This document shows positions 1 through 64,000 of a DNA stretch of 64,000 bases, in pieces. Origin of the DNA: Rhodospirillales bacterium. Its GTDB lineage: Bacteria; Pseudomonadota; Alphaproteobacteria; Rhodospirillales; Defluviicoccaceae. The position numbers were made by a program, and so were the translations under genes. The stretch spans positions 62,001-126,000 of the forward strand of contig REEP01000087.1 in assembly GCA_007695045.1 (NCBI GenBank). Direction: 5' to 3'. Position 1 is the stretch's first letter; each line of letters begins with the position of its first letter. Under the pieces are notes generated by a model, which searched no databases, had not been told where the DNA came from, and saw only the letters and a list, made by a program, of their open reading frames with translations.

Positions 1-816
1 GCCCGGCAGCCCGCCTGCCAGCTTGGCCCAGGCCAGGGCATCCAGCTGATCCTCCACGGCCAGCATGGAGGGGGTGTTGATGGTCTCGCCCCGGAAGATG
101 CCTTCCTGCAGCTTGCCTCCCTTGGTGAGCCGGAAGAGCTTCGGCAGCGGCCATGGCGGGGTGTAGGATTCGAGCCGTTCGACGGCGCGCGGACTCAGGA
201 TCAGCATGCCGTGCTGGGCCTCGCCGCCAAGCACCTTCTGCCAGGAGTAGGTGGTGACATCCAGCTTGTCCCACGGCAGGTCCATGGCGAAGGCGGCCGA
301 GGTGGCGTCACAGATGGTCAGGCCCTCGCGGTCGGTGGCGATCCAGTCGCCGTTGGGGACACACACGCCCGAGGTGGTGCCGTTCCAGGTGAACACCGTA
401 TCGCGGGCCGGGTCCACTTGGCCGAGGTCGGGGAGTTGGCCATAGTCGGCCTCCAGCACCCGCACGTCGGCGCACTTGAGTTGTTTGGTGATATCGGTGA
501 CCCAGCCCTTGCCGAAGCTTTCCCAGGCCAGCACGTCGATGCCGCGCGCCCCCAGCAGCGACCAGAGCGCCAGTTCCACCGCCCCGGTATCGGAAGCGGG
601 GACGATGCCGATGCGGTAGTCGGCCGGCACCTCCAGAATGGCGTGGCTCAGCTCGATCACCGCGGCAAGCTTGGCCTTGCCGGCCTTGGCGCGGTGGGAC
701 CGGCCGAGACAGGCATCGGAGAGGACGTCGAGGTTCCAGCCGGGACGCTTGGCACAGGGGCCGGAAGAGAAGCGGGGATTGGCCGGGCGGGTGTCCGGCC
801 GTCGGACATTAGTCAT
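1..816 (-). CDS. serC: Phosphoserine aminotransferase, 3' end cut by the window edge
   Basis: PLP-dependent aminotransferase of serine biosynthesis that interconverts 3-phosphohydroxypyruvate and phosphoserine using glutamate; cytosolic. The 272 codons visible start with [20 protein letters not shown], the SerC N-terminus of the alphaproteobacterial type. They contain the WNGTTSGVC segment and the PLP-lysine region [16 protein letters not shown], where the Lys of SWQK is the expected Schiff-base lysine. The start at 816 lies 9-10 nt after a GGATGGGAG purine stretch that is part of a leader hairpin. The C-terminal third lies outside the window. In relatives serA follows, but that cannot be seen here. 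Confidence 0.95.
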
Positions 817-870
817 GATGTATCTCCCATCCTTGCAGATGGGTCGCGACCCGTCGGGAGGTCGTGGCCC
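817..870 (-). promoter_or_regulatory. serC 5' leader with nested hairpins, candidate SerC RNA motif
   Basis: Immediately upstream of serC, read on the minus strand, lie a perfect 6-bp hairpin (CCCATC / GATGGG, plus-strand 826-843) and a palindrome GGGTCGCGACCC (841-852). The two share three bases. A CCTCCC stretch further 5' can pair with the GGGAG that should act as ribosome binding site. Overlapping alternative stems ending just before the start codon match the known layout of the alphaproteobacterial SerC cis-regulatory RNA (Rfam family name serC). Assignment by position and architecture only; no covariance search was possible. Confidence 0.5.
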
Positions 871-1032
871 GGCCCGCTTATAGGCATCCCTGCCGCCACG
901 GTCAACAACAACCCCCGCCCGCCACCGCGCCTCGCAGCTTACACGATGACGCTCCGGTCAAGTTACAAGGGGTCGTAACATAAATCCCCCACGAGCCAGC
1001 ACGGCGCCCTCTCCTTGGAGTCCCCGTCACGA

Positions 1033-1155
1033 ACCCTCACCCTCCCAGCCGGCCTGTCGGCCGGCCGGGCCCCTCCCTCTCCCGCTGCGCGGGCGAGGGG
1101 CTCCGCGGGCGAGGGGCTTTAAGGGCCCTCACCCTCCCGCGCAGCAGGCGAGGGC
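1033..1155. repeat. REP-like GC-rich palindromic repeats
   Basis: Intergenic region between rplI and the serC leader. It has a perfect hairpin CCGGCC-TGTC-GGCCGG (1049-1064) and at least two related copies of a CCCTC(T/A)CCCGC...GCGAGGG unit (about 1075-1100 and 1130-1153) plus a partial GCGGGCGAGGGG copy. This looks like an extragenic palindromic repeat family. It also follows the rplI operon and may help end transcription or protect the transcript end. The rest of 871-1226 shows no gene. Confidence 0.55.
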
Positions 1156-1226
1156 CTCAGGGGGCGCATCGTGGTGGCGAGACCCTCGGAAAATTAGGGC
1201 CCTTTCAGCCGGCACGCCGCCATCTG

Positions 1227-1892
1227 TTATTTCTGTTCCAACGCAGCGGTTACGTCTTCCGGCAGGGCCCGGTCGTCCACGCCGCCGGGTTCCGTGACCT
1301 CGTCCGCCGCCCCGCCCGCCGCCCCGAACGGTTCCGCCTCGCCCATCTCCGGCTCCGGCTCCAGCAACGGTGCCAGGGAGGCTTCCCGCTCCTCGCCCAC
1401 GCCGGTGATGGCACGACCACTCTTGGCCTGCAGAGCGGCCTCGTCCGGCGAGCGGGCCACATTCACCGTCACCTCCACCACCACTTCCGGGTGCAGGCTG
1501 ATCGGCACCGGGTAGAGCCCCAGGCTCTTGATCGGCTGGGACAGCAGCACCTGACGGCGGTGTACGGTGAGATCGCTCGCCGCCGTGACCGCTTCCGCGA
1601 TGTCGCGCGGCTGAACCGAGCCGTAGAGCTGCCCACTCTCCCCGGCTTGGCGGATCAACACCACGCTTATGCCCTCGAGCCCGCCGGCCACCGCTTCCGC
1701 CTGCGTTCGGCGTTCCTGATTGGCGGCCTCCAGCTGCCCCCGCTCCACCTCGAACCGCTTGCGATTCTCGTCCGTCGCCCGCACGGCCTTCCGCTGCGGA
1801 AGCAGATAGTTGCGCGCATAACCAGGCCGCACTTTGACCACATCACCCATCCGGCCGAGCTTGGCCACCCGTTCCAGCAGGATCACATCCAT
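1227..1892 (-). CDS. rplI: 50S ribosomal protein bL9
   Basis: Large-subunit ribosomal protein. The N-terminal domain begins [19 protein letters not shown] and contains [13 protein letters not shown], the L9 signature. A long helix follows (about 41-75), then the C-terminal domain (about 76-150). The protein is 221 aa, longer than the usual 148-200, because of an acidic, low-complexity tail rich in Glu, Ala and Gly after residue 150. Such tails are common on alphaproteobacterial L9. It is the last gene of the rpsF-rpsR-DUF2232-rplI operon, 85 nt after the membrane protein gene. Confidence 0.97.
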
Positions 1893-1977
1893 CTTTTCAG
1901 TCCCTCCATCCGACTCATCTTGCCGGCCTCATCCGGTGCACCCCTGGTGCCTGAGCCCCAAGCGCGCTGATGCGGCC

Positions 1978-2904
1978 TCACGCTGACGGTGGCGTCGGCA
2001 GGCGCCGGCGGATCCCCAGCCACTGCTCGAGCATGCCAGCCGCGGCGGTCGCTCCGGCCACGGCCGGAAAGGCGAACGCCAACAGGACATAGTACGTCAC
2101 CAACAACAATCCCTTCGCCGCCGTGCGTCGCGCCAGCGTGTGCAAGACGGCGAGCCCGACCAGGAAATACGGCACGGCAAACACCAACACAAGGTTGCGC
2201 GCGACATAGCGCGCATCCCCGGCCGCCAGCAGCCCGACCACCGCCGCCGTCACCAGAGGCCAAGCGAACCACTCAGGCAGCGCCAGTTCGGACCACCGGG
2301 GTGACGGCCGCCGGTTCCAGCGGCGGCCTGCCAGCAACCCCTGGGCGAGCACGGCATTGATCGCGATCATGAGCACCCACATCGCACCGGCCGCACCGAC
2401 AAAGACCGGCGCGATCTGCGCCACCACGGCCGCGCGGTCCGCCGCCGGCAGATCGGGGGCCGCCGTCCGCATCGCCTCATCCATCACGTGACGGACGCCC
2501 GCTTCGATCCCGCCACCGGCAAACAGCGCGCCGATGACGATAACCACCGCGCAGAACACGCTCAGCGCCGTCAGGATACCGCCAGGCGGATACCACAATG
2601 CGGGATCACTGGCATCGCCGGGGCGGCGGGTCAAAGCCTGCCGCACCACCAGCAGCGAGGGCACGGCGTGCAGACCGCCGTAAACCCCGGCCGCGGCGAT
2701 CCCGCCGAAGCCCGCAACCACCCCGATTCCCGCCACGACGGCGATCGGAATGGCCGCCGAGCCCAGCCCCAGGCCCACCAGCATCAGCGGCAATGGCGAG
2801 AAGTAGGCGAGGAGCATGCCACCCGGCGCGCCGGTCATTGCCATCAGCGACACGACCGCGCTGAGGACGCCGCCGCCGATGGCCATCATCGCGGTCTGCA
2901 GCAT
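1978..2904 (-). CDS. DUF2232 family integral membrane protein
   Basis: 308-residue polytopic membrane protein with about eight hydrophobic segments rich in Ala, Gly, Val and Leu. It starts MLQTAMMAIGGGVLSAVVSL and matches the DUF2232 family, which sits between rpsR and rplI in alphaproteobacteria. The start at 2904 is chosen because a GGGAG ribosome binding site lies 6 nt upstream and the hydrophobic N-terminus begins there; the reading frame is open further upstream but non-hydrophobic. Function unknown. Conserved position suggests a link to translation or membrane growth, but this is inference. Confidence 0.85.
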   Translation of the reverse strand: MLQTAMMAIGGGVLSAVVSLMAMTGAPGGMLLAYFSPLPLMLVGLGLGSAAIPIAVVAGIGVVAGFGGIAAAGVYGGLHAVPSLLVVRQALTRRPGDASDPALWYPPGGILTALSVFCAVVIVIGALFAGGGIEAGVRHVMDEAMRTAAPDLPAADRAAVVAQIAPVFVGAAGAMWVLMIAINAVLAQGLLAGRRWNRRPSPRWSELALPEWFAWPLVTAAVVGLLAAGDARYVARNLVLVFAVPYFLVGLAVLHTLARRTAAKGLLLVTYYVLLAFAFPAVAGATAAAGMLEQWLGIRRRLPTPPSA

Positions 2905-3093
2905 GTGCTCTCCCGTACGCAGCGCAACGCCATGCCGTCTCGGCGAGAACGCCCGCCGCGGGCCGTCATCCATTCCCCGCGCCCCGGCCTCCGCGCGCAA
3001 ACCCGGCCCGAACCTGAACGTTCCGGAGCGATAGGCCGCCCAAGCGCCCAACAGTCGGCGGGATGCGCCACCGGCACCAACGCCGTCAGTTGA

Positions 3094-3327
3094 CTACTTG
3101 AGGACGTAAGGCAGTAGGGCGAGAAAACGTGCCCGCTTGATCGCCCGCGCCAGTTCCCGCTGCTTCTTCGCCGACACCGCCGTGATCCGGCTCGGCACGA
3201 TCTTTCCGCGCTCTGAGACGAACCGTTGCAACAGCCTGATGTCCTTGTAATCGATTTTCGGCGCATTGGGGCCGGAGAACGGACATGACTTGCGGCGGCG
3301 GAAAAATGGCCTGCGGGCGGCGTTCAT
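3094..3327 (-). CDS. rpsR: 30S ribosomal protein bS18
   Basis: Small-subunit ribosomal protein that binds 16S rRNA as a heterodimer with S6. The 77-residue protein has the alphaproteobacterial N-terminus [15 protein letters not shown] and the core [17 protein letters not shown] and [13 protein letters not shown]. Its ATG overlaps the rpsF stop codon (ATGA), so the two partners are translationally coupled. Confidence 0.98.
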
Positions 3328-3854
3328 CGGCTGGTCTCCTCGGTCTCGGCCAGTGCAGGCCGATCCTCCGCCTCCCGGCCCCGCCGATACTCGTCACGCC
3401 GGCCTTCGTCACGTCGGCCTTCGTCACGCCGGCCTTCGTCACGCCGGCCTTCGTCACGAAAGCCGCGGCCATCGCCGCCCCCCTCGCGGAAACGTCCGCC
3501 TTCGCGGCGACCGCCGCGCTCGTCACGGCCGGGCCGGCTTTGCAGGATGGCGGAAGGTCCCTCCTCCAGTTCATCCACACGAATGGTGAGATAGCGCAGC
3601 ACATCCTCGTTGATCCGCATCTGCCGCTCCATCTCATGGACGGCAGCCGGTGGCGCATCGAGACCGAACAGGACGTAATGGCCCTTGCGATTCTTGCGGA
3701 TTCGAAATGCGAGGGGGCGGAGCCCCCAGGGCTCACGCTTGGCGACGCGACCGCCATTGTCCTCGATGATCTTGGTGATGGTATCGGCCAGGGCGTCCAC
3801 CTGCGGTGCGGCGATATCCTGGCGCGCGATGACGACGGTTTCGTAGAGTGGCAA
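3324..3854 (-). CDS. rpsF: 30S ribosomal protein bS6 with repetitive charged tail
   Basis: Small-subunit protein, partner of S18. The domain starts [13 protein letters not shown] and includes [18 protein letters not shown]. The start is a TTG at 3854: it gives the normal S6 N-terminus, and an AAGGGAA ribosome binding site lies about 6 nt before it. No ATG exists at this point. The C-terminus after about residue 105 is an Arg/Asp/Glu/Gly-rich extension with near-identical RDEGR units encoded by a DNA tandem repeat. Charged tails are common in alphaproteobacterial S6. It is the first gene of the ribosomal operon. Confidence 0.96.
3391..3458. repeat. 15-bp tandem repeat inside rpsF
   Basis: Four and a half copies of the unit TCGTCACGCCGGCCT (plus strand), one copy with a single T for C change. 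The period is a multiple of three, so it encodes a five-residue RDEGR repeat in the S6 tail and copy number can change without a frameshift. Confidence 0.85.
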
Positions 3855-4366
3855 CGTTGGTTCCCTTCCCCTTTCGGATTGTCTCAGCCCGCGGCACAGC
3901 ACGAGCATATCCGGCTCACCCGCCGGCAAGAGGCTCAGGCACTCTACACGGGAGTGGCCTCGGCGCAACCGGATAATTGGCCCAACCGCTCGGCGAGGCT
4001 TGAAACGCATAGCAGGTGGGCGGCCCGGACCGTCACCGCTCCGGGCTTGGAGATCGCAGCAAATTCGGGCGACCCGGAGCTAAAGACGGTCAGGGGCGGA
4101 GAGAAATTGGCAAGAAAGCGATCGGCGTGCATCGATACGGCGAAAAAAAGCTTGGAAAGCTCGCGGGACCCGACTAACTTTTGCGCACGGCACCGCTGGC
4201 TTGTCCTGCCACGTTTACCCACGACCCGCGGTGCCAGGTCGCCAGCCGAGAACCCCCAAGCATGCGGCAGACCCGCAGGTCGGCGTGGTAGACGTGCGTG
4301 GCGCAACGGTCCCAAGTGTGGCCGTATGATCGGGGGATGGCTCGCAGCCAGCTATTCAGGGATGCG
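3855..4366. other. Intergenic region between rpsF and DUF4167 gene
   Basis: About 510 bp with no gene I can support. It must hold the divergent promoters for the ribosomal operon (minus) and the DUF4167 gene (plus). The 150 bp before rpsF may form the S6:S18 autoregulatory leader known from other bacteria, but I could not confirm the fold. Short ORFs here look like shadows. Confidence 0.4.
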
Positions 4367-4765
4367 ATGAAACAGAATTCGAGTTCAAGACGTCTCCGTG
4401 GGCGCGGCAACGGCAAGCGTCACACCACGTCCAGAAACCAGACGTTCGAAAGCAACGGCCCCGAAGGCAAGATCCGCGGTTCCGCACAACAGGTGCTGGA
4501 ACGCTATCTGGCACTCGGGCGCGATGCCTCGTCGTCGGGCGATCCGATCGCCGCGGAAGGATTTTTCCAGCACGCGGAACATTACTATCGGCTGATCAGT
4601 GCCGATGCACCTGCAGATCGCGGTAACGGCGCCGGCGCGCCCGGTCAGCCACGCCGCCCGGGTGAACCGACTCCGGATCGTCAGGCAGGCAGTCAGGCCA
4701 GCAGTCAGGCGGGCGACGCGGTCGAGCCCGGTTCGGGTGAGGACGCCGAACAAGTCTCATGCTGA
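4367..4765 (+). CDS. DUF4167 domain protein
   Basis: 132-residue basic protein. The N-terminus MKQNSSSRRLRGRGNGKRH and the block FESNGPEGKIRGSAQQVLER...YLALGRDA...EGFFQHAEHYYRL are the DUF4167 signature. The Arg/Lys/Asn-rich start and the helical block suggest nucleic acid binding, unproven. The start at 4367 is chosen because family members begin M(K/R)QN; the frame extends upstream to 4298 without matching sequence. The C-terminal half is Gln/Ser/Gly-rich and probably disordered. The gene usually follows prmC in alphaproteobacteria; here it stands alone. Confidence 0.8.
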   Translation: MKQNSSSRRLRGRGNGKRHTTSRNQTFESNGPEGKIRGSAQQVLERYLALGRDASSSGDPIAAEGFFQHAEHYYRLISADAPADRGNGAGAPGQPRRPGEPTPDRQAGSQASSQAGDAVEPGSGEDAEQVSC

Positions 4766-5300
4766 GCCTCCGGTCCGGCCAGGCCCGCGCCGCTTCATTG
4801 GCATCGCTTCCGCCGATGCCGGGCGCCCCCTGACACCGGTGTCCTGACTCGGCACGCTTTTTTCTACAGCCTTAACACATTTCGAAACAATCGAGTTCGG
4901 CCGTAGCGCCGGGCGCGGATGATGACGCCCGAGCCGCCAGGACGTGCGTCCGCTGTCCCCAAGGCCGAAGCGCCCAGAAGCCGGAGCGACCGGCGCTGTT
5001 TGTGCCAACTCTCCCTGCCCCGCCATGGCTGATGGGCTCAACAAGCCGTCCAAACAAACACCAATGAATGTGACCGGGATTCCGGCCGGCCACCTCACGG
5101 GCTTGTTATCCAGGCGTTATTAGTTCTCTGTCGCATCGGCGCAGCCGCGTCGTTATATGCTCCGCGACGCAAGCGATGCTGCGGCCCAGGACCGAGCGAT
5201 GGACACCGACATCAAAACAACAAGCCTCGGTGACCGGCTGACTCGGCCGAGAACCATCAACCGGATAAGCAACCCACCATCACTTAAGGAGTATACCGCG
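4766..5300 (+). other. Intergenic region upstream of the bufferin operon
   Basis: 535 bp with no supported gene. A perfect 7-bp hairpin GGCATCG / CGATGCC (4800-4820) and a GACACCGGTGTC palindrome lie just after the DUF4167 gene, with a T6 run at about 4858-4863, too far away for a classic terminator. The operon's promoter must be in the second half; no convincing -35/-10 pair was seen. A good AAGGAG ribosome binding site lies at about 5286-5291. Confidence 0.4.
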
Positions 5301-5627
5301 ATGAAAAGCATGACTACTTTCGTCACCGCCGCCGCCCTCACCTCGGCCGTGGCCATGGCTGCCGCCGTGACCGTGCCGACCTCGGCGCACGCCCAGGCGC
5401 AGGAGAAATGCTACGGCATCTCGCCGGCCGGCCAGAACGACTGCGCCGCAGGGCCGGGCACCACCTGCGCTGGCACCTCTACGGTGGACTACCAAGGCAA
5501 TGCCTGGACCCTGGTCCCCGCCGGCGACTGCGAGAAATACGGCGCCGAGGATGCCGCCGCCGAGTTCGATCTGCCGGGCGACCGCAAGGGCTCGCTGGAG
5601 CCGCTGGACCGCGATCTGCCCGCCTGA
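5301..5627 (+). CDS. bufA1: DUF2282 bufferin-type RiPP precursor (BufA1-like)
   Basis: 108-residue precursor with an N-terminal Sec-type signal peptide (Lys3, hydrophobic Ala/Val-rich core at 8-28, likely cut after SAHA at about 31). The mature part has four cysteines at 37 (EKCYGI), 48 (NDCAAG), 56 (TTCAGT) and 77 (GDCEKY), the pattern of DUF2282 proteins. In characterised bufferins, Cys residues are converted by the partner DUF692/MNIO enzyme to thiooxazole-type groups and the exported product binds copper. The AAGGAG ribosome binding site sits 9 nt before the ATG. First gene of the bufA1-bufB-bufC-doxX operon. The copper role is inferred from family and neighbours. Confidence 0.85.
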
Positions 5628-5722
5628 CACACGGATGCGTGCCGCCCGGGCCGGACGACGCCGGCCGGGCGGCGCCTTTCTCCGTCATGATCACCCGTCA
5701 TCCCGACCGCGAGCTCCGCCTC

Positions 5723-6610
5723 ATGACCACCCACGAACCCCCGAGCCTGCAACAGCGCGCGCTGCCACCGCGCGCGGGCATCAGCTTCAAGCCCTGCCAC
5801 TGGCCTGACATCAACGCCGGCAACCCGGACGTGGGCTTTTTCGAGGTGCACGCCGAAAATTACATGGGGGCGGGTGGGCCGCCTCACCGGATGCTGGAGG
5901 GGCTGCGAGCGCGCGCTCCCTTGTCGCTGCACGGTGTCGGCCTGTCGATCGGCAGCGAAGGACGGCTCGATCCGGATCACCTTGCCCGCCTGCGCCACCT
6001 GATCGACCGCTACCAGCCGGCCAGCTTTTCCGAACATCTCGCGTGGTCTAGCCATGGCGGCATCTATTTCAACGATCTGCTGCCGCTGCCCTACAACGCG
6101 CAAACCCTGGCGCGGGTCGCCGATCATGTCGACGAGACACAGACCGCTCTCGGCCGGCCCCTGCTGCTGGAAAACCCTTCGGCGTACGTAGCTTTTGTCG
6201 ACGCCACCATGGACGAGATCGGGTTCCTGACCGAAATCGCCCGGCGCACCGGCTGCGGCCTGTTGCTCGATGTCAATAACGTCTACGTCTCGGCGGTGAA
6301 CCAGGGCTTCGATGCCGCCGCCTACCTCGATGCCTTCCCGCTGCACCTTGTCGGCCAAATCCACCTGGCAGGTCACGCCGGTGAGGTCGATGCGGATGGC
6401 CGCCGCCTGCTGATCGATGCCCACGACCGGGCGGTAGATGCGGCGGTGCACGCCCTGTTCGCCCGCGTGATCGCCCGCGGCGGGGCGAAGCCGACACTGA
6501 TCGAATGGGACAATAATGTCCCCGCCTTCGACGTACTGCTGGCCGAGATGCAGGCAGCGGAGGCGATTCTGCGGTCCGCTCTGGCGATATCCGATGTCGC
6601 TGCGGAATGA
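5723..6610 (+). CDS. bufB: DUF692 multinuclear non-heme iron oxygenase (MNIO), BufB-like
   Basis: TIM-barrel iron enzyme that modifies Cys residues of the adjacent precursor. Family landmarks with likely metal ligands: [10 protein letters not shown] (about 39-48), [10 protein letters not shown] (68-77, His70), SFSEHLAW (101-108), LLLENPSAY (148-155), [16 protein letters not shown] (181-195), QIHLAGH (212-218) and LIEWDNNVP (259-267). Length 295 aa is usual for the family. The start may instead be ATG 5687, which adds 12 residues; neither has a strong ribosome binding site. The gene overlaps bufC by 17 nt, which implies coupled translation. Confidence 0.9.
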
Positions 6611-7361
6611 CAGCGAGGCCGCCATGGCGGCGGCGCTGCTGGATCCTGCCCGTCCCGGCCCAGACGACCTCCGTTTCTCGGTCCACCGCAACAACGTGGT
6701 GGCCGGCCTGATCAACGCTCTGGCTGAGACCTTCCCGGCCGTGCACGCCTTGGTGGGCGACGAATTCTTTCGCGCCGCCGGGGCCGTGTTCGTGCGCGCC
6801 CACCCGCCCGTGAGCCCCGTCCTGATTCACTGGGGCGGCGCCTTTCCGGACTGGATCGCTGCGTTCCCGCCGGCAGCCGGTGTGCCGTACCTGGGCGACG
6901 TGGCCCGCCTGGAATGGGCCCGCACGGAAGCGTACAACGCCGCCGACATGCCGTCGCTGGCCGCACGGGCGCTGGCGGCCGTAGCGCCGGAGCGGCTGCC
7001 CCGGACCCGGCTCACGCTGCACCCGGCCGTGCGCCTTGTGGCCTCACGCTTTCCGGTGGCAAGCCTGTGGGCCGACGTCACCGGCCGCCATCAAGGCTCC
7101 CGCCCGATCCTGTCGCGGGCCGAGACCGCACTGATCACCAGGGGCGAAAACACCGTGAGCGTGCGCGCGATCCCACCGGCAAGTGCAGCGTTCTTGCGCT
7201 CCCTGATGGCGGGCCAGCCGCTGGAGGCCGCCGCCGGCGCCGGCATGAACGAACCGGACTTCGACCTTACGGCAGAAATCAGCGCGCTGTTCCAGGCTGG
7301 ATTGGTGGCGGGAATCACAGCGGACAACGGGAGTGGATCATGGGCCGCCTCATCGATGTGA
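6594..7361 (+). CDS. bufC: DUF2063 partner protein of the MNIO enzyme, BufC-like
   Basis: 255-residue protein. The N-terminal half is a DUF2063 DNA-binding-like helical domain: [33 protein letters not shown] and [19 protein letters not shown] are typical. The C-terminal half is a second domain. In bufferin systems this protein is the obligate partner that presents the precursor to the MNIO enzyme. It overlaps bufB by 17 nt and doxX by 22 nt. Confidence 0.88.
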
Positions 7362-7906
7362 TCGTGAGACTGCATAACGGCGTGTTCGGTGTGATCGAGC
7401 GTGCACTCGACGGCTGGTTTCTGGGCTTGGCCGCACGATTCGCATTTGCCGGCGTGCTGTTCGGCTATTACTGGAATTCCGCGCTGACCAAGATCGAACC
7501 CGGCCTGTTCGGTTTTCTCAGCATCCGCGACGCCGCCTATTTCCAGATGCTGCCGCCGATCGTGGAGGCGTACGGATACGACGTCTCCCAGATACCGACC
7601 TTTCCCTGGGGGCTGGTCGTGACTGTTGGCACCTATTCCGAGTTTCTCCTGCCGGTGCTGATCGTGGCGGGCCTGTTCACCCGCATCGCCGCCTTCGGCA
7701 TGATCGTGTTCGTGTTCGTCCAATCGTACGTGGACATCGCCTTCCACGGGGTGGACGACGCCACCATCGGCAGCCTCTTCGATCGCATCCCCGGCAGCGC
7801 CATCATGGATCAGCGCACCCTGTGGCTGTTCCTGTTGGGCTTCCTGGTGGTGAAGGGAGCCGGCGCCATCTCCGTCGACGGACTGCTCAGACGTTGGCGT
7901 CGTTGA
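7340..7906 (+). CDS. DoxX family membrane protein
   Basis: 188-residue protein with about four membrane helices. WFLGLAARFAFAGVLFGYYW, GTYSEFLLPVLIVAGLFTR and IAAFGMIVFVFVQSYVDI are DoxX-like. The start at 7340 has GGGAGTGG upstream, inside bufC. DoxX proteins are the usual last gene of bufferin operons; the exact role is unknown, with redox or export support proposed. Confidence 0.85.
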   Translation: MGRLIDVIVRLHNGVFGVIERALDGWFLGLAARFAFAGVLFGYYWNSALTKIEPGLFGFLSIRDAAYFQMLPPIVEAYGYDVSQIPTFPWGLVVTVGTYSEFLLPVLIVAGLFTRIAAFGMIVFVFVQSYVDIAFHGVDDATIGSLFDRIPGSAIMDQRTLWLFLLGFLVVKGAGAISVDGLLRRWRR

Positions 7907-7913
7907 CGTGACC

Positions 7914-7931
7914 GGTCGGGGTACCCTGACC
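7914..7931. terminator. Imperfect palindrome between convergent genes
   Basis: GGTCGGGGTACCCTGACC forms a GGTC/GACC and GGG/CCC stem with one mismatch. It sits in the 25-bp gap between doxX (plus) and the amidase gene (minus). It has no T-run, so a role as a two-way terminator is only suggested by place. Confidence 0.25.
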
Positions 7932-8618
7932 CTAAGCGCCGTCGTTGCGGCACAGACCCAGCAAGCCCGCCAAGCGGCGCACGGTCTCCGCGTCCACCCG
8001 GCCGGTCACCCGGACCGGGCGGAAATGCCGCTGAAACGCCTTCAGCGCGGCCGACGGATCGCTCACATCGTAACCGATCTCGTCCAACATCGCCGTGATC
8101 ACCGCCGCGTCCATCGGGCAATCGTTCGCTTCCGCCGGCCACAGGCCGATCCCCTGTGCGGCCAGGCCGGGCCAGTCGAACAATTCCCCCGGATCCTGCT
8201 TCCGGGTGGGTGCGACGTCGGAATGACCGACCATGTTGCGGGCGGGGATGCCGTGGCGTCGCACGATATCGCTGGCCAGGGCCGCGACCGCCGCCATCTG
8301 CGCGTCCGGAAACGGGCGGTAGCCGAAGTCGTGGCCGGGGTTGACCAGCTCGATCCCGATCGACCGGGCGTTGATATCCGAATTGCCGCGCCAGCGCGCG
8401 ACGCCGGCGTGCCAAGCGCGCCGGACCTCCGGCACCAGCCGCATTACCGTACCGTCCTCGTCCACCAGGTAGTGGGCACTGACCCGGGCGGCCGGATCGC
8501 ACAACCGGTCCCGCGCCGCGGTGGCCGTCCGCATGCCGGTGTAGTGCAAAACCAGCATGTCGATCACGCTGCCGGGCGGCCTGGCGTCGTGGTTCGGGGA
8601 GGGGTCGTCGAAACTCAT
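7932..8618 (-). CDS. N-acetylmuramoyl-L-alanine amidase (Amidase_2 plus peptidoglycan-binding domain)
   Basis: Zinc amidase that cleaves the MurNAc-L-Ala bond, in cell wall recycling or turnover. The amidase domain (about 18-160) has zinc-ligand motifs VLHYTG (His25) and GHSDVAPTRKQDPG (His and Asp), plus SIGIELVNPGHD. A peptidoglycan-binding helical domain follows (about 175-225: AALKAFQRHFRP). No signal peptide is visible, so a cytosolic AmpD or lipid-anchor-free AmiD type is possible. The ATG overlaps the stop of the upstream DMT transporter gene (ATGA). Confidence 0.92.
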   Translation of the reverse strand: MSFDDPSPNHDARPPGSVIDMLVLHYTGMRTATAARDRLCDPAARVSAHYLVDEDGTVMRLVPEVRRAWHAGVARWRGNSDINARSIGIELVNPGHDFGYRPFPDAQMAAVAALASDIVRRHGIPARNMVGHSDVAPTRKQDPGELFDWPGLAAQGIGLWPAEANDCPMDAAVITAMLDEIGYDVSDPSAALKAFQRHFRPVRVTGRVDAETVRRLAGLLGLCRNDGA

Positions 8619-9484
8619 GGAGCAATGGCCGGTGTGCGTGACGGTTTCAGAAACTGGATCATGGCGACGCCGGCCAGCGTAACGGCACCTCCCACCAGGA
8701 TGCGCGGCGTGATCGGCTCCCCCAGCAATCCCCCGGCGAGGAACACCGCCAGCACCGGTGCCAGCAGCATCAACGGAACGATCCGATTGACGTCGTGCTT
8801 GCCGAGAAGCCAGTACCAAAGGCCATAGGCGACGATGGAGGCGCCGAGCGCGGTATAGACGACAGCACCCCAGCCACGCCAGCCGGCGGCGGCGAGGGCC
8901 TCCGCCTGCCCCGTCTCCACCACCAGGGACACCACCAGTAGCTGCGGCGCGGTGAACAGGGCGAACCATGCATTCATCACCATCGGCGGAACGCGTCGCA
9001 GCTTTTTGATGAGGATGTTGGCCACGGCCCAGGCCAAAGCACCCCCCACCACCAGGAGGAAATGCACCAAGCTCGGCGCCGAGGCCGGTTCTCCGGCGAG
9101 GACATAGACGCCAGTGAAAGCGATGATCATGCCCAGTATTTGCAGGCCGCCCATGGTTTCGCCATAGACGATCCAGGCCAGCAGAGCGCTGAACGGCACG
9201 GTGAGTTGGATGGCGATGGCGGCCGGGCCCGCATCCACCCCGGACAGCCCGACGAACAGAAGACCGAAGTGGCAGCCGCCCAGCACGACCGACAGCACCA
9301 GCATCGGCCGCCAGGCATCGCCGAGTGGCTTCAAGAATGGCACCAGCAGCGCGGCCACCAGGGTGAACCGAAGCGCCAGCAGAAGCAGCGGCGGCAGTTC
9401 CCCCACGCCCACCTTGGCGACGACGAAGTTGAACCCCCACAGGCCTATGACGGTGAAAGCGGCGGCCCAGTCCAGCGGTTTCAT
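8615..9484 (-). CDS. EamA/DMT superfamily transporter
   Basis: 289-residue inner-membrane protein with ten predicted helices in two EamA repeats (about 5-135 and 145-285). The first begins MKPLDWAAAFTVIGLWGFNF. Family members export amino acids or other metabolites, often cysteine or purine compounds; the substrate here is unknown. Start 9484 is chosen over an upstream in-frame codon because the hydrophobic helix begins there. It lies between djlA (48 nt upstream) and the amidase gene (4-nt overlap). Confidence 0.9.
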   Translation of the reverse strand: MKPLDWAAAFTVIGLWGFNFVVAKVGVGELPPLLLLALRFTLVAALLVPFLKPLGDAWRPMLVLSVVLGGCHFGLLFVGLSGVDAGPAAIAIQLTVPFSALLAWIVYGETMGGLQILGMIIAFTGVYVLAGEPASAPSLVHFLLVVGGALAWAVANILIKKLRRVPPMVMNAWFALFTAPQLLVVSLVVETGQAEALAAAGWRGWGAVVYTALGASIVAYGLWYWLLGKHDVNRIVPLMLLAPVLAVFLAGGLLGEPITPRILVGGAVTLAGVAMIQFLKPSRTPAIAP

Positions 9485-9532
9485 GGCGCCCGCTCCGGGG
9501 GCGCTAGCCAATACCCCGGGCGCGGGTACTGT

Positions 9533-10294
9533 TCAACCGGCGGCACGCTCCTTCCGGATGCGATCGTACGCGGCGTTGATGGCAGCCATGCGCTGGTTGG
9601 CGACATCGATGAACTCCTGCGGCATGCCTTTAGCGACCAGCGTGTCAGGATGATTCTCACGGATCAGGCGGCGGTAGGTCGCCTTGATTTCGTCGCTGCC
9701 CGCGCTGCGATCCACCCCCAGCACGTCGTAGGCATCGGGTTCTCCGCGGCCGGCGAACATGGCGTGCACCCGCTCGAACCCCCGGTGATCGAGCCCGAAG
9801 ATGTCCGCCACCTGCCGCAGGTAGGCCAGTTCCGCGGGCTTAACCGGACCGTCCGCCTGGGCGATGTGGAACAAACCGGCCAGCAATTCTTCCAGCAAGG
9901 TCGGTTCGTCGCGGAAGAGGGCCGCCACCTGCCGGGCATACGGCTCGAACCCGCCGGCATCGCGCTTGGCCATGTCGAAGATGCGGGCCACGTTGCGCAT
10001 CTCCCCGGGCGGGACATGGAACACCTGTTTGAAGGCGTCGATCTCCGCCCGGGTCACCGTCCCATCGACCTTCGCCATCTTGGCACCAAGTGCGATCACG
10101 GCGACGGTAAAGGCAACTTGGCGTGCGCCGTCGCCCAGAAGCGACGGCCCGTCGTGTGGGATACCGGCCTGCTCCGCGCGGATGCGGTCGACCGCATGGC
10201 CCGCCACGGCGCCGATCAAAGCCCCGAGCGGGCCGCCCATGGCGAACCCGGCGAAGCTGCCGATGATCTTGCCCCAGATGCTCATCATGAACAT
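9533..10294 (-). CDS. djlA: DjlA-like co-chaperone (TerB plus J domain)
   Basis: 253-residue protein with a short glycine-rich hydrophobic N-terminus (IIGSFAGFAMGGPLGALIGA) that could insert in the membrane. A TerB-like helical domain follows (about 60-170), then a C-terminal J domain with DAYDVLGVDRSAG, ATYRRLIRENHPDTL (the HPD motif that stimulates DnaK) and INAAYDRIRKERAA. The start at 10294 has a GGGAGG box 12 nt upstream; ATGs at 10288 and 10285 are alternatives. First gene of the djlA-DMT-amidase run. Confidence 0.9.
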   Translation of the reverse strand: MFMMSIWGKIIGSFAGFAMGGPLGALIGAVAGHAVDRIRAEQAGIPHDGPSLLGDGARQVAFTVAVIALGAKMAKVDGTVTRAEIDAFKQVFHVPPGEMRNVARIFDMAKRDAGGFEPYARQVAALFRDEPTLLEELLAGLFHIAQADGPVKPAELAYLRQVADIFGLDHRGFERVHAMFAGRGEPDAYDVLGVDRSAGSDEIKATYRRLIRENHPDTLVAKGMPQEFIDVANQRMAAINAAYDRIRKERAAG

Positions 10295-10654
10295 GGCAGA
10301 CAGAAGCCTCCCGCCGTCCCTTTCCGGCGCCGCAAGCGCACCGTGCCGGCTCGATCCGCCACCGGCACACATCGTGCTTGCCGTGCCGCCGCACTTCCTC
10401 CGCCGGGCTCGGCATCACGACGACAAACCAACCACGGCAAACGATCGCCGGTAGCGGCACCTGCCATCCTGATCGATAGATGGGACTCGCGGCGACGGGT
10501 GGAAACGTGCTCCTTGCCGGCCTCGGCCCTTAAGAGGGCCAACAGACGGCAACGGACCACGACCTGCACCAGGGCCGCCTTCCGACGAGCGCACACCACG
10601 AACCGACATCGCGGCAGGCACCCGCCGGTTGAAGGCTTTGCGACCGCGGGGCGC
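10295..10654. other. Intergenic region, no gene recognised
   Basis: 360 bp between the hydroxyacyl-CoA dehydrogenase gene and djlA, both on the minus strand. A perfect 6-bp hairpin GGCCCT-TAAG-AGGGCC lies at 10525-10540, without a T-run. No coding signal is convincing. The djlA promoter should be near 10300-10400. Confidence 0.4.
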
Positions 10655-11551
10655 TCAGATGACCGGACGCTGCAACTGCGGATTCTGCACCGGAGGCTTG
10701 GCCGAATAATCGTAGAACCCCTTGCCGGTCTTGCGGCCGAGGTAACCGAGTTGCACCAGCCGGGTCAGGGTGTGGGGCGGCGCATGGTGCTCGTGCCGAA
10801 CATCCATGTAAATGTTCATGGACATCGCCTCCACGACATCAAGCCCGATGTAATCGGCGAGCTCGAACGGGCCCATCGGATGGGCTGCGCCGGCCTTCAT
10901 GGCGTGGTCGATAGTCTCGATCGCACCGGTTCCGCGTTCCAGCATGCGAATGGCGTTGAGCATGTACGGCACCAGAAGCCGGTTGACAATGAAGCCGGTG
11001 GTGTCCTGGACGATGACCGGGTCCTTGTTGATGCCGTTACAGAACGTCTCCAGCTTCTGCAGCGTCTCGTCCGACGTCTCGAAGCCATGGATGACTTCAA
11101 CCAGCTTCATGACGGGAGCGGGATTGAAGAAGTGCAAGCCAGCCACCCGGTCACGTTTCTGGCACACAGACATCATCGCGGTGACGGACAAGGTGGAGGT
11201 GTTGGTGGTCAACAATGTATCGGGGCGGCAAACCTGATCCAGCCGCCGAAACAGGGCTTTCTTGGTTTCCAGGTCCTCGATGATCGATTCGATTACCAGA
11301 TCGCTGTCGGTCACGGCATTTTCATCACCGGTGAACGTCATGCGCCCAAGAATTGCGTCCCGGGTTGCGGCTTCCATCTTGCCCCGTTCGACCATCTTGC
11401 CGAGGCCTTTGGCCACCGTGTCCTTGGCCTTCTCCGCCGGCCCGGGAGTGGCTTTGACGGCGATGACGTCGTGGCCGGCGGATGCGCACACCTGCGCCAC
11501 GCCAAGACCCATGGTTCCGGTGCCGATGATGCCGACCTTGCTGATTGTCAT
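10655..11551 (-). CDS. 3-hydroxybutyryl-CoA dehydrogenase
   Basis: NAD(P)-dependent 3-hydroxyacyl-CoA dehydrogenase of 298 aa, usual length for the single-function family. The Rossmann fold starts KVGIIGTGTMGLGVAQVCA. DSDLVIESIIEDLETKK, the catalytic-His region GLHFFNPAPVMKLVEVI and the C-terminal dimer domain (DTTGFIVNRLLVPYMLNA, PMGPFELADYIGLD, GYLGRKTGKGFYDY) are all present. An AGGGGAGA box lies 6 nt before the ATG. Divergent from phaR, which fits a link to hydroxybutyrate/PHB metabolism, though butyrate or fatty-acid roles are also possible. Confidence 0.93.
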   Translation of the reverse strand: MTISKVGIIGTGTMGLGVAQVCASAGHDVIAVKATPGPAEKAKDTVAKGLGKMVERGKMEAATRDAILGRMTFTGDENAVTDSDLVIESIIEDLETKKALFRRLDQVCRPDTLLTTNTSTLSVTAMMSVCQKRDRVAGLHFFNPAPVMKLVEVIHGFETSDETLQKLETFCNGINKDPVIVQDTTGFIVNRLLVPYMLNAIRMLERGTGAIETIDHAMKAGAAHPMGPFELADYIGLDVVEAMSMNIYMDVRHEHHAPPHTLTRLVQLGYLGRKTGKGFYDYSAKPPVQNPQLQRPVI

Positions 11552-11958
11552 GATTGAATTCTCCCCTGGCGAGTTCCGGCCCCGGCCGATAATCGGTGAT
11601 CCGGTCGAGCGGGCCCGTCCCCCGAACGTTGTTGGGCGGAGTCCATCCCACCCCATATCCACCACCGGTTTATCGCCTTTCATGTTGGAAATAAAGGGGC
11701 CGCTCGCGTCTGCACAATGCCGGCCGGGGGCGGCGGCGATTCCCACCCGCGGACGGGGTTGCCGCAACCGGCGCGCAAAGCTACCTGAAGTCGGGAACCG
11801 GCTGGAACCGGCACCGTGGAAGACGATGGCAGCCGGGGTGTGGGGGCGCCGGGCTTGGTTGCGCGCGCTGCATCAGGCTGATTGCGTTGCAGCAACAAGA
11901 TGGGCTATTTTGTTAGCGGGTATTCCCCGTTCGGGAAACGAACGAAGGCACACATATC
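11552..11958. promoter_or_regulatory. Divergent promoter region, candidate PhaR operator
   Basis: 407 bp between the dehydrogenase gene (minus) and phaR (plus). A perfect inverted repeat GTTGCAGCAAC lies at 11886-11896. Alphaproteobacterial PhaR binds TGC/GCA-rich palindromes, so this could be an autoregulatory operator. It overlaps a weak promoter-like pair (TTGCGT at 11883, TATTTT about 18 nt later). No gene is seen in the interval. Confidence 0.4.
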
Positions 11959-12579
11959 ATGAATGAGAGTTCAACTGCGGCGGCGAGGGCCTCCACCGAG
12001 CCGACGCCGGTAACCATTAAAAAGTATGCGAACCGGCGCCTGTATAATACGGCAACAAGCAGCTATGTTACGTTGCAAAGCTTGGCCACCATGGTCAAAG
12101 CAGGATCAGAATTTGTCGTATATGATGCCAAAACAGGCGAAGACATTACGCGATCTGTACTGACCCATATTATCGTGGAAGAGGAAGCTAAGGGTCAAAA
12201 ATTACTCCCGGTCAGCTTCCTTCGACATTTGATCAGCTTTTATGGCGATAGCCTTCAGGTTCTGGTGCCTCGCTACCTTGAGCACACTATGCAAGCATTT
12301 GCCCGAAACCAGGAGCAAATGCGCGACTACATGCGCGATACCCTCGATGGCTTAATGCCGTTCGGTCAACTTGAGGAGGTCAGCAAACAGAACATCTCGA
12401 TTTTTGAGACGGCCATGAAAATGTTCAGCCCATTCTACAGCGAGGACGACGAGGACGCTCGGCGGGGCGATCGCAGTGCCGCAAGGACGCCCAACCAAGA
12501 GATCGAGGAGCTGCGCGGTCGGCTCAACAAGATCCAGCAGCAGCTCGACGAGCTGGTGTCACAGCAGCGCTCCGACTGA
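11959..12579 (+). CDS. phaR: Polyhydroxyalkanoate synthesis repressor PhaR
   Basis: DNA-binding regulator of PHB granule genes that also binds PHB. The N-terminal PhaR DNA-binding domain (about 16-75) has IKKYANRRLYNTATSSYVTL and LATMVKAGSEFVVYDAKTG. The PHB accumulation domain follows (about 75-135: LPVSFLRHLISFYGDSLQVL, VPRYLEHTMQAFARNQ). The acidic tail ends in a predicted coiled coil (EIEELRGRLNKIQQQLDELV). 206 aa is usual. The gene's codons are noticeably AT-richer than its neighbours'. Confidence 0.95.
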   Translation: MNESSTAAARASTEPTPVTIKKYANRRLYNTATSSYVTLQSLATMVKAGSEFVVYDAKTGEDITRSVLTHIIVEEEAKGQKLLPVSFLRHLISFYGDSLQVLVPRYLEHTMQAFARNQEQMRDYMRDTLDGLMPFGQLEEVSKQNISIFETAMKMFSPFYSEDDEDARRGDRSAARTPNQEIEELRGRLNKIQQQLDELVSQQRSD

Positions 12580-13014
12580 CGCCTCCAGCCCTGTTGGCAC
12601 GTCGTCGCCGAACGCCTCCATCGGCAGCGCTAAGGCCACTGCCGGCGTCGATCGGCTTGCTCCGGCGTGGTGCTCCGGCGTGGTGCTCCGGCGTGGTGCT
12701 CCGGCGTGGTGCTCTGGCGTGGGATCTGATTTCCCCTACAATGAGTGGTATCACCTGCGGCACATCGCGCTGGGGTTTTTCCGCGATGGTGGTATAGTCC
12801 CGTCACCGTTTGCCGCCGGACGCGGAGAACGGTTGAAAATGGCAGTGGCAGATTGGGGATTGGCCTCGTACCACACGCCGAAGCAGAACGCAGGGGTTGA
12901 TATTTGTCTCGCATTCCCTTACCTTTGAGGAATTGCGGATAAGAAGCGGTTGCCATGCCTGGCGTGAACGAGCGACGCACGGTGGGGCATTGACATCTGG
13001 GGAGACCGATAACG
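12580..13014. other. Intergenic region between phaR and XRE regulator
   Basis: 435 bp. It contains the 13-bp tandem repeat listed separately, a short AT-richer stretch around 12730-12800, and the leader of the regulator gene with a GGGGAGA box at about 12999-13005. No gene is supported. Confidence 0.4.
12659..12722. repeat. 13-bp tandem repeat, about 4.9 copies
   Basis: Unit GCTCCGGCGTGGT repeated at 12659, 12672, 12685 and 12698, with a fifth degenerate copy (T for C) ending near 12722. The period is not a multiple of three and the region is not coding, so this is an intergenic variable-number repeat. Confidence 0.9.
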
Positions 13015-13413
13015 ATGGTGCCATTTGACAACAACCGCGTCGTCGAGGAACGCACGACCATCCGGGCGACCGATGTCGATCGTTACGTCGGTGGGCGCAT
13101 TCGGGAGCGTCGGGTCATGCTGGGGTTGAGCCAGCAGCAGATGGCCGACATGATCGGCGTGACCTATCAGCAGGCGCACAAGTACGAGCGCGGGATCAAC
13201 CGCATCTCGGCGGGACGGCTCTATGAGATCGCCCAGGTGCTTCGGGTGCCGGTCAGCTACTTCTTCGACGGTATCGACAGCGCCGACGGCGAAGAGGAAA
13301 TGTCCATGCGTCAGCGCATGTGTCTGGAACTGGCTCGCAACTTCACGCAGATCACGAGCGATCGCCACCGCGAGGCGCTGAGCCAGATGGCGCGGGCACT
13401 GGCCACCAAGTGA
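13015..13413 (+). CDS. XRE-family HTH transcriptional regulator (PraR/PhrR-like)
   Basis: 132-residue cytosolic regulator with a Cro/CI helix-turn-helix (about 25-85): VGGRIRERRVMLGLSQQQMA then MIGVTYQQAHKYERGINRIS. The LRVPVSYFFDGI ending is typical of the alphaproteobacterial PraR/PhrR group. The C-terminal 45 residues are helical (LELARNFTQI, HREALSQMARAL). A GGGGAGACC ribosome binding site precedes the ATG. Targets unknown; in rhizobia relatives repress quorum-sensing or surface genes. Confidence 0.88.
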   Translation: MVPFDNNRVVEERTTIRATDVDRYVGGRIRERRVMLGLSQQQMADMIGVTYQQAHKYERGINRISAGRLYEIAQVLRVPVSYFFDGIDSADGEEEMSMRQRMCLELARNFTQITSDRHREALSQMARALATK

Positions 13414-13592
13414 GGCGGCCACAAATCTGATCCGATCGGGCGCTTCGACGCGCCCCCGGAAGCATCGCGGCCGCCGCCCGCGTCGGGACACACTGCCTCA
13501 TTGGCCAAGGCAAAGGCGGCATCACCATGATGGATATGCGGCGGCGTGGCCATAGGCGGCACGCTGGTGTTGAGGTGCGGCAGTGCGCGGGG

Positions 13593-13614
13593 GCGCTTCC
13601 GGGTGCGGGAGCGC
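13593..13614 (+). terminator. Hairpin downstream of the XRE gene
   Basis: GCGCTTCC-GGGTGC-GGGAGCGC forms an 8-bp stem with one T-G wobble. A T7 run occurs about 16 nt after the stem, so it may be a weak terminator for the XRE transcript; the spacing is longer than the classic form. Confidence 0.3.
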
Positions 13615-13641
13615 GGTCCGGCGTGCAGCGGTTTTTTTGCT

Positions 13642-13670
13642 TTGATTTTGAGCGGTTGCTAAGGTATTAA
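13642..13670 (+). promoter_or_regulatory. Candidate sigma-70 promoter for the decarboxylase transcript
   Basis: TTGATT (13642-13647), 17-nt spacer, TATTAA (13665-13670). Each box matches four of six consensus bases with ideal spacing. Transcription would start near 13677 and give a 5' leader of about 325 nt before the decarboxylase ATG. Confidence 0.45.
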
Positions 13671-13797
13671 GCACGTCTCGCCCTTGCTGCGTTCCAGGCT
13701 CTCGACGCCGGTGGCGCAAGCGGGGGCGTTCTCGTTCGGTGAGTCCGCTGGCCGGTGCCTTCATGCCCGATCGGCGGTGCTGAGGAGGGCGGTCGTG

Positions 13798-13893
13798 ATG
13801 TTGTTGGTCATGAATGACGACTGCGGCTATCGCAAGCCGTACATGCTCTTGCTCGGCCGGAAAAACCCACACTCTAGTCTGACGGTCGCCTGA
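13798..13893 (+). CDS. Upstream ORF / leader peptide before the ornithine decarboxylase
   Basis: A 31-codon ORF starting MLLVMNDDCGYRKPY and ending SSLTVA, with stop TGA at 13891-13893. The ribosome binding site GAGGAGGG (about 13782-13789) lies 8 nt before the ATG, stronger than that of the main gene. The ORF ends 110 nt before the decarboxylase start. The enteric speF gene is controlled by a polyamine-sensing leader peptide; this peptide is unlike that one in sequence. I infer a translation-based leader for polyamine control, or a true small protein. Confidence 0.5.
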   Translation: MLLVMNDDCGYRKPYMLLLGRKNPHSSLTVA

Positions 13894-14003
13894 CCGCCGC
13901 GCCATCGCGCGGTTGTCGGCCGGTCCCGCATACCGCGGGATCGACGCCCTTCGTCCGTCCGTCTGTTTGCGCCCTCCGGGGCCGGTAAGGGTTGTTTCCA
14001 TCG
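13894..14003 (+). promoter_or_regulatory. Structured leader between uORF and decarboxylase, candidate speF-type RNA
   Basis: A 9-bp hairpin CGGTCCCGC-ATACC-GCGGGATCG (13921-13943, one G-T wobble) follows the uORF. The ribosome binding site GGTAAGGG (13984-13991) can pair with upstream CCCTT (about 13947-13952) or CCCTCC. Alternative pairings that hide the site would allow control by uORF translation. Alphaproteobacterial ornithine decarboxylase genes are known to carry an Rfam motif named speF; I could not test for it. Confidence 0.4.
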
Positions 14004-15137
14004 ATGACACCGAAGATCGCTCGATTCCTGCACGTCCAACGTCCCGACACGCCTTGTCTGGTGGTCGATCTCGACGTGATTTCCGAAAATTATGATGCGC
14101 TTCGTCGCGCCCTGCCGCTTGTTGCCATCTATTACGCGGTCAAGGCCAACCCGGCCCGGCCGGTCCTGGAGCGGTTGGTGGGCCTCGGCTCCAGCTTCGA
14201 TGCCGCCAGCGCCTGGGAAGTGGACGAGTGCCTCGCCGCGGGCGCCAATCCGGCGTCAATCTCCTATGGCAACACCATCAAGAAGCGCCGGGATATCGCC
14301 CATGCCTATGATCGCGGCGTGCGCATGTTCGCCTTCGACAGCCGGGAGGAGTTGGACAAACTGGCCGAGGAGGCTCCCGGTTCGCGGGTGTACTGCCGCA
14401 TCCTGACCATCAGCGAGGATGCGCAGTGGCCGCTCTCCCGCAAGTTCGGGTGCAGCCTCGACATGGCCCGGGATCTGATGCTGCGGGCCGCCGATGCCGG
14501 GCTCCAGCCACATGGTCTGTCGTTCCACGTGGGCTCGCAGCAAACCAACCCGGCCTGGTGGGACGTCGCCATCGGCCGGTCCGCCATGGTATTTTCCGAC
14601 CTGCGCCAGGCGGGACTGGAACTCGCCATGCTCAACCTCGGTGGCGGCCTTCCCGCGCGCTACCGCGGTGACAATCTGCCGCCGATCGAGCGGTTTGCCA
14701 GCGAGATCATGCAATCCGTGCACCGCCATTTCGGCAACCGCATCCCGGAACTGATCATGGAGCCGGGCCGCTCCATCGCCGCCGAGGCGGGGGTGATCCG
14801 CACCGAAGTGGTGGTCGTGGCCCGCAAGGATTACGACGCCCCGGACCGCTGGGTCTACTTCGACGTGGGCAAGTTCGGCGGCCTCGCCGAGACCATGGAC
14901 GAAGCCATCCGTTACCCCATTGTGACGCCGCATGACGGCGGCGCCGTGGGCCCCGTGAAGATCGCCGGCCCCACCTGCGACGGCGCCGACATCCTGTACG
15001 AGAACTGCGCCTACACCATGCCGCTGGCACTGAAAAGCGGCGATCGGGTGGATCTGCTGACCGCCGGCGCCTACACATCGGTATATGCGTCCCAGCGCTT
15101 CAACGGCTTCGCACCCATGGCGGAATATTATATCTGA
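14004..15137 (+). CDS. odc: Type III PLP-dependent ornithine (or ornithine/lysine) decarboxylase
   Basis: Alanine-racemase-fold decarboxylase making putrescine from ornithine, cytosolic. The PLP lysine is K48 in YYAVKANPARP. Phosphate-binding LNLGGGLPARY and EPGRS motifs follow. The second-subunit active-site loop GPTCDGAD (about 322-329) has the catalytic Cys and Asp that mark ornithine-type decarboxylases. 377 aa matches the bacterial short ODC group. The ATG at 14004 is preferred: a TTG at 13992 sits directly on the ribosome binding site. A dual ODC/lysine activity cannot be excluded. Confidence 0.92.
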   Translation: MTPKIARFLHVQRPDTPCLVVDLDVISENYDALRRALPLVAIYYAVKANPARPVLERLVGLGSSFDAASAWEVDECLAAGANPASISYGNTIKKRRDIAHAYDRGVRMFAFDSREELDKLAEEAPGSRVYCRILTISEDAQWPLSRKFGCSLDMARDLMLRAADAGLQPHGLSFHVGSQQTNPAWWDVAIGRSAMVFSDLRQAGLELAMLNLGGGLPARYRGDNLPPIERFASEIMQSVHRHFGNRIPELIMEPGRSIAAEAGVIRTEVVVVARKDYDAPDRWVYFDVGKFGGLAETMDEAIRYPIVTPHDGGAVGPVKIAGPTCDGADILYENCAYTMPLALKSGDRVDLLTAGAYTSVYASQRFNGFAPMAEYYI

Positions 15138-15185
15138 GCGGGTCGTCTGATTGCCGATGCGGCAGAGGAACCTGCACATCCGGGC

Positions 15186-15229
15186 TGCGCCGGGTCAACA
15201 TGCGCCGGGCCAACCTGCGCCGGAACCGC
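15186..15229. repeat. 15-bp direct repeat, about 2.7 copies
   Basis: TGCGCCGGG(T/C)CAAC(A/C) at 15186-15200 and 15201-15215, with a partial third copy (TGCGCCGGAAC). It lies in the 179-bp gap between the decarboxylase and ABC-F genes, which holds no gene. Confidence 0.6.
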
Positions 15230-15316
15230 GTTGCCCGACGCGGCGGGACTAACGGGGAAAAGGCACTGACGCGCCGGCAATAGTGCCATGCCGGCGGTTG
15301 TGATACACCTGCCGCC

Positions 15317-17236
15317 ATGCTGCGCATCGACACGTTGACCTACCGCATCGGCGGCCGGGTGCTGTTGGACCAGGCCACCACCGGCATCGATGCCGGGCAG
15401 CGCGTCGGCCTGGTCGGGCGCAACGGCACCGGCAAGACCACCCTGCTGCGCCTGATCACCGGCGAGTTGGAACCCGACGGCGGCGCCATCACCATGCCGC
15501 CCCGCTGGGTGATCGGCATCACCCGCCAGGAAGCACCGGGCGGCGACGCCAGCCTGATCGCCACGGTGCTGGCGGCGGATGCCGAACTGGCTCGCCTCAC
15601 CCGGGCCGCCGAGACCGCTGATGACCCGCATCATATCGCCGACATCCACGAGCGCCTGATCGCCAAGGACGCCCATGCGGCGGAAGGCCGGGCGGCCCGC
15701 ATTCTGGCCGGTCTCGGCTTCTCTCAAGAAGCTCAGCAGCAGCCGTGCCGGGCGTTCTCCGGCGGCTGGCGCATGCGGGTGGCCTTGGCCGGTCTGCTGT
15801 TCACCCGGCCGGACCTGCTACTGCTTGACGAGCCCACCAACCACCTGGATCTGGAAGCCACCCTTTGGCTGGAGAACCACCTCCGCCATTACCCGGGCAC
15901 GGTGTTGCTGGTCAGCCACGACCGCGGCCTGCTCAACCGGGCGGTGGACCGGATCCTGCACCTGGAGGGCGGCAAGCTGACGCTCTATCAGGGCGGCTAT
16001 GACCGGTTCGAGCGCACGAGACGGGAGCAGGCGGCCCTGGACGAGAAGCGCCGCGCCCGGCAGGAAGCGGAACGTGCCCATATCCAGGCCTTCGTCGACC
16101 GCTTCCGCGCCAAGGCGACCAAGGCGCGCCAGGCACAATCCCGGCTCAAGATGCTGGCGCGGATGGAGCCGATCGCCGCCGGCGCGGCCGAGGAGGCGGC
16201 GGTGCGGTTTGATTTTCCGGCACCGGAGCCGCCCCTGCCCTCCCCGCTTTATGCCGTGGACGACGGCGCGATCGGCTACGACGGCCGCCCGGTGCTGCGG
16301 GACCTGAACCTCCGCCTGGACGCCGATGACCGCATCGCCCTGTTGGGCGCCAACGGCAACGGCAAGTCCACCCTGATCAAGCTGCTGGCCGGGCGGCTTC
16401 CGCTGATGGCGGGGGAGGAGCGGCGGCCCGGCAAGCTTCGCATCGGCTACTTCGCCCAGCACCAGACCGATGAGCTGGACGTGGATGCCAACCCCATCCT
16501 GGAGCTGGCCCGGCGCCGGCCGGACGATCCGCCGCTCAAGCTGCGCAGCCACCTGGGCCGCTTCGGCTTCTCCCAGGAGCGGGCGGAGACCCGGATCGGC
16601 GACCTCTCCGGCGGGGAGAAGGCGCGCCTTCTGTTCGCGCTGATGAGCAGCGCCGCGCCGCACCTGCTGCTGCTGGATGAGCCCACCAACCACCTGGACG
16701 TGATCTCGCGCCAGGCGCTGATCGAGGCGATCAACGGCTTTGCCGGGGCGGTGATCCTGGTCAGCCATGATCCCCACCTGCTGGAACTCACCGCCGACCG
16801 GCTGTGGCTGCTGGCGGACGGCCGGGTGAACCCGTTCGAGGGCGATCTGGAGGATTACCGGACGATGCTGCTGTCCCGGTCCGACCGTGCCGGCACCGGG
16901 CCGGGGCATGCGGCCGACCCGGCGCCACCGACGGCTTCGGAACCTTCGGCCTTCGACCGCAAGGCCCAGCGCCGGGCCGCGGCCGAACGGCGCCAAGCCC
17001 TGGCCCCGTTGCGCAGGCGCGTGGCCGATCTGGAGGATCGCATCGCCCGGCTGGAGGCGGAGAAGGCCACGCTGACGCAGCGCTTGGCCGATCCCGCCCT
17101 TTATGCCGCAGGTGGCGACGCGGCGGTGGGCGTGCAGGTGCGCCTGGCGGAGGTGGACAAGGCCCTCGCCGTCGCCGAGGAGGCCTGGGGCGAATTGCAG
17201 GAAACCCTCGACCGCAGCGAGGCAGCAGCGTCGTGA
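15317..17236 (+). CDS. ABC-F family ATPase (YheS/Uup-like)
   Basis: 639-residue soluble twin-ATPase acting on ribosomes rather than in transport. First domain: Walker A GRNGTGKTT (about 34), signature FSGGWRMRVAL, Walker B LLLLDEPTNHLD. Linker (about 225-310) with the charged helix of ABC-F proteins. Second domain: GANGNGKST, LSGGEKARLLF, LLLLDEPTNHLD. No membrane domain. The C-terminal 100 residues form a charged coiled coil (LRRRVADLEDRIARLEAEK) as in Uup and YheS. Probable role in relieving stalled or defective translation complexes. Confidence 0.93.
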   Translation: MLRIDTLTYRIGGRVLLDQATTGIDAGQRVGLVGRNGTGKTTLLRLITGELEPDGGAITMPPRWVIGITRQEAPGGDASLIATVLAADAELARLTRAAETADDPHHIADIHERLIAKDAHAAEGRAARILAGLGFSQEAQQQPCRAFSGGWRMRVALAGLLFTRPDLLLLDEPTNHLDLEATLWLENHLRHYPGTVLLVSHDRGLLNRAVDRILHLEGGKLTLYQGGYDRFERTRREQAALDEKRRARQEAERAHIQAFVDRFRAKATKARQAQSRLKMLARMEPIAAGAAEEAAVRFDFPAPEPPLPSPLYAVDDGAIGYDGRPVLRDLNLRLDADDRIALLGANGNGKSTLIKLLAGRLPLMAGEERRPGKLRIGYFAQHQTDELDVDANPILELARRRPDDPPLKLRSHLGRFGFSQERAETRIGDLSGGEKARLLFALMSSAAPHLLLLDEPTNHLDVISRQALIEAINGFAGAVILVSHDPHLLELTADRLWLLADGRVNPFEGDLEDYRTMLLSRSDRAGTGPGHAADPAPPTASEPSAFDRKAQRRAAAERRQALAPLRRRVADLEDRIARLEAEKATLTQRLADPALYAAGGDAAVGVQVRLAEVDKALAVAEEAWGELQETLDRSEAAAS

Positions 17237-17280
17237 CGGGCCGGGGCGCGCCGACGTCGTGCCGGGCGGGGGCGTCTGCC

Positions 17281-18162
17281 CTACCAGACAAACCGGGCGA
17301 TGGCGTATTCGGGCCGGTGGCCATGCCGGGCGGCCAGGGCCTCCAGCGCTCCGGCATCGATGACGTCATCGCCGTGGGGAAGCAGGCGTTCGGCATTAAG
17401 CCCGGCTGCCACCAGCACCGCGTCGAGCCCGGCGGCGTGCGCCCCGGCCACATCGGTGCGAAAGCTGTCGCCCACCGCCAGCACCCGTTCCGGCGGGCAG
17501 CCGAGTTCGTCCAGGCAGCGGCGGTAGACCGGGGCGTGCGGCTTGCCGAACCAGTGCACGGTGCCGCCCTGCTCCTGGTACCAGGTGGCGATGGCGCCGG
17601 CGCAGAGCTTCCAGCCCGGCCCGTGCATCACCCGGAGGTCGGGGTTGGCGCACACCATGGGCAGGCCGCGGGCCAGGCAGCGCTGCAGGATCGCGTGGTG
17701 ATCCTCTAGGGTTTCTCCCGGCTCGATCGTGCCGGTGCACAGCACGACATCCGCCCGTTCCGGCGTGGCGACCCGACGGAGGCCGGCTTCATCCGCGAGT
17801 TCGCCATCCTCGGGAATGCCGATGTGGAAGCAGTACCGCACGCCGTGGGTCCCGAGGCCGTGCCGTACTGGTTCCGACAGCGCCCCGAACGTGGCCTCGC
17901 CCGAGGAATGGACCACATCCAGCAGCCGGGTCGGGATGCCCATCGCCTCCATGTGCGCCACCACCCGCCCCACCCGCCGCGGCGCGTTGGAGAGCGCCGC
18001 CAGCCGCAGCCCCGCCTGCTTCATCCGGGCAAGCGTCTCCCCCGCCCATGGATACGCCGCCACCCCATCATGCACCACCCCCCACAGATCCAGGATGAGG
18101 GCGTCGTACCGCGGGGTGATGGCGGAGAGGCGGGGGAGGAGGGTTACCGCGCTTTCGCCCAT
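17281..18162 (-). CDS. HAD superfamily class IIA hydrolase (TIGR01459-like)
   Basis: 293-residue phosphatase-like protein. Motif I is LILDLWGVVHDG (nucleophile Asp in the first position of DxWG; the usual DxD second Asp is replaced by W-G, as in this subfamily). Motif II is ALSNAPR. The late motifs are FGKPHAPVYRRCLDEL (Lys) and VLAVGDSFRTDVAGA. NagD-like cap between. Alphaproteobacterial members are uncharacterised; sugar phosphate or nucleotide substrates are likely. Convergent with the ABC-F gene. Confidence 0.88.
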   Translation of the reverse strand: MGESAVTLLPRLSAITPRYDALILDLWGVVHDGVAAYPWAGETLARMKQAGLRLAALSNAPRRVGRVVAHMEAMGIPTRLLDVVHSSGEATFGALSEPVRHGLGTHGVRYCFHIGIPEDGELADEAGLRRVATPERADVVLCTGTIEPGETLEDHHAILQRCLARGLPMVCANPDLRVMHGPGWKLCAGAIATWYQEQGGTVHWFGKPHAPVYRRCLDELGCPPERVLAVGDSFRTDVAGAHAAGLDAVLVAAGLNAERLLPHGDDVIDAGALEALAARHGHRPEYAIARFVW

Positions 18163-18189
18163 AGCATGCTTGCCCGATTTGCACCGACC

Positions 18190-19359
18190 TCAGAGCAGAC
18201 CGGCCAGCACCTGCTCGAGCCGGTCTACTCGTGCGTCCCATGTGTTCTCCCGCGCAACAGCGCGCCGCTGTTCCGGTGTGCCGGCGCCGCGCCCGGCGAT
18301 GGCTTCCTCCAGCAGCCGAAGCCAATCGTCCAGTCCATGCGCGATCGCAACAACCGAGGCAAAGGGCAGCACGGTGGATAACGGCGCACTCACCACCGGC
18401 AGACCGGTGGCCAGATATTCATGAAGCTTCAAGGGGTAACCCGAACGCATCCAAGGGGCATTAATCAAATCATATGGCATGATGTTAACGTTCATGCGAT
18501 TCACATAAGCTGGAAGTTGATTGTGTTGCTTTAATCCCAATAAATGTACGTTTTTGAGTCTTCTGACCGCATCCATTTCTTTTTGGCGGCCGCCTAGGGC
18601 CATTTCTCCTTCGACAACCGGCCCCACGAAGACGATGCTCCAATTGGGCCGACTTTCCGCAATCAATCTAATAAGGTTCCAGTCTACTTTTCGGTTAAGT
18701 CGACCTATATAACCGATCCGTGGCTCTGGAACATCAGATAAATCAGTTGGTTCTGGAGTCAAGTGACCGGCAGAAAATGACACGTAATCCACGCCGTTCG
18801 GGATCTCGATAACCCGCTCCTGATGCTTGGCCGGCAATATTTTAGACATCTCCCTTGCGGACACAACGATTTCGTCGGCCAAATCGGCAAGACTTCTGAG
18901 TTCGTTCTCGCGCTTCTGAGACCAGCCACCCTCATCCGCATATGCATCACGAATGTAGAATATGGTCTTAATCGGCCTCAGCGCTTGTACATAGGGAAGA
19001 AACTCGGGATTGTAGACAATTGCAATGCGTCTTGTATCGTCGTTTTTCTGACAAAAGCCCATCAGATGACGTGCATGCAGTCTGAAGCTCAACGACTCAA
19101 GGGGCGGCAGGCGCATGCACCGAAGCAGCATTCGTGCAGGCCGATCGATCGTAACCTGATGATCCTCGATGAAGCCGGGAAACCACGGGGCAGAAGCAAA
19201 GGCTTCGCTCCCGATGTCCCAGGTGGCAAGACGCCCCGTCGAATACAGGACCGGCCAGCCGCGCGCCGCCAGACGCGAAAGAACTTGTTGCCGGTTCATC
19301 CAAGGCCGAAACCAGCTCGCGACGGCGAACGCAATAATGACTGCTTTTTCTGAAGACAC
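18190..19359 (-). CDS. Glycosyltransferase, GT-B fold
   Basis: 389-residue cytosolic glycosyltransferase. The C-terminal GT4-like donor domain is seen in EPRIGYIGRLNRKVDWNLI, WSIVFVGPVVEG, VHLLGLKQHNQLPAYVNRMN and GYPLKLHEYLATGLPVVSAP. The start is a GTG at 19359. The gene is clearly AT-richer than the neighbouring HAD gene, as expected for surface-polysaccharide loci. It opens the 18-32 kb polysaccharide region. Sugar donor unknown. Confidence 0.88.
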   Translation of the reverse strand: MSSEKAVIIAFAVASWFRPWMNRQQVLSRLAARGWPVLYSTGRLATWDIGSEAFASAPWFPGFIEDHQVTIDRPARMLLRCMRLPPLESLSFRLHARHLMGFCQKNDDTRRIAIVYNPEFLPYVQALRPIKTIFYIRDAYADEGGWSQKRENELRSLADLADEIVVSAREMSKILPAKHQERVIEIPNGVDYVSFSAGHLTPEPTDLSDVPEPRIGYIGRLNRKVDWNLIRLIAESRPNWSIVFVGPVVEGEMALGGRQKEMDAVRRLKNVHLLGLKQHNQLPAYVNRMNVNIMPYDLINAPWMRSGYPLKLHEYLATGLPVVSAPLSTVLPFASVVAIAHGLDDWLRLLEEAIAGRGAGTPEQRRAVARENTWDARVDRLEQVLAGLL

Positions 19360-19734
19360 TTTAAGAGAGTTTATTGCAAATTAGAAAATGAAACAACCAT
19401 TGACATGGCCTTGTCTATACTCACGCCATTGCTCGTACTCGCCCCTTGTCAACGGCGGGCTTGGCCTGCGGGTCCACGTCAGCAAATGCTGAGATGCCGT
19501 GGATTATCGGCTTGGGATCGGTCAATGACGAAGGTTAGGGGGCTTCGTCGGATCGCATGCTTCAACATCGGCGCCTTCAGCGCCGGCGCAAACAGGATAC
19601 GCCTCCATTCGCAAATGAGCTCTCTTGTCGAAGATCAAGCGAATATTTTGTCAAGAGAATACATGTTGCTGACTGATCCTCTGAGTTATGGCAGATAACC
19701 CATGCCAAGCCCGACTCAGTGACGATTTTTTCCG
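19360..19734. other. Intergenic region, no gene recognised
   Basis: 375 bp of mixed composition. A hairpin CGGCGC-CTTCA-GCGCCG lies at 19569-19585, and a T6 run at about 19728. The only plus-strand ORF has no recognisable sequence or ribosome binding site. It probably holds the promoter of the glycosyltransferase gene (minus) and the end of the methyltransferase transcript. Confidence 0.4.
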
Positions 19735-20478
19735 CTACCCGTTTCCCAACGGGGCATCAACGATGAATGCGCACTTAGGGGTTGAGTTTGCAGCCTGACG
19801 TTGCGCACCCACGGATTGGCGCTTCATCTTCGCCACAAAAACGTTCAGCGGCGGGTAGCGCGCGTTGCAATAGTAGCGGGGTACCAGCGGAATGCGGAGA
19901 TACCAAGTGACCGCCTTCTTGAGCGCCATCTTGATACCATAGCGCGACCAGCAGTCATGGTCGAACACCATCATCACGCCGCCGGGCGCCACGTGCCGAA
20001 GCAACGTTTCCACCGCCGTCCACTGCTGCCGGCGTGGCAGTTGCTGCACCACGTCGTAAGCGAAGACGATGTCGAAGCCACCGCCCGTCGGCCGGAACTG
20101 CGCGTAGCTGTGCTCGTCCAGGATATTCCCTTCCGCGAGATGCGGCTGCCGCTCCCGCCCCTGCCAGCGTTGGTGCGCCACCGCCACCATCTCCGGCGTG
20201 AGATCGAAGCCGAACAGGTCCACCGCGATCCCCGTTCCGTCCCCGATCCGGTCGGCCAGGAACTCCATCCACGCCCCTGTCCCACACCCGCAATCGATCA
20301 CTGAGATGCGATCCCTGCCGGCAAAGCGTGGGAGCACCTCGTCGATGCAGGCGGCGACGAAACGCTGGTTGGCGTCGCTGTGGCTGAACGCGGGGGTGAA
20401 CTCCCCTGCGTTGACCAACCGACCGAACTCGGCCCGCTGCACCTGATGTGATGCCTGCAGTGACCCGCTAGCCGCCAT
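19735..20478 (-). CDS. Class I SAM-dependent methyltransferase
   Basis: 247-residue methyltransferase. The SAM-binding motif I is ISVIDCGCGTGAWMEFLADR (about 57-76). Acidic loop VDLFGFDLTPEM, motif FDIVFAYDVVQQLPRR and motif VAPGGVMMVFDHD follow. It overlaps the upstream sulfotransferase gene by 11 nt, so the two are made together. Likely modifies a surface sugar or lipid; substrate not known. Confidence 0.87.
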   Translation of the reverse strand: MAASGSLQASHQVQRAEFGRLVNAGEFTPAFSHSDANQRFVAACIDEVLPRFAGRDRISVIDCGCGTGAWMEFLADRIGDGTGIAVDLFGFDLTPEMVAVAHQRWQGRERQPHLAEGNILDEHSYAQFRPTGGGFDIVFAYDVVQQLPRRQQWTAVETLLRHVAPGGVMMVFDHDCWSRYGIKMALKKAVTWYLRIPLVPRYYCNARYPPLNVFVAKMKRQSVGAQRQAANSTPKCAFIVDAPLGNG

Positions 20479-21472
20479 GGCGTGCCGCCCGTTCCAGCTT
20501 CGTCAACCGTCGGATGCCAAGCTTCGCGCCGAAGCGCTTCAACCGGTGCCCGCGATCCAGAAAGTGGCACAACTCGAGGGCATGCACGGACAGGCCGCCC
20601 CGCCGGATGCCAAGAGTCTCATAACCGAGACGCTCCAGCATCGTTCCGGCGAGATTCTCGAACAAGTCCCGTTCGGTCCGGCTCATCTGCGCCTTCCATT
20701 GCCCGACCTTGGAAGCGTCCGGCGCGCTCGCCAAGGCGGGCCACAACCAGCGCTTCTCACTCGGGACCCGGCCATCGACCTGATCCGGGTAGGTCAGCAT
20801 CGCCGGCGCGTATGCCACGCCGATGAAGGCGCAGAGCTGCTGAAGGGTCGCCTCAGCCCTCAGGATCAGGTCCTCGTACCGGATCACGAGGTAGCGCGCC
20901 GGGTCGATCATCGCCGCCATGTTCAGATTGAGGAATAGCCGCCGCTCCCAAGCCACCGCAACCTCGGACAGGTTGCCTGGACCGTACGGCATTGTTTGGT
21001 TGGACAGTGCCACGTCCCGGCCGTCGCGCACGATGTGGATGAACTTCGCGTCGGGGAACCAGCGGTTGGGGACGTCCATGTGGTCCAGGGTGCCGATGTC
21101 CATGTTGGCCCAGTACGGCTTGCCGCACTTGGCGGCGTAGGCCAGATGGAACGCGCGAACAACGTCGGCAAAGGTCGTTCCGGCCAGCACCGCCAGCACA
21201 TCGTCGCGGCTCAGGCGCGTGTCCCACAGCTGAATACGTTCTTCCGCCACGATCCGGTCGATCAGCGCCTCGATGCCCCCGTTCACGAGAGCGGGCTGCC
21301 CGCTCTCGACTTGGCGAGCGTAGCGGTACCACAAGCCGGTCACCGAGAAGGGTACCGCGATCTCCGGGTGCGCACCTACCATCATCGTGAGCAGGGTGGT
21401 GCCGCTGCGCTCAAACCCGAACATGAAGACGGGGGCGATCCCCGTGCTCATGGAGGCGTCCCGTTCCTGCAT
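20468..21472 (-). CDS. PAPS-dependent sulfotransferase
   Basis: 334-residue sulfotransferase. The 5'-phosphosulfate loop is FMFGFERSGTTLLTMMVG (about 16-33). The 3'-phosphate-binding strand and helix are FIHIVRDGRDVALSNQ (about 144-159). PAPS-dependent enzymes of this type sulfate carbohydrates or small molecules. The start could also be ATG 21451, seven residues later, which has an AGGAACGGG box upstream. It sits between the methyltransferase and toroid-protein genes, pointing to a sulfated, methylated glycan or glycolipid. Confidence 0.88.
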   Translation of the reverse strand: MQERDASMSTGIAPVFMFGFERSGTTLLTMMVGAHPEIAVPFSVTGLWYRYARQVESGQPALVNGGIEALIDRIVAEERIQLWDTRLSRDDVLAVLAGTTFADVVRAFHLAYAAKCGKPYWANMDIGTLDHMDVPNRWFPDAKFIHIVRDGRDVALSNQTMPYGPGNLSEVAVAWERRLFLNLNMAAMIDPARYLVIRYEDLILRAEATLQQLCAFIGVAYAPAMLTYPDQVDGRVPSEKRWLWPALASAPDASKVGQWKAQMSRTERDLFENLAGTMLERLGYETLGIRRGGLSVHALELCHFLDRGHRLKRFGAKLGIRRLTKLERAARHGG

Positions 21473-21478
21473 GAAGCT

Positions 21479-22675
21479 TCAACCAACATCCGTCTCAAGC
21501 TGATTGGCATCAACCAAAAACTTGGCCGCCCAGTTGAGATATTCGTAGGTCCCGTAGTCGCCGTCCACCGGGAAGGCCCCCTTGACCCCGCCGACCACAT
21601 CCGGTGACCCCCCGGTCTGCAGAGTCCGGCGTACGAACCGGTTCGCCGCCAGCCCGGCGTCGCGGTAGCGCCCCTCATCGGTCGCCTGATAGAGAGCGAG
21701 CCAGCACCAAGCGATCTGCACTTGACCGGTCAAACAGGACCACGGGACGGCAGGCCGCCACCGGCGGTCCAGCCGCCCCGGCAAGTGCCCATCGGGGCCG
21801 AGGGCGGTGAGCAGGCCGTCGGCCAGCCGCCTGCCGGCCTCCAGGTAGCGCGCCTCGCCGGAATGCCGCCAAGCCTCGACGATGCCGCGAAGCGCATAAC
21901 CGAGGGTATGGGTCAACGGACGCCGGTTGTCGGAGAGGCAGCAGGAGGCCATCCAGCCATTGGCGTGTTGGTGCCCCAGCGCCCAGTCCACCTGGCGCAA
22001 GGCCGCCTCGAGCCATTGCCGGTTCTCGCCCACCCGGGCCGCTTCCAGCAGGCCCCACGCCACATGCGTCTCATAGGTCTTCTCGCCCGGCTTGGCGAAA
22101 GGGGTCGGGTGGCGGCGCCAGCAGCCGTCGTCATCCTGGGTCGCCATCAGCCAGTCGGCCGCCTTTGCCATCGCGGAATCATAGGGTGGGCCGAACGCCT
22201 CTGCACCCGCCGCCAGCCCGAGCAGGATCTGCCCGGTATTGAACGTCACCGGCACCTTGGGTTCCGAACCGATGACACCCCCCTGGAAGCCCCCTTCGGG
22301 AAACTGGATCGCCACCAGCCAGTCCAGCATGCGGCGGGCACGCGCTTCCAGCGAAAGCGCGGGCCAGTGCGCCGCTTGCGCCAAAAGGGTCGGGATGATG
22401 TAACCGGTCGTCTCAGGATATGACCGGCCCCAGCCGGTGAGGAGACTGAAATGCCGAGCCACGCCGCCGTCGCGATCCGGCGACTGGTCCTGGGCGTGGC
22501 ACAACCATGTCAAGGCCAGTTCGTTCGCAGGACCCGGCCCAGGATCAGTATTGGGTAAACCCGCACGGTCGCGATCACGCTGCTCCCGCGCCGCCGCAGT
22601 GAGTTCGTCGCGCACCTCATTGCCTGGTGCTCGCGGCGAGAGCGCCTTTCGTAACCGGGCAAGAGAGATCAGCAT
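21479..22675 (-). CDS. Alpha/alpha-toroid (prenyltransferase/squalene-oxidase-repeat-like) protein
   Basis: 398-residue protein without membrane helices. It has repeated QxxxGxxxG-type helical-hairpin motifs: QFPEGGFQGGVIGS, ATQDDDGCWRRHPTPF and HQHANGWMASCCLS. These match the terpene-cyclase/squalene-oxidase repeat fold, also seen in sugar-processing (alpha/alpha)6 barrels (YLEAGRRLADGLL, YRDAGLAANRFVRRTL). Proteins like this appear in exopolysaccharide clusters; an epimerase, lyase or hydrolase role is possible. The start at 22675 has a GCAGGGCGGG box upstream; a GTG at 22693 is the alternative. Confidence 0.75.
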   Translation of the reverse strand: MLISLARLRKALSPRAPGNEVRDELTAAAREQRDRDRAGLPNTDPGPGPANELALTWLCHAQDQSPDRDGGVARHFSLLTGWGRSYPETTGYIIPTLLAQAAHWPALSLEARARRMLDWLVAIQFPEGGFQGGVIGSEPKVPVTFNTGQILLGLAAGAEAFGPPYDSAMAKAADWLMATQDDDGCWRRHPTPFAKPGEKTYETHVAWGLLEAARVGENRQWLEAALRQVDWALGHQHANGWMASCCLSDNRRPLTHTLGYALRGIVEAWRHSGEARYLEAGRRLADGLLTALGPDGHLPGRLDRRWRPAVPWSCLTGQVQIAWCWLALYQATDEGRYRDAGLAANRFVRRTLQTGGSPDVVGGVKGAFPVDGDYGTYEYLNWAAKFLVDANQLETDVG

Positions 22676-22996
22676 TGCATACCCGCCCTGCACATTTCCG
22701 CTGCCCGGCTGCTGATGCGGTTTACAACCACGCGCCCACGATCCTTATATGCTTCCTGTCAAAAAGTGACAACGGCGCGCGGCGGTGGTGTGGGCCGGTC
22801 GCGGCGCCGGTCACGGCTTGGCAACCAGCCTATGCGATGATCCTTGCAATCATGCTAACACCCTGGCCAAACCGGCTCCGGCCAGTGCGCGGGGAGCAAC
22901 GCCACCAAGCGCCATAGCCGTGGGACCGGACACGCGACCCCACTGAACACAACGCTTTGAACCCGGTGCGATCCGGGACTGGCACCTGAGACCTGA
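22676..22996. other. Intergenic region, nothing recognised
   Basis: About 320 bp upstream of the toroid-protein gene and next to the IS remnant. It should hold the promoter of the toroid-sulfotransferase-methyltransferase operon. No gene, repeat or strong promoter seen. Confidence 0.35.
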
Positions 22997-23419
22997 GAGG
23001 TGGTTCCAGTTCTGTGGACAGATTGGCGGCTCGGTCACGGTGTAGTCCGCTGTCTGATCATGCTACCAGAATCCCGTTTGTCGTGTCGTTTTGATGTTGC
23101 TGGGCCCGTGGGGATTTCGGCACGGCGTCAGCCTTGCCGATCATACTCTCCGCCTCGTGGTCCCGGCGTGCCGCCTCGCCCCCGTTCGAGAACACCGCGC
23201 CCAAGCCGTCGACCGACTGGCGCTTCCAGGCGCTCACTTGGCTCGGATGAACCTGATGCTTGGCCGCGATCTTCTGGACCGTCGTGTCGCCCCTGAGCGC
23301 CTCCAGCGCCACCTTTGCCTTGAAATCCGCCCTGAACCGACGTCGCTTCCTCGTCGCGTATCCCTCCGTCATGGGTGGAATACACCTTAACCCCCTGTCC
23401 GATTTTCCGGAACCACCTC
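22997..23419 (-). mobile_element. IS3-family deletion derivative with both terminal inverted repeats
   Basis: The left end, GAGGTGGTTCCAGTTC... (22997-23021), and the inverted right end, GAGGTGGTTCCGGAAA... read on the minus strand (23419-23395), match at 16 or more of 25 positions and share the first 11. Between them lies only an orfA reading frame that loses family similarity after about 68 codons. The orfB transposase with its DDE residues is missing. The whole element is about 423 bp instead of about 1.2-1.5 kb. It is immobile by itself but could be moved in trans. Confidence 0.75.
23058..23372 (-). pseudogene. IS3-family transposase OrfA, 3'-truncated
   Basis: 104 codons. The first 68 or so are a normal IS3 OrfA helix-turn-helix protein: RKRRRFRADFKAKVALEAL, IAAKHQVHPSQVSAWKRQ, FSNGGE. 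The leucine-zipper part that should follow is replaced by unrelated sequence after the internal deletion. It starts 23 nt inside the right terminal repeat. Not expected to be functional. Confidence 0.85.
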
Positions 23420-23705
23420 AAAGAGCCCTGGACCTGCGGGCGAAGAGCGGAATGGTCACACGTTGGAAAGCAGCTTATGCTACATTGGTTGCCAAGGGAA
23501 TAATGACCACGAGGTACGGCCTCGCGCGGTTCGGTAGCTTGGCCCGCCTGACACAGCTATAGCCAATATGATGCGGCGGACTTGTAAACGCAGCGGCGCC
23601 ACCGGCAGAACGGGCGCGAGAGGCAGATCGAGATAACATCAGCCCGAGCGCCTCGAAAAGTACATAAGGCATTTAATTTGCGAGTTTACTGGCGGAGCCG
23701 TTATT
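23420..23705. other. Intergenic region, no gene recognised
   Basis: 286 bp between the IS remnant and the broken methyltransferase. It holds a short ORF ending near 23562 without family similarity. Nothing else seen. Confidence 0.3.
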
Positions 23706-24502
23706 GTGCCTGAATTCGACCACTATAGCCGTGATCAATTCACAGAATTTGACGATAATAAGAGCAGTCGACCGGAGGTGGTTGCAAATTTCACCGGTTT
23801 GCGCGACACCCTGACTGCCGCCTACGGCGCGAAGGGGGTTGAGCGAGGGCTGGACGTTCCAGAGGTTGGCTGCAATGCGGGCGCCCACAGCATGGTCTGG
23901 GCCGAGCCCGGCCATCGCGTATGTGGCATCGACATCAACGAGCCTCTGCTCACCATCGCCCGCGAACGCGCGGCCGATGCGAACCTGACCGTCGGTTACC
24001 GCCTCGGTTCCGCTACAGACGTGCCGTGGCCCGATGCTTCGTTTGACGTGTGCGCTGCACCTGAACTCCTCGAACCGTGGAAAGCTGGAAGACTTTCCTG
24101 GATGAATTCGCAAGGGTCTTGCGGCTTCGCGGCGTGTTGTATCTCAGCACCACGGATTCGTAATGTCCCATGCACCAGGAACTCAACCCCCTTTACAGTT
24201 GGACTCCACCTAGCCTGAAGCGACACTATGAGCATCTCGCGAAAACAACCCGCCCCGTACTCGGGAACTACGCCACGTATCCTGCGGTCCATTGGTTCAG
24301 CTTCTATAGCCTCAGATCTGCATTGGCGACCAAGGGGATGGACAGCGTCGATTGGTTTGACACTGCCGCTTTGCGTCGCGGCCAACGATTGCCGAAACGC
24401 CTCATCATCTCCCTCGCGCGCGCCGGCGGTCCCTTGCGCTGTCTGGACCACCCGGCATTTACAGGCTTACAAATGATCGACATTAAACACCTGGAGATCT
24501 GA
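23706..24502 (+). pseudogene. SAM-dependent methyltransferase, broken by frameshift and stop
   Basis: Codons 1 to about 124 are a class I methyltransferase (GLDVPEVGCNAGAHS motif I, RVCGIDINEPLLTIAR, ATDVPWPDASFDV). Near 24075-24085 the frame shifts. The next frame continues the family sequence (SWKTFLDEFARVLR, GVLYLSTTDS), meets an in-frame TAA at about 24162, then runs on from MHQELNPLYSW through YATYPAVHWFSFYSLRSAL to 24502. Two separate lesions argue against a sequencing slip. It lies directly beside the IS remnant. Confidence 0.8.
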
Positions 24503-24580
24503 AGCCGATGCGGCATTGGTTGGATGCTTCCCCGACCACTCGACCCTATCCGGCAGAGTTCTTCAACGCAGCAAAGGATA

Positions 24581-24682
24581 CAAGATGCCCGCGCTAACTT
24601 TCAACTGCAGTGGCGTTACAGCGACGATCTGCCCACATTTACGCTCATATCGCCGATAGAATTCTACAAAAAGGATAACTGA
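24581..24682 (+). pseudogene. Possible C-terminal fragment of a lost gene
   Basis: An open stretch without a start codon reads QDARANFQLQWRYSDD, then TFTLISPIEFYKKDN and stops at TGA 24680-24682. The wording resembles a structured protein end rather than random frame, and codon use matches the AT-rich neighbours. It lies in the 279-bp gap between two damaged methyltransferase genes. Family not identified; it may be chance. Confidence 0.25.
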
Positions 24683-24781
24683 CAGACAATGCATCCGATG
24701 CCCGGAAACGTGCTCATCGCTCACAAGCGAAATTCGGCACGGTCAATTTGACGTTGGCATTACGACTTTGGCTTGAGGCAC

Positions 24782-25447
24782 ATGATGTTATCCAGTTTTT
24801 TTGATCGGAATCGTCGCATTTGTTCATGGATTGAAGACAGGTTGCCTGATGAATTTACTGAAAATTTCAATCGGACCTATGAAAACACCATCCGCGATAT
24901 CGTGGCCGATATTGGCCCCGTCCGCATCCTGGACATCGGCGGTGGAAAGAAATGCCATATCGCCCGTTTTTGCCAATCGGACCCAGACAACCGGATTACT
25001 GCCCTCGATGTTGACTTCATCGAAATGTCACAAAACACCGATGTCAACGATCGCGTCATAGGTGACGCCACGAAAACACTTCCGTTTGCCGATAATTCAT
25101 TCAGCCTGGTGACATCGCGTTCTTTTTTAGAACATATTTCGGATACGAACGCTTTTTTTAAAGATTCTGCCAGGATTCTGCGAACAGGCGGCTACTTTGT
25201 CCACCTGTGCCCGGGCCGCTATGCGCCATTCGCCGTTCTCAACAGGCTCCTTCCCCATCGCGTCGCCACCAAAATACTTTATTTTTTTCATCCAAAGTAT
25301 CGGCAAAACTGCGGATTCTATGCATTTTATAAAGACACGTATCATGACGCCGTAATGCGAAACCTCACAGAGAGCGGCTATTATCCAATCAACGTTCACC
25401 ATAGATATTATCAGTCAGTGTATTTCTCATTTTTTGTTCCCCTTTAA
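24782..25447 (+). CDS. Class I SAM-dependent methyltransferase, probably cut short by an in-frame TAA
   Basis: 221-residue methyltransferase, strongly AT-rich. Motif I is VRILDIGGGKKCHIARFC. Motifs ITALDVDFIEMSQN, NSFSLVTSRSFLEHIS and ILRTGGYFVHLCPGRYAPF follow. The frame ends at TAA 25445-25447, but the same frame stays open for 34 more codons with family-like C-terminal sequence (see next feature). The enzyme core is whole, so the shortened protein may still work. Starts ATG 24782 or 24785 follow a TGAGG box. The substrate is likely a surface glycan or lipid. Confidence 0.75.
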   Translation: MMLSSFFDRNRRICSWIEDRLPDEFTENFNRTYENTIRDIVADIGPVRILDIGGGKKCHIARFCQSDPDNRITALDVDFIEMSQNTDVNDRVIGDATKTLPFADNSFSLVTSRSFLEHISDTNAFFKDSARILRTGGYFVHLCPGRYAPFAVLNRLLPHRVATKILYFFHPKYRQNCGFYAFYKDTYHDAVMRNLTESGYYPINVHHRYYQSVYFSFFVPL

Positions 25448-25552
25448 TTGATATCGCTGGCTTACGATTTTATTTTATTTAAATTACAGCGCGAGAATTT
25501 TGCCTCTCAGTTACTCATAGTGGCGAAAAAACCTACTGAAAATACCAAGTGA
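25448..25552 (+). other. In-frame continuation of the methyltransferase after its TAA
   Basis: Directly after TAA 25445-25447 the same frame reads LISLAYDFILFKLQRENFAS then QLLIVAKKPTENTK and stops at TGA 25550-25552. The pattern of aromatic helix, then NFASxLLxVAxKP, is a normal end for this methyltransferase group. The TAA probably replaced a Tyr codon (VPL-Y-LISL). Confidence 0.6.
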
Positions 25553-25634
25553 ATTTGAAAACCTCAACGTCGAAGATTTTTACGACGCATGAACTCTCCC
25601 TTTTAGCGTTTCTGTAATAGGGATCATTTTTCAG

Positions 25635-26984
25635 ATGCGCATGATTCTAATATTTGGCATCGTGGCCGTCATAATCTTATTGGCGTTGTCCTACCCGATA
25701 GCAGGCCTTTTCGGCTGGGCTTGGTTTACAATGATGCAGCCCCATAGAGAAACATGGGGCATGGAAGGATTTCGATTAAATCTGATCATTGCTGTTTTCA
25801 GCATCGGTGCTTGGTTGATTTCAAGAGAGCCAAAAGCATTTCCACCGACTGCCCCCCATATTTTTATTCTTATATTCACTCTATGGGTCATCGCCTCTCA
25901 AATTTTTTCACTCAAACCAAATGTATCATATGAGTATACTGATCGTTACATAAGAGTATTGGCAATGATTTTTTTGTGTGCTGCCATGCTACACAACAAG
26001 GTTCGCGTCCATGCTTTAGTTTGGGTTATCTGCATCGCCATCGGTTATTTTGGCATAAAGGGTGGCGTTTTTACAATAATAACTGGTGGCAATTATCGAG
26101 TATGGGGGCCGACGGACAGCGTTATCGGAGATAACAATCATATCGGAGCTGCTCTCGCATTTATTATTCCCTTGCTGAACTACCTGCGGCTTCAGTCGCA
26201 AAACCGTTGGCTTCGGGCCGGGTTGGTGGGTGCGATTGTTCTCACGTTTTTCGGGGTCTTGGGGTCGCATTCCAGAACCGCTTTCCTTGCGCTATTTGCC
26301 GGACTTGCGCTGATGTGGTGGCGTTCACGCCACCGCCTTGTTTTGGTGGCAGCACTTGCTCCGATCGCCGTGATCGGCTTGACCTTCATGCCGGAACATT
26401 GGCACGAACGCATGGAAACGATCCGTGCGCCGGATCAGGACGCTTCCTTCATGGCCCGGGTTGGTATGTGGAAACTGGCCATCGAGGCCGGCACTGCAAA
26501 CCCCGTCACAGGAATTGGCTTGCGTGTCATCTACGTGCAGGAGATTGCTGATCGATACTCAGCTGAGCCACTGGTATCGCGGGCAATACATTCTTCCTAT
26601 TTGGAAATATTGGCTGGCATGGGATATCCTGGCCTAATATTGTTTATGGGACTGATCATGCTTGCGGTTCGTGATTCATTTTGGATACGTCGCCACTCCA
26701 AAAATAAGCCCGATCAAGAATGGGCGTTTGATTTGGCCAGCATGGCGCAAGTTTGCTTGATCGTTTACGGCGTTGCAAGCTTAGCCCTTTCGATGGAATT
26801 CTGGCAAGGGCCATGGATGTTGTTCGTAGTTTTGTCCCAGGTTCGATGGCAACTGGCCAAACAGGGCGCCGCGACCCGCCCCGCCGGCAGCCGGTTCAGA
26901 AAGCGACCCGCCGGTTCCGCCGCGCCGGCCTCCAATACGGTGCCGCGGTCGTCTCAGCGGACGGCGGAAGGTGGGCCACCATGA
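25635..26984 (+). CDS. Exosortase-A-associated putative O-glycosylation ligase (O-antigen ligase family)
   Basis: 449-residue membrane protein with about 10-12 helices. The N-terminal block GWAWFTMMQPHRETWGM and the loop YFGIKGGVFTIITGGNYRVWG with DNNHIGAALAF identify the TIGR03097/DUF5935 group. The Wzy_C-like core includes LGSHSRTAFLALFAG and the catalytic-loop region VSRAIHSSYLEILAGMGYPG. Such proteins join glycans to lipid or protein outside the inner membrane. No exosortase is seen nearby. The first 1.2 kb is AT-rich, while the last 100 nt is GC-rich and overlaps the convergent next gene by 31 nt. Confidence 0.9.
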   Translation: MRMILIFGIVAVIILLALSYPIAGLFGWAWFTMMQPHRETWGMEGFRLNLIIAVFSIGAWLISREPKAFPPTAPHIFILIFTLWVIASQIFSLKPNVSYEYTDRYIRVLAMIFLCAAMLHNKVRVHALVWVICIAIGYFGIKGGVFTIITGGNYRVWGPTDSVIGDNNHIGAALAFIIPLLNYLRLQSQNRWLRAGLVGAIVLTFFGVLGSHSRTAFLALFAGLALMWWRSRHRLVLVAALAPIAVIGLTFMPEHWHERMETIRAPDQDASFMARVGMWKLAIEAGTANPVTGIGLRVIYVQEIADRYSAEPLVSRAIHSSYLEILAGMGYPGLILFMGLIMLAVRDSFWIRRHSKNKPDQEWAFDLASMAQVCLIVYGVASLALSMEFWQGPWMLFVVLSQVRWQLAKQGAATRPAGSRFRKRPAGSAAPASNTVPRSSQRTAEGGPP

Positions 26985-28045
26985 GCGTCCCCGGCGTCGT
27001 CGACGCAATTGCCCCCGCCCAGCGCCAGAGCCCGGACGGCGGCAGGCGTCGCCGGCACGCCACCGAGCCGCGTAAGGAAATGGTCGAGGTAACGGTCGAG
27101 CCTCCTGAGGAATGCTTTCAGCTCAATCTGGTCGCGAACGTAAGGCGTGCAGCCGGGCGACAGGGACGGACTGTGATAGGTCAAAGTGAAGATCGTGCAA
27201 CCTTTGCGGAGCAACGACTTGGTCAGCCGGATCACGGCCGCATCGTCGACGCCCTCCGGCGTCAGGCGGATGCGCTCCAGCAAGCGTGTCCGTGCCAGTA
27301 TCCCGTGGGCGCGCAGGGCAATTCCGTACTTGGACCCGGCAGCCCGGTAGACACGCCCACCGTACCGCCACAGCGCGCCGGCATAACCACAAGACAACGG
27401 TATCTCGAGAAGTTGCCGGTCCGGCCCGAACCAGTAAGGGCGGAAATCCCACGCCGAGAAATCCGGCCCGCCGTCGGCGGCGAAGCTGGTGCGCGGCACC
27501 ACACTCATGTCCACGTGGTAGCCGAGCCGCATCAAAGCCGCGTCCGTATTCGGACCGATGCCATAGCGGCCGGCCTTGTAGGCGGTGGGGCGCGCGCCGA
27601 AATTGTGCTCGATCGCATCCGTCAGCCGGGCCAGCTTGTCGTATTCCAGGGCGGCGGGCAGATTGCCGGCGTACGAATTCCACGGCGTAACCGCCTCCTC
27701 GTCGGGCGGATTAACCCAGGGATGCAGGTGCGCTCCGATGATGGCATGGCCCTCATCGGCGAACGACCGCAGGGTGCGTACGGCAGCCGGGTCGGTGGCG
27801 ACCGGATAATCAATGACGTACGTCGGGGTGAGAGAGTACGAGCGGAAGACACGCTGTGCCAGCCCTTGCGCCGCAATGGATCGGACACTGGTGTTGCTTC
27901 TGGCAAGAGGTTTGCCCCAATCGAACTCTTCCTCGGTATCAATGACGACCATTAACTGTGGCGGCGTCAACGGGGCGAACGCGACTTTTTGTTTTTCTTG
28001 GTGCAGCACCGAACCACGGGCTCCCAGATGAGGTGAAGAGATCAT
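26954..28045 (-). CDS. WalW-like polysaccharide deacetylase family protein
   Basis: 363-residue NodB-fold protein. Motif 1 is VVIDTEEEFDWGKPL (Asp-Thr-Glu-Glu variant). The metal-binding HxxxxH region is IIGAHLHPWVNPP. YKAGRYGIGPNTDAALMRLGY and TIFTLTYHSPSLSPG follow. This matches the WalW branch found in polysaccharide clusters; deacetylation of a lipid-linked or exported glycan is inferred. The ATG at 28045 shares two bases with the ATG of the divergent small gene. A GTG at 28009 preceded by GGGAG is a realistic alternative start. Confidence 0.85.
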   Translation of the reverse strand: MISSPHLGARGSVLHQEKQKVAFAPLTPPQLMVVIDTEEEFDWGKPLARSNTSVRSIAAQGLAQRVFRSYSLTPTYVIDYPVATDPAAVRTLRSFADEGHAIIGAHLHPWVNPPDEEAVTPWNSYAGNLPAALEYDKLARLTDAIEHNFGARPTAYKAGRYGIGPNTDAALMRLGYHVDMSVVPRTSFAADGGPDFSAWDFRPYWFGPDRQLLEIPLSCGYAGALWRYGGRVYRAAGSKYGIALRAHGILARTRLLERIRLTPEGVDDAAVIRLTKSLLRKGCTIFTLTYHSPSLSPGCTPYVRDQIELKAFLRRLDRYLDHFLTRLGGVPATPAAVRALALGGGNCVDDAGDAHGGPPSAVR

Positions 28046-28238
28046 GCTGACCGGAATCTTCCTGCTGGCCGCATGCTTTGGCGTCCTCTACGTCATTTAC
28101 TGGACAATCAAGAACGACAATGTCAACGCTCCCGAGGACCAGACGGGGTTCCTGAAGATGCGCCTCCCCCATGAGGGCCAGAATGACCACGCCCCCAGAA
28201 AAAAGTGGTCCAGAAACAACCGAACCAAGCGGCGTTAG
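28044..28238 (+). CDS. Small single-pass membrane protein
   Basis: 64-residue protein. A hydrophobic segment (MLTGIFLLAACFGVLYVIYW) is followed by a polar, basic tail (FLKMRLPHE, PRKKWSRNN). An excellent ribosome binding site GAGGTGAAG lies 7 nt before the ATG, unusual for a chance ORF. The gene fills the gap between the divergent deacetylase and the convergent glycosyltransferase gene (17 nt away). Role unknown; it may be an accessory subunit of the polysaccharide machinery. Confidence 0.65.
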   Translation: MLTGIFLLAACFGVLYVIYWTIKNDNVNAPEDQTGFLKMRLPHEGQNDHAPRKKWSRNNRTKRR

Positions 28239-28255
28239 CGGCGAGCACCACTCAC

Positions 28256-29527
28256 CTATGCCCCGTGCCTCGCAGCCCGGTGGCGGGCAATGATGTCCGA
28301 GAACAGTTCGAGCTGACCCGCCGTGGTGGGCTCCCAACCGAACCGCTCCGCATACGCCCGGGTCGCGTGCCGCGGCGGCGGTGACTTCAGGACACTTCGG
28401 ATCGCGTCGGCCAGCGCGTTCGGGCTCGCCTCCGCAACCAACGTCCCCGCCTCCGGGGCCGTGACCACCTCGGGCGCACCCCACACGTGTGTTGCCACTA
28501 CCGGGGTGCCGCATGCCATCGATTCCAACAGGACGTTGGCCCAACCTTCGCGGCTGGAGGCCAGCACCATCACGTCTGCTGCGCTGTAATAGTTTCGGAG
28601 CTCCTGGTGCGGGATCGCGCCCAGGAACCGCACCCGATCCGCCACACCTTCCACACCGGCCAGCCGCTCGAGCGCCTCCGCCTCCGGTCCCTGCCCGGCA
28701 ATCAACAAAGTGGTACCGGGAAGCCGAGGAAGCGCCCGAATGACCAGATCGTGGCGCTTGCGTTCGATCAGACCGCCGACGCACAGCAGGACCGGCGGCG
28801 ACAGGCCGAGCCGATTCCGTGCCGTGGCGGCATCAACCGGTCGAAACATGTCGAGATCCACCCCGTTGCGCAGAACCCTAACTTTCTGCGCCGGCACACC
28901 CAGCGAGACCAGTTCGTCCTTCAGCGCCTGACAAACGGTAATCAAACCGTCGGCCGCTCCGGCGGCCCAGCGGATCATCCGCCGCGCCAGAGGAAACCGG
29001 GGGATCAGGTTGAGGTCGGTGCCGCGTGCAGTGATGGTAACCGGCCTCCGGAAAGCACGCCCCAGCATCGCCGCAGCCACTCCGTCCGGATAGAAGTAGT
29101 GCGCATCAATCACCTGAAAATCGAAGCCATCGCGTCTCACCTCGGCCAGTGCAGCCACGCTGGCGCGGTAGAGGGTCAGAGGTGTCAAGGCCATACCCAC
29201 CTTCGGCACCACCAGATAGCGCGGATGCCGCACATGCAATCCGCAACGCCATTCCTCGCGGGGCGTCTTGGCAAACGCCGCGTAGGTACCGAACCGCGGA
29301 TGGCCACTGGGAAACCATGGCACGGGGGCCACTACCTGCGCCGTGACCGCGCCACCGGCGCACAAATGGCGCAACCGGTTCTCCACGAACACGCCATGAA
29401 GCGGTTGCGCGGCATTGGGAAAAAGGGTCGAATACGTAAGAATGCGCAGCGGCGCGCCCCCGCGCCCGCCCCCTTTGCCTCCAACCGGCAACGACGCCGC
29501 GCCGTCGCAGCCTGCGGCGTTGTCCAT
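28256..29527 (-). CDS. Glycosyltransferase family 4
   Basis: 423-residue GT-B enzyme. N-terminal acceptor domain: LRILTYSTLFPNAAQPLHGV, VIDAHYFYPDGVAAAML. Donor domain: VLRNGVDLDMFRPVD, LLCVGGLIERKRHDLVIRAL and the E-x7-E type motif SREGWANVLLESMACGTPVV. The start at 29527 has a GGGAAAG box. The ATG overlaps the stop of the upstream glycosyltransferase gene by one base (TGATG), so translation is coupled. Confidence 0.93.
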   Translation of the reverse strand: MDNAAGCDGAASLPVGGKGGGRGGAPLRILTYSTLFPNAAQPLHGVFVENRLRHLCAGGAVTAQVVAPVPWFPSGHPRFGTYAAFAKTPREEWRCGLHVRHPRYLVVPKVGMALTPLTLYRASVAALAEVRRDGFDFQVIDAHYFYPDGVAAAMLGRAFRRPVTITARGTDLNLIPRFPLARRMIRWAAGAADGLITVCQALKDELVSLGVPAQKVRVLRNGVDLDMFRPVDAATARNRLGLSPPVLLCVGGLIERKRHDLVIRALPRLPGTTLLIAGQGPEAEALERLAGVEGVADRVRFLGAIPHQELRNYYSAADVMVLASSREGWANVLLESMACGTPVVATHVWGAPEVVTAPEAGTLVAEASPNALADAIRSVLKSPPPRHATRAYAERFGWEPTTAGQLELFSDIIARHRAARHGA

Positions 29528-30708
29528 CAGCCGGCTTTCCCGGCAACAAAGCCCGTTGCGCGGGGCCCGGCCACCGCCTCGTCGAGAATGGCCTGATATC
29601 GACACACCATCGTATCCAGCGCAAAATCACGGCAGACGCGCTCCCGATTGCGCTGACCCAACCGACGACGCAATCCCGCGTCCAGCGCCAGTCGGATCAC
29701 GACGTCGGCCAATCTATCCTCATCGTGTCTTGGGCACACAAAAGGCCGGTTCTCGGGAGCCACGATTCGGCTCACATCACCCACGTCCGTCGCCACCACC
29801 GGTCGCGCAGCCGCCATCGCCTGAAGGACACTGTTAGGCATCTGCTCCGTATCCGACATCAGGGCAAAGATATCGAAACCCGGCAGGATGGTTTCGACCG
29901 CGTCGACGTGGCCAAGAAACCGTATCGATCCACCGAGCCCGAGAGCAGCGGCCTCAGACTCCAGGGCCGTACGCTCAGGCCCGTTGCCGGCAATAACCAA
30001 GCGGACAGTTTGGTGGTGCTGCCTGACCCGCGCCACCACACGCAGAAGCCTGCTCAGCCGCTTCTCCGGACGCAAAGGCGCCACCGTACCAATGACGACT
30101 TCTGATGGGGCCGCGCGGAACAAGGCGGTGGTAACCCCGGCCTCAGCCGCGAAGCGAACGACGTCCACACCGTTGGGCACAACCAGGGTCTTGCCGGCCG
30201 GAATTTTCCAGACCTCCCTGGCCAGATCCGCAAGGGTCTCCGACGGCACCACCAAGCGATCGGAACGCGCCAGAGCCACCCGCCGCATCAGCGCCCGCCG
30301 CCACAGCTGCCCGTCTGCTTCCTCCACCCCGAAGCCGCTTTCCAGGTGAACGTGGGGGCATATCGGCGCCAACGTATTGGCCAAGGCCCACTCGATCGCC
30401 CCCCAATTGTAGGTAAGAAGAACCTCCGGCCGCAGCCCACGGAGGGTCGACCGGGCCTTGATCAGCGTACGAAGCAGGTCCGCACGAGCATCCGCAGACT
30501 TCTCTCCATACGCGACGCCTGCATCGACGCGACTACGCGCATCGAAGCAGCCATCCAAGGCCAGCACTTCGTGGCGATAGCGAGCGCCAAGCCGGTTCAT
30601 CAAGGTAGCGATCCGCACCTGCACACCGCCGACGCCGAACGTCGGAAAGACGTGCAGAACCGTGGCAAGGCGCGACGCCGGCGTCGGGTCGCGCATCATC
30701 GGCAACAT
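29527..30708 (-). CDS. Glycosyltransferase family 4
   Basis: 393-residue GT-B enzyme. ATVLHVFPTFGVGGVQVRIA is the N-terminal glycine-rich loop. Donor domain: LVVPNGVDVVRFAAE, VVIGTVAPLRPEKRLSRLLR, LVIAGNGPERTALE and DTEQMPNSVLQAMAAARPVV. The start at 30708 is chosen for GGGAG 9 nt upstream. Lies 152 nt after the next upstream glycosyltransferase gene. Confidence 0.93.
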   Translation of the reverse strand: MLPMMRDPTPASRLATVLHVFPTFGVGGVQVRIATLMNRLGARYRHEVLALDGCFDARSRVDAGVAYGEKSADARADLLRTLIKARSTLRGLRPEVLLTYNWGAIEWALANTLAPICPHVHLESGFGVEEADGQLWRRALMRRVALARSDRLVVPSETLADLAREVWKIPAGKTLVVPNGVDVVRFAAEAGVTTALFRAAPSEVVIGTVAPLRPEKRLSRLLRVVARVRQHHQTVRLVIAGNGPERTALESEAAALGLGGSIRFLGHVDAVETILPGFDIFALMSDTEQMPNSVLQAMAAARPVVATDVGDVSRIVAPENRPFVCPRHDEDRLADVVIRLALDAGLRRRLGQRNRERVCRDFALDTMVCRYQAILDEAVAGPRATGFVAGKAG

Positions 30709-30860
30709 TAGCACGCGCTCCCGATCCGGTGTCGTTCACGCTGCACGTTTACGAACCTCAGTCCCAGGTCGCAGGCTGGACCGGGCGTTGTTGTTCGTCG
30801 CTACTATCAGGTATCTGCGCTCGTCGCCGAGTGGCACGAATTGCGGCTCCATCCCAATCG

Positions 30861-32204
30861 TCATCCACCAGTCACGACAAGCGACTCTAAAAAGTAATTC
30901 AACCTGGAGATTTGCTCCCCTCGGGAAAAGCCGGCGCACGCTGCTGCGTCGAGCCATGGCAGGTGGCCTTGCCGGTGCTTGGTCTCGAGCCACATCGCGA
31001 GCGTCGCGGCGAGGTCGTTCGGGTCGTTGGTGTAGACGCCGGCGCCCCGTTCCCGGATGAGGCGCGCCGGCACCCCCTCATCATAGCCGAGACCGACGAT
31101 CGGCCGTCGGGCACCGAGATACTCGAAAAACTTTCCCGGAACGTTACCCTGTTCCTTAGGATCGTTCCACTGCATCAGCAGAAGCGCATCCGCCTGCCGC
31201 TGGAGGGCGACGGACTGCTCGTACGGCACGCGCGGGAACACGTCCACCAGGTGACGCACCCCGTGGCCCTCGGCAAGCGGCCAAACCTGTCCGGCGTCGG
31301 TTCCGTAGAACTCCGCCCGAACCTTCACGGGCGCATCGTCCAGCAGCTTCATCGCCGCAAACAGCGTGGAGGGGTCGCGCCGTCCCGGATAGATGTGGCC
31401 GAGATAGCGAATTTTCAGAAAATTGACATCATTGGCACCCGAGGTCGCCGGTGTCGGTTCGAAGTCGTTGTCGTAGCCATTGTAAATGGTGACGGTCGGC
31501 TTCCCGTATTTGGCCTGGAACGCTTCCTCCCACGGCTCGGACACGGTCACGAGACCCTTCGCCAACGCCACGATACGCCGCTCGCCCCAGGCATCGATAC
31601 GGTGCCGCCACGGCGGCGGTGGATAGTACGGATCGTCGCTCCAGCGGTCGCGGAACTCCACCACCAGCGGCAGCCCGGAGCGACGGCACAGCACATATCC
31701 GGCCAACAAGGTCGTGAACGGCGGTCCGCTGGCAAAAACCACGTCCGGGCGCCAATCGCGTATCAGCGTCCTTGCTTCGCGTACCACATGCGGCAGCCAC
31801 CCGATCTGCCAATCCGGCCAGTTGGTCAGATTGACATAGAGCCCGCTCAGGCGTGCACCGAACCGGCGTGCCAACCCCGGGGACGCCTGAGCCGTTGGTC
31901 CGCCCGTCGCCTTCGGCAAAGCCGCATCCACTGCCGCCGCCGGCGGCCGCGAAGTCCCCCGCCGTAGTCTTCTCAAAGCGATTGCGAAGGAGTCGCGCGC
32001 CGCATTTACGTCCCACCATCCCGTGTAGTGAACCGACTCTGCCGGCACCGGCAGCGGCAACGTCTCCTGATATCGCCCGCTGCGGGCCGCGATCACCCGA
32101 ACATCATGCCCATGTTCGCGCAAGCCGGCAGCCGTCGCCCCGAGACGAACCGCGCCGATGGTGTTGGCCGGAGCGAAAAACCAAGTCAGGATCAGAATGT
32201 TCAT
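30861..32204 (-). CDS. Glycosyltransferase (WbuB/WcaI-like GT4)
   Basis: 447-residue GT-B enzyme. N-terminus MNILILTWFFAPANTIGAVR and VRVIAARSGRYQETLPLP are typical of WbuB-type enzymes that add an aminosugar early in O-antigen or capsule repeat synthesis. Acceptor-domain motifs PDVVFASGPPFTTLLAGYVL and LPLVVEFRDRWSDDPYY follow. Donor-domain motifs are VTIYNGYDNDFEP, IRYLGHIYPGRRDPSTLF and VPGKFFEYLGARRPIVGLG. First gene of the three-gene minus-strand glycosyltransferase run. Confidence 0.92.
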   Translation of the reverse strand: MNILILTWFFAPANTIGAVRLGATAAGLREHGHDVRVIAARSGRYQETLPLPVPAESVHYTGWWDVNAARDSFAIALRRLRRGTSRPPAAAVDAALPKATGGPTAQASPGLARRFGARLSGLYVNLTNWPDWQIGWLPHVVREARTLIRDWRPDVVFASGPPFTTLLAGYVLCRRSGLPLVVEFRDRWSDDPYYPPPPWRHRIDAWGERRIVALAKGLVTVSEPWEEAFQAKYGKPTVTIYNGYDNDFEPTPATSGANDVNFLKIRYLGHIYPGRRDPSTLFAAMKLLDDAPVKVRAEFYGTDAGQVWPLAEGHGVRHLVDVFPRVPYEQSVALQRQADALLLMQWNDPKEQGNVPGKFFEYLGARRPIVGLGYDEGVPARLIRERGAGVYTNDPNDLAATLAMWLETKHRQGHLPWLDAAACAGFSRGEQISRLNYFLESLVVTGG

Positions 32205-32588
32205 GCCTGTCACTGAGTGACCCGTGAAACGACCGGACGTTCCATCGAAGTGGGTTCCGTCTCACATTTTCTCGTATGTCGCACGACGTGCGATCGCCGT
32301 CCCCGGCCACACCAAGCGTATGCGTCGGCGGAGACCGTTCGCACCATGCCGGTTAACCGGTGCTCGGCGGGAGCATTGCCCATCGTGGCCGCGATTTCCA
32401 GCCTTGAAGGACGGTACGAGGCCAGCTTAGCAGCCGTGAGCACCGTCGCGGCGGTCTCGGCACCCCTGTATCCATGGCCTGCCTTACGGGACCTGTTCGG
32501 GGACTGGCTTTCGCAACCGCAAAAGGCTACTATGCCACAAAAGTGTAAACACACATGCCGTGACAACCGGCCGGATCGGGAGGAAGCC
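32205..32588. other. Intergenic region between glycosyltransferase and hemerythrin genes
   Basis: About 384 bp separating divergent genes. The hemerythrin frame is open upstream but lacks family similarity. It should contain two divergent promoters; no clear boxes seen. A GGGAGGAAG ribosome binding site lies at about 32578-32586. Confidence 0.35.
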
Positions 32589-33011
32589 ATGACGCTTCTT
32601 CGTTGGCGGGCAAGCATGAGTCTCGGGGTGCCGACGATCGATGCTGATCACAAGCACCTCATTGAAATCCTCAACCGTTTACATTTCCTGAAGCTGGCGG
32701 GGGACGATAGCGGGTCGCTCGGCAATGTTCTGGGTGAACTCGTGGAGTATACTCGCAATCACTTTACCCGCGAAGAGGCCTTGATGCGCCGCTGCGGGTT
32801 CCCCGGTTTCGCCCATCATCGTCAGCAGCACCAAGCTATCTGCGATGCGTTGGCTGACTTTCACTTGGCCTTTTACACCGATCCTGCAGGCTTCGACATG
32901 GCGGCATTCTACGATTTCGTCGCCGATTGGCTGCTGGTTCATGTCATGCGTGAAGACATGAAGTTGCGCCCACATCTGGTCAAGGCCGGCCTTTTCGCCA
33001 ACGCCGGCTGA
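32589..33011 (+). CDS. Bacteriohemerythrin
   Basis: 140-residue non-heme diiron oxygen-binding protein. All diiron ligands are present: His21 (PTIDADHKHL), His58 and Glu62 (NHFTREEAL), His77 and His81 (HHRQQH), His118 and Asp123 (HVMREDMKLR). Single domain, so O2 storage, delivery or sensing rather than a chemoreceptor. Confidence 0.93.
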   Translation: MTLLRWRASMSLGVPTIDADHKHLIEILNRLHFLKLAGDDSGSLGNVLGELVEYTRNHFTREEALMRRCGFPGFAHHRQQHQAICDALADFHLAFYTDPAGFDMAAFYDFVADWLLVHVMREDMKLRPHLVKAGLFANAG

Positions 33012-33082
33012 CGGTTCCGCCGCCTGCCGGTGACGCGCGGCATCCCATCTGGTACCCTGACCATCGCAGGGAGACGAAGCAA

Positions 33083-33547
33083 ATGACGGATGCCGTGGAA
33101 CGCCCTGGGCGGCTGCTGCCGCCCACCTACTGGTTCGGTTGTGCGCTGTTGATGGTGGCAGCCCATGCCCTGGTGCCGGCGTTTCGTTGGGGATCGCCGC
33201 CGGCCACATGGTTCGGCTTGGCCCTGTTCGGTGCGGCGGTCGGCCTTGCCGGCTGGGCCGCCTGGAGCTTTCGCCGGCATGACACCACCGTGCATCCGTT
33301 CGAGGAAACCAGCCGACTGGTGACCGACGGTCCCTATCGCTATTCCCGCAACCCCATGTACCTCGGTCTCGCCACCGCGCTGTTGGGCCTTGCCTTCATG
33401 CTCGGTTCGCTGTCATCGATCCTGGTGTTGCCACTGTTCCTCTGGCTGATCACGACGCGTTTCATCGTGCCGGAGGAGCGTGCCCTGGAAGCCGCCTTCG
33501 GCGAAGACTTCCGCGCCTGGGCCGCGCGCGTCCGCCGCTGGCTGTGA
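33083..33547 (+). CDS. Isoprenylcysteine carboxyl methyltransferase (ICMT/PEMT-like) family membrane protein
   Basis: 154-residue membrane protein with four helices. The conserved cytoplasmic SAM/substrate motif is [19 protein letters not shown], with [20 protein letters not shown] near the C-terminus. Bacterial members methylate lipids or unknown substrates. A GGGAGACG box precedes the ATG. It ends 22 nt before rlmN. Confidence 0.9.
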
Positions 33548-33569
33548 CAGCACGACGGCCACGCCTTAT

Positions 33570-34748
33570 ATGACTGCCATGATCCCCGCGCCCCACCACT
33601 CCCGCACAAGTCTGATTGGTCTGAGTCGAACGGATCTTGCCGAGGTGCTGGCGGAACTTGGCGAAAAGCCGTTCCGTGTCCGCCAACTGTGGCATTGGAT
33701 TTACTGCCGTGGCGCCCGCGACTTCGGGGTCATGACCAGCCTCGGGCGAACGCTCCGTGGCGCGCTGTCCGAACGGTTCTCGGTCGACCGTCCGGCCGTC
33801 GCACGGGAGCAGAACTCCCGCGACGGATCGCGCAAGTGGCTCCTCAGGTTCGCCGACGGCAACCAGGCGGAGACGGTGTTGATCCCGGAAGAGGACCGCG
33901 GCGCCCTTTGTGTTTCCTCCCAGGTGGGGTGCACCCTCACCTGCAAATTTTGCCACACGGGTACACAGCGTTTGGTCCGCAACCTGACCGCGGCGGAGAT
34001 CGTCGGTCAGATGCTTATAGCCAAGGACGCGGTCGGCGAGTGGCCGACCCCGAAGGAGGACCGCCTTCTCTCCAATATCGTGCTGATGGGGATGGGGGAG
34101 CCGCTGTTCAACTACGACGCCGTGGCCAAGGCGCTATGGATCATCATGGACAGGGAAGGACTCGCGGTATCACGCCGGCGGATTACCCTGTCCACCGCCG
34201 GCGTCGTCCCGATGATCCCCCGCGTCGGCGAGGAACTGGGCGTCAACCTCGCGGTGAGCCTGCACGCCGTCACCGATGACCTCCGGGACGTCCTGGTGCC
34301 GCTCAATCGCAAGTATCCCATTGCCGAACTGCTGGACGCCTGCCGGTCGTACCCCGGGGCCAGCAACGCCCGGCGCATCACCTTCGAATACGTCCTTCTT
34401 AAAGGTGTCAACGACTCGCTCGCCGATGCCCGGGCGCTGGCCCGGCTTCTCCACGGGATCCCCGCCAAGATCAACCTGATCCCGTTCAACGCTTGGCCCG
34501 GCGCCCCGTTCGAGAACAGCCCGCCGGCCACCGCCGCCCGTTTCGCCACCATTCTGAACGACGCCGGGTATTCCGCACCCATACGCGTGCCCCGCGGGCG
34601 GGATATCATGGCGGCCTGCGGTCAGTTGCGGTCGGCAAGCGAACGCGAGCGCTTAAGCCGGTTCAGGGCGCGCCAGGCCGCAGGCATCGTCGATGATGAC
34701 CACCCGGCCGACCCTCGACCCGCCGACTCGCGTACCCTGTCTGCTTGA
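33570..34748 (+). CDS. rlmN: 23S rRNA A2503 / tRNA A37 C2-methyltransferase, radical SAM
   Basis: 392-residue radical SAM enzyme. The cluster-binding motif is [16 protein letters not shown] with Cys121, Cys125 and Cys128. [14 protein letters not shown] and [14 protein letters not shown] follow. The C-terminal Cys in [10 protein letters not shown] is the methyl-carrying mechanistic cysteine. The N-terminal helical domain [19 protein letters not shown] is standard. A second ATG at 33579 is possible. The last 25 residues are a polar extension. Confidence 0.96.
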
Positions 34749-34824
34749 ATTGGCAGCGCTCGACCGCTAAGCGTTGCCGAGGCTGCGGTGTTGTCCGAAA
34801 CCACAACCAGTCCCGCTCCCGTCC

Positions 34825-36498
34825 ATGCCCCGCTTTCTGCTGACAGGGTTCCGACCCTACCTGATCCTGACCCTGCTGTGCGCCTGCCTGTACGCGCCGG
34901 GTCTCACCACCCTCCCGGTGTTCGATCGCGACGAGGCCCGCTACGTCCAGGCCACTCGGCAGATGCTGGAGACCGGCGACTTTATCGACATCCGTTTCCA
35001 GGAAGAGCCCCGCTACAAGAAGCCGGTGGCGGTGTACTGGCTGCAGGCCGCCACCGTCGCCATGGTGAGCGATGCCACCGCGACGGCGGTCTGGCCCTAC
35101 CGCATCCCGTCGGCGGTCGGGGCGTGGGCCGCAGTGTTGCTGACGTTCGCGTTCGGGGCGCGCCTGTTGGACCGGCGAACGGCACTGCTGGGTGCCGCGC
35201 TGTTGGCATCGTCATTGATGCTGATGCTCGAAGCGCACCAAGCCAAGACCGATGCGGTGCTGCTCGCCGCGACGGTGGCCACCCTCGGAGCGCTCGCGCA
35301 CTTCTACGTGGCGGCGCGCCGGCAGGAACCCCTACCGGCAACGAAGCGCTGGATCGGCGGGATGGCGGCGGTGTTCTGGCTCGCCCTCGGCTTCGGGGTC
35401 CTGGTCAAGGGACCGGTCCTGCCCATGGTGGTGGTCACCACCACGCTGGCACTGGTCGCCTGGGACCGAGACTGGCGCTGGCTGAAGGCGCTGCAACCGC
35501 TCAAGGGTGTCCTCCTGGCGGCGTTGGTGGTGCTGCCATGGGCCGGCGCCATGGTGCTCGAAAGCGGCCTCGCCTTCTTCACCGAGGCGGTGGAAGGAGA
35601 CATCCTGCCGAAACTGATCTCGGGCCACGAAAGCCATGGCGCCCCCCCCGGGTATTATGCGGCGCTGATGGTGGCGTTCTTCTGGCCGGCGTCCCTGTTG
35701 GCGCTGCCGGCGCTGGTGGCGGTGTGGAGCGGGCGGCTGGCACCCGGCGTGCGGTTCTGTCTGGCGTGGCTGATCCCTGCCTGGATCGTCTTCGAACTGG
35801 TTCCGACCAAGCTGCCGCACTACGTCCTGCCCCTCTATCCGGCCCTGGCGTTGCTGACGGCGCATGCCGTGCTCGCCGCGGCGGCGGAAGGTCGCGACGT
35901 CGTCCGGCGCCGCTGGCCGGTCGTCTGGTACGGCGCCTGGGCAGCAGTGGGGATTCTCCTGGCGCTGGCATCGATCGCCGTGCCGGTGGTGCTGGGGGAC
36001 GGCTTTACGGCATGGTCGCTGCCGGCGGCCGCGGCGGCAGCCGGTGCGGCGGCCGCCGGCTTCATCCTGGCCCGACGGCAGCGGCCCTTGCCGGCGCTGC
36101 TGGCGGGCTCGGCACTGGGTGCCCTCGCCCTCGCAGTGATCTTGGAAGGCGTCGTAGTCCGCGCCAGTGATTTGTGGGTCAGCCGCGCCGTCCACGCGGT
36201 GGTGGCCGATCTCGCCCCGGCGCCACGGCCGGCGGTGGCGGTCAGCGGCTTTTCCGAGCCCAGCGTAGTGTTCCTGCTTGGAACGGACACCGTGCTCGGC
36301 GGCGGTTCTGTCGCGGCGGCGCATTTGCTGGATGAGCCCCGCGCTCTTGCGGTGGTGGAGGAGCGCCAGGAGACCGCCTTCCGAGAGTCTTTGGCCGATC
36401 GGGCACAGGCGCTTGAGGCGCTGGCGACGGTCGAAGGCCTGAACTACTCCCGCGGACAGGAGGTCAGCCTCACCGTCTACCGCCTGGGCCCGGAGTAG
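34825..36498 (+). CDS. ArnT-like glycosyltransferase, GT39/GT83 membrane family
   Basis: 557-residue polytopic membrane glycosyltransferase using polyprenyl-phosphate sugar donors on the periplasmic side. FDRDEARYVQATRQMLETGD is the conserved first periplasmic loop with the Asp-Glu catalytic motif. RYKKPVAVYWLQA follows; FGVLVKGPVLPM and ELVPTKLPHYVLPLYPALAL are typical of ArnT. About 12 helices, then a soluble C-terminal domain. ArnT adds aminoarabinose to lipid A; the sugar and acceptor here are unknown. The start lacks a strong ribosome binding site. Confidence 0.9.
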   Translation: MPRFLLTGFRPYLILTLLCACLYAPGLTTLPVFDRDEARYVQATRQMLETGDFIDIRFQEEPRYKKPVAVYWLQAATVAMVSDATATAVWPYRIPSAVGAWAAVLLTFAFGARLLDRRTALLGAALLASSLMLMLEAHQAKTDAVLLAATVATLGALAHFYVAARRQEPLPATKRWIGGMAAVFWLALGFGVLVKGPVLPMVVVTTTLALVAWDRDWRWLKALQPLKGVLLAALVVLPWAGAMVLESGLAFFTEAVEGDILPKLISGHESHGAPPGYYAALMVAFFWPASLLALPALVAVWSGRLAPGVRFCLAWLIPAWIVFELVPTKLPHYVLPLYPALALLTAHAVLAAAAEGRDVVRRRWPVVWYGAWAAVGILLALASIAVPVVLGDGFTAWSLPAAAAAAGAAAAGFILARRQRPLPALLAGSALGALALAVILEGVVVRASDLWVSRAVHAVVADLAPAPRPAVAVSGFSEPSVVFLLGTDTVLGGGSVAAAHLLDEPRALAVVEERQETAFRESLADRAQALEALATVEGLNYSRGQEVSLTVYRLGPE

Positions 36499-36570
36499 CG
36501 CGACGGATCGAAGCCGGTCGGGCGGCCTCGGATCGGCCAGCCCCGGAACGAACGTTTCACGTGCGGCCGG

Positions 36571-37794
36571 CTAACCGGCTGCGGCGACCGCCGGCGCTGC
36601 CGCAGCCGCGGTGTTGCTGCCGGTCGGAGCCGGTTCCCCGGTGGCCCGCAGCAGCCACGACCGCGCCCGAGCCAAGTCGCCATGCTCCGCCTCCTCCAGT
36701 TGGGCCATCAAGCGGCAAACCCGCGGCGGCGCTTGGTCATCGGCGACCGTCTCCAGAGCGGCACGGGCGTCCGCCCATTTCTCCGCTTCCAGGGCCGCTT
36801 CGGCAACCAGCAGCCGACTTTCCAGGTGGCCCGGCTTGAACTCGGCCAGTCGGCGCGCCGCCGCCAGTTTCTGCGTGGCATCCTCGGCCTTCTTGGCTTG
36901 GAAATAGACCGGCACTAGGTCAGGCGCCGGATTGCGCTGCCAAGCATCCTCGATCACGCCGGCGGCCTTGCGGTGACGGTCCTCGGCGAGGCACATTTCC
37001 GCCCAGCGCACCGCCGACGGCACATGCCCGGGCAGCGCCTTGTAGGCCCGTCGCGCCCAGCGCAGAGCTTCGAAACCGTCCCCTTTCAAGCTCTGCTGAT
37101 AGTAAAGGTTGGCCTTCTCCGCGCCGGACTGGCTGGCCGGGATCAGCTTCATCTTCACAGCTTCGTCCAGGGTCAGCGCGGCATCGCCCCACTCCCCGGT
37201 CCGCTTCTGCAGGTCGTAGAGGGTCTGCATCACCCATTCACTGTGGGGGTTGAGGCGGTAGGCCCGGCGCGCCAGCGTCAAGGCTTCGGCCCAGTCCTCC
37301 CGCTTGATCGCCTGGAGAAGCAGCCCGCGTACGCCCAGGAATTCCGTCGCTGGCTGCTCGCTCATCGTCTGGAAGAAGCGTCGTGCCGCCTGCTCGTCGC
37401 CTTCCATCTGCGCCGCCTGGGCTGACAGCAGCATGGTCAGCGGCGGATCGTTGAGGTATTCGGTGGCGCGGCGCGCCTGACGACGGGCGGTTTCGGCATC
37501 TCCGGCGGCAACCGCGACGAGCCCCCGACTCAACGCGGCATAGCCGCGGCGGCGACGGCGATCCCGACGAAAGCGCCCGAGCCATTTCGGTGCGCTCCAC
37601 ACCGACCACCACACCCGATAGAGCAGTGCCACCACAGCGGCGAATAACAGCACGGCCGCCGCCAGCACGGCCGCCGAGGTGTCGACGCGGTAGTCCTGCC
37701 ATTCGAGCGTCACCGCGCCCGGATGGCCCGCGAGCCAGCCGGCGACCAGCGCGACGACACCGATGACAATCAGGAACAGGCCCCAGCGCAGCAT
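36571..37794 (-). CDS. hemY: HemY-like TPR membrane protein
   Basis: 407-residue protein. Two N-terminal helices (about 5-25 and 42-63) are followed by the HemY_N domain (WWSVWSAPKWLGRFRRDRRR, GYAALSRGLVAVAAGD). TPR repeats follow (LTLARRAYRLNPHSEW, GFEALRWARRAYKALPGHVP). Bacterial HemY of this type is not protoporphyrinogen oxidase; it is an inner-membrane protein of unclear function linked to heme genes. The Pro/Ala-rich tail is low complexity. Begins 4 nt after the Mic60 gene stop. Confidence 0.93.
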   Translation of the reverse strand: MLRWGLFLIVIGVVALVAGWLAGHPGAVTLEWQDYRVDTSAAVLAAAVLLFAAVVALLYRVWWSVWSAPKWLGRFRRDRRRRRGYAALSRGLVAVAAGDAETARRQARRATEYLNDPPLTMLLSAQAAQMEGDEQAARRFFQTMSEQPATEFLGVRGLLLQAIKREDWAEALTLARRAYRLNPHSEWVMQTLYDLQKRTGEWGDAALTLDEAVKMKLIPASQSGAEKANLYYQQSLKGDGFEALRWARRAYKALPGHVPSAVRWAEMCLAEDRHRKAAGVIEDAWQRNPAPDLVPVYFQAKKAEDATQKLAAARRLAEFKPGHLESRLLVAEAALEAEKWADARAALETVADDQAPPRVCRLMAQLEEAEHGDLARARSWLLRATGEPAPTGSNTAAAAAPAVAAAG

Positions 37795-37798
37795 CGGA

Positions 37799-39298
37799 TC
37801 AGCCCTCCTCCGCTGCCAGCGACGAAATCGCCCGGAGGCGCAGTTCCGCCAGGGCCCGATCCGTCTCGAGACGGGCTCGGGCATCGGCGATCCACGACGC
37901 AGCGGCCTCGGCCGCCCGGCCCTCCAACTCGGACAGTGCGTCCACGGTTGCCGCCAAGTCGCCAGCCTGCAGACGCTGCCACGCCACCTGGAGGATCGCG
38001 TCCACCCCGCCTTTCTCGAGAGCGGCCTCACCGGTGCGCCGCACCGTCACCAGCCCCTGAAGGCGATTGACCGTGGTTTCCAACCAGCCGTCTCCCTCCT
38101 GGAAACGGCTTGCCTGTTTGACGGCGTCTGCCATCTCGGGGAACCGGCGGTACAGATCCGCGAACGTTGGGACGCCCTCATCGGCGTGCGCGTCCAGAAC
38201 CCCCCAACTCTCACTCTCCCGCACAGCGGTCGGCACGACCTGAGCCATGCTCTCCAGGTCCTCGCGGAAGGGGCGTGAGGTCGAAATGGCGTCGTCCAGA
38301 CGGTTGAGCGTCAACGCCGTGGCCGCAGCTCCGGCGCTGATCGCATGGGCGGAGACCGCCTTCTCCTCAACCTGATCGATGCGTGCACGAAGACGGGCCA
38401 GTTGATCCAGCTCCAGCTCCAGCTGACCGAGCCTACGGTCCAGGCGGCCGATCACCGGGGCATCCTCGTCGATCACGGGGACAGCATCCTGCACCGCAGC
38501 GATACTTTGCTCCAGGTCCTGGACTCTGCCGATGGCGGTTTCCAGATGTGCACGGAGAGTCTCCGCTTCGTCCCTCAGTGCGGCCAAAGCCGCCGGTTCC
38601 GGCATCTCCTGCTGCACGGTCCGCTGCAGGTCGGCCATGCGCTCCTCGAGCGCGGCCAGTCTCGCCTCCCGTTCATCGTCGGGCAGAGCGGCCTCAAGAT
38701 AGGGGGCCACATAAGGCGACCAGTGCGGCCAAGTGAAATAGCCGCCGGCGCCCACGATGATCACCGCGGCGACCATCACCAGCAAAGTGGTCAGGCAGCC
38801 GCCGCGCCGCTTCGGAGCCGCAGTCGGCTTGGGCGGTTGCCCGGCGCCGCCCGCCGACGCCCCGGCCGGTGACGCTTGGCCCGGCTTGTCCCCGGGCTTG
38901 CCCGGCCCTGGCCCCGTTGCCGATGTGGCTGTCGCAGCGCCCGGCTTGGCCGTTTCGGTGCCCGGCTTGGTGTTCCCCGTGGCGGCCTTGCCGCTGCCTT
39001 TCGGTTCATCACCTTTCTGAGATCCCTTGCCGGAAGCAGGAGCCTCCGTCGACGGCTTAGCGACGTCCTTTGAGGGGGGCTCCTGACCGGATCCTTTGCC
39101 GACGCCCGACCACGGCTGGGCGGCCGGCTTCGTGTCCGCCTTACCGCCTTCCGGCGCACCGCCGGCCGATGGTGGCACTTCCGGCTTTGCGCCCGGGGTG
39201 CCGGACGTCTTGCCCTCGGCGCCCCCCGCGCCGCCGGCCCGGCCCGACGGCGTCTCATCCTTGGCGCCAGGCTCGTTCTTCCTGGGATCCTCAGTCAT
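37799..39298 (-). CDS. Mitofilin/Mic60 family protein
   Basis: 499 residues. The first 165 are cytoplasmic, Gly/Pro/Lys/Ala-rich and disordered. One membrane helix (about 168-190, CLTTLLVMVAAVIIVGAGGY) follows, then a periplasmic coiled coil (about 205-335: AALEERMADLQRTVQQE, RLGQLELELDQLARLRARID). The mitofilin C-terminal domain includes DLYRRFPEMADAVKQASRF and VDALSELEGRAAEAAASWI. It lies between hemD and hemY, the known alphaproteobacterial Mic60 position. The family shapes intracytoplasmic membranes and contacts the outer membrane. AAAGGGATGGGGG precedes the ATG. Confidence 0.9.
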   Translation of the reverse strand: MTEDPRKNEPGAKDETPSGRAGGAGGAEGKTSGTPGAKPEVPPSAGGAPEGGKADTKPAAQPWSGVGKGSGQEPPSKDVAKPSTEAPASGKGSQKGDEPKGSGKAATGNTKPGTETAKPGAATATSATGPGPGKPGDKPGQASPAGASAGGAGQPPKPTAAPKRRGGCLTTLLVMVAAVIIVGAGGYFTWPHWSPYVAPYLEAALPDDEREARLAALEERMADLQRTVQQEMPEPAALAALRDEAETLRAHLETAIGRVQDLEQSIAAVQDAVPVIDEDAPVIGRLDRRLGQLELELDQLARLRARIDQVEEKAVSAHAISAGAAATALTLNRLDDAISTSRPFREDLESMAQVVPTAVRESESWGVLDAHADEGVPTFADLYRRFPEMADAVKQASRFQEGDGWLETTVNRLQGLVTVRRTGEAALEKGGVDAILQVAWQRLQAGDLAATVDALSELEGRAAEAAASWIADARARLETDRALAELRLRAISSLAAEEG

Positions 39299-39345
39299 CC
39301 CCCATCCCTTTGACACAATGGCATTTCGCTACGGATGGCTGAACA

Positions 39346-40107
39346 CTAGCAGGGAAATGGACGGCGTGGGGAGACAAAATGCGGATCCGCCCGGCCGAGG
39401 GCGGCCGCGACGATAACATCGACCAACACATCACTTCGCGGTGCCGCGGCCACGACCATGCGCGCGCAGCGCAACCCTGCCGCCGCATCCGCAACCGCCG
39501 GGCTCAGGCAGAACGCAATCACACCGGCCAAGGCCGGTGCGAGCCCCGCCCGGTCGACCAGGTCCGCAAAGGTTCGCGCGGTACGGGCCGAGTACAGCAC
39601 GACGCCGTCGATGGTGCCCGCGGACAGCGTTGCGATCGCTTCGGGTGGAAGCCCCCGCGCACGGCGGGCCTGGTACAGGATCTCCCGACGGACCGTGTAG
39701 CCGGCTGCATCCAGTGCACCGGCCAGGTCGCCGGCGACGGCTGTCCCGGCCATGTGCACCAGCGTACCGGCCTCGGGATCCAGCTCGGCCGACACCCGGG
39801 CCGCGAGACTGACCACGTCCCCGCCGGCGACGTGCACCCGCGAAAAGCCGGCACGCCGGGCCTCCTCTGCCGTGGCCGGTCCCACCGCGTACACCGGCAG
39901 GTCACGGTGCGTCTCCCGACGTGCGAACGCGCGGACACCGTTGGCGCTCGTGGCCAGCAATGCCTGCACCCCGTCCAGGGCGACCGGCGGCCCGGCCAGG
40001 AAGACGATTTCCAGCATCGGCGCGATCAGCGACCGGATCCCATGCCCGGCCAGGGCCCGGGCCAGTAACTCGGCGTCGTCCCGGGGGCGGGTGATGAGCA
40101 CCCGCAT
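39346..40107 (-). CDS. hemD: Uroporphyrinogen-III synthase
   Basis: 253-residue cytosolic enzyme closing and inverting ring D of hydroxymethylbilane. The N-terminus MRVLITRPRDDAELLARALA, LLATSANGVRAFARR, the YAVGPATAEEARRAGF motif and VVLYSARTARTFADLV fit the HemD two-lobe fold. The start shares one base with the hemC stop (TGATG), so both heme enzymes are translated together. Confidence 0.95.
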   Translation of the reverse strand: MRVLITRPRDDAELLARALAGHGIRSLIAPMLEIVFLAGPPVALDGVQALLATSANGVRAFARRETHRDLPVYAVGPATAEEARRAGFSRVHVAGGDVVSLAARVSAELDPEAGTLVHMAGTAVAGDLAGALDAAGYTVRREILYQARRARGLPPEAIATLSAGTIDGVVLYSARTARTFADLVDRAGLAPALAGVIAFCLSPAVADAAAGLRCARMVVAAAPRSDVLVDVIVAAALGRADPHFVSPRRPFPC

Positions 40108-41039
40108 CAGCCTGCCTCGGCCAGGAACCCGGGACCGGCGCGCCGCTTCAAGGCCTCACCCACGGCGTGCCCCAGGTCTTCCGGCTCTGCCGGGCGCCCG
40201 ATCTGTGCATCCGCGATCACATCGCTGCCGTCCGGCCGGGCAACCAGCCCGCGCAGATGCAAGAGGTGGCCGTCGGCTTCCGCCAAGCCGCCGATCGGGG
40301 TGCGGCATGACCCGTCCAGCACCGCCAGCATCGCCCGTTCGGCCCGGATGCAGGCATGCGACAGCGCATCATCGCAGGCCGCCAGCCGGGCCCGGGTGGC
40401 CTGATCGGCCTCGCGGCAGGTGACCGCGATCGCCCCCTGCCCCACCGCCGGCAGCATCTCCGCCGGATCGATCACCGCCGACGCGCCATCGGCGAGTCCG
40501 AGACGGCGAAGCCCGGCGAGAGCCAGGAAGGTCGCATCGACGGCACCGTCCTCAACTTGCGCGATCCGCCTGGCCACATTGCCCCTGAGGACCCGAATCC
40601 GCAGGTCGGGACGGTGCCGGAGCACCTGAGCCTGGCGGCGCAGGGACGCCGTGCCGACGGTGCCGCCTGGCGGCAGTTCCGCAATGGTGCGGGCCTGCCG
40701 GGCGATCAGCACGTCCCGCGGGTCCTCCCGCGGCAACACGGCGGCGAGCACGATGCCGTCCGGCAATTGCGTCGGCAGGTCCTTGCACGAATGCACGGCC
40801 GCGTCGATCTCACCCTCCAGAAGCGCGGTATCGATCTCCTTGGTGAACAGCCCTTTCCCGCCGACATCGGCGAGCGCTCGGTCGACGATGCGGTCGCCGC
40901 TGGTGACGATAGTGACCACCGCCACGGCATCCGCTTCGGCCAACTCCGGCACGCGCTGGCTCAGCGCATCCTGCACCAGTGCACACTGGGCCAGGGCCAA
41001 CGGGCTCTTGCGGGTGCCCAGGCGAAGCAATGCGGGCAT
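40107..41039 (-). CDS. hemC: Porphobilinogen deaminase (hydroxymethylbilane synthase)
   Basis: 310-residue cytosolic enzyme joining four porphobilinogens. LRLGTRKSPLALAQ starts the protein; GGKGLFTKEIDTALLEGEID, AVHSCKDLPTQLPDG and RVLRGNVARRIAQVE follow. The cofactor-binding cysteine is in DGSCRTPIGGLAE. The start at 41039 has GGAG 6 nt upstream. The frame is open far upstream without similarity. Divergent from tsaD with a 114-bp gap. Confidence 0.97.
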   Translation of the reverse strand: MPALLRLGTRKSPLALAQCALVQDALSQRVPELAEADAVAVVTIVTSGDRIVDRALADVGGKGLFTKEIDTALLEGEIDAAVHSCKDLPTQLPDGIVLAAVLPREDPRDVLIARQARTIAELPPGGTVGTASLRRQAQVLRHRPDLRIRVLRGNVARRIAQVEDGAVDATFLALAGLRRLGLADGASAVIDPAEMLPAVGQGAIAVTCREADQATRARLAACDDALSHACIRAERAMLAVLDGSCRTPIGGLAEADGHLLHLRGLVARPDGSDVIADAQIGRPAEPEDLGHAVGEALKRRAGPGFLAEAG

Positions 41040-41153
41040 GGAGGCTCCGGTGTCTCGGTCGTCCTGGTTGAAAACCTGTGCCGAGACTAATGTGGGCATG
41101 AACGGCAGGCAAACACGCAGCGCACCAACAACCATGACGGGACACACCACGCC

Positions 41154-42197
41154 ATGATCGTTCTCGGACTGGAGACCAGTTGCGACGAGACCGCCGCCGC
41201 GCTGGTGGACGACAGCCGCCGGATCCGGGCCGAGCGGCTGTTCTCCCAACTGGAAGCGCACCGGCCGTTCGGCGGTGTGGTGCCGGAAGTGGCGGCCCGC
41301 GCCCATCTGGAGATGTTGGACGGGCTGATCACCGAAGTGATGGACGAGGCCGGGCTGAATTTCACGGACCTCGACGGCGTCGCCGCCACCGCCGGCCCGG
41401 GCCTGATCGGCGGCCTGATCGTCGGCGTGATGACGGGCAAGGCGATCTCGGCGGTCCACGCGAAGCCGTTCATCGCGGTCAACCACCTGGAGGCCCACGC
41501 GCTCACCCCTCGCCTCACCGCAGGCATCGCCTTTCCTTACCTCGTTCTCCTGGTCTCCGGCGGCCACTGCCAGCTCTTGCTGGCGGAAGCAGTCGGCCGC
41601 TATCGCCGACTCGGCACCACTCTGGACGATGCCTTGGGCGAAGCGTTCGACAAAGCGGCCAAGGCCGTGGGCCTCGGGTATCCCGGCGGGCCGGCGGTGG
41701 AGCGCTGGGCCCGTGCCGGCGATCCCGCACGCTTCCGCCTGCCCCGCCCGATGTTGGGCCGGCCGGACTGTCATTTCTCGTTTTCGGGTCTCAAGACGGC
41801 GGTGGTGCAGACCGTGGAGGCACTGCCGCCGGGTCCGCTCAGCGACACCGATCTCGCCGACCTCTGCGCCAGCTTTCAGGCGGCGGCGGGCGACTCCCTG
41901 GTGGACCGGACTCGCGCCGCCATCGGCATGGTGGCAGCCCGCACCCTGGTGGTGGTCGGAGGCGTCGCCGCCAACAGCTACCTCCGCGGCCGGCTCCAGG
42001 CACTGAGCGAAAGCCTTGGGGTGCGCCTGGTGGCCCCGCCCCAGCGCCTGTGCACCGACAACGGCGCGATGATCGCCTGGGCCGGGATCGAACGCCTCCG
42101 CCTCGGCCTGACCGACGCGCTGGACGTGGCCCCACGGCCCCGCTGGCCGCTGGACCCGGAAGCCGAGCCGGTCGCCTTCGCCGGGGTGAAGGCCTGA
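41154..42197 (+). CDS. tsaD: tRNA N6-adenosine threonylcarbamoyltransferase
   Basis: 347-residue ASKHA-fold protein that makes t6A37 in tRNA with TsaB and TsaE. It starts with [16 protein letters not shown]. The metal-binding motif is HLEAH (in [12 protein letters not shown]). [44 protein letters not shown] and [12 protein letters not shown] (metal Asp) are present. Divergence from hemC is common in alphaproteobacteria; the usual gpsA neighbour is absent here. Confidence 0.97.
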
Positions 42198-42212
42198 GCG
42201 TCACGCCCCGGT

Positions 42213-42767
42213 TCAGGGCAGACCCACGAGGTACAGCGCAAACACGGCCATGGCGATGGCCAAGGCGATCCACATTGGGACGGGCAACAGCCGGGTGGCT
42301 GCCGGCACTGCCGGCGCCGCCGCTTGCGGTTCGGTCAGGGCGACGTTGAGGTTGCTGAAGAAGGTGTCGGCCATCTGGCGCGCGGCCTGGTCCACTACGC
42401 GGCCGCCCATCTGGGCGAGCTTGCCGCCCACCGTGGCATCGACGGTGTAGTGGAGGCAGGTCGCTCCATCGACGGGTTCCAGTCGGACGTCGGCGCCGCC
42501 GCGCACGAAGCCGGCGGCGCCCCCCTGCCCTTCGCCGCTGATGCGGTAGCGGTGCGGCGGCTCCATGTCGGACAAGGTGATCTTGCCCTTGAATCGAGCC
42601 TGTACCGGCCCGACCCGGACGGCCGCTGCCGCCTGGAATGCCGTATCGCTCAGCTTTTCCAGCGTTTCACAGCCGGGAATGCAGCCTTTCAGGATGTCCG
42701 GATCGTTGAGCGCGGCCCACACCGCCGCCGGCGGCCGGGCGATCCGCTGCTCACCTTGCATGCGCAT
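42213..42767 (-). CDS. CoxG-like SRPBCC protein with C-terminal membrane anchor
   Basis: 184-residue CO-dehydrogenase-subunit-G family protein. The SRPBCC fold is shown by IARPPAAVWAALNDPDILKG, CIPGCETLEKL, VRVGPVQARFKGKITLSD and LHYTVDATVGGKLAQMGGRV. The C-terminal 25 residues form a membrane helix (PMWIALAIAMAVFALYLVGL). In CO dehydrogenase systems CoxG recruits the enzyme to the membrane; no molybdenum hydroxylase genes lie here, so the partner is elsewhere or different. Start 42767 or 42761. Confidence 0.88.
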   Translation of the reverse strand: MRMQGEQRIARPPAAVWAALNDPDILKGCIPGCETLEKLSDTAFQAAAAVRVGPVQARFKGKITLSDMEPPHRYRISGEGQGGAAGFVRGGADVRLEPVDGATCLHYTVDATVGGKLAQMGGRVVDQAARQMADTFFSNLNVALTEPQAAAPAVPAATRLLPVPMWIALAIAMAVFALYLVGLP

Positions 42768-42875
42768 CGACGGTGTCCCCTTCCCATTGGCGACGGCGGC
42801 GGTATCTTACCGGCGGGAACCTGAAGCCAACAAGCCGATGCCCTTGGCGTGGCGCCGCAAGCGAGGACGACATCC

Positions 42876-43169
42876 ATGACCGGCAAGCCCGACGATCCCA
42901 CCGTCGCCGCCCTGGAACGGGACCTGGCCAAGGCCGAAGCGGCTCTGGCCGCCTCGGGGAGCGGCTCGCTGGCCAACCTGGAATGCCGGCTGGCCGACCT
43001 GCAGCAGCGCTACCTGGCGACACCGGCCCGAAGCCTGGAGGACCTTGAAAGCCGCCTCCGCGTCATCCGGGAGGTTGTGGCCGGCATGGGAGAGGCCGGT
43101 TACCTGCTCCATCTGGTGGACGCCGCCCTGACGGACGTCCGTGCCTTGAGGGACCGCGATGAAGGGTGA
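42876..43169 (+). CDS. Small coiled-coil hypothetical protein
   Basis: 97 residues, soluble, no family recognised. Two heptad-like segments (VAALERDLAKAEAALAAS, SLEDLESRLRVIREVVAGM) suggest helical hairpins. A GAGGA box lies about 9 nt before the ATG. It lies between the CoxG-like gene (divergent) and the TauE/SafE permease gene (75 nt downstream), and codon use is normal for this genome. Confidence 0.55.
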   Translation: MTGKPDDPTVAALERDLAKAEAALAASGSGSLANLECRLADLQQRYLATPARSLEDLESRLRVIREVVAGMGEAGYLLHLVDAALTDVRALRDRDEG

Positions 43170-43244
43170 TCCGCCGCGCGTCCGGCCCGCCCGTCACCGC
43201 CCGACGCGGCCAACCCGACCGATCCATCCGTCCGTGACCGCGCC

Positions 43245-44093
43245 GTGATCGAAGCCCTCGGCGCCGATCTCGAAGTGGCGCTCCTCCTGTTCGCCGCCGC
43301 CATCGGCACCGGCCTAGCTGCCGGGGTTCTCGCCGGGCTGCTGGGGGTGGGCGGTGGCATCGTCATCGTCCCGATGTTGTACTGGCTGTTGCCGGTAGCC
43401 GGGGTTGACGAGAGCGTGCGCATGCATCTCGCCGTCGGCACCTCGCTCGCAACCATCATTCCCACCGCCATAGTATCCGCTTTGGCGCACCGGCGCCGCG
43501 GCGCGGTGGATATCGATCTGCTCCGCACCTACGCCCCCGGTATCGTCGTCGGGGTGCTGATCGGGGCCGCGTTCGGGGTGCGCGCCGGCGGGTCGGTGCT
43601 GACCCTGATTTTCGCCACCGTGGCCCTGGTGATCGCGGCCGACATGGCGTTGCGCCGCAATCAGGTGCAGGTGGCACCACGGCCCGTGCGCGGACTCGCC
43701 GCCCAGGGCATCGGTGCTGTCATTGGTGCGGTCTCGGCGGTCATGGGGATCGGCGGCGGGACGTTGAGCGTGCCGGCCTTCACCTTGATGGGTGTGCCCG
43801 TGCACCGGGCGGTCGGCACCGCCGCCGCCATCGGCCTGATCATCGCCATACCCGGTGCGATCGGCTTCATGCTGGGCGGACTCGACGATCCGCACCTGCC
43901 GCCCGGCAGCGTCGGCTATGTCAACCTGCTCGCCTTCCTGGCCATCGTGCCGGCAACCATGCTGGCGGCACCCCATGGCGTCCGCCTGGCCCATGCCATC
44001 TCGCCCAAGGCCCTGCGCCTCGCCTTCGCCTTCTTCCTGTTGGTCACGGCGCTCAGGATGTTCCAGAACACGCTGGTCGGAGGCGGCGGATGA
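43245..44093 (+). CDS. TauE/SafE family permease
   Basis: 282-residue membrane protein with about eight helices in two inverted halves. Each half has the family's glycine-rich motif: AGLLGVGGGIVIVPMLYWLL (about 30-49) and AVMGIGGGTLSVPAFTLMGV (about 166-185). Members move sulfite, sulfoacetate or other organic anions. The start is a GTG at 43245. It overlaps the following methyltransferase gene by 4 nt (ATGA). Confidence 0.92.
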   Translation: MIEALGADLEVALLLFAAAIGTGLAAGVLAGLLGVGGGIVIVPMLYWLLPVAGVDESVRMHLAVGTSLATIIPTAIVSALAHRRRGAVDIDLLRTYAPGIVVGVLIGAAFGVRAGGSVLTLIFATVALVIAADMALRRNQVQVAPRPVRGLAAQGIGAVIGAVSAVMGIGGGTLSVPAFTLMGVPVHRAVGTAAAIGLIIAIPGAIGFMLGGLDDPHLPPGSVGYVNLLAFLAIVPATMLAAPHGVRLAHAISPKALRLAFAFFLLVTALRMFQNTLVGGGG

Positions 44094-44944
44094 CGGCCAC
44101 TTCGACACCGTCGCGAGCGATGCGTCGGCTATCCATGGGGCTCGCCACCCTGTTCGGCCTGTCCCGCCAGGGTTTTTTCATTCCCTACCGCCACGCGGCG
44201 GACCGCGCACGGACGCAACCAGCCTACGCCGCCCTGGAGCACCATCTGCGCGATGCGGAAGCGGACTTCCTCGATCTGCTCGCCGGTATCGACGACGTTG
44301 CCGACAGCCTGATGCGGATCGGCCAGGATCCGCCGCCGGCACCGCGCTGGACCCAGGACTGGTTCCCCGGCCTGGATGCCGCCGCCCTCTACACCGTGGT
44401 GCGGCGGCTCCAACCTGCCCGGGTGGTCGAGGTGGGCGCCGGCCATTCCACCCGCTTCCTCGCCCAGGCTGCCGCCGACGGCAGTTTGCCGGTCCACATC
44501 ACCACCATCGATCCAACGCCGCGTGCGGTGCTGCACGGTCTGGAGGTGGACTTGGTCCCGGCCACGCTGGAGCGGGCGGGGATGATGCCGTTCGCGCGAC
44601 TGTCCGCGGGCGACGTGCTCAGCATCGATTCGAGCCACGTGTTGATGCCGGGCACGGACGTCGACATCCTCTTGAACCGCGTCCTGCCGGATCTGCCCGC
44701 CGGTGTTCTGATCCACATCCACGACATCTTCCTGCCCGACGATTATCCCGCCGACTGGGCCTGGCGAGGCTACAACGAACAGCTGGCCGTCGCCGCCCTG
44801 ATCCAGGGAGGCCGCTATCGTGTCCTGTGGTCCAGCCACTACGTCCGCACCCGGCTGGCGTCGGCGCTCCGGGATACGGTGATGTCGCGCCTGCCCCTGC
44901 CGCCCGGCGCCCGCGAATCGAGCCTGTGGCTGGAGAAAGAGTGA
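44090..44944 (+). CDS. Class I SAM-dependent methyltransferase, polysaccharide-cluster type
   Basis: 284 residues. Motif I is ARVVEVGAGHSTRFLAQAA (about 109-127). ITTIDPTPRAVLHGLEVDLV, FARLSAGDVLSIDSSHVLM and a His-rich segment VLIHIHDIFLPDDYPADW follow. It resembles the O-methyltransferase-like family often found with glycosyltransferases. Coupled to the TauE/SafE permease gene by a 4-nt overlap. Substrate unknown. Confidence 0.82.
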   Translation: MTATSTPSRAMRRLSMGLATLFGLSRQGFFIPYRHAADRARTQPAYAALEHHLRDAEADFLDLLAGIDDVADSLMRIGQDPPPAPRWTQDWFPGLDAAALYTVVRRLQPARVVEVGAGHSTRFLAQAAADGSLPVHITTIDPTPRAVLHGLEVDLVPATLERAGMMPFARLSAGDVLSIDSSHVLMPGTDVDILLNRVLPDLPAGVLIHIHDIFLPDDYPADWAWRGYNEQLAVAALIQGGRYRVLWSSHYVRTRLASALRDTVMSRLPLPPGARESSLWLEKE

Positions 44945-44971
44945 CCAATACACCCCGCTCACTCATGTCAC

Positions 44972-46129
44972 TCACTCATACGGATCGGCGGCATCGCGGA
45001 GGCCGTCGCCCAGGAAGTTGAAGGCCAGCACCGTGACGATCACCGGCAGCATCGGCATCAGCAGCCAGGGATACAGCGCCACCGCCTCGATGTTCTGCGC
45101 CTCCGTCAGCAGCACCCCCCAGCTGGTGATCGGCGGTCGCAGGCCGAGACCGAGGAAGCTCAACGCGGTCTCGCCCAGGATCATCGCCGGGATCGACAGC
45201 GTCGCCGACGCGATCAGATGGCTCATGAAGTTTGGCAGCAGGTGGCGGCCGATGATCCGGGACGGCCTCGCCCCCATCAGCCGGGCCGCTTGGCAGAAAT
45301 CCTCCTCCCGCAGCGCCAGCAGCTTGGACCGCACCGCCCGGGCCAGGCCCGGCCAGTCCAGCAGGCCCAGGATCACCGTGATCCCGAGATAGATCAGGAT
45401 CGGGCTCCAGGTGATCGGCAGCGCCGCCGACAGCGCCATCCACAGCGGCAGTTCCGGCACCGAGCGGATGATCTCGATCAGCCGCTGTACCACGTTGTCC
45501 ACCCAGCCGCCGAAGAAACCGGCCAGTCCGCCCACGGTGATGCCGATCAGGAAGCTGATGGTGATGCCGAGCAGGCCGACGGTGAGCGAGATACGCCCGC
45601 CGTAGAGCAGCCGCGACGCCATGTCGCGCCCCAGCCGGTCGGTGCCGAGCAGGAACAGGGTGCCGTCCTTTGCCGGGCAGACCAAATGCAGGTCACCCGG
45701 AACCAGCCCCCAGAACTGATACGGATCACCGCGGCAGAAGAACCGCAGCCGCTGCACGTCGGTGCGGTCGACCACATACTCCCGCTTCAGGGTTTCCAGG
45801 TTGAGCTCGAACCTGAGGCCATAGACGAACGGCCCGATCAGTTGGCCGTCATGGACCAGCCGCACCATCTGCGGCGGGGCGTAGATGTAGCCGGTGTTGC
45901 GGGTATGCAGTTCGTACGGCGCCAGGAACTCCACCACCACGATGGCGAGGTAGGAGAGCAGCAGCACGATGCCGGAGATCAGCGCCAGCCGGTGCCGCTT
46001 GAACCGCCACCAGATCAGCTTCCACTGCGACGCGAGGTAGTAGCGCTCCTGCTCCGGGGTCAGCCGCTCGACCGCCTGGACGTCGAACGGGTCGGGGTTG
46101 ACGTAATGCGGCAGCCGGTCCGCCATCAT
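44972..46129 (-). CDS. ABC importer permease, OppC-like
   Basis: 385-residue inner-membrane permease. A cytoplasmic N-terminus and OppC_N-type first helix (RLALISGIVLLLSYLAIVVV) are followed by an unusually long periplasmic segment (about 70-180). The binding-protein-dependent transport core follows: LGTDRLGRDMASRLLYGGRI, IEIIRSVPELPLWMAL and the EAA-type motif AARLMGARPSRIIGRHLLPN. The start at 46129 overlaps the oppB-like stop (ATGA). Last gene of the long minus-strand run. Confidence 0.92.
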   Translation of the reverse strand: MMADRLPHYVNPDPFDVQAVERLTPEQERYYLASQWKLIWWRFKRHRLALISGIVLLLSYLAIVVVEFLAPYELHTRNTGYIYAPPQMVRLVHDGQLIGPFVYGLRFELNLETLKREYVVDRTDVQRLRFFCRGDPYQFWGLVPGDLHLVCPAKDGTLFLLGTDRLGRDMASRLLYGGRISLTVGLLGITISFLIGITVGGLAGFFGGWVDNVVQRLIEIIRSVPELPLWMALSAALPITWSPILIYLGITVILGLLDWPGLARAVRSKLLALREEDFCQAARLMGARPSRIIGRHLLPNFMSHLIASATLSIPAMILGETALSFLGLGLRPPITSWGVLLTEAQNIEAVALYPWLLMPMLPVIVTVLAFNFLGDGLRDAADPYE

Positions 46130-47121
46130 CCCGCCTTCCCGTGCATGCGAATGCGCGGGTCCAGCACCGCCAGCAGCACGTCCGAGAGGAACATTCCCAC
46201 CACCGTCAGCACCGCGAGAAACATCAGGAACGAGCCGGCGAGGTACATGTCCTGGCTCTGCAGCGCCGAGAGCAGCATCGGCCCGGTGGTTTGCAAAGAC
46301 ATCACCGCCGACACGATGACCGAGCCGGAGACGACCTGCGGCAGCAGGTTGCCGATGTCGGCGACGAAGGGGTTGAGCGCCATCCTGAGGGGATAGCGCA
46401 CCAGCAGCCGCCCTGGCGGCAGCCCCTTGGCCCGCCCGGTGACCACATACTGCTTCTGAAGCTCGTCCAGCAGGTTGGCGCGGAGCCTCCGGATCATCCC
46501 GGCGGTGCCCGAGGTGCCGATCACGATCACCGGGATCCACAGGTGGGCCAGCACCGACATCGCCTTGTCGACGCTCCACGGCTGATCGATGAACTCCTCC
46601 GCCATCAGGGTGCCGATGGAGGTGCCGAACCACACGTTGGCCAGGTACATCATGATCAGGGCCAGGAGGAAATTTGGCGTGGCGAGGCCGAGAAAGCCCA
46701 GGAAGGTGAGTCCGTGGTCGCCCCAGCTATACTGGTGGGTGGCCGAATAGACGCCGATGGGGAAGGCGACGATGTAGATAAACAGCACCGTCGAGAAGTT
46801 GAGCACCAGCGACAGCAGCAGCCGGTCGCCCACCACCTCGCTCACCGGCCGGCTGTACTCGAACGAATAGCCGAGGTCCCCCTGGACCAGCCCGAACACC
46901 CAGACGGCGTACTGCTCGATCATCGGCCGGTCCAGGCCGTACTGCTGGCGCAGGAACTCGATCCGTTCCCGCGCCACGATCTCGCCCTGGGCCTCCAGCT
47001 GGGCGATGTAGCTGGTGAGATAGTCTCCTGGCGGCAGCTGGATAATCACAAAGACGAGGGCGCTGATGACGAGCAGCGTCAGCAGCATCGTCAGCACCCG
47101 CCGCGCTAGGTAGACCAGCAT
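46126..47121 (-). CDS. ABC importer permease, OppB-like
   Basis: 331-residue inner-membrane permease with six helices. N-terminus MLVYLARRVLTMLLTLLVIS; FVIIQLPPGDYLTSYIAQLE is typical of the family 5 cluster. The coupling motif is YVVTGRAKGLPPGRLLVRYP. Starts 5 nt after the binding-protein stop and overlaps oppC by 4 nt. Confidence 0.93.
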   Translation of the reverse strand: MLVYLARRVLTMLLTLLVISALVFVIIQLPPGDYLTSYIAQLEAQGEIVARERIEFLRQQYGLDRPMIEQYAVWVFGLVQGDLGYSFEYSRPVSEVVGDRLLLSLVLNFSTVLFIYIVAFPIGVYSATHQYSWGDHGLTFLGFLGLATPNFLLALIMMYLANVWFGTSIGTLMAEEFIDQPWSVDKAMSVLAHLWIPVIVIGTSGTAGMIRRLRANLLDELQKQYVVTGRAKGLPPGRLLVRYPLRMALNPFVADIGNLLPQVVSGSVIVSAVMSLQTTGPMLLSALQSQDMYLAGSFLMFLAVLTVVGMFLSDVLLAVLDPRIRMHGKAG

Positions 47122-47126
47122 GGTCG

Positions 47127-49070
47127 TCAGTCGGCCCGGGCGGTAGCCGCGTCCACGAACCAGAACGTATCGGGCTGGTGTACGCCGAAGTGGGCTCCCG
47201 GCTCCCAGTTATAGACAGCCTCCGCCGGCACGTTACGCAAGCGGTTGCTGATCACCACCGGCTGCGGCACGCCGCGGACGATACCGATGGTGAACACTTG
47301 CTCGGCATGGATGTCCAGCATCCGTTCCCAGATCTCGGTTTTCTCCGCAACGTCGGTGGTTTGCTTCCAACGCTCGTACAGGTCGACGAGCTCGATCACG
47401 GGCTCGAGGTCAATGGGCTCGCCACCCTGGCCGCGGCTTTCTCGGTACAGACCCCATTGCGGCCAGTGCAGTTGCACCTGATGCGTCGGCACCAGTTCAC
47501 GCGGCGACATCTCGGGCGTGGGGATGCCGTTCTCCAGGCCCTTCCAGATGGTCATCACGCTGGAGCCGGCGAACACGCGGTTACGGAACACTTCCCGCTG
47601 AAGCGGCGTGATGTGCAGCTTGACCCCGATTTCGTTCCAGGAGTCCCGGATCAGTTGCAGGATATCCACCTCGGTGACGTCCTCGCCGGCGGTCTCCACG
47701 ATCAGTTCCAGCGGCCGGCCGTTGGGCAACCGGCGCACCCCCTGGCGGTCCCGCTCGGTCAAGCCCATGCCGTCCAGCAGCCGGTTCGCCTCGGGAATGT
47801 CGAGCGTCGCCCAGGCGGTCGCCAGGTCCGGCCTGAACAGCGGGCTTTGCGGTAGTACCGTGTTGGCGCCCTCCTCGGCCAAGCCGAAGTAGATGGTGTG
47901 GTTGATTTCGGCCCGGTCGATGGCGAGCGACAGCGCTCGCCGGAAATCCGGGTTGCGCACCACCTCCCGCCACGTCGCATCGGATACATTCAAGTTGGGA
48001 TAGAGAGCCTTCTCCGCGCCGGCCGCGGAAGCCCACAAGCGTACCTGGAAATCGTGCCGGCGCTCGCCCTGTTTCAGCACCGCGAAGTTCTCGAAGCCGA
48101 GGCCGCGGGCCTGAAGATCGGTCTCCCCGGCGGCCGCCTTGGCCGGGATCAGCTGTGCATTGGTGATGTTCAGAATCACCTCATCGACGTACGGCAGCTG
48201 GCGTCCGTCGGGGTCGACCCGATGATAGTACGGGTTGCGCCGAAATATGAAACGGGTCGAGGGCGGATCCGTAACCAAGACCCAAGGCTGCAAAGACGGC
48301 AGGTTCGGGTTCTCGTTGTTGTACTGTTGGGCATGGCGATAGTGCAAAGCTGCCCAATTACGTTGCCCAGCCTTTTCCACCCGCTCGGCCAACTCAGCCT
48401 CGTCGGCATAGTCCGCATGGAACTGCTTCAGGTAATGTGATGGCAGATGCAGATATTCCGGCCGAGCCCCGGCCAGGGTCGGCAGCAGCGCCGTGTTCGG
48501 CTGGCTCCAGGAATAGCGCACGGTGGTTTCGTCCAGCATCTCGAACCGACCGGGCTCGCCGTCGACGATGAGGAACTGCGGCAAGCCGCCCGGTGAGGTT
48601 TCCGGGTTGTTGAGCACGTCCTCCCAGACATAGCGGAAGTCCTCGGCCGTGAAGGGGTGGCCGTCCGACCAGCGATGGCCCTTGCGCAGGTGAAAGGTGA
48701 AGATGCGCCCTTCCTCGACCTCGATCCGTTCCAGGATGTCGGGGACAAGCTCCCAGTCGGGCGTATACGAAGCCAGGCGCGCGTAGCCGTAGACGACCAT
48801 CATCCGGGTATCCCGCGCTCTCCCCATCAACGTGCGCAGCGTGCCTCCGTGCTGCCCCACCTCCTTGCCCTGCGCCGCCAGGTCGACGACCTGCGGTGTC
48901 TGGGGCAGCCGTTCGGCCACGGGCGGCAACGTGCCCGCGCTCACCTCGGCCTCCAGCGCCGGCGGCTCGATAAAGGCCGAGACCGGTTGCGCCAGAGCGA
49001 CGGCAGCAACCGATACGGCCGTGAGGCCGACCCATCGCAAGAGCGTTCTTCTGACAACTGACGCGGTCAT
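47127..49070 (-). CDS. ABC importer substrate-binding protein, family 5
   Basis: 647-residue periplasmic protein. Signal peptide: MTASVVRRTLLRWVGLTAV then an Ala/Val core, cut near SAFIEPP at about 33. The SBP_bac_5 fold is shown by GRIFTFHLRKGHRWSDGHPF, YRHAQQYNNENPNLPSLQPW, FRRALSLAIDRAEINHTIYF and LELIVETAGEDVTEVDI. It is about 100 residues longer than DppA/OppA. Family 5 proteins bind peptides, but large members also bind oligosaccharides. An AGGGGAGG box precedes the ATG. The glycosyltransferase context favours a glycan or glycopeptide ligand. Confidence 0.93.
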   Translation of the reverse strand: MTASVVRRTLLRWVGLTAVSVAAVALAQPVSAFIEPPALEAEVSAGTLPPVAERLPQTPQVVDLAAQGKEVGQHGGTLRTLMGRARDTRMMVVYGYARLASYTPDWELVPDILERIEVEEGRIFTFHLRKGHRWSDGHPFTAEDFRYVWEDVLNNPETSPGGLPQFLIVDGEPGRFEMLDETTVRYSWSQPNTALLPTLAGARPEYLHLPSHYLKQFHADYADEAELAERVEKAGQRNWAALHYRHAQQYNNENPNLPSLQPWVLVTDPPSTRFIFRRNPYYHRVDPDGRQLPYVDEVILNITNAQLIPAKAAAGETDLQARGLGFENFAVLKQGERRHDFQVRLWASAAGAEKALYPNLNVSDATWREVVRNPDFRRALSLAIDRAEINHTIYFGLAEEGANTVLPQSPLFRPDLATAWATLDIPEANRLLDGMGLTERDRQGVRRLPNGRPLELIVETAGEDVTEVDILQLIRDSWNEIGVKLHITPLQREVFRNRVFAGSSVMTIWKGLENGIPTPEMSPRELVPTHQVQLHWPQWGLYRESRGQGGEPIDLEPVIELVDLYERWKQTTDVAEKTEIWERMLDIHAEQVFTIGIVRGVPQPVVISNRLRNVPAEAVYNWEPGAHFGVHQPDTFWFVDAATARAD

Positions 49071-49089
49071 CGTGCTGAACCTCCCCTTT

Positions 49090-50988
49090 TCAATGGATAT
49101 TTTGCAGCGTCCGGCGAAGGCGATCGGGCGCCCCATGCGCACGAACCCGATGATCATTGCCAAGATCGATCATGGCCATGGGGGTCCCGTCCGCTCCGAA
49201 AGGCGACGGCCATGCCTGCGGGTCGGAAGCCCTGCCACCCATCAGGGCGGTGAAATCCAGCCGGCGATCCGGATCGGGATATGGCACCGCGGCTAGCAGT
49301 GCCCGGGTGTAGGGATGCACGGGCTCATGGAACAAGACCTCCCTTGGCGCCTCTTCCACCAGTTGCCCCGCGCACATGACCGCGATGCGGTCAGCCATGT
49401 AATCCACCACCGCAAGATTATGCGAGATGAACAGGTAGGTGAGGCCGAGTTCCTTCTGCAGGTCCTTGAGCAGGTTGAGAATCTGGGCCTGAACGGAAAC
49501 GTCGAGCGCGGATACCGGCTCATCGCAGATGAGCAGATCCGGTTGCAGGGCGAGGGATCGGGCGATGCCGATCCGCTGGCGCTGACCACCGGAGAAGCTG
49601 TGCGGATACCGGGACAGATGGCGTGGGTCGAGCCCCACCACCCGCATCAGTTCGGACACCATTTCCCGGCGCCCCTCGGGGCTGCCGACGCCGTGGATCA
49701 CCAGCGGTTCGGCGATGATGTCAAACACCGTCATGCGCGGGTTGAGGGAGCCGAACGGATCCTGGAACACGTACTGAACCCGCCGGCGGAACGCCGCCAG
49801 ATCACGGGGCCCGAGGGCGAGCACGTCGATCGGCCCGTCGTCGCCGTGGAAGATCACCCGGCCGGCATCCGGCATGACGGCCCGCATGACGATCTTGCTC
49901 ACGGTGGTCTTGCCACATCCGCTCTCCCCAACCAGACCGAGACATGAGCCGCGCGGCACGCGAAAGCTGACATCATCCACCGCCACGTTCTCTTCGGTCA
50001 TGCCGGTGCGGAACAGGCCGACGCTCTTGCGGATACTGAACCGCTTGCAAATCCCGTCCGCCTCCAGAAGCGGCGTTCCCGCAGCGCGGGTGCTTCGCAC
50101 CTTGGCCGCAAGCAGATTGCCGGCCTGGTAACCGATTTCGCGCAGCGGCGTCAGCCGCTGACCGGGCTTCATGTCGAAATGCGGCACGGCATTGAGCAAC
50201 GCTTTGGTGTAGGGATGACGCGGAAAGCTGAAAAGATCCCGAAGCATGCCGCTTTCCATGACCCGGCCGTTGTACATCACCACCACTTCGCTGGCGACGT
50301 TGGCGACCACGCCGAGGTCATGGGTGATCAGCAGCAGGGCCATCCCCAGTTCCGCCTGCAGATCCTGGATCAACTTCAGGATCTGCGCCTGGATCGTGAC
50401 GTCCAAGGCTGTGCTCGGTTCGTCCGCGATCAGCAGGGCCGGCCGGCAGATCAGGGCCATCGCGATCATTGCCCGCTGGCGCAGGCCGCCCGACAGTTCG
50501 AACGGATAGGTGTCGTATCCCCGCTCCGGGTCGGGAAACCCGACCATGCGAAGCATCTCGATGGTGACGCGGCGCCCTTTCCACAGGCTCATGGTGCGAT
50601 GCAGGTGCAGCGCCTCGCTGATCTGGTCGCCGATGGTGTGCAGCGGCGAGAAGGAGGTCATCGGCTCCTGAAACACCATCGAGATCCGGTTGCCGCGGAT
50701 CGCGCGGAACCGAGCGCCAGCCGGATCCAGATGGGCCAAGTCGATGACGTCGCCTGGGCTGGCCGGGTCGCTGAGCAGGATCTCGCCGGCGGTGATGCTC
50801 GCTGTCCGCGGCAGAATGCCGAGTATGGCCTGGGCGGTGACCGACTTGCCGGAGCCGGATTCGCCCACCAGAGCCACGGGCGACCCCGGCCGCACCCGGA
50901 ACGACAGCCCGTCCACCGCGCGAATAACCCCCGCGCGGGTGTTAAACTCAACCCTGAGGTCGCGAACCTGCAACAGGTCCGTCACCAC
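49090..50988 (-). CDS. Fused dipeptide-type ABC importer ATPase (DppD-DppF fusion)
   Basis: 632-residue cytosolic protein with two complete ATPase domains. First: Walker [14 protein letters not shown] (about 41), signature [16 protein letters not shown], Walker [14 protein letters not shown]. Second: [13 protein letters not shown] (about 354), [29 protein letters not shown]. Oligopeptide-type C-terminal segments follow each domain ([30 protein letters not shown]). The GTG at 50988 or 50985 is the start; the latter overlaps the upstream stop as GTGA. First gene of the importer set, but translationally joined to the glycan genes upstream. Confidence 0.95.
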
Positions 50989-51491
50989 CGGACCCCGTCG
51001 TGGTCCGCCGCCGGTTCGAGGCCCAGACGTTGCAGGTTGTGGGCGGTGGCGTGATCCAGGTTGAGCCCGTTACAGCGGGCAGCCGCCGACGCCCGGGCGG
51101 CTATCCGGTCGAAATCCTCCAGGCGGGAGTCGATGCAAAGACTGCCGCCGCCCCCTTTCAGCCGGAGTTGCAGCCACCCGCCGGAGCGGTCCCGGCGGGT
51201 GGAATAGTGGCAGAGGGTCAACCGCTTGATGTCCTGCCAGGCAAGAACACCCGGGCGCGTGCCCGGGCTCAGAGTACGAATCCCGGCATCGGTGATCTCC
51301 AGCCGGGTGACATGGCGCCGCACGGTGATCAAGGCATAAATCACGAACAGCACGGACGCGGCGGCCAGCAGCGCCGTCACCGGCGGCGCGGTTTCGCCGA
51401 ACGCCAGCGGCAACCCGACCAAGCCAAGGCCAAGGGTAGCACGCGCGTAGTCACCCGCCATGGCCCCGAAAGGATAGTGGTGCACGCTCAT
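50982..51491 (-). CDS. Small membrane protein with PH-like C-terminal part
   Basis: 169 residues. Two hydrophobic helices (about 15-35 and 38-58: ALLAAASVLFVIYALITVRR) are followed by a soluble domain reading VTRLEITDAGIRTLSPG, VLAWQDIKRLTLCHYSTRRD and GWLQLRLKGGGGSLCIDSRL. The layout (two helices then a beta-rich W-x-D-I domain) resembles bacterial PH-like membrane proteins. Function unknown. Both ends overlap neighbours (4 nt with the deacetylase-like gene, 4-7 nt with the ATPase gene), so it belongs to the same operon. Confidence 0.75.
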   Translation of the reverse strand: MSVHHYPFGAMAGDYARATLGLGLVGLPLAFGETAPPVTALLAAASVLFVIYALITVRRHVTRLEITDAGIRTLSPGTRPGVLAWQDIKRLTLCHYSTRRDRSGGWLQLRLKGGGGSLCIDSRLEDFDRIAARASAAARCNGLNLDHATAHNLQRLGLEPAADHDGVRW

Positions 51492-52282
51492 CCGACGGCC
51501 TCCGCCGTGCGGCCCGGCATCAGGTTGTCGGGCCAGAACGCGATATCCGACCCCAGCCAGCGAACCGCCCGGTGGTTGCGGGTTACGTCCAGAAATCGGT
51601 CGATGAACCCCCAGCAACCGTCGTCATGGAAGCCATGGTGGGTCATCAGCCCGGTCGGCTCGTCCGCGTCCACCGCACCCGCCCTGCGCGCGCGGAGATG
51701 ATCAAGGACCTGATCCAGCGCTGTGGCGTCGCCGATGAAGCCGCCGCTGCCGTGCCAGTCCATGATATCCACATGCACGTTCACGCACCGGACGCCCGGC
51801 GCCGGATCGCGGCTGGGCCGTGGCCCCAGGGTCGAGACCGCATGGAGGCCGGCTTCCGGCAGATAGGCGACGAGGTCCGGGTCCATGCGGTTCCACGGCG
51901 CCACCAGCACCGGCAGGGCCCGTGGCAGGTCGGCGATGCGGAGCCAGCCCCGGGCCAGTTCGGCCAGCATCGCCGCGCGCGGGCGATGCGGCCCATACTC
52001 CTCCTGACGCACCCCTTCTGGCGCGTGGTTGGCATGGGCGAAACCATGTTGCAGGGCAAAAACCTGCCGGCATCCCGCCAGCAGCGGCGCCAGCGTCGCA
52101 TCGGCATCGCGCGGGATGACCGCGAGGGCCACCGGCACCTCGTGGCGTTGGCTCAGGTTCAGCAGATGCGCCAAGGCCGGCGTCTCCCGGGTGGCGTCGT
52201 CGTCCCGCCACCACAACGTGGCGATCCGGCCGTCCGCCCGCCAAGCGTCCAGTTCGGCACCAAGATCGGCCCAATCTGCCAT
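51488..52282 (-). CDS. Polysaccharide-deacetylase-like (NodB fold) protein
   Basis: 264 residues. Motif 1 is TLWWRDDDATRETPAL (double Asp metal and base positions). PVALAVIPRDADATL, QHGFAHANHAP (His metal ligands) and PTGLMTHHGFHDDGCWGFID follow. This is the divergent deacetylase group encoded beside glycosyltransferases in alphaproteobacteria. No signal peptide, so it would act in the cytosol on a lipid-linked or nucleotide-linked sugar. Overlaps the small membrane protein gene by 4 nt and begins 4 nt after the glycosyltransferase stop. Confidence 0.82.
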   Translation of the reverse strand: MADWADLGAELDAWRADGRIATLWWRDDDATRETPALAHLLNLSQRHEVPVALAVIPRDADATLAPLLAGCRQVFALQHGFAHANHAPEGVRQEEYGPHRPRAAMLAELARGWLRIADLPRALPVLVAPWNRMDPDLVAYLPEAGLHAVSTLGPRPSRDPAPGVRCVNVHVDIMDWHGSGGFIGDATALDQVLDHLRARRAGAVDADEPTGLMTHHGFHDDGCWGFIDRFLDVTRNHRAVRWLGSDIAFWPDNLMPGRTAEAVG

Positions 52283-52286
52283 CGCC

Positions 52287-53456
52287 TTACGTCTCCCGAC
52301 CGGGGCACAGCGCAACGATCTCACGCGCCGTGGCGTTGCCGCCATCCAGGTCCACCGCAATCTTGGCCGGCGGCCGCTCCAGGGCCACGTTGACCGCCGC
52401 CGCCAAGCTTTCGGGTGTCAGCGCCGTCGGCTCCACCAGAGTCACCACGCCCTTGTCCGCCAGCACCCGGGCCCGAAACGCCTGCTCCGTCTCATGACCG
52501 TCGCCAAAGGGTACGATCACCGCCGGCACTGCCGCCCGCAACACGTCCAGGACGGTATTGTACCCGCCCTGCGAGATGGAGAGAACGGCGTTGCCGAGCA
52601 GCGTCGGCAGGTCGGAGCGCCAGCGCTCGACGATTACCCCGGGCGGCGGGTCGAACACCAAGTCCGCATACACCGTCTCGGGCAGGCCCGTACCGCAGAT
52701 AAACCGCCACGGCAGCCCGACCGCGCGGGACAACGGCCGCGCCGCCAAGGCCGCGCGCAGCAGCGGTTCGCCCACCGCGCCGCCACCTGCCGACACGATC
52801 ACTTCTCCGCGACCGCTCTCCAGGCCCGGGGGCGGCGGGTCCTGCCGGGGCTCCGCCGCGTAGCCGGTGTAGCCGATCAGGTCGGCGATCTCGCGCGCCT
52901 CCGGGAACGAGGCCTCCAGCGGGATCAACGCCGGATCGCCATGCACGAGGACCCGCTGGAACCAGGACCGCGCCAGCGCCACCATCTCCCGGCTGCGTTC
53001 CGGATCGCTCTTGCGCACCAGAACGTCGCGCAGGGAACAGACCACCGCAGGCCGCGGCGACGCCACCCGCGCCGCCGCCAGGAGCGGCATCAGCTCGAAC
53101 CGAAAGGCGCGGCGGCCGAACGGAAACTGCTCGATCAACAGCACGTGCGGCCGAATGCTGGCGAACTCGTCCAGCAGGCGGGCGGTGCGCGCCTCCTTGA
53201 TGGACTCATCCATGGGCACGCCGTGCTCGTCGACCAGAGATCTGAAACTCGCATCAGTGGCGCGGATCGGCGGCAGAGCAATACGGGCGCAGCCGTCGAA
53301 CGCGATCCCCGGCACGGCGGGGCCGCCCAGCACCACCCACACCTCGAGGCCATGCGCCGCCATCGCCCGGGCGAGCACGGCCGCCCGCTTGAGGTGCCCG
53401 ATGCCCAGCAAATGCTGGGCATAGAACATCACCCGCCCGGTCATCTGTCCAGTCAT
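52287..53456 (-). CDS. Glycosyltransferase, GT28/MurG-like (Glyco_trans_1_3 type)
   Basis: 389-residue GT-B enzyme. The N-terminal loop is VMFYAQHLLGIGHLKRAAVL. HVLLIEQFPFGRRAFRFEL is mid-domain. The C-terminal donor site is EVIVSAGGGAVGEPLLRAAL, SISQGGYNTVLDVLRAAVPA and VPFGDGHETEQAFRARVL. The GIGHLKR and QGGYNT motifs also appear in the gene at 55817-57046, so the two are distant paralogues. The ATG overlaps the stop of the upstream GT4 gene (ATGA). Confidence 0.9.
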   Translation of the reverse strand: MTGQMTGRVMFYAQHLLGIGHLKRAAVLARAMAAHGLEVWVVLGGPAVPGIAFDGCARIALPPIRATDASFRSLVDEHGVPMDESIKEARTARLLDEFASIRPHVLLIEQFPFGRRAFRFELMPLLAAARVASPRPAVVCSLRDVLVRKSDPERSREMVALARSWFQRVLVHGDPALIPLEASFPEAREIADLIGYTGYAAEPRQDPPPPGLESGRGEVIVSAGGGAVGEPLLRAALAARPLSRAVGLPWRFICGTGLPETVYADLVFDPPPGVIVERWRSDLPTLLGNAVLSISQGGYNTVLDVLRAAVPAVIVPFGDGHETEQAFRARVLADKGVVTLVEPTALTPESLAAAVNVALERPPAKIAVDLDGGNATAREIVALCPGRET

Positions 53457-54574
53457 GCCGGCACCTGCGGTGTTGTTAACGCACGCAGCACCGTATCGAG
53501 GCGCCGCGCCGCCACCGGCAGATCGTGGTGGCGGCGCACCCGTTCCCAAGCCGTCCGTCCCATGGCCCGGCGGCCGGCGGGATCGTCCAGAAGCCGGCTT
53601 ACGGCTTCGGCGAACACCTCAGGATCGCCGACGGGCACAAGAATACCGGTCGCACCATCCGCCACCACGTCCGGCACGCCGCCGTTGCGGCCCGCCACCA
53701 CCGGCACACCGGCTGCTTGTGCTTCCAGCAGAGCCAGACCGTACGCCTCGTTGACCGCGGGCCAGACGAACAGGTCGGCATCGGCCAGCACCCCCGGCAG
53801 GTCAGACGGACTCGTCTGGCCCCGCCATTGGACGCGCCCGGCGACAGGCTCGAAGGCCGCTGCCACGGCCGCGCGGGCGGCCCCGTCACCCACCACCGTC
53901 AGCCGCCACGGACGATCCCGCAGACGGGCTAGCGCCCGGCCCAGCACTCGGTAGGACGCGAGCTTGTCCCCCGGGCGCATCATCGCCACCGCGACCAAGT
54001 GGGGTGTCGCCACCGTCGGGACGCGTACGCGTGCCGCCGCCAGGAACGGTTCGGCATCGATGAACGGGGTGAGAAAGGCCAGCCGCTCCGGGTCCCCGAT
54101 CAGCATCCTCAGGCAGGGGAGGTCGGCGCTGTTGAGCGCGATCACCCGGTCCGCGTCGGCGATCGCACCCCCCGCCGCAGCGTGACCGTGAGCCCAGGGC
54201 CCGAGCGCTTGTTTCGGTGCGTGCGAGGCCTCGGCCACCACGTAAGGAATGCCGAGCCGCCGGCTCACCACCGGCCCCAGCCAGTCCGGCGCCTTGTGGT
54301 ACACATGATACGTGAACCAGAGTTCGGGACGTCGGCAGGCCGGTCGTGTTGCCATATGGCGGATGACGCGCCCGGCCAGTGCCTCGCCGAGCCGGGCCAC
54401 ACGGCGCTGGCGGTCGGCATCGCCGCGCCGATCATAACTGGTGAACGTTGAGGCCAGCGCGACCGTGTGACCGCCGTATCGCAGCGCCTGCATCAACAGC
54501 CGCGCCATGGTGCGGTCGCCGGACGGCACCGGGTGGTGCGGCGGCTTCATCGGCGCATAGAAGGCGACGCGCAT
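53453..54574 (-). CDS. Glycosyltransferase family 4
   Basis: 373 residues. N-terminus MRVAFYAPMKPPHHPVPSGD with RTMARLLMQALRYGGHTVAL. Donor domain: VAVAMMRPGDKLASYRVL, LTVVGDGAARAAVAAAFE, DLFVWPAVNEAYGLALLEAQ (E-x7-E) and AGVPVVAGRNGGVPDVVADG. The start overlaps the upstream GT4 gene by 28 nt. Confidence 0.92.
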   Translation of the reverse strand: MRVAFYAPMKPPHHPVPSGDRTMARLLMQALRYGGHTVALASTFTSYDRRGDADRQRRVARLGEALAGRVIRHMATRPACRRPELWFTYHVYHKAPDWLGPVVSRRLGIPYVVAEASHAPKQALGPWAHGHAAAGGAIADADRVIALNSADLPCLRMLIGDPERLAFLTPFIDAEPFLAAARVRVPTVATPHLVAVAMMRPGDKLASYRVLGRALARLRDRPWRLTVVGDGAARAAVAAAFEPVAGRVQWRGQTSPSDLPGVLADADLFVWPAVNEAYGLALLEAQAAGVPVVAGRNGGVPDVVADGATGILVPVGDPEVFAEAVSRLLDDPAGRRAMGRTAWERVRRHHDLPVAARRLDTVLRALTTPQVPA

Positions 54575-55815
54575 TGCTCTGGTTCCGCGTGAGGCAGCCC
54601 GAACCGGGCCGCGAGTTGGCCGATCCCCCGCTCGAACGGAAAGTGCTGTCGTACCCGCGCCATCCCCGCCGCGCCGAGACGGGCCCTGAGCGCCGGCGTC
54701 CGGATCAGGCGTTCCAAAGCCGTAGCCAGAGCCGTCGGATCGTCGGGCGGCACCAGCAGCCCCGTTTCCCCGGCCTGGATCAGCTCCGGGATCGCCGCAA
54801 CCCGGCTTGCCACACACGCGAGGCCCTGGCTTTGCGCCTCCATCAGGACGTTGGGAAGCCCGTCCCGATCGCCGTCGGCGGCAACCCGGGACGCGAGAAC
54901 GAACACGTCGGCGGCCCGATAGCGGGCGAGCACCTTTTCCTGCGGCAGAGCGCCCACCCACTGGATATGGTGCGCGATTCCTGCCGCGCCGGCCAGTTCC
55001 CGTAACGATTTCAGGAGCGAACCGTCGCCCACGTGGATAAACCGCCAAGCCAGGCCCGATGGCAGCGCCGCCAGAGCCTTGACCACAACATCATATCCTT
55101 TCTTCTCCACCGCCCGCCCCACCGAGAGCAGGGTCACGGGGTCGTTCGGATCGCCGCCGTCCCGGAACGAGAGCGGGCGCACCGGCAACGGGAACCGACC
55201 GAGGTCGAGGCCGTGGTAGACAAGGCTGATCCGTGCCGGATCCGGCGCCAGCCCGGCGAGGTGATCGGCATTGTAGCGCGAACAGGTCACCAGCCAGCGG
55301 CAGTCCCGGAGTTTCTCCCGCTTCTCCCATTCAGGGATCGTCCACACGTCCTTGGCGTGGGCGGAAACGCTCCACGGCAGGCCCAGGATCATCGCTGCAT
55401 AGCGCGTCACGGACGCCGGTGTGTGCAGGAAGTGGGCGTGCAGCCAGCCCACGTCCGCCGGCATCTCATGGGCCAGAACCAGCGCCTGGCCGAACCGGCG
55501 GATCCGGTTGCGGCCGGGATCGCGCCGCAAATCCCGGAGCCAGACGTCCCGGGCCCGTCGGTAGCCGGGCCGCCGGCGCACGGCCCACCACGCCCGCAGA
55601 ACCCGCACCGGCTGCTCGTGCAGATACTCCGGCAGATAGCTGACCGGCGCCAGGATCTCCCGATGCACCGGGTGCACGGCCGGATCGGTGGGACGCCGGA
55701 GCGAGAACAGGCGCATCGCCATCCCGCGTCGCTCCAGACCCCGAATCTCCTGCGCGATGAACGTCTCGGACAGGCGCGGATAGCCCTTCAGGACAACGGC
55801 AACGACAGCGTCCAC
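54547..55815 (-). CDS. Glycosyltransferase family 4
   Basis: 422 residues. N-terminus VVLKGYPRLSETFIAQEIRG is typical of colanic-acid-type GT4 (WcaL/AmsK group). VGWLHAHFLHTPASVTRYAA and WSVSAHAKDVWTIPEWEK follow. Donor domain: VTLLSVGRAVEKKGYDVVVK, HVGDGSLLKSLRELAG and GDRDGLPNVLMEAQSQGLAC. The start is a GTG at 55815, one base after the upstream stop. Confidence 0.92.
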   Translation of the reverse strand: MDAVVAVVLKGYPRLSETFIAQEIRGLERRGMAMRLFSLRRPTDPAVHPVHREILAPVSYLPEYLHEQPVRVLRAWWAVRRRPGYRRARDVWLRDLRRDPGRNRIRRFGQALVLAHEMPADVGWLHAHFLHTPASVTRYAAMILGLPWSVSAHAKDVWTIPEWEKREKLRDCRWLVTCSRYNADHLAGLAPDPARISLVYHGLDLGRFPLPVRPLSFRDGGDPNDPVTLLSVGRAVEKKGYDVVVKALAALPSGLAWRFIHVGDGSLLKSLRELAGAAGIAHHIQWVGALPQEKVLARYRAADVFVLASRVAADGDRDGLPNVLMEAQSQGLACVASRVAAIPELIQAGETGLLVPPDDPTALATALERLIRTPALRARLGAAGMARVRQHFPFERGIGQLAARFGLPHAEPEQCASPSMRR

Positions 55816-55816
55816 G

Positions 55817-57046
55817 TCACCTCGTCGCGGTCATGGGCGGCGCCGTCTCGGCGGCGGCATCGGGCGAAAACAGCAGACGCCTGGTCATCTCGTTGATCAC
55901 CTCGAGGCCGTCCAGAAGGCCGGGAATGCGCACCTCGGACGGCCGCGGCTGGTGCACCAGGTTACGGATTGCAGCGGCCATCACCGCGGCATCGCGCCGC
56001 TTGTCCACCGCCAGCATGCGCACCAGGCCGAGGGCCTGTGCCCGGGACGCCCGGATGAACTGCTCCGCCCGCGGCACCGACCGTGGCATGATCAAAGCCG
56101 GCTTGTCGAACGACAGGATCTCGCAAAAGGTGTTGTAGCCGCCCATGGCGACGATGCCGGCCGCATCCGCGATCAGGCTCTCGACATGAGCATCGAACAC
56201 GATCGTCTGGACCCGGCCGCCGAGCCGGGCGGCGCGCTCGATGAACGTCGCTTGGTCGCTGGAGCGCATGAACGGGCCTAGGACGATCAGGGCCGGATGC
56301 TCGATCCCGGGATCGTGTTCATAGGCGCGCAGGACCCAGTCCACCACCTCGGCGCCATCGCCGCCGCCGCCGGTGGTCACGAGAATGTACGGCCGCCCGG
56401 CCAGGGATGCGAGTGGACGCGTCGGCCGCTCGACCGGCGACACCGACCGCCTCAGATAGCCGGTGTAGCGAACCTTGCCGATGACATGGGGGGGCAGCGG
56501 CAATCCCTGCAGCGGATTGCACACCGCCGGCAGGCCATAGACCCAGAGGTGGTCGTAGAAATCGGTGAGAGCGGGCAGCGCGTTCTTGCGTTGCCATTCC
56601 TCTGCCAGTACCCGCGGATCATCCATCACATCACGCAGGCCGAGTACCAGTGGCGTGCCGTTCGCCTTCAGCATGGCCAGGGTATCGCGCACCTCGCCGC
56701 GCAAGCCCCAAGGTTCCTTGTCCACCAGGAAGATGTCGGGCGCGAAGGTTTCCGCCGTGTGCTGAATGATGGACGCGCGCAGGTGCAGAGTCTCGTCGAT
56801 GCCGATATCCAGGCTCAACGGCTCATAGTCGCCGTGGCGGAGCTTGATCACGCCGGGTATCCGCACGAAATCCACACGATTGCGAAACCCGAAGCTGCCG
56901 ATGATCGGCGAACCGGAGAGAATCAGGACCGACAAGTCTTTCTGGGCGCCGACCAGGGCATGGGCGATCGCCCGGCACCGGCGCAGGTGGCCGAGGCCGA
57001 ACGAATCGTGGCTGTAAATCAGAAGCCTTGGGTGCTCCTGCCGCAT
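55817..57046 (-). CDS. Glycosyltransferase, GT28/MurG-like, first gene of the minus-strand glycan operon
   Basis: 409 residues. LLIYSHDSFGLGHLRRCRAI is the N-terminal loop. VLILSGSPIIGSFGFRNRVD, IFLVDKEPWGLRGEVRDTL and LVLGLRDVMDDPRVLAEEW fit the COG4671 'predicted glycosyltransferase' family. Donor site: ILVTTGGGGDGAEVVDWVL, IVAMGGYNTFCEILSFDKPA. A GAGGA box lies 6 nt upstream of the ATG. It heads the run of ten same-strand genes ending at 44972. Confidence 0.9.
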   Translation of the reverse strand: MRQEHPRLLIYSHDSFGLGHLRRCRAIAHALVGAQKDLSVLILSGSPIIGSFGFRNRVDFVRIPGVIKLRHGDYEPLSLDIGIDETLHLRASIIQHTAETFAPDIFLVDKEPWGLRGEVRDTLAMLKANGTPLVLGLRDVMDDPRVLAEEWQRKNALPALTDFYDHLWVYGLPAVCNPLQGLPLPPHVIGKVRYTGYLRRSVSPVERPTRPLASLAGRPYILVTTGGGGDGAEVVDWVLRAYEHDPGIEHPALIVLGPFMRSSDQATFIERAARLGGRVQTIVFDAHVESLIADAAGIVAMGGYNTFCEILSFDKPALIMPRSVPRAEQFIRASRAQALGLVRMLAVDKRRDAAVMAAAIRNLVHQPRPSEVRIPGLLDGLEVINEMTRRLLFSPDAAAETAPPMTATR

Positions 57047-57330
57047 TGCGGTCCTCGTGTCTCGCCCCTCTCGGGTTCAGCGGATTCAGCGGAGTATGCC
57101 CTCGCAGTGCATGCCAAGCCACGGTGTGGCGATCAACTTGGCGCGAGGCCCGCTGCACACCCTCATGATGGTAACAACATACGCTTGATTGGAAAGGGGG
57201 CCGCACGCCATGAGTTCGTCATCGCCCCTTTTTTCCACGGTTGGCTTGGGATACGGCAGTCAGGGTGGCCACCTAGCGAAGCAACCGTCGCACGGCACGC
57301 CTGCGCACGAACAGGAAATTTTGAATCGCG
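57047..57330. promoter_or_regulatory. Divergent promoter region of the glycan locus
   Basis: 284 bp between the head genes of two divergent transcription units. No gene is seen. Both units probably start here, which would allow joint control. No clear -35/-10 pair found. Near 57312 an AGGAA box precedes the GTG start of the HAD-IIIC gene. Confidence 0.45.
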
Positions 57331-59262
57331 GTGTTCGAATTCGATCAATATGAGCCCGAACGGCGTGTGCAGCCGCGCCTGACGCCGCCGCCGGACCTCG
57401 CGACTGCGGCCGATATTGCCGAACTCTCGTTCATGGTCTGGGGCGAACATTGCATCGAGTGCGCGGAGCCCGGCTGCTACCAGTCCTGCGGGTTGTATCA
57501 GGCGCGTCCGGACGGCCGCTGCCGCCGCTTTGCCTATGGCATCTACCGGAATCGCGACTTTGCCGGGCTGCGCGGCTACGGTGCCGAGATCACCTTCAAG
57601 ACCTGGGGCAAGCTGGAGGCGGAGGGCAACGCCCTGATGGAGCCGCGACGCACGGTGCTTCGCCGAGAACGCCTGATCGCTTGGGGCGGCGGACCGCTTC
57701 GGACGATGGCGACCCTCGCCTCTTCCGGTGTCGGGGTCGACGGCTGGCGCGACTGGCCGCCGCCGCCACGCAAGATCGCACGACGGCTGCACCGTCACGT
57801 CTCGCCTGCGCATCTGCCCGACGCCTTCCGGATCGACGTCTTTAACCCCTCGGACCGGCCGGTTCCACTCCAGCTGACCATGCGCGTGGTTGCCGACAAC
57901 AGTGCCAGCCACGGTGCCAGCGGACCGTCCCGGATGCCGCCGCCGTATCTGGACCGCTTCGAACTTCCGCCGGGCCTCTCCCGCTTCCATGTCGACGCCA
58001 CCCGGTTCCACCACATCCTGACGTGCGGCCGGCGTTTCAAGATCTCGGTGATGCCGGAAGCGGAGCAGTCCATCACCCTGGTGTTCCTCGCGCTGGATTT
58101 CGTGCGCATGCGGGCCCTCGGTGCCGGTCATGTGAACGATGCGACACCGACCGCGGATGCCGCCGCCCGGCCCGCCGTCAAATGCGTCGTGTTCGATCTG
58201 GATAATACCCTGTGGCATGGCATCCTGGCCGAGGGTGGTGGGCTGGCCCTCCGCACCGGCGTGATTGACCTGTTCCGGCATCTGGATTCCCGCGGCATCC
58301 TGATCAGCATCGCCAGCAAGAACGACCACGCTTCGGCCTGGGCCAAGTTGGAGTCGTTCGGTCTCGCTGATTACGTCCTGCACCCGCGCATCGGCTGGGG
58401 TGCCAAGAGCGCGTCTGTCCGCGCCATCGCCGGGGCGCTGGACATCGGTCTCGATACCTTCATGTTCGTCGATGACAGCCCATTCGAACGGGCCGAAGTG
58501 ACCCAGGCCCTGCCTGACGTGGCGTGCCACGACGCGGCGGATCTGGAGGCACTCATCATTCATCCGCGACTGCAGGGCAGCGGCAGCGGCGAGGCCGGCC
58601 GCCGCCGCGCCTTCTATCGCGAGGCCTTGCAGCGGGATCAGGCGCGTCACGCCTGGTCTGACGATTATCTTGGTTTCCTCCGCGCATGTAACATAGAATT
58701 AACAATTCGCCCGTACCGGACAGGGGACTTCGAGAGGGTGTCGGAACTGGTCCAGCGCACCAACCAGCTCAACTTTTCCGGCCGAAAGTACACGGCGGCG
58801 GATCTGTTGCAGCGCTTGGCCGATCCCGGCCTGGACAAGATCGTGCTGGCATGCCGGGACCGCTATGGCGACTACGGCACCGTGGGCTTCGCACTGGTCG
58901 CCCGCACCGGCGGGGAGGTACGGGTCGACGACCTCATGCTGTCCTGCCGTGTGCAGGGCCGTACCATCGAAGCGGCCCTGTTCCGATGGCTGTGGGACGG
59001 CATGGCGCCGGCAGTACACCGTTCGTTGTGGGTCCGCCTGACCCCCACGCGGCGCAATGGGCCGGCCCGGCAGGTGTTGGAGGACATGGGCTTGCAACCG
59101 GATCCGGCCGGCACCGGGTACCGCTTCAGCGGTGACCGCAGGTTCGACGTGCCCGCCGTGATCGCCGTCGACGACGGCGGTGCCGGCAGGGGTGGAAATC
59201 ATGCGGCGATGCCGTCGGTGTCGGACGGCGATCCGGTCTGCCGCCCGATGACGGACTCCTGA
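57331..59262 (+). CDS. Cys-rich HAD-IIIC (FkbH-like) / GNAT fusion protein
   Basis: 643 residues in three parts. Part one (1-270) carries a cysteine array: Cys41, Cys44, Cys49, Cys53 and Cys64 (GEHCIECAEPGCYQSCGLY, DGRCRRF), spaced C-x2-C-x4-C-x3-C-x10-C, like a metal or Fe-S site, then a beta-rich region. Part two (about 285-430) is a HAD-IIIC domain: CVVFDLDNTLWHGIL, ISIASKNDHASAWAKLE, TFMFVDDSPFERAEV. Part three (about 465-600) is a GNAT-like domain (QRTNQLNFSGRKYTAADLL). FkbH proteins load glyceryl units from 1,3-bisphosphoglycerate onto carriers. The start is a GTG. It probably supplies an acyl or glyceryl modification to the glycan. Confidence 0.88.
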   Translation: MFEFDQYEPERRVQPRLTPPPDLATAADIAELSFMVWGEHCIECAEPGCYQSCGLYQARPDGRCRRFAYGIYRNRDFAGLRGYGAEITFKTWGKLEAEGNALMEPRRTVLRRERLIAWGGGPLRTMATLASSGVGVDGWRDWPPPPRKIARRLHRHVSPAHLPDAFRIDVFNPSDRPVPLQLTMRVVADNSASHGASGPSRMPPPYLDRFELPPGLSRFHVDATRFHHILTCGRRFKISVMPEAEQSITLVFLALDFVRMRALGAGHVNDATPTADAAARPAVKCVVFDLDNTLWHGILAEGGGLALRTGVIDLFRHLDSRGILISIASKNDHASAWAKLESFGLADYVLHPRIGWGAKSASVRAIAGALDIGLDTFMFVDDSPFERAEVTQALPDVACHDAADLEALIIHPRLQGSGSGEAGRRRAFYREALQRDQARHAWSDDYLGFLRACNIELTIRPYRTGDFERVSELVQRTNQLNFSGRKYTAADLLQRLADPGLDKIVLACRDRYGDYGTVGFALVARTGGEVRVDDLMLSCRVQGRTIEAALFRWLWDGMAPAVHRSLWVRLTPTRRNGPARQVLEDMGLQPDPAGTGYRFSGDRRFDVPAVIAVDDGGAGRGGNHAAMPSVSDGDPVCRPMTDS

Positions 59263-59284
59263 GCCTTCTCGGCACCGCGTCCGC

Positions 59285-61912
59285 ATGGAACCGACCTTCT
59301 TTCGCTATATTCTGCGCCATAGCTGGCGGCAACAAATCGTGTTGTTGCTGCTGACGGTGGCATCGTTTCCTTTTCTCTATTACTCGCTCGAGCTGCCCAA
59401 ACGCATCATTAACGACGCCATCGGCGCGACCCAATTCCCGAGAGAGGTGCTCGGACATGACCTTTCTCAGCTCGAATACCTGTGGTTGCTGTGCTTAATT
59501 TTTCTGGCACTGGTCGGCGTTCGGTTTGGTCTTCGCTACTATGTAAACGTCTATAAGGGGCGTCTCGGCGAGCGCATGCTGCGCCGCCTCCGCTACCAGC
59601 TGTTCAGCCGGCTGCTGCGTTTCCCCCTGCCGCATTTCCGCAAGGCCTCCCAGGGCGAGATGATCGCCATGATGACCGGCGAGGTCGAACCCCTCGGCGG
59701 CTTCATCGGCGATGCCATTGCCTTGCCCGCCTTCGAAGGCGGCACCCTGCTCACCATCCTGCTGTTCATGTTCATGCAGGACCCGATTCTGGGCTTGGCC
59801 GCGATCGCGCTGTTCCCGGTGCAGATCTACGTCATTCCGAAGCTGCAGCGTCAGATCAATGCGCTCGCCAAGCAGCGGGTACGGACGGTACGCAAGCTCT
59901 CGGAGCGGATCGGCGAGGTGGTCAGCGGCATCGAGGACGTACACGCCCATGACACCTCCGAGTACGAGCGAGCCGATTTCGCCCGCTGGACCGGCAAGAT
60001 CTACGACATCCGCTACAAAATCTATCGGAAGAAATTTTTTGTCAAGTTCCTGAACAACTTCATCGGTCAACTGACCCCGTTTTTCTTTTTTTCGATCGGC
60101 GGCTACCTTGTGATTACGGGTGATCTGACATTCGGCGCGCTGGTCGCCGTGCTGGCCGCTTACAAGGATGTGGCGGCACCCTGGAAGGAACTGTTGAACT
60201 GGTACCAGCAGAAGGAGGACACCCGCGTCAAATACGAGCAATTGATTGAGCAGTTCATGCCGCCCGGCATGCTGGACGAACACCTGCAGGCCCTGCCGGA
60301 CGGGGATGTTCCCCATCTCGACGGCGACATTGTGGCCAGTAACCTGACCTATGCCGAGGACGAAGGTGTCAGGGTCGTCGAGGGCGCGAGCTTCACCATT
60401 CCGATCGGCGAACGGGTCGCCCTCACGGGCCGCGAAGGCTCGGGCCACAGTACGGTGGCCAAGCTGATCGCGCGCCTGCTGATGCCCACCGCCGGTTCCA
60501 TCCGGATCGGTGGCGCCGACCTGACCGCCCTGCCGGAAGCGGTCACCGGCCGGCGCATCGCCTACGTCGGGCAGTCGCCCGCCATGTTCCAGGGAAGCCT
60601 CCGCGACAATCTGCTCTATGGCCTGAAGCATCAACCGGTGGCGACCGCCAACCCGGACGACGCAGCCAAGCTTCAGAACGACCGATATCGGCAGGAAGCC
60701 ATCGCGGCCGGCACCACCATGAGCGACATGGACGCGGACTGGATCGACGGGGGCAGCCGAACGGACGATGCCTGCGCAGCGCTTGCCCAGCAGATCAAGG
60801 CCGTTCTGGATATCGCCCAACTGGAACCGGACGTGTTCAACTTCGGCCTTCAGGCCTCGTTCGAGCCTCGAGAAAGACCGGAACTGGCCGAGCGCGTGCT
60901 CGAGGCGCGGCACGTGTTGAAACAACGCCTGGACGAGCCGCAATACCAGGGTCTGGTCGAACCGTTCGATTGGGACCGCTACAACACCAACATGACCGTG
61001 GCAGAAAACATCCTGTTTGGCACGCCGGTGGGGCCTGCCTTCGATCTGGAACACATCGCCGAAAACGCGTACATGCGCGCGATACTGCGGGATTGCGGCT
61101 TGATCGAACGCTTCCTGGAGGTGGGGTTGCAGGCGGCACGGCTGACGGTGGAATTGTTCCAGGACATCCAGCCGGGCGACCCTATCTTTGAACGGTTCAG
61201 CTTCATCGATATGGAAACCTTGCCGGACTACCAGGCGGTGGTGCGCCGTGCCGATACCGCGGGGGTCAAGGAGCTCGCCCCAGCGGATCGCGATCTGCTG
61301 CTGGCACTGCCGTTCAAGCTGGTGCCGGCTCGACACCGTCTCGGTCTGCTGGACGAAGCGAGCGAGGAGAGGTTTCTGGAGGCGCGGCGGCGATTTGCCG
61401 AAGGCCTGCCGTCGGACCTGCGCCACTCGGTAGCCTTCTTCGATCCGGCCCGATTGAACCCCGCCGCTTCGGTCCAGGACAATATCCTGTTCGGCCGCCT
61501 GGTCTATGGGCGGCAGCAAAGCCAGCGCGCCGTTGGCACCTTGATCGCTGCCGTCATTGATCAGCTTGACCTCCGCGGCGCCATTCTCGACCTTGGTCTT
61601 CGGGCTGAAGCGGGGATCGCGGGCAGCCGCCTGTCCGCCAGTCAGCGTTCGCGTCTCGCCATCGCCCGGGCACTGTTGAAGCGGCCGGACCTGTTGATCC
61701 TCGATCAGGCCACCGCCACCCTGGATACAGCAACCCAAACCACCGTCATGCGAAAAGTTCTGGACGAACGGATGGGCGGCGGCCTTCTATGGGTGCTGGC
61801 AGAGGGAACCGACACGCAGGCATTCGATCGGGAGATCGTGATGGAACAGGGGCGAGTCGCGTACCAGGGCACACCGCAACCCCAGGATCATCGTCTGTCG
61901 GCCTCGGGATGA
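59285..61912 (+). CDS. ABC exporter-like protein with degenerate, insertion-containing nucleotide-binding domain
   Basis: 875 residues. The N-terminal ABC exporter membrane domain (about 1-330, six helices) has coupling-helix sequence LFSRLLRFPLPHFRKASQGE. The ATPase domain is abnormal. Walker A is GREGSGHST with His388 in place of the essential Lys. The signature is LSASQ instead of LSGGQ. Walker B LLILDQAT has Gln808 in place of catalytic Glu. The H-loop His is Glu (VLAEGTDTQ). About 300 residues are inserted, and the post-Q-loop motif occurs three times (SLRDNLLYGL, TVAENILFGT, SVQDNILFGR). Overlaps the cNMP-binding gene by 4 nt. Confidence 0.88.
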   Translation: MEPTFFRYILRHSWRQQIVLLLLTVASFPFLYYSLELPKRIINDAIGATQFPREVLGHDLSQLEYLWLLCLIFLALVGVRFGLRYYVNVYKGRLGERMLRRLRYQLFSRLLRFPLPHFRKASQGEMIAMMTGEVEPLGGFIGDAIALPAFEGGTLLTILLFMFMQDPILGLAAIALFPVQIYVIPKLQRQINALAKQRVRTVRKLSERIGEVVSGIEDVHAHDTSEYERADFARWTGKIYDIRYKIYRKKFFVKFLNNFIGQLTPFFFFSIGGYLVITGDLTFGALVAVLAAYKDVAAPWKELLNWYQQKEDTRVKYEQLIEQFMPPGMLDEHLQALPDGDVPHLDGDIVASNLTYAEDEGVRVVEGASFTIPIGERVALTGREGSGHSTVAKLIARLLMPTAGSIRIGGADLTALPEAVTGRRIAYVGQSPAMFQGSLRDNLLYGLKHQPVATANPDDAAKLQNDRYRQEAIAAGTTMSDMDADWIDGGSRTDDACAALAQQIKAVLDIAQLEPDVFNFGLQASFEPRERPELAERVLEARHVLKQRLDEPQYQGLVEPFDWDRYNTNMTVAENILFGTPVGPAFDLEHIAENAYMRAILRDCGLIERFLEVGLQAARLTVELFQDIQPGDPIFERFSFIDMETLPDYQAVVRRADTAGVKELAPADRDLLLALPFKLVPARHRLGLLDEASEERFLEARRRFAEGLPSDLRHSVAFFDPARLNPAASVQDNILFGRLVYGRQQSQRAVGTLIAAVIDQLDLRGAILDLGLRAEAGIAGSRLSASQRSRLAIARALLKRPDLLILDQATATLDTATQTTVMRKVLDERMGGGLLWVLAEGTDTQAFDREIVMEQGRVAYQGTPQPQDHRLSASG

Positions 61913-62400
61913 AGAGCGGCGACATGTTGTATGGCGATGTGGTGTCCGTCCTGCGGGGTATCCCGCTCTTTTGCAAGCTGGATCCCGCGAAGCTGAAACT
62001 GCTCGCGTTCTCCAGCACCTACCTCACGTTCGAGGCGGGGGAAGCGCTTTTTCATGAAGGCGACCCGGCCGACGGTGCCTTCGTGATCCGCAGGGGCCAG
62101 GTCGAGGTTCTCAGCGCGGTGGGCGAGAGCCAAGTGGTCGTTGGGACTCTCGGGGAAAACGACCTGTTTGGCGAAATGGCGATCATCCTTAACGAACCGC
62201 GCCTCGCTTCCATTCGCGCGGTGGGTCGGTTGGAAGTGGTCAAGATCGATGCCGAGGTATTCTTGCGCCTGGTCACGGAAAATCCGGATACCGCGCTCGC
62301 CGTGATGCGCTCGTTGAGTGAAAAAATCGTCCGTCTGACCGCGCGTTACAACGACTTGCAGCACCGGCTTTTCGGCTTTCAAAACCCGGCCGAGCACTGA
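61909..62400 (+). CDS. Cyclic-nucleotide-binding domain protein
   Basis: 163 residues, a single cNMP-binding beta-barrel (about 15-135) without helix-turn-helix. ALFHEGDPADGAFVIRRGQV and the phosphate-binding cassette FGEMAIILNEPRLASIRA (Arg present) fit ligand binding. A C-terminal helix follows (ALAVMRSLSEKIVRLTARYN). The ATG overlaps the exporter-like stop (ATGA), so the two are made in a fixed ratio and probably interact. Start 61909 is preferred over upstream in-frame codons inside the exporter gene. Confidence 0.9.
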   Translation: MKSGDMLYGDVVSVLRGIPLFCKLDPAKLKLLAFSSTYLTFEAGEALFHEGDPADGAFVIRRGQVEVLSAVGESQVVVGTLGENDLFGEMAIILNEPRLASIRAVGRLEVVKIDAEVFLRLVTENPDTALAVMRSLSEKIVRLTARYNDLQHRLFGFQNPAEH

Positions 62401-62561
62401 CAAGCGCCGGCGCCCGCGGGCCGGCCTTTCGCTGTACCGCCTTCCACTGCACCTGCCATTGAGCCGCCAGACCATGACTGTCGCCGCGCCGGCCAAATCA
62501 CGATCATCGTCGGTACCATTCCACCGGCCGTCAACCACAACGGCCCGCCGGATGTAGCGCC

Positions 62562-64000
62562 ATGGTCATGGTGGACCCCTCGTTCCACATGTGGGCGACG
62601 TTTGCCGTCATCGTCGTGACCCTCGTTTTCTACGCCACCGAAAAGGCACCGATGGAGGTCATCTCCATGGGCGCGGTGGCGGCGCTCCTGCTCCTGTTCC
62701 AGATCTTTCCACTACCCGGCCCGGAGCAGGAAAACCTGCTCAGCCCCTATCGACTTTTGCAGGGCTTCGCCAACCCGGCACTGGTGACCGTGCTGGCCCT
62801 TCTGGTCATGGGGCAGGGCATGGCCCGGGCCGGCCTGCTGGACGTGGTCGCGCGAACGGTCTTCCGGCTCGGCGGCGAACATCGGCAAGCATCGGTCGTG
62901 CTCGTGCTGGCCGTAGCGATGGTGGTGAGCGCGTTTCTCAACAACACGCCCGTCGTCATCATGTTCATCCCGATCATGCAGGCTCTGGCCACCCGGTTTC
63001 AGCAGACGCCGAGCAAGCTGATGATCCCCCTCAGCTACGCCGCCATTCTGGGCGGCATGACCACGCTGGTGGGATCCAGCACGAATCTGCTCGTCAACTC
63101 GGCCATGGCCGCCAAGGGCGTGACTCCGTTTACGTTCTTCGAATTCACTCTGCCCGGCACCATCCTCGCGGTCGTGGGTCTGGTCTACGTTCTCGTGCTG
63201 GCGCCCTATCTGCTGCCCAGCCGCTCGCGGCTGGCCGATACCTGGTTCGGCAGCGGCGGCCGGCAGTTCATTGCTCAACTCACCGTGGCGCCGGGCTCGC
63301 CTCTGGTCGGCCGCGGCGCGCCCGGCGGCCTGTTCGCCAGCCTGCCCGATGTCACCGTGCGCATGGTTCTGCGGGAGGAGGATGCGATCCTGCCGCCATT
63401 CGAAGGGTATGTCGCTGAACCCGGCGACGTGCTGGTGGTCGCGGCGACGCGGAAGGCGCTGACCGGCCAGACGGTGCGCCGCCAGGGTTTGACGCCGCCC
63501 GAGTTCCCCCATAAGGCCCGTGGCGCCGAGAAACCCCCGCCGAACGAGGGCGAAACGCCGTGGGGTGAGACGGGGCAGGTCGTCGCGGAAGTGATGGTCG
63601 CCCCGGCCTCCCGCTTCGAGGGGCAGACCCTGCGCCAGATCGGCTTCCATCACCAGACCCGCTGCGTCGTTCTCGGCATCCAGCGCCGGTCGCGGATGAT
63701 CCGCACCCGGATGACCGATATCCGCCTGGAAGCCGGCGACGTGCTGCTGGTCCAGGGGCAGGCCGCCGACGTCAATGCCCTCAAGGCCAACCGGGATGTG
63801 GTGCTGATCGAATGGTCGGCAGAAGAGCTGCCCGCCTCCAAGGATGCGCCGATCGCCGCCGGGATCTTCGTGCTGGCGATTGGTCTGTCAGCGGCCGGCA
63901 TCCTGCCGCTGGTGGTCACCACCCTGGCCGGCGCCGTGGCCATGGTCGCCCTTGGCGTGCTCAATGTGCGTCAGGCCACACGCGCGGTGGACCCGCGCAT
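62562..64000 (+). CDS. SLC13/DASS-type permease with TrkA-C domains, 3' end outside window
   Basis: 479 codons visible. Membrane part one has about five helices: MWATFAVIVVTLVFYATEKA, LLVMGQGMARAGLLDVVART, and the SNT motifs SAFLNNTPVVIMFIPIM and GGMTTLVGSSTNLLVNSA. Two soluble TrkA-C (RCK_C) domains follow (about 230-310 and 340-425: VAPGSPLVGRGAPGGLFAS, RLEAGDVLLVQGQAADVNAL). The second membrane half begins at ASKDAPIAAGIFVLAIGLSA and is cut off. Such proteins move sulfate, dicarboxylates or other anions. ATG 62568 is an alternative start. Confidence 0.9.
   Translation, partial: MVMVDPSFHMWATFAVIVVTLVFYATEKAPMEVISMGAVAALLLLFQIFPLPGPEQENLLSPYRLLQGFANPALVTVLALLVMGQGMARAGLLDVVARTVFRLGGEHRQASVVLVLAVAMVVSAFLNNTPVVIMFIPIMQALATRFQQTPSKLMIPLSYAAILGGMTTLVGSSTNLLVNSAMAAKGVTPFTFFEFTLPGTILAVVGLVYVLVLAPYLLPSRSRLADTWFGSGGRQFIAQLTVAPGSPLVGRGAPGGLFASLPDVTVRMVLREEDAILPPFEGYVAEPGDVLVVAATRKALTGQTVRRQGLTPPEFPHKARGAEKPPPNEGETPWGETGQVVAEVMVAPASRFEGQTLRQIGFHHQTRCVVLGIQRRSRMIRTRMTDIRLEAGDVLLVQGQAADVNALKANRDVVLIEWSAEELPASKDAPIAAGIFVLAIGLSAAGILPLVVTTLAGAVAMVALGVLNVRQATRAVDPR

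Follow-up and report, generated by a model that had tools for sequence, protein, structure and literature searches.

What might an ABC exporter do once the nucleotide-binding domain (NBD) that should drive it has lost its catalytic motifs? The locus raising this question lies in a 64,000-nucleotide stretch of Rhodospirillales DNA (hereafter, the window). There, a forward-strand gene (59285..61912) has an ATG start and an unbroken frame of 875 codons. Its product, which we call the pseudo-ABC, begins with an exporter transmembrane domain (TMD; residues 1-325, 59285..60259) identified by Pfam (ABC_membrane, PF00664, 5.4e-27) and by family alignment. An NBD-type domain follows, and its ABC_tran match (PF00005, 1.9e-24) is split over two separated stretches. 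Note that, in distant family members, this match drops to about 0.01 or nothing. Foldseek gave E values to 7.6e-18 against P-glycoprotein, using an AF2 model of low confidence in parts of the TMD. The best PDB sequence and fold matches are the type IV exporters MsbA, ABCB1, TmrAB and PCAT1, which resemble the pseudo-ABC in TMD fold and NBD frame. Hence, by structure family, the window protein is classed as a type IV ABC-exporter homologue. It differs from those exporters in lacking the intact motif set, in some 290 extra residues, and in a linked cyclic-nucleotide (cNMP) binding domain. The latter is encoded by the next gene, whose ATG at 61909 sits inside the pseudo-ABC stop codon (ATGA). The whole frame and 4-nt overlap described in an earlier, sequence-only reading are therefore correct.

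The window protein has the motif set GREGSGHST / LSASQ / LLILDQ / WVLAEG. The Walker A remnant, GREGSGHST (residues 382-390, 60428..60454, + strand), deviates from GxxGxGK[ST] with His388 in place of Lys. On the same strand, LSASQ (residues 783-787, 61631..61645) stands where LSGGQ is expected, and Walker B, LLILDQ (residues 803-808, 61691..61708), retains Asp807 but has Gln808 instead of the catalytic Glu. All three substitutions had been read from the sequence and agree with our alignment. Loss of the H-loop His, also proposed, is real but had been misplaced. Alignment to relatives with WVLHRA puts the site at Ala839 (61799..61801, +), and the Glu said to replace the His is residue 840. Similarly, the view that every catalytic motif is lost holds for motifs but not for each residue, since Ser389 of Walker A, Gln430 of the Q-loop, Ser784 and Gln787 of the signature, and Asp807 are kept. 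Intact control exporters from the same genome have GKS/T, LSGG[QE], DE and HR. The distance from the Walker A Lys position (388) to L783 is 395 residues, compared to 97 in three intact exporters of that genome, consistent with the roughly 300 extra residues reported previously.

Homologues occur in about 34% of the 385 alphaproteobacterial genomes sampled and in Oceanospirillaceae, and we aligned 126 rows of them. One row, L156, is an outlier with no matching TMD start and is best disregarded. No row has an intact full motif set, and a search for close relatives with intact motifs found none. An 81% relative (L001) has H388, an LSAGQ signature and DQ. With the whole family degenerate, a sequence error or local oddity is ruled out. 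The LSGGQ signature is present in 0 of 126 rows, with Gly-Gly essentially gone. Lys is found at position 388 in 48% of the family (weighted 0.49), and the adjacent Ser/Thr has a weighted frequency of about 0.1, with Asp/Glu there at 0.57. Weighted values are 0.21 for the Walker B Asp (Asn, 0.58), 0.46 for the catalytic Glu and 0.21 for the H-loop His. The highest count of canonical residues in any row is 6 of 10. The spacing from Walker A to signature exceeds 300 residues in all 126 rows.

The TMD is the best-conserved portion of the protein (dN/dS 0.056, window protein against L001), and values of 0.14-0.24 in the pseudo-NBD indicate that purifying selection persists. The intact frame, the overall dN/dS range (0.06-0.24) and over 100 intact homologues rule out a pseudogene, as the sequence-only reading had argued. 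Loss of NBD catalysis is strongly supported because intact homologues are absent and the pseudo-NBD remains under purifying selection. We conclude that, on comparative grounds, the pseudo-NBD is very probably non-catalytic across the family. Names such as 'ABC transporter ATP-binding protein', given to these genes in the annotated records consulted, are probably misleading. Several catalytic residues do survive in some members; of six key residues, five are present in L134 and four in L092, and some single members have K, E and His together. On that basis, these might be ordinary ABC exporters in which unusual motifs are tolerated and ATP is hydrolysed slowly. We consider this highly improbable, given zero intact members, catalytic columns that rank only 198-448 of 521 in conservation, and a sister clade without any NBD.

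A further possibility is that the pseudo-NBD binds ATP without hydrolysis. It would then be a sensor of ATP or energy charge that sets the state of the TMD, and the cNMP domain would supply a further input. The window protein retains the P-loop glycines, Ser389, Q430 and Asp807, and Gly382 and Gly387 are 84-86% conserved across the family. Furthermore, because coupling loops are kept and single members combine K, E and His, residual ATP binding is possible in some lineages. However, most members have lost the Mg2+ ligands (Walker A Ser/Thr and Walker B Asp), and the Oceanospirillaceae members have no P-loop at all (e.g. AIRCKDPSRLR). Hence, ATP binding cannot be the family-wide function, and we regard the sensor as unlikely.

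The extra segment of about 290 residues (449-739, 60629..61501, +) extends from the Q-loop region to the signature and occurs in all 126 rows. Comparison with PDB sequences gave nothing significant. The best-conserved residues of the pseudo-NBD fall within it, and N575, N733, G737, R701 and G780 are among the best-conserved columns of the alignment. As suggested earlier, a motif that follows the Q-loop is present three times on the forward strand: YVGQSPAMFQGSLRDNLLYGLK (residues 426-452, 60560..60640), LVEPFDWDRYNTNMTVAENILFG (residues 558-582, 60956..61030, with N575 invariant) and VAFFDPARLNPAASVQDNILFG (residues 716-740, 61430..61504, with N733 and G737 invariant). Profile-profile comparison links residues 532-582 to 691-740 (E 5.7e-17), 558-683 to 716-832 (E 3e-12), and copy 1 (425-447 plus 505-527) to copy 3 (E 9e-7); the remaining top matches were self-overlaps and were ignored. 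The suggestion that these repeats build additional pseudo-NBD copies finds no support in that form. It is the post-Q-loop/helical-subdomain element that recurs, rather than an entire NBD, and complete additional NBDs are unsupported because the N-terminal part of the NBD did not match the insert. In canonical exporters, this element adjoins the coupling helices.

The overlapping gene (61909..62400, +) encodes a stand-alone protein of 163 residues with a cNMP-binding fold (PF00027, 1.1e-22). The nucleotide contacts are retained (FGEMA...PRLAS, matching GE...RxA[TS]), and a DNA-binding domain, sought in this protein, was not found. A cNMP-binding domain accompanies 107 of 124 assessable homologues, encoded by an adjacent gene in 73 and fused at the C-terminus in 34. 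Across 117 distinct family cNMP domains, the contact residues are nearly always present (Gly in 115, Glu in 112, Arg in 117 and Ala in 111). Hence, the link between pseudo-NBD and cNMP domain is strongly supported. It is not universal, since 17 of the 124 have no cNMP domain nearby, including all judgeable full-length Oceanospirillaceae forms. Our comparisons make it likely that the cNMP domain regulates the pseudo-ABC. The source genome has six class III cyclase matches. Cyclases of this class lie near L163, L071, L118, L006/L007 and L082, with a weak case at L054, though such proximity may be due to chance. An MBL-fold hydrolase adjoins other loci and, where checked, in L059, matches Apyc1 (PF23023). 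A cyclase or phosphodiesterase-like gene is thus a frequent neighbour of pseudo-ABC/cNMP loci.

Degenerate sites, with Walker A Lys changed to Arg, an altered signature and a lost catalytic Glu, do occur in type IV exporters (PMC7756269). In TM287/288, TAP and BmrCD, which share the lost Glu and altered signature with the pseudo-ABC, the degenerate site is paired with a canonical one. By analogy with TM287/288, TmrAB and TAP, the pseudo-ABC might be half of a heterodimer in which an intact half-transporter, encoded elsewhere, hydrolyses ATP. Retention of coupling loops in NBD-bearing forms fits this. Conversely, an intact TMD-containing exporter is nearby in only 2 of 47 flanked loci, and on the opposite strand, and the two tandem pseudo-ABC genes of L013 are both degenerate. 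In the pseudo-ABC, both site halves are degenerate; Walker A, Walker B and signature are lost in one chain, so pairing with a canonical half would leave both composite sites compromised. A canonical NBD interface would also have to accommodate the 290-residue addition. We therefore judge such a heterodimer improbable, though a partner could still be encoded elsewhere in the genome.

Loss of an ABC motor is known mainly from SbmA/BacA (SLiPT), where the NBD is gone, and SbmA is a precedent for an ABC TMD that functions without one (PMC13316013). The pseudo-ABC family has a possibly similar branch. Its sister clade consists of TMD-only proteins with shortened ICL1 and ICL2 and an extra N-terminal hydrophobic segment, predicted as a helix in a low-confidence model, and no NBD gene was found near these loci. 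The window protein differs from SbmA/BacA in retaining a large pseudo-NBD and coupling loops; it shows neither coupling-helix loss nor gain of TM0. Neither sequence nor fold searches assigned it to SLiPT. When the TMD-only model (pLDDT 69) was compared with the PDB by Foldseek, the matches were general ABC exporters only, and the top 50 did not include SbmA.

A non-transporting role must also be weighed. The membrane domain could be a SUR-like receptor or scaffold that anchors glycosyltransferases or signals via cNMP and GGDEF modules. Fusions to cNMP domains and to a GGDEF domain with its catalytic motif lost are in keeping with this, as are the adjoining glycosyltransferases and the strongly conserved extra segment. 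However, the TMD is better conserved than any other part, and the invariant residues, polar and charged, that it carries at membrane positions are common to forms without an NBD, which suggests a working translocation path. A receptor or scaffold is somewhat unlikely. CFTR and SUR are ABC exporters turned regulated channel or regulator; both keep ATP binding, and their regulatory inputs differ from those of the pseudo-ABC.

The best overall explanation, which may well be right, is an ABC-exporter relative that is gated by cNMP, has a dead ATPase and transports without ATP hydrolysis. From a type IV ancestor, the NBD would have stopped hydrolysing ATP and become a regulatory pseudo-NBD, which grew through added copies of the post-Q-loop/helical-subdomain element. 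The cNMP-binding domain would bind cAMP or cGMP and, acting via the pseudo-NBD, change the state of the exporter-type TMD dimer. Substrate movement would be driven by an ion or substrate gradient, or the TMD would be a gated flippase. The earlier interpretation is supported in part, for catalysis loss and the cNMP link, both drawn from comparative sequence; gating, like ATP-free transport, its energy source and the substrate, is something we infer. Transport independent of ATP hydrolysis seems to us evenly poised. More tentatively, the family could sit between primary and secondary transport, with a motor turned signal receiver, a cNMP-gated ATP-free TMD, and a motor-less sister lineage. No description of a cNMP-linked, ATPase-dead exporter was found in open-licence papers. 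Here, a large conserved family retains its NBD as a non-catalytic domain, enlarged and tied to an intact cNMP sensor, making it testable how a pump is re-powered or becomes a gated device. If true, membrane transport would become a direct target of cyclic nucleotides in Alphaproteobacteria, rhizobia among them; many cyclases there have no known outputs.

The neighbourhood bears on the substrate. An FkbH-like gene (57331..59262, +) lies directly upstream of the pseudo-ABC and, downstream, a CitMHS/DASS-type anion transporter with TrkA_C domains (62562..63998, +) runs off the window. On the reverse strand, divergent from the operon, is an MJ1255-like glycosyltransferase (55817..57046). Relatives keep it as a neighbour, along with two further glycosyltransferases of that strand, GT4 (Glycos_transf_1, 54547..55815) and GT28-C (52287..53549); a second GT4 (53453..55048 as listed, with the true start downstream) is also present. 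Next, on that strand, is an oligopeptide (Yej/Dpp) importer with an intact double-NBD ATPase (49090..50988), also a conserved neighbour, a solute-binding protein (SBP_bac_5, 47127-49163) and permeases (44972-46633, 46126-47121). GT28/GT4 enzymes, a histidine phosphatase and a Yej-type importer adjoin the pseudo-ABC in several families. The substrate might, with some plausibility, be a glycan-pathway compound, and the leading candidate would be an anionic compound formed in the linked glycosyltransferase pathway, either as its product or as an intermediate. The context resembles that of Sinorhizobium meliloti MsbA2 (SMb21191), an exporter-like gene within a polysaccharide operon. MsbA2 is not the homologue in that species, being at about 938 kb on pSymB, with the homologue at about 841.7-844.4 kb. 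The TMD-only clade sits in copper-resistance operons, and substrates may therefore differ within the family.

The pseudo-ABC gene is a whole reading frame of 875 residues (59285-61912, + strand), as the sequence-only reading had claimed, and a cyclic nucleotide (cNMP)-binding frame does overlap it, starting at 61909 (ATGA) and following directly. Pfam detects an exporter transmembrane domain (TMD; 5.4e-27) and ABC_tran (1.9e-24), the latter split over two separate stretches; the next gene scores 1.1e-22 for cNMP_binding. A fold search groups the whole protein with type IV exporters. Its motifs are GREGSGHST, LSASQ, LLILDQ, and WVLAEG; in three intact exporters encoded by the same genome, they read GKS/T, LSGG[QE], DE, and HR. 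By alignment, Ser389, Gln430, Ser784, Gln787, and Asp807 are still present. The H-loop His is absent, as noted earlier; the replacing residue is Ala839, and the Glu previously named is its neighbour. The protein is an ABC exporter in structure; judged by motif, it is not a functional ABC ATPase.

Motif loss, claimed for the window protein (His388, LSASQ, and DQ), extends to its relatives: none of the 126 rows of a homologue alignment, which include an outlier (L156), has an intact set. Weighted frequencies are 0.49 for the Walker A Lys, 0.21 for the Walker B Asp (with Asn there at 0.58), 0.46 for the Glu, and 0.21 for the H-loop His. The position after the Walker A Lys is Ser/Thr at about 0.1 and Asp/Glu at 0.57. 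LSGGQ has a frequency of 0, with LSxxQRQ in its place. The best-preserved rows (L134 and L092) still miss part of the signature and one Mg2+ ligand, and in Oceanospirillaceae members the P-loop is unrecognisable. Sensing of ATP, without hydrolysis, is possible where the P-loop is kept; it fits only those members, and so is not a family-wide function.

In ordinary ABC proteins, catalytic positions are the most conserved in the nucleotide-binding domain (NBD). Here, catalytic columns rank 198-448 of 521, and top ranks go to N575, N733, G737, R701, and others in an extra segment, residues 449-739. Between the window gene and its 81%-identical relative, dN/dS is 0.056 in the TMD and 0.145, 0.227, and 0.239 in pseudo-NBD parts. 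Together with the motif loss, these ranks and low dN/dS values argue that the NBD motor is dead family-wide, and that selection keeps the pseudo-NBD for a role other than hydrolysis. The protein may be a receptor or scaffold. A canonical ABC partner, supplying the missing motor in trans, is unlikely: an intact exporter is near the pseudo-ABC gene in only 2 of 47 loci, and tandem copies at L013 are both degenerate. This pair (L013:4382-6985 and 7986-10592; Osedax symbiont genome), with P-loops unrecognisable in both, is possibly a heterodimer.

The roughly 300 residues said to be added between Walker A and the signature are borne out: the Walker A Lys position lies 395 residues from the signature, versus 97 in the three intact exporters, and over 300 in all 126 rows. 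The post-Q-loop motif does occur in three copies. Profile comparisons pair residues 532-582 with 691-740 (E 5.7e-17), 558-683 with 716-832 (E 3e-12), and the first Q-loop copy with the third (E 9e-7). The repeated element follows the Q-loop and runs into the helical subdomain, which touches the TMD in known exporters. An AlphaFold2 model has a mean pLDDT of 81.6, with values of about 90 across the NBD and insert and poor confidence near residues 143-167; it shows helix-strand pairs at every copy.

Among 124 homologues with enough flank to judge, a cNMP-domain gene is immediately downstream in 73 and the domain is fused in 34. Contact residues, in 117 distinct domains, hardly vary: Gly (115), Glu (112), Arg (117), and Ala (111). 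By these residues, the family is tied to intact cyclic-nucleotide sensing, and the contrast between this preserved site and the dead ATPase gives the strongest hint of function. Certain fused forms also have a GGDEF domain, its motif lost in 13 of 13 examined. In such fusions (L089:7739-11338, L053, L066, L083-L086, L088, and others), two of three catalytic-type modules look non-catalytic. At least two lineages have an MBL-fold gene next to the operon: that of L059 matches the Apyc1 model PF23023 (1.5e-28), and those of L163, L052, and L186 are plain Lactamase_B_2. The Apyc1-like gene (anti-Pycsar, cyclic-nucleotide phosphodiesterase family) lies directly before the pseudo-ABC gene at L059 (6978-7850), L060, L062, and L056; L059 also has an ion-channel gene (PF00520) upstream. 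Class III cyclases occur near L163, L071, L118, L006/L007, and L082. Since cyclases are numerous in Alphaproteobacteria, this proximity is no more than suggestive.

One scan of GTDB contigs returned 13 loci whose homologues are full-length (34-81% identity), from Rhodospirillales-type MAGs, Geminicoccaceae, Thalassobaculum, and Oceanospirillaceae, together with TMD-only relatives. Of 150 whole genomes in the order, 67 are positive at E <= 1e-80, and of 385 in the class, 132 are positive at E <= 1e-45, counting TMD-only and partial matches. All 27 matches in a phylum-wide sample of 398 genomes are in class Alphaproteobacteria. Homologues that Sinorhizobium, Rhizobium, and Azospirillum carry on plasmids and chromids are annotated as ABC transporters at best, and our search of open-licence papers found no published description of the family. 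We conclude that the family is real, conserved, and widespread. The S. meliloti 1021 pSymB homologue (NC_003078.1, about 841.7-844.4 kb) differs in length from strain 2011 by one base, and its open frame is shorter at the 5' end; other strains have intact copies.

The TMD-only proteins (L014-L016, L063, L064, and L070) form a sister group (support 0.96) in a distantly rooted tree whose root is uncertain. They have invariant TMD residues in common with NBD-bearing forms; no ABC NBD or cNMP gene was found in the flanks fetched around them. ICL1 and ICL2 are shortened, at coupling-helix sites, and there is one more hydrophobic segment at the N-terminus. Similarly, proton-driven SbmA has lost its NBD and coupling helices and gained TM0 (PMC13316013). 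This parallel, while not proof, suggests that the shared TMD is able to work with no ATP motor. The TMD-only genes are beside CopA, CopB, and related copper genes, so substrates probably differ within the family. A new component of copper handling is possible. The genes (including L063:8016-9230 and L064:7633-8902) sit inside copper-resistance clusters with multicopper oxidase, CopB, and cupredoxin-like and His-rich metal-binding proteins; relatives are on Thalassospira, Phaeobacter, and Sulfitobacter plasmids.

Lysines conserved in or near TM helices (K39, K84, K250, K254, and K294; Arg at 84 in the window protein) would suit an anionic substrate. Recurring neighbours of pseudo-ABC genes are GT28/MJ1255-like and GT4 glycosyltransferases, a histidine phosphatase, FkbH or FkbM, and a Yej/Dpp-type importer. 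The latter, a peptide importer with an intact ATPase in the window (44972-50988, - strand), adjoins the glycosyltransferase/pseudo-ABC cluster in several families.
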